From Saccoglossus kowalevskii (taxonomy: Eukaryota > Hemichordata > Enteropneusta > Harrimaniidae), in assembly GCF_000003605.2 (NCBI RefSeq), contig NW_003158234.1, forward strand, positions 113,417 through 136,637: DNA of 23,221 bases. The letters are read 5' to 3'. The position numbers were made by a program, and so were the translations under genes. Below the pieces are notes generated by a model that saw only the letters and a program-made list of their open reading frames with translations, was not told the origin of the DNA and made no database searches. Below, in pieces: positions 1 through 23,221 of the stretch (position 1 is the stretch's first letter; each line of letters starts with the position of its first letter).

Positions 1-330
1 TGTGTCAAATTGACACAATACTGCTTTTTGGAAATACCGAACTTACTTCCACTCAAATAGCAGAAAACTGGCTCAGAAAAGCTATGGTGCAGAATTTCCT
101 TCTAACCCACTGAGCAGAGCAACCTGCCTTGTTGCTCCTTCAAAGTCCAAAACGAAGTGTGCTTCTAACAGCACTACACTGTACTGGCTAAAACAAAGGC
201 CTACTCATTAGCATAACAATGCCTAATACAGCTTCCACCTCAGCTGTGTGGGCACCTGTAATTCCAGTGCTACTCATAATATGACAAAGCCTGATGCACT
301 TGTAGGCACTAGTGCTGGTAAAATGTCCAC
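1..330. other. Non-coding left edge with short palindrome
   Basis: I see no supportable gene here. The first 17 bases form a perfect inverted repeat with 8-base arms (TGTGTCAA / TTGACACA) around one central base. It could be chance or the end of an element cut off by the window edge. A minus-strand open frame (664 to 188) overlaps the region but has no family signature that I recognise. Confidence 0.4.
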
Positions 331-1300
331 GCAATGTGGCCTTCCCGATCCGCACAACCTGCCTTAACAAAGGTATTGGTACAGGGAACCTGTGGAGAAG
401 GCTGTGGTACGCATGAGTATCCCGGGGACCCATCAACGGCTCATGTAGCCATGGGACAGGACCTCTCCAAAAAGACCTCTCCAAAACAAGGATCAAGCTG
501 TTTGTCCTTTTATCCCGAAGTGTACCAATCGCCCCCTCCATCGCCCTCTGAGCTCCCTTCATAGCTTGGGCCACACGAGGTGCCCAGGGTCTGTCCCTGT
601 GATTGCGCAAGCAACTCAGGCTGCATTGGTACCGATGAAGTCTTGGTGGATTGAACCGGTTCATCCCCTAAGGGCCGTACCGATTCCACCTCGGTACTCG
701 GTGTCGATGTCAGCGCCTCAGTGGGAATACGCTGTTTACCGACCGACATCGGTAACCATGGTGACTGGTAACTCCGATCCCCCAGCAAAAGTGGTGGAAG
801 GGTGTTTGCCCGCCTCAGTAACATCGAACAGGGAAACTAACTCCACATTGGGTGAAAGTCCCGCCAAGGGTGTTCCCAAGTTATCGACCGACATCCCCGT
901 CATCTCAAAGATAAACGGTTTTGAAGGTCTTGTCTCAATCATCGATCCCGCTACATTGTGCAGGGACTCCGACCGTGGCAACTCTCGATTTTTCTCAGTC
1001 CACGATAGGAGGCAAGCCTCGTCTCACTACCAAGGGAAAAAGGAGAGTTTGTTATCACTCATCAAAAACAGACACATCGCTAGCTCCGGCTGGCGATTCC
1101 CCTTTTTTGAGTGACATATACCAGCTTTTTTGCGATCGCTTTCCCTCAGCTTCAACCAAACCTCAAAGCGCTACCCCGACCGCGAAGGCCACATATCGCA
1201 AATTCCCTCGAGTCAAAATCCCGAAACTCGTTTGCGATATGTTTGGGTTCCAAACGTATCTAATGTGCCGATTTTAGTCGGCACGATCTTAGTCTTTTTA
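330..1300. other. G+C-richer block, possibly a decayed transposable element
   Basis: This block is clearly richer in G+C than the rest of the window, and open frames pile up on both strands: plus 566-1114 and 921-1277, minus 824-510 and 664-188. None reads as a known domain. The minus-strand ORFs at 981-736, 824-510 and 664-188 lie in three different frames, so a single intact gene would need frameshifts. Pro/Ser/Thr-rich composition and a different base composition would fit a foreign insertion such as the gag-like part of a retroelement, but no protease, reverse transcriptase, integrase or zinc knuckle is visible. A low-complexity exon of an unrelated gene is the alternative. Confidence 0.35.
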
Positions 1301-1707
1301 ATGATTAAAGCATGAAAATTTGAGAAAACGAGAAAATTTGCCGCGCAAAAAATAGGAATCAGAGCGAATATAAACTGAGCTGTCAACAAAAATCAGGTAA
1401 AAAACGGAAAGCCTTTACCATAATGACGTTGATTTTCAGAGTCGGTCACCACTAGGTTTCTAGAGAGGCTCAGTCAGAAAACTGCAATCTGTATCTTTTT
1501 GTCTGATAAATACCGTAGGTGAAAAATTACACAACCGTTGGCCAGTGGAACAAAAAAAGAATTGGAACTGACAGGCCTCGGGTGCGTGATCGCCTTGTGG
1601 GTGACCTCTTAGGCGAGGCCTTTTTAGAGTATATTCTCTAGTAGTTCCGTTTGGGGCTGTACTCTGTAAATGAAATTTATTATTTCCACGGATTTTCTGG
1701 TAGGTGA
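1300..1707. other. Non-coding stretch
   Basis: This is A+T-rich sequence between the G+C-rich block and the CTLD-like relic. A 126-residue minus-strand open frame (1840-1460) crosses it, but it shows no motif and has no visible paralogue in the window. I see nothing else here. Confidence 0.4.
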
Positions 1708-1986
1708 TGTAGTAAACTTTACTCTGTCGCAGGATGCTTGGATCAACACTGCTCGCTAGATAAGGTTTCACTAATGTGTGTCTGTCGACATGCTGACATT
1801 GATCATAATATAATAATAATATGGTTGGGAGAAAACCCAAGTCAATATCGTCCTGCAGTACAGTGGTTTGATGACAGTATTAGATGTGTATTTACCAGAA
1901 ACATAACATCGACTCATTCTTAATACTATCGTACACGTTGATGGAACTAACGCTAATTGGTCACATTATGTATGTCGTCTTTGCAG
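1708..1986 (+). pseudogene. Possible CTLD exon relic, frame-broken
   Basis: One plus frame (1708-1920) is opened by a good acceptor context (ctctgtcgcag at 1722-1732) and reads WLGENPSQYRPAVQWFDDS. This resembles the WIG...W.DGS core of a C-type lectin-like domain. It ends at TAA 1921. A different frame from 1922 then reads NANWSHYVCR, which resembles the last strand and final Cys of a CTLD. If both belong together, a one- or two-base shift separates them. The piece abuts the first certain exon of gene A with no intron like the one gene B has at this place (17345-17518). It may be a remnant from a rearrangement upstream of gene A, a genuine alternative exon, or chance. Confidence 0.3.
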
Positions 1987-2061
1987 AAATGAATTTTGAT
2001 AATAACTATCTATGGTTAATGGTGGCTGGAGCTAAAGAAAATTCTTATATTTGTCAAGAGG
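1987..2061 (+). CDS. Gene A exon (equivalent to B exon 10): end of CTLD2
   Basis: Acceptor ..gtctttgcag, donor GAGG|gtaact, 75 nt, phase 1 in and 1 out. It reads EMNFDNNYLWLMV..ENSYICQEG, the last strands and final Cys of a CTLD. Exon 17519-17593 is nearly identical. Confidence 0.8.
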
Positions 2062-3894
2062 GTAACTTATGATTTACCTTGTCAGTTCATATGTAATTTC
2101 AGCTCATCATTTTGCCTCGTACAAGTAAATATAATCCGATTTATTCAAGTTTATAAAAACGCACTATGTTTGACGAATTGTATTTGATGTTTCTTTCTCA
2201 GATTTAGAAGATTCTGGATGCGCCTATGGTAAGAAATTAATAATTCTTGATATTCTTAATAATTTATTGTGATGCTTATATATCAGAATAAACACTTACC
2301 GACTTGCGTTTATTTCTGTAGGATGGAGTGTGTTTGGAAACAATTGCTATCGTTACTTCTATGGAACTCTGGGGTCTGTGTACAATGAAAGCCTGCACTT
2401 ATGTGAAATGTGCGTATTTGGTATTCCTAATTTATTCAAAAAGTAAAAGTGGTTTATTTGCATGCAGCCTGAAGGAGTTACTTAAAGTATGACGTGTTTT
2501 TCATTTGTAACCAGGTTTGTTGATATATACTGAAATATTTAACGCTTCTGGCACCGGAGACCAACGGCATTATATAACATCATATACGTTGTTTTGGAAC
2601 CATCGTCATATTTTGATAGTTTTACGTTCAACCATTAAAAAAAATTTTAATTTGGGATCCCAATGAACGTAACACATGATTTTGTTATCAATATGCACGT
2701 GCTTGTTATTTTATATTTGTACAGAGCTGGTGCAAGTTTGGTCGTTGTGTATAATGACTCCGAAAACCAATATATAGCAGAGATGGTGAAGTCGTCGTGT
2801 AGAAACCAGTCATGTGACGACGAGTTAGTGTGGATAGGTAAGGTTTACAAGTGTGGAATAACAAATGTATGTGAGGCTGATTTCACAAACAAGCAAACAC
2901 ATAATCAAACATCAATTTATTCTATCCATGGCATACTGAACGTGTAATTTGGCATAGTTGACCATGGGATGCAATTTTAAACGAGCTAAGAGATGATGTA
3001 GATGATATATACGACATATTATGTGATATAAAATCTGAAATATGGCAAATTATCAAAAACTGCTGGAATATCTGAAATGAGCTTGATTTTTTGTCTAGAA
3101 AAAAAAGCATTCTTGCTCAAACATCCTGGGAAATAAATTAAACTGAACAACGTTTATCTGACTCCGACTAAATGGTGTCATTACAAAAAAGAAACTAAAG
3201 AGCCATAGCAATTAATATTTGTCAATGAAAGAAGTAAGAATTTAGGTTTTCCCCGCAACATTTTGAAAACACAAGGTATCCTAAAATCTGTTAGACATCA
3301 TCACATTCAGTCTAGAATACATATTTAGTTACATCTTTACGAAATGGATGATAGAAGCTTGCCTCTATGATTGGAAGATTCAAACAATGCACGTAGCGTA
3401 ATTTAACCCTGTTTGAATAGCAACTCATTTCTTATATTGCCATTGAAAACTATTCGAGATTCTGATTGTACTGATTGATTGTTCATAATGTGATAAAATT
3501 CAAATTACCAGGATAGTGAGATTGTAAACCTCTGAATTAGGAATATGAGTATTTGTTCCCACCACAAGTCACGTGTTACTATAATGTTAGGCAACGTTGT
3601 CAACGTAGTAATACAATATAGCAGCATTCGTGTATCAGGTATATATTGAACGATTGAAGAGCTAGGTGTTCAGTTCGTATTAAGAGTATATTCACGAGCT
3701 CGTTTTTTGCAGGATATAATGACCTCGATAAAGAAGATTCATTTATTCCAGAAGGTTCAGAGTTTGGTAATTGGACACATACTATGATTGAAGAACACGA
3801 CTGTGTCAGTATAAACATAACGAGTGAGACCTGGTTCATAGGGAATTGCAGCATGGTACATGGTTTCGTCTGTGAAATGAACAGCATTCAGTAA
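1987..3894 (+). CDS. Gene A, 3' part: last five exons of a secreted multi-CTLD protein (partial)
   Basis: Five coding exons (1987-2061, 2202-2228, 2322-2409, 2725-2837, 3713-3894) correspond one-to-one to exons 10-14 of gene B. They match in length (75, 27, 88, 113 nt; last exon 182 against 179) and in splice phase (1, 1, 2, 1). They encode the end of CTLD2 (..SYICQEG), a 9-residue linker and a complete terminal CTLD3 ending ..HGFVCEMNSIQ-stop. The frame is intact throughout, so this 3' part looks functional. The 5' exons are absent from the window, and sequence just upstream of 1987 does not match gene B. No membrane segment or GPI signal follows CTLD3, so a secreted product is expected. In the last exon A and B differ at about 11 residues plus one codon insertion/deletion. 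Confidence 0.8.
2202..2228 (+). CDS. Gene A 27-nt micro-exon (equivalent to B exon 11)
   Basis: Acceptor ttctttctcag, donor TATG|gtaaga, phase 1-1, encoding DLEDSGCAYG across its edges. It links CTLD2 to CTLD3 and carries the first Cys of CTLD3. It is too short for ORF finding. Conservation of length, frame and splice sites with 17760-17786 supports it. Confidence 0.75.
2322..2409 (+). CDS. Gene A exon (equivalent to B exon 12): start of CTLD3
   Basis: Acceptor atttctgtag, donor GAAAT|gtgcgt, 88 nt, phase 1 in and 2 out. It reads GWSVFGNNCYRYFYG.. to ..YNESLHLCE, the first helix region of a long-form CTLD, with an N-glycosylation sequon (NES). Confidence 0.8.
2725..2837 (+). CDS. Gene A exon (equivalent to B exon 13): middle of CTLD3
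   Basis: Acceptor tttgtacag, donor ATAG|gtaagg, 113 nt, phase 2 in and 1 out. It reads AGASLVVV.. to ..CDDELVWIG and ends in the WIG core. Two extra Cys (SSC..QSC) may form an additional loop disulfide. Compared with gene B, about 19 of 37 codons differ and 11 change the residue. The excess of silent change per available site suggests both copies were kept under selection. Confidence 0.8.
2838..3712 (+). other. Intron before the last exon of gene A
   Basis: This is an 875-base A+T-rich intron with no internal exon, RNA gene or repeat that I recognise. The matching intron in gene B (18287-18549) is only 263 bases and carries an (ACAT)n tract. Confidence 0.6.
3713..3894 (+). CDS. Gene A last exon: end of CTLD3 and stop
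   Basis: Acceptor cgttttttgcag, phase 1 in, stop TAA 3892-3894. It reads GYNDLDKEDSFIPEGSEF.. to ..GNCSMVHGFVCEMNSIQ. It holds the two inner Cys and the terminal Cys of CTLD3. Where many CTLDs have WND before the inner Cys, this has W-F-I-G-N-C. Confidence 0.85.
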
Positions 3895-6055
3895 AAGCGA
3901 TTTTTTCGTTGTTCCTTTTTCATATAAAAAAGTCAATTTTTCATTACAAATTAACACGGAAATACTAAACACAGCTTTTAAAATATATACAAGACTATTG
4001 TTTAAATATACAAGACTATTGTTGAGCGTTCCCTCTTTCCGATATGACTAATATGTTTGCCTCAAACGTTACGTGTAAATGAGTATTGTTTGCCAACATT
4101 TTCCAAAATTAATAATTTACTCATGTTCATTAGCATTTGTAGAATTTTTGCATACCTATTGTATTCGTTTGGTAGAATGATTATGTTATACTAGTTGAGG
4201 TACTGTGTTACCTTCTCTATAACTAAAAACAAAGGCTTCACTGTTCCCATCGTTGTTATAAATTACATATTTACTCCCTTACACGGGACGGTGCTTTTAG
4301 ATGATGATGAGTTTTGACGCACACACAAAACAGAATGACTATATTACTACAATTTTGAAGCGAATGATCCATGTATTGATACCTCGTTACTTTCATAAAT
4401 GGTGTGAACCAACACTAATTGTTGTAGGCGCATCTGAACTTCAAACATATTTAAATATCCATATATATTACACAATTTAAATGAAGTACACAACATATAC
4501 GTAATACAGTATGTTACATGCGGACTTCTCTCAACGCGTGTGAATGAGTGTCATACAGTTAAACTGAGCTCTTCCTGCTAATCCAATTATCATTAATACA
4601 AAAAAGTTAAGAACTTATGTTGATTTTCATAACAGGAAAAATACAGTTCATTAAGTTTTGAATGCTCTGATATTTAATATTTATACAGAATGCATAAAAC
4701 ATAATCGATAGTCAAACCAAATGTGTAATGATGTACATGTGCTAGTTGAAAATGAATTCATGAAATGTACTTCCTAAATTGAATGAATGCAGCGTTTACA
4801 CAATATTGACAACAAAGTGTACACTCAATTAATTAATTCACGTACATTACATTATAAACCGAGCATAAGATTGTGAAGGGCGCCACATCGTGTTCCACTA
4901 AATCTTAACATGTTTAATGATATAATTTCATTTCCACATCTTCTTAGCAATATTCACCCTTTCTTACCTACATATACACATACTCGTAGTACGTATGCAG
5001 ACTTAAAGAGGCATTGTCAAAACTATTGAACCAAGATTTTCCAGACTGAACGACTGACCTTAACATTAAAAAGTTTGTTTTGGCAGATATAATGAGCGTG
5101 TAGTTAAATACAATAAAACTGTTACAAAGATGATCTCGTTATCATTTATCTCATGTAGACGTCCAGTTCCATACAGAACTACTTGATTGTGCCAAGAATG
5201 TGCTCATTTTTTTGAAATACCTGACATGAAGTAATGTATATTATGGAGTTTATATACCTTTCTCTTAGTGATTTGAATATATAGTGTACTTCAGTTTATT
5301 GTTTTGTTCTTGTAAATTGTTTTGTCAAATGTAGTATAGTGACTTAGACATTGTGTATTTGTTTGATTGTATACTAGAGATGTCAGTTAACCACAGGTAT
5401 GAATTTGTGGTTTCACGAATGTTAGCGAAATGTGCATGCAATGTAAACAATCACCTCGTACTTTGATATTAGATACACAATATACGTGCATATATACTGT
5501 ACAGGCTCTAGTCTTGTGCTTTCATCATCATTCATCTGGCTGCCAGGAATAGCAAATGTTAAGAGGACTCATACAATTATTTTCCTTGACAACATGTCTG
5601 AGTCTTTTTTTAAATTTTAAAATAACTGAATGTTTAGACGAATTATAATAACATATGTATGTACCACGCATACACATTATTACTACGTGTATAACTCTGT
5701 ATTCTGTTCAAACGGGTGCCTCATTTATGAATGATTACTATTTAGTGAAACAGGCGATCACACTTGTATATATTAATGTGCAATACTTTTCTTGTTCCTA
5801 TCAAAAATTAGTGAAATCTGAAATCAATCCTTCATATCGAAAATCTCGACTAACACATTTTTTGTTGATAATTGACTTGGGTCTAATTTGTTTGAGTATT
5901 ATTGTTTGTATATAAACCAGTGACATTGTTGATTATCTTTAAAGAATTAAATGTGAATGACTTTTTAATATGTATTGGTCAATTCTTTGAATAAAGTACT
6001 AAAAGCACGCTATTAGAATGTTGTCGACAATTCCTTTGTACATGTAGTCACCCTT
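3895..6055. other. Intergenic region between genes A and B
   Basis: No gene is seen. The 3' flank of A and much of this spacer match the spacer between B and C. Examples are 3944-3970 with 18780-18805, 4024-4160 with 19490-19600, 4305-4360 with 19762-19815, and 5545-5900 with 20757-21090. No close AATAAA follows gene A; the first clear one I see is at 5112-5117. Several stretches present here are missing or replaced in the B-C spacer. Confidence 0.6.
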
Positions 6056-6122
6056 GATATACGTACTATGTGAGTGCGTACACTGATTATAATGTGCATG
6101 CTTATACGCATGCGCTCACAGC
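6056..6122 (+). promoter_or_regulatory. Putative proximal promoter of gene B
   Basis: A block 50-120 bases upstream of the start codon is strongly conserved at 21252-21316 before gene C. It holds a TATA-like GATTATAAT (6085-6093) and a palindromic CGCATGCGC (6107-6115), which resembles an NRF-1-type core. Position and conservation between copies are seen directly; promoter function and factor identity are inferred. Confidence 0.45.
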
Positions 6123-6172
6123 TGCCACGAATAAGGAAATGCATAACTCCAACTATGATCACCGTTCAGATA

Positions 6173-6271
6173 ATGTTGCGACTTGAGAAATTCTCTCTTC
6201 TCGGATTATTGCAATACATTTATGTATTTACCTGTGCAACTGATCAAATTGGAAGACGGTATGTTTCGGAA
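6173..6271 (+). CDS. Gene B exon 1: signal peptide
   Basis: It encodes 33 residues. A hydrophobic core (FSLLGLLQYIYVFTCA) follows MLRLEK and fits a signal peptide cleaved near residue 21-23. The donor GAA|gtgagt is conserved in gene C. A second donor nine bases on (GAG|gtaaga, 6280) is also in phase 0 but is destroyed in gene C (ataaga), so the first is preferred. Confidence 0.8.
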
Positions 6272-9200
6272 GTGAGTGAGGTAAGAGAACATTTTATATT
6301 ATATTTTTTTTATTGTTTCGATTGATAAAGATGACGGCTATTGGTTTTGACTAACAGAAACATTCGGAAATTTATTCCAGTTCATGTAAGTAAGTATTGT
6401 CACTATTTCTTAAACTGTGTCAGCAGAACAATTTATTTGGTTTATCAATTTATCTCAATTTGTTTATTTTTCATTAAGTCTATGTTGTTTTACTGATACC
6501 CTATTATGTGCACTGTGTTTCAATAGAAGCATAAATCGTCTACGTGTGCATATGTAATTTGAACCACGACGATGCTAAATAATGTATGGATGCTATTAAA
6601 TTCGAGACATATACATTCATTGTAATTTTGAGCTGAATCACTGTATATTACATAACAATACATTATTGCAATACATAACTTTTAATACAAGGACACCCTT
6701 GACCGATCTTGTAGTAAATATAAATTAGTCACGGTAACGTACGGTTGATATGCCCTTGCAGTAACTAAACAATTTTGAAATGATCGCAACAAAATAGTTA
6801 TGCATAAATGTCTGTTTTGGACACAACGTCTGGATACGCCCATTGTATGTCGAGTCTCTGTGATGGCCACTGTCATTATAACAAACATGGGTTTCACCAA
6901 CATAAAGTGTGGAGCGGCAAGATAGTAAAGAATGTAAATTGCTTTGTTCTTCAGTTTTTAGTCGGATTATATTCCTTTTATAGAATGTGTGTTATTTTGT
7001 TTAAATATTTAATTAGGATTTCTTTTCAGGATGATATTGCTTTTCTTTCATGGTATGCGTGTTATTTTTTGAATATTTGTGAAATGTTTGAATTATTTTT
7101 GAGAAAATCTACCTCCGAGTATTAATGGTCAATTCCTGATAGAATAAAGGGATAAAGGGGGTCACGTGACATATCGAATATTCGTGGTTTTATATGTGGT
7201 TGCCGCAATTCGTCACGCCTTTCACTGCTTGGCTGAATGTGACAAAGACAAAGGAAGCGTATTCACGTTTATATTGATGAAACCCATAACAGGGTGTGTT
7301 ACGTAATCTGTAATGTCGATTATTCTTGATCATTAAACAATAGCCGCGATGGTCACGGATTCAGTATCAGTAATGTGGTGAAATACCGGATTTCAGATCA
7401 AGACTTCTGTGGCAGTTCTGTATTGATATTACAGACTCAATTGTTACATGTACAGAATAGAAATACTAATCGCATGAATCATTATGCTTGCTTGATCTAT
7501 AGCTGTCAAACACGTACGCGCTCTTTAGCATAGCTCATTACTAATTCAAATTCAGACGTCACACATACTTTTCGTTTACCATATTGTTTAAGATTTAACA
7601 GGGGTGGTTAGATTATTTATAATTTACAATTTAGGTCTCTAGGCTGTTGATATTGATATTAGGTCAGAGCTTCTTCCACACATTTTAATAAACGATTCCT
7701 TAATCTTGTTTTCATGACGAATCAATTAAGGTGGGTTCATGACGCCTGGCTTTCTAAAAAATATTTACAGTGAGAGCGGGATTTTGTAGCAAAATAAATA
7801 CTAAACTGTGGTTGTCAAACACAGCAAATCTAATTAAATTAAAAAAATAACATAACAAAATTGGATCATGATCACCTCACTCCCCCGAGTAAAACTGAAT
7901 TAATGTTGTTGTGTTCAAATCAATAGGGCTTTCAGTATTCAAAGTTAATACTAGACTGGTTATTGAGTATGAACGAATATCGCCTGTCATAACCATACAA
8001 AGACACACTTGAAACAAAATACATTTTAACTAATCACCTAGGCAGCATTTCTCTGTGTAAGCTATTTCGTAAGTCTCGTATAAGCGATGAAGTATCTGTG
8101 AAGTGTTTCTTTTCTCAATCGTGAACATTGGCGCTTGGAGTCACAATCAAACTTTGTTAACTTTTGATGATACTCTTTTTGTCTTTAGTGCCCGGACAAT
8201 CTGCTCTTGTTTCAATTATTGGGCTTGCAACTTGTGGTTGTATTATTTCCTCTCGTTTGATACTGACTGGTCTTCAATATATCAAGTCAAGTGGGATCAG
8301 GAACTGTCTTTAGCCTATTTGGCAACTCATGTGTAGTCATGTCTTGTGTTACAAATGGGAGACTTCCGGATCTCGTGTACATCATAATTTCAATTGTAAC
8401 TATAATACTATAAATCTTTAGGTTTAATATCCTAGTCTTTGATTTTCAGCAGCATTTTACTTGTACTGCTGAACGCAGAGCGTGCTGTCTGGTCTGTAAG
8501 CAAACATTTCTTCTACATGTCTGGAGTAGTGTTCAGTTCAATTTCTGGTTCGCCATCAGGTTGTGCCATAGAAGCTACTGATACATATATTCCCCATGAA
8601 TCTCTTCTCTTTATTTTGGTTCTTCTAAGTGAGTTTTTACCACGCCTACAGCAGATTCAGTAGCGGCTGATTTTCCACCGACAAATTATCTTCTCTATTA
8701 ACTGGCTTATATGCCCCTGCACGTCGTCCTAAGCACTGATGTTAAAACCACCGTTTTTATCTTCATATATGAATGGATTCAACCTAAACCAATAAACAAC
8801 ATTGGCGGGTCTTTTTGCAAAGGACACCGCGTTTTCATGTACTTTGCCTGCATGAACATTTTAGACAAAAGTTGTAATCAACCTCTCAATTTGTCGAACC
8901 CGTACTTAGTAAACGTTGAAAGCCACTCAAAGTGCGATGTTCTGCCACATGTTGTGAAATGCAAACCAAACAGGCAATGTCCTTCAGTGCATTAAACGCT
9001 GATACACACTCGATTACATTCTTGTCATTTTCAGTGGTCAAATGCTCGAAATGTTCATTCTCAATCTGTGAGAGTATATACTCCACATTCATAGTTTCAC
9101 ATATTATATGTCCCGTTCCAAAATGCATGTTGTGGAGCTTGGTTGATGGCAAATTTATGATGTTTCTATGACTTTCAAATGGTTGATTACGACACTCCGA

Positions 9201-12200
9201 CACATCCTGCCAACTCCCCTTTACATTAAATGTACGTTTATCCATCCATATCCTAGTACTTCCCAGCCACAAACACTCAGATTTAAATCCTTCAAGTCCA
9301 AACTCATTGGGTATACTTAGAGCATGTGTGTAAATGTGTCGAAATGGGCGTAGTGCGAGTGGCTAGTGCTAGTAGCACTAATCCGAAAAAGTACTAGATC
9401 TAGTGCTAAAATGGCACTAGATCTAGTGCTAAAATGGCACTAGATCTAGTGCTAAAATGTGCACAGTGCGAGTGGCATTGTTATCGCATTGTCAACGACG
9501 TCGAATAATAGGAGGGGCATCAACAACCACTTTCATATGCAAACTACAAACAGTATAAAACATCGGCAATATACGCGAGATGTCCATAATAATACTTTCT
9601 TTATATGCCGTCGTAAATTAGCCATCCGAAAATCATCAAATATTTTTTGAGGACTTCCATTTTCATCATTGAAGTATCTAACTAGTGTACGCAGACTTTC
9701 AACACCGTCAGTTGGGCCACCAAAGACGAAAGAAACTATTGCAGAATTAACAATAATAATTAATAATTCTTGTTGAATTAAAAAGTAGACCGCCTGCAAT
9801 TTCATTACAATATCGCCCAGTGTCATTTTTCAAATACATTTGTTTTTATTCTCAACGAAATTTCAAATAAAAATGAACACAACTGCATTGTGTAGTAGCA
9901 AATGATTCTGGTTGCGCAATCCGGTCATGCTGCGTCTCACAATTGTTGAATATTATTCAGTAGTGATTATAATAATGCACAAAAAATAAATTCGTTGAAT
10001 TGTTATGAAATTCAAATAAAATTCACTTAGTTTCATCGTAAGCAAATGATTCCGATCGCATATAAACGCTCGATGCTGTAGGGTATCCGCCANNNNNNNN
10101 NNNNNNNNNNNNNNNNNNNNNNNNNNNNNNNNNNNNNNNNNNNNNNNNNNNNNNNNNNNNNNNNNNNNNNNNNNNNNNNNNNNNNNNNNNNNNNNNNNNN
10201 NNNNNNNNNNNNNNNNNNNNNNNNNNNNNNNNNNNNNNNNNNNNNNNNNNNNNNNNNNNNNNNNNNNNNNNNNNNNNNNNNNNNNNNNNNNNNNNNNNNN
10301 NNNNNNNNNNNNNNNNNNNNNNNNNNNNNNNNNNNNNNNNNNNNNNNNNNNNNNNNNNNNNNNNNNNNNNNNNNNNNNNNNNNNNNNNNNNNNNNNNNNN
10401 NNNNNNNNNNNNNNNNNNNNNNNNNNNNNNNNNNNNNNNNNNNNNNNNNNNNNNNNNNNNNNNNNNNNNNNNNNNNNNNNNNNNNNNNNNNNNNNNNNNN
10501 NNNNNNNNNNNNNNNNNNNNNNNNNNNNNNNNNNNNNNNNNNNNNNNNNNNNNNNNNNNNNNNNNNNNNNNNNNNNNNNNNNNNNNNNNNNNNNNNNNNN
10601 NNNNNNNNNNNNNNNNNNNNNNNNNNNNNNNNNNNNNNNNNNNNNNNNNNNNNNNNNNNNNNNNNNNNNNNNNNNNNNNNNNNNNNNNNNNNNNNNNNNN
10701 NNNNNNNNNNNNNNNNNNNNNNNNNNNNNNNNNNNNNNNNNNNNNNNNNNNNNNNNNNNNNNNNNNNNNNNNNNNNNNNNNNNNNNNNNNNNNNNNNNNN
10801 NNNNNNNNNNNNNNNNNNNNNNNNNNNNNNNNNNNNNNNNNNNNNNNNNNNNNNNNNNNNNNNNNNNNNNNNNNNNNNNNNNNNNNNNNNNNNNNNNNNN
10901 NNNNNNNNNNNNNNNNNNNNNNNNNNNNNNNNNNNNNNNNNNNNNNNNNNNNNNNNNNNNNNNNNNNNNNNNNNNNNNNNNNNNNNNNTTCATGTACATA
11001 CTCAGTTTTCCCACTGTAGCACATTTCCAATAAATGAAAGATACAACAACTTTACGTAAATATTAATTTATTTTCAGACAATTACGGGATGTCTCGACGT
11101 CGTTGACACGCGATATCAATGCCACTCGCACTATGTACATTTTAGTACTAGATCTAGTGCCGTTTTAGCACTAGATCTAGTGTCATTTTAGTACTAGATC
11201 TAGTGCCATTTTAGCACTAGATCTAGTACTTTTTCGGATTAGTGCTACTAGCACTAACCACTCGCACTATGTCCATTTCGACACATTTACATACCTCCTT
11301 AGAGATATATACGCTCATTTATAAGCACTAGAATATGATATATTGTCGTTTTTTATTATATTTCGCTTTGCATTATATGCAGCACAAATAGGATCCTCTT
11401 GGAGTTCACCATCCAGCCCATGACAACCAATTTAGTATTTATTGTCCCTCTTGGTATGTCGCTATTCGTTTCTCTATTTTATGCCAGCTCTGAAATTTCA
11501 CTAATTTGTCTTTCAACAATTATGTCCTTTGATTCAGCAACATGTATCGCAGTTGATAGTGATATAAAATTTTTTACCTCTAATGTCTGTCTCTCGGTTT
11601 AATTAATAATTAGTTTCTCAGGGTCATCGGCATCAGTGTTATATGTGATTTTCAAGGTAAAGTTTGTCAGTGTTATTTAGGCATCTACATCAAACAGAAC
11701 TAGTTTGCTATATTCGGATTCTTTGACATGTTTTAAGTTCATTCCAACCTTGTCTATAATGTGTTTATAGATTTCTTTGATATAGTTACATCCACTTCTC
11801 TTAGTTGGGATCATTAAAAACAGTCTCTAGTAAGCTGTGTTTCCATAAACCAATTTTCTGTTCAGTATTAAATTGTTTTCAGTATATAATCGCTGCACAT
11901 TTTCATTCGCTATTTTCATTAGATTCAGTGTGACAGCAGATTCCCAGTCCGCTTCAGTTTTTTTATCCCTGGATGTTTGATACGTTTCACCCCAATAACT
12001 TCCCCATTCCCCATACCCTCTGCCAACCAATTTGTGTGTGTGTGGGGAGGGGTGCATGTGTGAGTGGGGGGGGGGGTCCAGTAGCAACTGTAGCTATAAC
12101 TATACATAGTTATGGAAACTCCAAATGTTCACTGATATTAAATAACAAGTTGTCATCGTTACGTTTTCATCGTACATCGGCTTTGAAATTCCTACACTGA

Positions 12201-15200
12201 ATATTACTATTATTTATTTTAAGTTCAATGTTATTTAACTTCGATCTTTAGTCTTTTATTTCGTATAGTCTCCCGCTGGTTCGTTGTCCCATTCATATTT
12301 CAATGTATTGCTTAATTCAGCACTTTAACAATTTAGTTTAAATTGTAAACATTACTAACTCAATCCTGTTGTGTAATTCATAATTTGGTCATATAAGCAG
12401 TTTGTATTGCTAGTAACTCTTTCACACGGTGTAATAAAATACTGCTTATTCATTTTAAAGATGATTTACAACCCTTATCAAAGCTCACACTCATCAGTTC
12501 CAATGAATTATAATGTAGCCGGCCTATCTGTACTGATTTCAATACTCTATCCTATCTTTAATTAGGTAGTCTCGGTGACTACGAGCAATAACTCCGATCA
12601 CACACTTTCTTGTGGAATTCTCCTTGTGTTGGAAGCTCGCACCAGGTTGTGTACTAATACCATGTTCGAACCCCACCCTTAGTTTTAATAGTTTAGAAAG
12701 AACTTAGAAAGAAGTCTTAGCCAAGGTGCAATGGCGATAGAATGGAACTGATTCTAGACCATTTTTTTCTCAAAATAACGATGCGGTGATGCGATTTCAA
12801 TTGTTGTGTGTGTGATAATTTATATATAATTTAAATAATTTAATTTATAAATATACTGGTTACTACATATTTATATTTCGAATTTTGTCGTCAAACTATA
12901 AAACATATTATTCAAAAAACAGTTATTTTACTAGTATGTGCCTTTGATCAACGAAGCTTAACAGACGGGTTCAATGAATCTGTTTTTTAGGTTTGTGTTT
13001 CTACAGAAGATACAGATAGGTGTTTTGCTAAGCCATGCCACTTTCCAGGCACATGTCAATCATTCTGCAATCAGCCGGGATATATATGTTTGTGCCACAC
13101 TGATGTGTTCACGGGATGTAATTGTGATATGCAAGCCACACAACTTGGTGAGTTCAGATTTAAAGTAATGATTGTGAGACTACAAATAAATCCGGTAAAA
13201 GTTGTACATATACTTTTACAGTTTTGTGCAGAAGAGCTAACTATATAAAGCAACATATACACTACGATAATACATACGTTTTATGTTTTCTTGTTTCAAT
13301 ATGAGCTTACTCAATTTTGATTATACATGGGACAATTCTGTGCACCACTATTACCAGACATATATATTGAGTATAACTAATTCAATTACAGGCACACACA
13401 ACATGAAATTTGAATGTACAAACACGGAGAAATACTTTGTCACTGCAGACTGATTCATACCATATTAATGTCTTGCGTTTAGTATGTGTATGAGTCTACA
13501 CTACAGGATAAACAAAAGAATGTTCAAGTTATAAAATGAAAGCAACTGGCAAAAATATATTTGTACGTGAACTACGAATATTTTCCCCATTACTTTTAAA
13601 ATTGAACCTTGAAGTGCAGTATGTTTTTTGTTTTTTTTTAAATATTCACTATTCACTATTCGATAATATTTTTGTCTTATTTTGTTATTTGTTGTATTAA
13701 ATTTTCATAGACGGCAAACGAGGCTATTGTAATGATATGTAATTGTTAATTATGTGAATTAGGATATCACAAGTAATGGAGAAAACAACTTACAAAACAA
13801 TGGTACCCTATTGTAAAACACATTGATTATCGCAGAACTCGACGTTGAACAAAGCATTATATATCATTATAATATATAATTGTAAAAAATCTATGGGGAG
13901 TAAATATATTATCTTACTCCCTTACCTTACCATATTTGGTTTGTTCATATACACCCAGACGATCGATGTTTGTTTCACAATAGATCTATGCATTCATTTT
14001 TAGGTCAACACAACAGTGAATGTTATTTCGAGGATGATGGAAATGACTACCGTGGAGTTGTTAATATCACTCGTAGTGGGAGAATGTGTCAAAATTGGTT
14101 ATCAAACACCCCACATGAGCACAACAAATTCCCAATCAATTATCCATCAGATGGTCTTGGAGACCATAATTTTTGTCGCAATCCAGGCAGACAAAATTCG
14201 GTTTGGTGTTATACGATGGATCCTGATTTAGAATTTGAATTATGTGACGTAGGGTTACCAAAAGAACACTGTGAACAAGGTAGGGATATCACTACACTAT
14301 TATGTAAATTTGAGCTTCCAGTGGAACAACTGTCTACATGGCAGGGATATGACTGGAGTACTCCTATGTGATATAGAACTACCCACAGAACACTCGAAAT
14401 AAGAATGTGTTATCACTACAGTACTACCGTGTGGTATTGGTTTATAAATGCGCCAATGTTGGGTTATCACTACATTATTACGATAAAATAGATTATAACA
14501 TAGTAATATAATAAAATACATTTTCCATATATATATGTGTGTCAGACTAAATGTATCATTGAAATGTATTTGAAATACAAATGTCAAATACTGTTTAATT
14601 TAGGCATTCACTGGTCTTGGTGCATATCATAACAAATTGTACAGCTGAATAGATTAAAAAACTACGTTACAATGACGTATGTCAACATTTGAGTAATTTA
14701 GTTCCGTCGTAATATTGATGGCACAATAGAATACAGAACATTGAATTGAGACGTATTCTAAGGCATAACAAATATTTTATGTTTTTGTAGATTCTATGTC
14801 AACTATTTCATACCTAGGATGTTTTGAAATTTATAAAAGCGATTTTCGTGGTTGGATGGTTATTGAGAATTCTACACTAACGCCGGAAATGTGTGTCAAA
14901 GATTGCGCTAAATATGGAACTTTATTTGCAACACTGACTGTCGTTGATAATGTTCAATGTCACTGTGCTAACGGTTATCGCATAGGGAAGCCATTGGAGG
15001 AGTTGAACTGCACTACACCATGCCCAGGAAATGGCGAGTTTTTCTGTGGTGGAAACAACGCTGTGTCTGTTTACCATACCGGAAAGCGTATGTAATCATG
15101 TTATTATCCCATACTATTTTCAGCAACTCGTATAGAATTTGATAGAGTGATTTATTGAAGACTTAGATACGCTTATGACTATATTCATCACGACTCATTA

Positions 15201-18200
15201 TTTTTACAGCACTTCCGGAAATAGAAAGCTGCGTCTTCGGAGAAAGATCTGGTGTCTTAATTAAAGGTCTTTGTTACCACTTTTCAAAGAAAAAATTCAA
15301 TTGGGTTGAATCTGAACAGCAGTGTGCATTGAAGGGCGGACAGTTGGCTTCAATTTATGATAGAAAAACTCTGGTGAGACTGGTCTGATACATTTTCAAA
15401 CAAATATTTACGGTATTTGTCATATACATTGGTTAAATAAATTGATACTAAGGAATTGGTTTCTACACTTATTTTAATAGTGTACATTTGTTTTTGGGAC
15501 GGTGTAGGAACATTATGTGTCGTTATTTTCATAGTCGGAATCGGCAACACATGTATGGTATTATCCTATATAGTTGGTATGGGCCTTAAACTACTAATAT
15601 TCAACAGATTTTGTTTGCAATTCCAATGTTGCTAGTAGAACATATTTATTAGTTTCTCAATATTACAGGAGATTTTAACGTATTATGTATCCGTCGAGTT
15701 CCAAGATTGGCGAGCCTCAATCTTAAGAAACTACTGGATTGGCGCAACTGATATTGAACGGGAGGGAATTGTACGTTATAATAACGGAAATGAAAGCATA
15801 CTAGATCTGAATATTGATTTATTTGTCGCCAAAGAGTCACTTCATACTGGACCGTATCCACATTGCATAAGTAAGTGTATAATGTTATATATGCATTCAT
15901 ATAACAGGCTTATTTGATAGTGTACTCAATCCAACACGAGCAACTAAACTTGTTAATGCTTTCCCTTTCAGCTATGTATGGTAAGCACATGTTGAAGTTA
16001 CACAGCATTGCATGTACAGAAAAGCAGTTTTATGTCTGCTCTGATGCACAGTGTACGTACCACATATTATAATAATATTCACTGAAGTGCAGACGATTAA
16101 TTGCATTCGGACACAGCTTATTTTGCGCTCAAATTTATCGCAATGTATTTTTGTTTTACAAGTTATGTACATGTATTCCCTGTTCTATTTAGCTAGCAGC
16201 TAATATAATGATACAAAATAACGCATGACGTTTCACAATCTAGACTACAAACTAACGGTTTTTTGTATATACAATAAAATATTTTTTTTCTCAGTTTGGC
16301 CTACAGTGCCATGCGGCATCGAAAATAATGGTGTGTCAAATGGAGAAAACTGCTTTAAATTAATAAATGTACCACGTGACTGGCACAGAGCAAACATAGC
16401 ATGCGCCAGATATGGCGGTAGACTGGCTACAATTAACGACAGGCATACACATGTAAGTTTATACTCGAATGATATATGTAGATATTATAAATAATATGAT
16501 TTGAATGAAAGAGGAACAATTTTGCATATTTACTGCAGACTTGTACTTTGAAGAAACCAATTCTCTAAAGCTTTTCTGATCTCAAGTTCAATATATCATT
16601 AGAATATAATTTGATATTAAAAGTTTTGGTTTCTTTATATCACTTGTGTTTAACTAATCTCTGAATAATATCAGCTTTACATGGATAAAGGAATAAATAA
16701 ACAGCGGGGGAGCAGATATTGTTGCCATTAAAATGCTGATACTTTGTTCAAAACTAATTCCTCCAAACTCGATAAATATGGTTCCAATAAGAAATCAGCG
16801 TACTGATTAAGTCATCTTTATTGTCGAAAAGCTTTGCATCAGTATTGTACTTTACAAATTAAATACAATCACATCCAATAATTATGTGCCATTATGTATG
16901 GGGTATAGTAGTATATAAGGTAGAAAAATCAAAAGTTTTAATTCATCCAGTCATTTGTGAGTCATTTTAATTTTTCCGAAAGTTTCTTTGAACAAACCAA
17001 TGTGATACAGGGTGCTCTTGAAATTAACGTGGGACTACTATTTTGTATTTAAAAGAAGATGTGGTTAAGGGGCCAGACCCCGCCCATTATTTGTAATAAC
17101 CAGACAGACACTGTTAGAGTGAAAAGCACAACCAAGGCCACCTTAAATTTGAATTGGTTATTTTCAAAATGTGACCTTTAGTTATTTCTCAGACACCAAG
17201 CTTTATTGTCGGGGAGTACCGATGACTGGTGGTTTGGCTTACACTACGACAGTGAGGTCGATGCATTATTGTTTTCTGACTCTACACCCATGCAGAATGA
17301 CACTGCATTCGCAAGTCAGCCTCACGTCACAGGGGATTTTGCAGGTAGTGTCAACAACCAATTAATTAATTAATTAATTAAACAAATTACCTTTCTTTGC
17401 AATTTAATACATATTTAGCATCACTATGCGTATAATAAAACAATTAACCAAACGGGAACAAATTGCTTGTCGTCTGGGAAAAAAATAGTTTGCTAATATT
17501 ACATATCCATCCTTGTAGAAATGAATTTTGATAAGAACTATCTATGGTTATTGGTGAATGGAACTAAAGAAAATTCTTATATTTGTCAAGAGGGTAGCTA
17601 TGATTTTTTTTCATTATGAGTACAATAACTTGTACCGCGCACAATTGCTTTTAGAAGATTTTGTAAAAATAAAACGTACAAAAGAATACAGTGCTTTAAC
17701 ATGGCATAACACTCCTCGTATTAACACAAATAAATTGTAATGCACGATATATTTTTCAGATTTAGAAGACACTGGGTGCCCCTATGGTAAGACAAGTTGA
17801 TAATAATGTAACTGTATATTTGTAATAATCGAGTATAATACTTATATGTTAGAATAAATACTCTTCGTTAATAAATGCTTATGTAATTTCGTTAGGATGG
17901 ACTAGATTTGGTAACAGTTGCTATTATTACCTCGACGGAACCCTGGAATCTGTTTATAACGAAAGTCTTCACTTGTGTGAAATGTACGTAATTGTTATTA
18001 TATTCTTGAAACAGTAACTGGAAGAATTATTTAGGGTACAATGTGTACAATTTTATAACCATGTGTAAAATATAATAATACACGTCGTTTTGTGTTCTTT
18101 TTCTTGTTGATCTTAAAAGCTTAAAAATACTTTGTTGTCAAGATACACGTACTTGTATTTTATATTTATACAGAGCTGGGGCGAGTTTGGTTGTTGTTAA

Positions 18201-18728
18201 CAATGAATATGAAAATCAATATATCGCACAGATGATGAAATCAACATGTGGAAGCCAGCCATGTGACGACGAGTTTGCATGGATAGGTAAGGTTTACAGT
18301 GAGGTAACGCGAATATGTGAGGATGATTTCACAAACAAACACGCTTACATACTCATATACTAACATACATACATACATACATACTTTTATGAGTACATGT
18401 TCAGAATACATCAAAACAACTAATAAACCATAGTATCAGACTTGGGTGTGTCACATGTGACAGATGCATGAATTTTCTCACAACATAGAACTATATGTTT
18501 AGTTTGTGTTAACAGTACAAATACATACCAACAACCTTGTTGTTTGCAGGATATAATGACGACATAGAAGATTCATTTATACCAGAAGGTTCAGACTTTG
18601 ATAATTTGACACATGTTATGATTGAAGAACACAGTTGTGCCAGTATAAACATAACAAGTGAGACATGGTTAGTAGGAAATTGCAGCATGGTACATGGTTT
18701 TGTCTGTGAAATGAACAGCTTTCAGTAA
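6173..18728 (+). CDS. Gene B: secreted EGF-like/kringle/WSC/3xCTLD protein, 14 exons, 692 aa
   Basis: Joined exons: 6173-6271, 12991-13147, 14004-14279, 14791-15087, 15210-15373, 15669-15870, 15972-16052, 16295-16452, 17182-17344, 17519-17593, 17760-17786, 17896-17983, 18174-18286, 18550-18728. All introns are GT/AG, phases chain without conflict, and the total is 2079 nt. Approximate residues: signal peptide 1-22, EGF-like 38-82, kringle 90-174, WSC 185-271, CTLD1 284-422, CTLD2 431-556, CTLD3 564-690. About ten N-x-S/T sequons and no transmembrane segment after the signal suggest a secreted glycoprotein. Start 6173 was chosen because gene C keeps it while the in-frame ATG at 6155 is lost there. 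Kremen proteins share kringle-WSC but continue with CUB and a membrane anchor. Ligand and function are unknown; a recognition role is inference. An extra exon hidden in the gap of intron 1 cannot be excluded. Confidence 0.85.
6381..6389 (+). other. Possible conserved 9-nt micro-exon
   Basis: The string ttattccag|TTCATGTAA|gtaagtat looks like a complete micro-exon with acceptor and donor. It is conserved in gene C (21606-21614, TTCATGCAA). After exon 1 (phase 0) it would add a stop in B but Phe-Met-Gln in C. Both splice signals may be chance. Confidence 0.2.
8540..8640. repeat. Conserved intronic block shared by genes B and C
   Basis: This is similar to 22911-23010. The plus strand offers acceptor-like gccatcag and donor-like CTAA|gtgagt flanking about 70 bases with an open frame in both copies (GCAIEA..LLFILVLL). 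The minus strand is also open across it in both. It could be an alternative exon, a regulatory element or an old repeat. Confidence 0.35.
8700..8885. other. Intron stretch, nothing definite
   Basis: Both strands have short open frames. A plus frame from 8711 runs to 8995 but overlaps the longer minus-strand relic and has no motif. I see nothing supportable. Confidence 0.3.
8886..9315 (-). pseudogene. Unrecognised minus-strand coding relic, left half
   Basis: One minus frame stays open from the transposon edge to a stop at 8886-8888, about 140 codons, in an A+T-rich intron where chance ORFs are usually much shorter. Composition is protein-like (Trp, Cys, His spread; ..WLGSTRIWMDKRTFNV.., ..GTGHIICETMNVEYIL..). 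I cannot assign a family. Together with the decayed frame at 11305-11960 it may be the remainder of a mobile-element or host gene split by the foldback transposon. Confidence 0.35.
9316..9322. repeat. Left 7-bp target-site duplication (CTTAGAG)
   Basis: CTTAGAG directly precedes the left terminal inverted repeat, and the same 7 bases follow the right terminus at 11298-11304. Confidence 0.6.
9323..9504 (+). repeat. Left terminal inverted repeat with 3 palindromic subrepeats
   Basis: It contains three copies of the perfect 12-base palindrome ACTAGATCTAGT (9393-9404, 9416-9427, 9439-9450) on a 23-base period with GCTAAAATGGC spacers. The direct repeat AGTGCGAGTGGC brackets the array (9352-9363 and 9465-9476). 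Confidence 0.85.
9505..10092. other. Transposon interior, left of gap
   Basis: A 97-codon minus-strand open frame (9826-9533) and a shorter one running out of the gap (10092 to 9953) are the only coding hints. Neither shows a transposase signature that I can name. They could be remnants of the element's own gene, which would then be transcribed on the minus strand and continue into the gap. Confidence 0.35.
10093..10988. other. Assembly gap (896 N)
   Basis: A run of N lies between the two inverted termini of the transposon. The gap length may be an estimate. Open frames reported across it are artefacts of reading N as codons. The hairpin-forming termini or the repetitive nature of the element probably caused the assembly break. 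Confidence 0.99.
11094..11297 (-). repeat. Right terminal inverted repeat with 4 palindromic subrepeats
   Basis: This is the reverse complement of the left terminus, about 22 bases longer because it has four copies of ACTAGATCTAGT (11147-11158, 11170-11181, 11193-11204, 11216-11227) at a 23-base period. Copies differ in the spacer (GCACT.. versus GTACT..), so the arrays have diverged or been shuffled since insertion. Confidence 0.85.
11298..11304. repeat. Right 7-bp target-site duplication (CTTAGAG)
   Basis: It is a direct repeat of 9316-9322. The bases outside (ta.. left, at.. right) do not extend the match, and the preceding base differs (A versus C), so 7 bp is the better length than 8. 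Confidence 0.6.
11305..11960 (-). pseudogene. Decayed minus-strand coding relic, right half
   Basis: A single minus frame from about 11960 down to 11310 reads protein-like sequence interrupted by about six stop codons, with pieces such as NVQRLYTENNLILNRKLVYG and YIKEIYKHIIDKVGMNLKHV. Long stop-poor runs in one frame, with Lys/Glu/Ile-rich helical segments, suggest an old gene or transposon protein rather than random intron. Family not recognised. It is continuous in position with the open minus frame left of the transposon, though in a different frame. Confidence 0.3.
11961..12990 (+). other. Gene B intron 1, right end
   Basis: Low-complexity GT/G tracts lie at 12032-12076 (TG repeats, then a run of G). 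A tRNA B-box-like string GTTCGAACCCC occurs at 12663-12673 without a convincing A box or tRNA fold. The intron ends with a polypyrimidine tract and acceptor ctgttttttag at 12980-12990. No exon is seen. Confidence 0.45.
12991..13147 (+). CDS. Gene B exon 2: Cys-rich EGF-like module
   Basis: Acceptor ctgttttttag keeps phase 0 with exon 1; the later AG at 13006 would not. Donor CTTG|gtgagt, phase 1. Cys pattern C-x4-C-x5-C...C-x-C...C fits an EGF-like fold (CFAKPCHFPGTC .. ICLCHTD .. CNCD), with two or three additional Cys that could add a disulfide or form intermolecular links. No calcium-binding EGF signature is evident. Confidence 0.7.
13148..14003 (+). other. Gene B intron 2
   Basis: An 856-base A+T-rich intron. 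A short tandem ATTCACT ATTCACT lies near 13645. No exon or RNA gene is seen. Confidence 0.6.
14004..14279 (+). CDS. Gene B exon 3: kringle domain
   Basis: One phase 1-1 exon of 276 nt encodes an entire kringle with all six Cys (SECYFEDDG, GRMCQNW, HNFCRNPG, VWCYTMDP, FELCDV, EHCEQ). Hallmarks are YRG, CQNW, YPSDGLGDHNFCRNPG and WCYT. The Asp-x-Asp of lysine-binding kringles (NPDGD) is replaced by NPGRQ, so lysine or plasminogen-type ligand binding is not expected. NIT is a glycosylation sequon. A single phase-1 exon is the form expected of a shuffled module. Confidence 0.92.
14280..14790 (+). other. Gene B intron 3
   Basis: A 511-base A+T-rich intron with the acceptor tgtttttgtag. Its start extends the kringle frame by 30 codons, but the GT donor and the phase match to exon 4 favour splicing. 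No other feature is seen. Confidence 0.6.
14791..15087 (+). CDS. Gene B exon 4: WSC domain
   Basis: A phase 1-1 exon of 297 nt. It reads ISYLGCFEIY.. TPEMCVKDCAKYG.. VQCHCANGY.. LNCTTPCPGNGEFFCGG.. AVSVYHT, with the eight Cys of a WSC domain in the canonical order and the CPGN..CGG tail. WSC domains bind glycans in fungi and occur in Kremen and polycystin-1 in animals. Sequons NST and NCT are present. Directly following a kringle, it repeats the Kremen module order. Confidence 0.92.
15210..15373 (+). CDS. Gene B exon 5: CTLD1, first part
   Basis: Acceptor ttttttacag-type (tatttttacag), donor ACTCTG|gtgaga, phase 1 in and 0 out. It reads ESCVFGERSG.. GLCYHFSKKKFNWVESEQQC.. GGQLASIYD, the N-terminal Cys pair of long-form CTLDs, helix 1 with the first core Cys, and the LASI strand. 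Confidence 0.88.
15669..15870 (+). CDS. Gene B exon 6: CTLD1, middle
   Basis: Acceptor tattacag, donor GCATAA|gtaagt, phase 0 in and 1 out. It contains NYWIGATDIEREGIV, the WIG core, and ends near the inner Cys (PYPHCI). The long loop has no EPN or QPD triplet, so calcium-dependent sugar binding is not predicted. NES sequon. Confidence 0.85.
15972..16052 (+). CDS. Gene B exon 7: CTLD1, end
   Basis: Acceptor ccctttcag, donor CAGT|gtacgt, 81 nt, phase 1-1. It reads ..LHSIACTEKQFYVCSDA, the last two core Cys. WND is absent. It is too short for ORF finding and is supported by phase and domain completion. Confidence 0.82.
16295..16452 (+). CDS. Gene B exon 8: CTLD2, first part
   Basis: Acceptor tttttttctcag, donor ACACAT|gtaagt, phase 1 in and 0 out. 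It reads VPCGIENNGVSNGENCFKL.. DWHRANIACARYGGRLATIN. It has the same intron position as CTLD1, so CTLD1 and CTLD2 probably arose by internal duplication. Confidence 0.88.
16453..17181 (+). other. Gene B intron 8
   Basis: A 729-base A+T-rich intron. The only local oddity is a small G+C-rich inverted repeat, GGGGCCAGACCCC, near 17078-17090. No exon is seen. Confidence 0.55.
17182..17344 (+). CDS. Gene B exon 9: CTLD2, middle
   Basis: The acceptor gtgacctttag keeps phase 0 with exon 8. The stronger-looking ttatttctcag twelve bases on would break the frame. Donor GCAG|gtagtg, phase 1. It reads LFLRHQALLSGSTDDWWFGL.., the WIG-equivalent being WFG. No EPN/QPD and no inner Cys are present. NDT sequon. 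Confidence 0.8.
17345..17518 (+). repeat. Gene B intron 9 with (AATT)n tract
   Basis: A short intron with an AATT tetranucleotide microsatellite (about five units) near 17361-17382. Gene A has no equivalent sequence upstream of its matching exon. Confidence 0.6.
17519..17593 (+). CDS. Gene B exon 10: CTLD2, end
   Basis: Acceptor atccttgtag, donor GAGG|gtagct, 75 nt, phase 1-1. It reads EMNFDKNYLWLLV.. ENSYICQEG. It gives the final Cys but not the inner one, so CTLD2 lacks the inner disulfide. It is the paralogue of 1987-2061. Confidence 0.85.
17760..17786 (+). CDS. Gene B exon 11: 27-nt linker micro-exon
   Basis: Acceptor atttttcag, donor TATG|gtaaga, phase 1-1. It encodes DLEDTGCPYG across its boundaries and carries the first Cys of CTLD3. 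It is conserved in gene A (2202-2228). Confidence 0.8.
17896..17983 (+). CDS. Gene B exon 12: CTLD3, first part
   Basis: Acceptor tttcgttag, donor GAAAT|gtacgt, phase 1 in and 2 out. It reads GWTRFGNSCYYYLDG.. YNESLHLCE. The internal intron pattern (1, 2, 1) differs from CTLD1/2 (0, 1), so CTLD3 is of separate descent. Confidence 0.85.
18174..18286 (+). CDS. Gene B exon 13: CTLD3, middle
   Basis: Acceptor tttatacag, donor ATAG|gtaagg, phase 2 in and 1 out. It reads AGASLVVVNNEYENQY.. STCGSQPCDDEFAWIG, with an extra Cys pair ahead of the WIG core. Confidence 0.85.
18287..18549 (+). repeat. Gene B intron 13 with (ACAT)n tract
   Basis: A tandem ACAT/CATA tetranucleotide tract of about five units lies at roughly 18360-18383. 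This intron is 263 bases against 875 in gene A. Confidence 0.6.
18550..18728 (+). CDS. Gene B exon 14: end of CTLD3 and stop
   Basis: Acceptor ttgtttgcag, stop TAA 18726-18728. It reads GYNDDIEDSFIPEGSDF.. EEHSCASINITSETWLVGNC.. GFVCEMNSFQ. NLT, NIT and NCS sequons. No WND. The protein ends three residues after the CTLD, with no anchor. Confidence 0.9.
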
Positions 18729-21250
18729 AGGCATTTTTTCGTTATTTATTGTTCATGTAAACAAGTTTATTTTTCATTAGAAATTAGCGCGGAAATACTA
18801 AACATATATACACTGTGCTTCCCTTACAATGGAAGAGATACACCTTTTAAGGATTAGTAGAGGTTATTGCTATTGGAATTGCATAGCACATTTCTGAAGT
18901 AACATATTCTTTGAAACCCATCAAGTTATATATTTTTAGAAAGCCTTTTTTTCAAATAATATTAAATAAATATTCCAACAAAAAATAGAATTACGTGATT
19001 ACTGTGCAAATAGACAGGTGTTATTTTAGAAGAATTCGAAATAAGGCCACATAAATTATGTGTTTGGGACTTGGAGATACTATAAAAGGCTTGAATTCAA
19101 TTTCCCAGTTGGTTTACTGTTGCATGCATAGATTTTGACCGTATAATACTTTTTAAAAACATCGTCAACGTCAACAAATATTATACCCCATGTCAGAGTC
19201 CACAAAAGGGAGAGTTGTGTCGTATTTTCTAAAGTCAAGGAGACGAGATTAACTCTCTTGACTAACCCAAAATACCGATGTTTTCTTATGGGTGAAAAAT
19301 CACAAAAAAACAACACTTAACTGATTTACTCAAAATGCATTACCCTCTTAAACCATCGCTAAAATTGTTTTTCCAGTGAATGTTTGTTTTATGTATTCGC
19401 AGAAAAGAATGTGGGGAAAAAAGGTAAATTTGATATTTTCAAAGAACCTCTACTACAACCTTGAAATATATACATTTCAAATATACGGGGCAGTTATTGA
19501 GCGTTCCCCTTTGTTTGCTTCAAATGTATAAGTAAATGAGTATTGCTTGCCAACATTTTCAAAAATTAATAATTTGCCCATATTCAGTAGCATTTGTAGA
19601 CTTGTTGGAAACATATTGTAATCGTTTGATAGAATGATTTTGTTATTCTAGTTTAGATATGGTGTTACCCCCTCTCTTTTATAAAAACAAAGGGTAGCTT
19701 CACAGTTCCCATCGTTGTTACGAATTACATATTTACCCCTTACTACGGGACGGTGCTTTCAGATGATGTTGAGTTTTAACGCACACACAAAACAGAATGA
19801 CTATATTACTGCAATTTCATATAGTCATGAACGTGTTCGCTGTCAATACCACCAAGTGCTTTCATTTCTTCATATGTCTTGCCTAGCGATCGACAGGGCC
19901 GTCAGTTTGATGAACCGAGTAACACCTTAATAACCGTTATTCCGCGATGAAATTATTTTCTTTTGTAAAATATAACTTTTTAACCCTTGACAGTGCATTA
20001 ACGGAATAATCATTATCAGCTATCGATAAAATATTCAAAAACTTGTTTTTCAGTAGAAATAAATCAACACAAGAGGCCTCCGATAACAAAAAATGCGCAA
20101 ATAGTAGTAAACGTGCCTCTGCATTCTCCGTGAATTTCGTAACTTGCTATGATCAGGGTAAAGAAAAAACCTGTGGTTACTTTCAACAGTTTGCTGGAGT
20201 CTGATTAAAAACGTGTCTCAAAAACACCTTTACGTCAGTTTTTCGATATATATGTTCGACTCATAACGATAGAGTCAGTCAATTTAGAACTATCATGTAT
20301 GCTATTGGAAAGCATTTTTGAACAATTTAACTGAAAAGACGATTTTTTCATTGCTTATGAATATTAATTTATGCAAATGAGACAATTATTTCCACCAATC
20401 GTGTCATACAACCCCCCCCTGCCGTCTATATAGTTTCACTAAATATTTCTCCTTTATGGCAGAAACTAAGGATAAATGTGCACGCGAGCAAGCGTTCCTT
20501 TTGGATATTTGCCAAAACGAAAAGATGGCGCTGTTCAATACTTCTTATGCCGCTAATTCATAACTTACGGTTCGAAGGATACAATGCGTTTCAAATCGAA
20601 TATGGAATTAAATAATATAAGCGAATGGCGCAGCCAGAATTGTGTACATATATAAGGTACATTTAGACATAGTTATTTAAATTAAATGTATTTAATTGTC
20701 ATTCAAATATATTGTCAACATTTAAAAATGTTCATTAATCCTGGCTTGATCTGACTACCAGGAATAGCAAATGTAAAGAGGACTGATACAATTATTTCCT
20801 TTTACGACATTTCTGAGTCTTTTTGAACTGTTAAAATAACTGAATGTTTCTTAAGATTTCTTAAATGTACCACGCATATTCATTTTACTACGTATATACA
20901 TCTGTATTCAGTTCAATCAGGTGCCTCAATTATGAATGATCAAAATTTATAGACTTGTCTATATAAAAGTGCAATACTTTTCTTGTTCATATCAAAGATT
21001 ATTCGTAAATGGAATCCTTCATATCGAATATATTGGACTAACGCATTTTTTGTTGATGATTGAGTTGGGTCTAATTGTTTGTATATAAACATGAGCCTGT
21101 GACATTCTTTAATGAATTAAATGTAAATGTAACTTTAATATGTCTTGGTAAATTCTATGAATAAAGTATTAAAATCACGCTATTAGAATGTTTTCGACAA
21201 TTTCTTTGCACATGCAATTCACTGCTGTGACGTTTGCAGTCACCCTTCTT
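18729..21250. other. Intergenic region between genes B and C
   Basis: No gene is seen. A canonical AATAAA at 18965-18970 is a candidate poly(A) signal for gene B, about 240 bases past the stop. About 18810-19460 is absent from the A-B spacer, an insertion of roughly 0.65 kb whose ends carry the inverted 10-mer agtagaggtt (near 18857) / aacctctact (near 19444). A C-run lies near 20411. 20740-21390 closely tracks 5530-6170. Confidence 0.55.
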
Positions 21251-21251
21251 T

Positions 21252-21316
21252 GATATACATACTATGTGAGTGCATACACTGATTATAATTTACATATACG
21301 CATGCGCTCAGAGCTT
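21252..21316 (+). promoter_or_regulatory. Putative proximal promoter of gene C
   Basis: It matches 6056-6122 before gene B, including GATTATAAT (21281-21289) and CGCATGCGC (21299-21307). The following 75 bases up to the start codon differ more, with an insertion relative to B. Confidence 0.45.
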
Positions 21317-21392
21317 ATTATCACATTTTACAATCTTCGGCGACCACAAATATTGAAAAACTTATCTCCAAATTAGGACCACCGTCCAGATA

Positions 21393-21491
21393 ATGATGCG
21401 ACTTGAGCAATTCATCTTTTTCGGATTATTGCAATACATATATGTGTTTACCTGTGCAACTAATGAAATTGGAAGACGGTATCCTTCAAGA
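21393..21491 (+). CDS. Gene C exon 1: signal peptide (partial gene)
   Basis: Encodes 33 residues, MMRLEQFIFFGLLQYIYVFT followed by CATNEIGRRYPSR, aligning residue for residue with gene B exon 1. Donor AGA|gtgagt, phase 0. The rest of the gene lies beyond the window if its first intron is as long as in gene B. Confidence 0.75.
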
Positions 21492-23221
21492 GTGAGTGAG
21501 ATAAGAGTTTCATGTTTTATTTTATTATATTCTTATTGTTTCGATTGATAAAGGTGGCAGTGATTGGGATTGACTGACACTTAAACATTCGGTAATTTAT
21601 TCCAGTTCATGCAAGTAAGTATTTTAACTATTCTTTAAACTTTGTCAGCAAAAACAATTCTTGGCTTATCAATTTGTTTCAATTTGATTAGATTTCATTG
21701 TTGTTTTTCGGTAACATCGTATTATGTGCAATGTTATTCAATAGAACCATTGATCGTCTACATGTGTATATTTTATTTGAACCTCGACGATGCTAAATAA
21801 TGTACGGATGCTCTCATATGCGAGACATATGCCATACACATACATAGACGTACATTCAAATTATTTAAAATAGTTTCCATAGTTATAGTAGCAGGCTTGG
21901 TGGGAAGTACGTCGCAGTTGAATGAAGCAATGTATATAGTTATTGGAAATTAATCAGGACTTTTAGATCCAATTTATTTATCTGTGTCATCGCATTTGGA
22001 ATGTTTTATACACCCAGCCTTGGATGCAAATTAATCAACCAAATATATTCATTGTTTCAATGCAGCTATTGTATAAAGTTCAAGAATAATTAAGATAAAG
22101 TATCGCACAATACACCCGTCACCTCTTTTGGCGCTTTAAACACCAGTAAAACAAGTATCAATACTCGCCCATAATTACTCCGAATTAGAATATTGCAAAT
22201 AATAAGTTTTCATTTGTTATATAAACATTAAGTCCATCAACATAATCAATATTACCTATATCACAAAATACACCGTTTACCCCTTTGAGTCATTTGTTCT
22301 TTCCAGCATGGTTGTTGTGCCTTCGGCGAAGTACCGAGACGCATGGCTTAGTTCATGTCCCAGAATTCATTTTAGCTGAAGCCAGAAATTGTCGCGTCTT
22401 TTTGAACACATATTTTGCCTCGGCGCCGAGGTGCAAAAGTGTTTCGCAAAGGACGACACAACGCGTTGTAAAACTACCTGCGATGGTTTTTGCGGGGGGG
22501 GGGCAACATTTTGAGAAGATTGTTTTACAAAAAAATAAAATAAAAGGTCGCTATGCTAGGGCGGAGTTGATCCCTGAATATATACCCCTTCTTACTGTCA
22601 CCTCCCACTAACACAAGGCTATGACGGCTAGTTAGTGGCTTCAATCAAAATATCTGAGCATTTAAATTGAAAGACCGATCTTGTGGTTAATACAAATTAG
22701 TCACAATAACATATGGTTGATATGCCCTTGCAGTAACCAAATAATTTTGAAATGATCACAACATACATACCTGTTTTAGACACAACGTCTGGGCACGCAC
22801 AGTGTCTGTCCAGTCTTTGTGATGGCCTCTGTAATTATAAAAAGAATATGGCTTACCAGCCAAGGGTAGGCGGCAAGACGGTAACAAATAAAATTGCTCA
22901 GTTCAAATCCTCGTTCACCATCAGGGTGTGCTATAGAAGCTAATGGTACACGTGTTCCGTGCGAAACTCTTCTCTTTATTTTGGTCCTTCTAAGTGAGTT
23001 TTTTTGTCCTACTTGAGATTTAAGCGTTAAAAACCAGTTGTCACACGCAACGTAATATTACCGTAATTGGTATAGTACAGGTGTGATGGTTCAAATACCA
23101 AAATGGTAACAGTAACAGAAAGACTTCCCTGGCGGCGATGATAAAATACGAACACGGAGCCAACAGATGAGGTTTCAACTGGTACTGGTATTATTATACT
23201 CTGCAAACATCAAGTACAATA
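21492..23221 (+). other. Gene C intron 1 (start)
   Basis: Homologous to gene B intron 1 at 21492-21830, 22670-22880 and 22911-23010. About 21850-22660 has no match in B and is richer in G+C around 22300-22620, with a G run at 22494-22503 and a small hairpin (ccactaac .. gttagtgg, 22606-22639). It looks like an inserted repeat. The 108-codon open frame at 22285-22611 within it has no recognisable domain. Nothing certain after 23010. Confidence 0.5.

Follow-up and report, generated by a model that had tools for sequence, protein, structure and literature searches.

A predicted secreted mosaic protein with kringle, WSC and three CTLDs, encoded by a member of a tandem gene family in Saccoglossus kowalevskii

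A 14-exon gene in a 23,221-nucleotide stretch of Saccoglossus kowalevskii DNA (contig NW_003158234.1; "the window" below) is predicted to encode a protein in which a signal peptide and an EGF-like exon are followed by a kringle, a WSC domain and three CTLDs. The gene is one of at least three neighbouring tandem copies and belongs to a family that duplicates locally. The interpretation that we favour, tentatively, is that its product would be a secreted, disulfide-rich mosaic serving as a multi-point binder in innate recognition or agglutination. No description of the order EGF-kringle-WSC-CTLD was present among the matches listed in open-licence literature; as this comparison was made with the literature only, the novelty of the full domain order is unproven.

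Exon chain of the gene

Rebuilding the gene yielded a chain of 14 exons (6173-18728, + strand) comprising 2,079 nt, that is, 692 codons plus TAA, with GT-AG at every exon junction. The start at 6173, the end of the stop codon at 18728, and the numbers of exons and codons are the same as those given in the initial annotation. The exons are as follows.

6173..6271, + strand: exon 1, residues 1-33, by eye a signal peptide; the homologous first exon of the downstream copy shares its ATG and its GTGAGT donor
12991..13147, + strand: exon 2, tentatively EGF-like, 9 Cys, residues 34-86
14004..14279, + strand: exon 3, kringle, a single phase 1-1 exon, residues 86-178
14791..15087, + strand: exon 4, WSC, a single phase 1-1 exon, residues 178-277
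15210..15373, + strand: exon 5, CTLD1 part 1
15669..15870, + strand: exon 6, CTLD1 part 2
15972..16052, + strand: exon 7, CTLD1 part 3
16295..16452, + strand: exon 8, CTLD2 part 1
17182..17344, + strand: exon 9, CTLD2 part 2, with the weakest acceptor of the chain
17519..17593, + strand: exon 10, CTLD2 part 3
17760..17786, + strand: exon 11, CTLD3 part 1
17896..17983, + strand: exon 12, CTLD3 part 2
18174..18286, + strand: exon 13, CTLD3 part 3
18550..18728, + strand: exon 14, CTLD3 part 4 and the TAA stop

Splice sites were ranked by weight scores against 1,406 GT sites and 1,042 AG sites. All 13 donors fell within the best 14% of the GT sites, and 10 of the 13 acceptors within the best 13% of the AG sites; the three weaker acceptors are those at 12991 (best 21%), 17896 (best 38%) and 17182 (54% of sites equal or better). 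For exon 9, an alternative AG at 17193 looked stronger by eye (it was unscored), but its use leads to a stop at codon 489. The residues LFLR encoded from 17182 align with the matching CTLD helix of other proteins (e.g., NFIR in the PLA2 receptor), and the alignment opens a gap, of two residues, only just downstream; this favours 17182 as the exon 9 acceptor.

Agreement of phases is weak evidence for the chain because the kringle, WSC, CTLD1 and CTLD2 are all of class 1-1, and any order of them would fit. Given so cheap a fit, the chain might be an artefact: either two neighbouring genes (for example, one with signal, EGF, kringle and WSC, and one with three CTLDs) have been fused, or exon 1 belongs to something in intron 1, which is 6.7 kb long and contains 896 N (10093-10988) and an inverted-repeat element. 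Misprediction of multidomain proteins is a hazard documented in PMC3927609. We nevertheless consider an artefact improbable. The gap between the WSC exon and the first CTLD1 exon is only 122 bases (15088-15209), leaving little room for a gene end, a new promoter and a signal exon. Moreover, the tandem unit opens with a single type of first exon and closes with a single type of last exon, and a translated search with the protein, which is blind to a first exon of another kind, revealed no further exons of these types between the two. The same kind of search found no copies of the gene's own exons within intron 1. At the level of sequence, we regard the 14-exon chain as real.

Among 10 chosen open frames of the flanks, none gave a Pfam match above cut-off; no Rfam family reached its gathering score, and no tRNA was found. 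Searches for relatives of the full protein in prokaryote genomes returned 7 pattern matches, and those for the kringle exon only in viral contigs returned 3, none of which was confirmed.

Domains and sequence features of the predicted protein

Pfam identified the kringle (E 5.2e-22, residues 95-168; plasminogen and HGF kringles were also matched), the WSC domain (E 1.3e-10, residues 185-265) and Lectin_C in three stretches (E 7.7e-31). Scored singly, all three CTLDs (42.5, 35.1 and 44.3 bits) exceed the Pfam cut-off of 22.6; a fourth Pfam match, UL45, lies under its own cut-off. Exon 2 matched no Pfam family at E up to 10. Its best match among solved structures is factor VII EGF1 (E 1.9e-4), and its structure model, with a mean pLDDT of 59.9, is too poor for judging the fold. 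No membrane span follows the signal (best 19-residue Kyte-Doolittle mean 1.15), and the C-terminus, MVHGFVCEMNSFQ, is by eye without an anchor tail. Of the properties proposed initially, secretion (with the signal recognised by eye) and the order of kringle, WSC and CTLDs are borne out at the sequence level, and the EGF-like assignment within that order stands less firmly.

The protein has ten N-glycosylation sequons. Downstream of the signal there are 41 cysteines; as this number is odd, at least one would be unpaired, and a disulfide-linked dimer would be possible. However, the odd count could instead stem from a wrong exon 2.

EPN or QPD, together with WND, are the usual calcium/sugar motifs of calcium-dependent C-type lectins. 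None of the three occurs anywhere in the 692 residues, and canonical sugar binding by the CTLDs was rejected on this ground. The idea of a recognition molecule with lectin-fold heads, also put forward initially, remains plausible with respect to the folds, which are present, but not with respect to these canonical motifs. By reading of motifs, two intron positions, including their phases, are common to CTLD1 and CTLD2, and the introns of CTLD3 differ. The lysine site of plasminogen-type kringles consists of DxD acids plus Arg-Trp. Since DAD of plasminogen kringle 4 aligns to GRQ and RW to EF, lysine binding by the kringle was likewise rejected.

Comparison with Kremen

Kremen 1 and 2 (Kringle-WSC-CUB-TM) have in common with the gene product a kringle that is followed at once by WSC, and the six kringle and eight WSC cysteines of Kremen1 are found at closely matching positions. 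The gene product differs in having neither a CUB (none in a Pfam scan at E up to 1) nor a membrane anchor, and in carrying an EGF-like exon and three CTLDs in addition. A single-sequence search with the WSC domain matched yeast Wsc1 and no Kremen chain; a WSC profile search does reach Kremen1.

If the protein were a Kremen-type Wnt regulator, it would be expected to bind Dickkopf through the kringle-WSC pair. The adjacency of the two domains, their cysteine spacing, the retention of Kremen1 Trp 94 as W153 and the mapping of W106 to F163, counted from the nearer cysteine, are in line with such a role, which we nonetheless judge very improbable. According to PMC5014086, D88 and D90 of the Kremen kringle hold K226 of Dkk1, and Wnt antagonism requires both the domain triplet and membrane attachment. 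Here, CUB and anchor are missing, and D88 and D90 map, with identical cysteine spacing, to G147 and Q149. Counted from the nearer cysteine, Y105 maps to E162 and Y108 to L165. For the WSC residues contacting Dkk1 (D125, N140, E162, S163, Y165 and D201), the mapping shifts by 1-2 residues depending on the anchor cysteine, and D201, for which there is a single anchor, corresponds to N266. In addition, a phase-0 intron lies within the WSC of Xenopus tropicalis kremen 2, as described in PMC3927609, whereas the WSC here is a single 1-1 exon. Kremen membership was rejected after comparison of the domains, the anchor, the residues in contact with Dkk1 and the position of the intron. What survives of the initial label "Kremen-like" is the kringle close before a WSC with similar eight-cysteine spacing; the protein has no CUB, no anchor and none of the kringle acids with which Kremen holds Dickkopf.

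Possible function and comparison with other mosaic proteins

In the interpretation that we favour, the gene would have been assembled by exon shuffling from modules for the signal, EGF-like, kringle, WSC and three CTLDs, and we infer that the protein may be soluble and bind at several points. A protein or glycan partner could dock to a head made up of the kringle and WSC; the three CTLDs, without standard calcium/sugar motifs, would bind protein or surface ligands; and an unpaired cysteine might allow a disulfide-linked dimer. Most likely, such a protein would work in body fluid or mucus, where it would serve innate recognition or agglutination. A more specific proposal, possible but doubtful, is that of a hitherto undescribed, lineage-specific, tandemly expanding family of soluble receptors, in which a Kremen-type kringle-WSC pair was freed of CUB and anchor and joined to three CTLD heads of two separate origins, providing multi-headed recognition with copy-specific binding.

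Proteins of the tPA/urokinase/HABP2 type have the order EGF-kringle-protease. An EGF-like domain before a kringle is common to both; however, the Pfam scan found no protease domain here, with WSC and CTLDs present instead. Uncharacterized bivalve proteins for which an immune function was suggested combine CTLDs with further domains, one of them WSC (PMC10140915). They have WSC plus CTLD in common with the present protein, which speaks for the favoured interpretation, and "kringle" has no occurrence in the main text of that source.

Instead of recognising microbes, the same mosaic protein might cross-link a matrix (mucus, cuticle, egg coat or skeletal matrix) in a structural or adhesive role. 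This is rather unlikely in our view, even though kringle and CTLD are also joined in limpet P-vulgata_14, a predicted-secreted mosaic and pedal adhesive candidate described as carrying peptidase M12A, ApeC, CUB, Kringle, two SUSHI, CTLD and ShKT (PMC7333891). The limpet protein has its own peptidase, ApeC, CUB, SUSHI and ShKT domains, and no WSC and only one CTLD are listed for it. As a predicted-secreted mollusc protein that unites kringle and CTLD, it also counts in favour of the main interpretation. By eye, the 692 residues contain no repeats and no lysine-, glycine- or tyrosine-rich or mucin-like stretches, and the replacement of the plasminogen-type lysine-site acids in the kringle also argues against a matrix role.

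WSC and CTLD occur as well within the family of polycystin-1 and sea urchin REJ proteins (PMC1934368). These are membrane proteins with PKD repeats, REJ, GPS and PLAT, none of which was found here by Pfam, and the present protein is without a membrane span. That it is a soluble relative of this family is hardly credible: an NCBIfam polycystin model matched CTLD1 only, and weakly (20.1 bits, where the cut-off is 1861.4), Pfam gave no other polycystin domain at E up to 1, and the match reflects the shared CTLD fold.

The gene would extend the range of domain orders known in extracellular mosaic proteins of animals by one and place the kringle-WSC pair outside Kremen as well. It would also provide a tandem family whose intron positions reveal how old each CTLD is and where it came from. 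Should microbes be what the proteins recognise, the array would illustrate, on a small scale, how receptors diversify through local duplication.

Tandem copies and selection

Parts of two further copies lie within the window.

1987-2061, 2202-2228, 2322-2409, 2725-2837 and 3713-3894, + strand: exons 10-14 of the upstream copy, open to a stop
21393..21491, + strand: first exon of the downstream copy (blastn 90% over 91 bases; 86/98 aligned bases identical)

These copies, one on each side of the gene, had been overlooked in the initial annotation.

Exon borders are kept, the five exons of the upstream copy being 75, 27, 88, 113 and 182 nucleotides long and those of the main gene 75, 27, 88, 113 and 179. 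Identity alone is no proof, since between the copies introns 12 and 13 are more similar (81% and 84% over the bases aligned) than the exons of those numbers (77% and 80%). Exon 1 differs from its counterpart in the downstream copy by 9/3/4 bases at the three codon positions, without a third-position excess, and at 88% identity is not better conserved than the 5' flank (87%).

For exons 10-14, comparison with the upstream copy revealed 71 nucleotide differences in 159 codons, distributed 19/15/37 over the three codon positions. The estimates were dN 0.108, dS 0.503 and dN/dS ~0.21 with NG86, and dN 0.119, dS 0.368 and dN/dS ~0.32 with YN00. The amino-acid differences numbered 34, against a minimum of 36 across 2,000 neutral simulations. 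These results show that purifying selection acts on exons 10-14, the last five exons of the gene.

Gene model and tandem array

Independent rebuilding of the main gene from the sequence returned the exon count, gene ends and codon number of the initial annotation: 14 exons with GT-AG borders, whose 2,079 bases comprise 692 codons and a TAA stop codon. The window (G+C 35% over the whole 23,221 bases, with 896 N at 10093-10988) also holds partial tandem relatives of this gene on either side:

1987-3894, upstream copy, exons 10-14
4054-4355 and 19512-19817, intergenic repeat pair behind the upstream and main copies, 86% alike
5531-6612 and 20746-21830, repeat pair running into intron 1
6173-18728, + strand, main gene
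21393, start of the first exon of the downstream copy

The initial annotation had not reported this array. By coordinate subtraction, its unit measures approximately 15.2 kb between successive first exons and 14.8 kb between the ends of successive last exons, and the intergenic pair is as alike as tandem duplication would predict. When the protein was used as the query of a translated search, no further exons of this gene's kind came to light in the window.

Support for the exon chain

The initial annotation had relied on the absence of a phase conflict. The exons do join in frame, but the kringle, the WSC domain and the first two C-type lectin-like domains (CTLD1 and CTLD2) each start and end in phase 1; any order of these modules would therefore fit, and phase agreement is weak evidence for the chain. 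The frame is also kept if exon 3, 4, 7, 10 or 11 is left out singly.

Better evidence comes from splice-site strength and from the two neighboring copies. When ranked by splice-site weights against all 1,406 GT and 1,042 AG sites in the window, all 13 donors fell within the top 14% and 10 of the 13 acceptors within the top 13%, the weaker three being those at 12991, 17182 and 17896. The upstream copy has the same exon 10-14 borders as the main gene, with 71 nucleotide differences over 159 codons (19, 15 and 37 by codon position; P = 0.0008 for the third-position excess). The corresponding dN/dS is about 0.21 (0.108 and 0.503, NG86) or 0.32 (0.119 and 0.368, YN00), and 34 amino-acid differences were observed, whereas 2,000 neutral simulations averaged 48.8 and never gave fewer than 36. 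Exon 1 recurs in the downstream copy with its start codon and donor.

Three observations count against the chain: the exon 1 differences between the main and downstream copies (9, 3 and 4 by codon position), with conservation not above that of the flank; introns 12 and 13, which are more alike between the upstream and main copies (81% and 84% of aligned bases) than exons 12 and 13 (77% and 80%), exons 10, 11 and 14 being 93%, 85% and 89% alike; and the exon 9 acceptor at 17182, the weakest junction of the chain. By eye, an AG at 17193 appeared to be the stronger acceptor, but splicing there would bring codon 489 into frame as a stop. Position 17182 is favored because LFLR, encoded from it, aligns with NFIR in the corresponding helix of PLA2 receptor CTLD 1, with a two-residue gap just downstream.

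Domain content and origin of the lectin-like domains

Most of the domain set first proposed was recovered by Pfam: Kringle (E = 5.2e-22, residues 95-168), WSC (E = 1.3e-10, residues 185-265) and Lectin_C (E = 7.7e-31, three stretches), with CTLD1, CTLD2 and CTLD3 singly scoring 42.5, 35.1 and 44.3 bits, all above the cut-off of 22.6 bits. A UL45 match was under its cut-off. The exception is exon 2, which can be called EGF-like only with reserve, since Pfam gave no match for it at E up to 10, its best match among solved structures is to EGF module 1 of factor VII (E = 1.9e-4), and its single-sequence structure model (mean pLDDT 59.9) is too poor for use. By eye, the N-terminus resembles a signal peptide, and nothing resembling a membrane helix occurs anywhere after it.

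CTLD1 and CTLD2 have in common a phase 0 intron after DRKTL/DRHTH and a phase 1 intron just before Met (TM/EM), although the aligner sets these introns six and three columns apart owing to gaps, so that their equivalence is a reading of the motifs. The CTLD3 introns are in phases 1, 2 and 1, at other positions. With blastp, CTLD1 matched CTLD2 (2.9e-6) and CTLD2 matched CTLD3 (0.003); CTLD1 and CTLD3 gave no match at E up to 10. We infer that CTLD1 and CTLD2 arose by duplication of a three-exon CTLD, and that CTLD3 arrived separately.

Comparison with Kremen and possible function

The cysteine gaps of the WSC domain, which has eight cysteines (24, 4, 18, 2, 15, 4, 8), and of the kringle (22, 29, 11, 12, 9) can be set beside those of Kremen1 (25, 4, 16, 2, 17, 4, 8 and 23, 29, 11, 14, 5, respectively; PMC5014086). 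The Kremen1 kringle residues contacting Dkk1 include D88, D90, W94, Y105, W106 and Y108 (PMC5014086). They are mostly not retained: G147 and Q149 replace D88 and D90, and E162, F163 and L165, counted from the nearer cysteine, replace Y105, W106 and Y108, while W94 is kept as W153. Positions assigned to the Dkk1 contacts of the Kremen1 WSC domain are uncertain, moving by 1-2 residues according to the anchor chosen. Kremen also has a CUB domain and a membrane anchor, both missing here. A single-sequence WSC search reached yeast Wsc1 (chain 7pz2, E = 2e-4), with Kremen not among its six matches at E up to 10; a three-sequence profile reached Kremen1 (E = 8.2e-7), and Kremen is therefore in the searched structure library. 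The present protein and Kremen are probably related by epaktology, the sharing of mobile modules without common descent, a relation illustrated in print by Kremen and tPA (PMC3927612).

The lysine-site acids of plasminogen kringle 4 are replaced by GRQ, and EPN, QPD and WND are absent from all 692 residues. Because these features, most of the Kremen kringle contacts, the CUB domain and the anchor are missing, Wnt regulation is not expected, and neither is lysine binding of the plasminogen type or calcium-dependent sugar binding of the classical kind. The reading that remains would be a soluble protein in which several modules bind proteins or surfaces. It has ten sequons and 41 cysteines after the signal, nine of them in exon 2, an odd count that would allow a disulfide dimer.

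A limpet pedal adhesive candidate combines a kringle and a CTLD in one predicted-secreted protein (PMC7333891), bivalve CTLD proteins have unique architectures including WSC (PMC10140915), and kringle and WSC are listed as partner domains of invertebrate SRCR proteins (PMC10855680). No description of the full EGF-kringle-WSC-CTLD order was found in the literature searched, which is not proof of novelty, and the protein is filed as a variant among known exon-shuffled, secreted mosaic proteins.

Other sequence features

A 109-base block (8530-8638 and 22895-23003, 83% alike) is shared by intron 1 of the main copy and intron 1 of the downstream copy, with approximately 1.6 kb of extra sequence ahead of it in the main copy. 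By eye, one frame is open in both copies; that of the main copy has no Pfam match. Intron 1 also contains inverted repeats of about 180-200 bases (9326-9504 and 11094-11294, 83% alike), which carry 23-base tandem repeats and enclose a stretch of about 1.6 kb that contains the N gap; the element resembles a transposon of the foldback or terminal-inverted-repeat type. An open frame of 221 codons at 449-1114, within the window's initial 1.3 kb, has no Pfam match and is possibly a piece of a transposon within an intron of the upstream copy.
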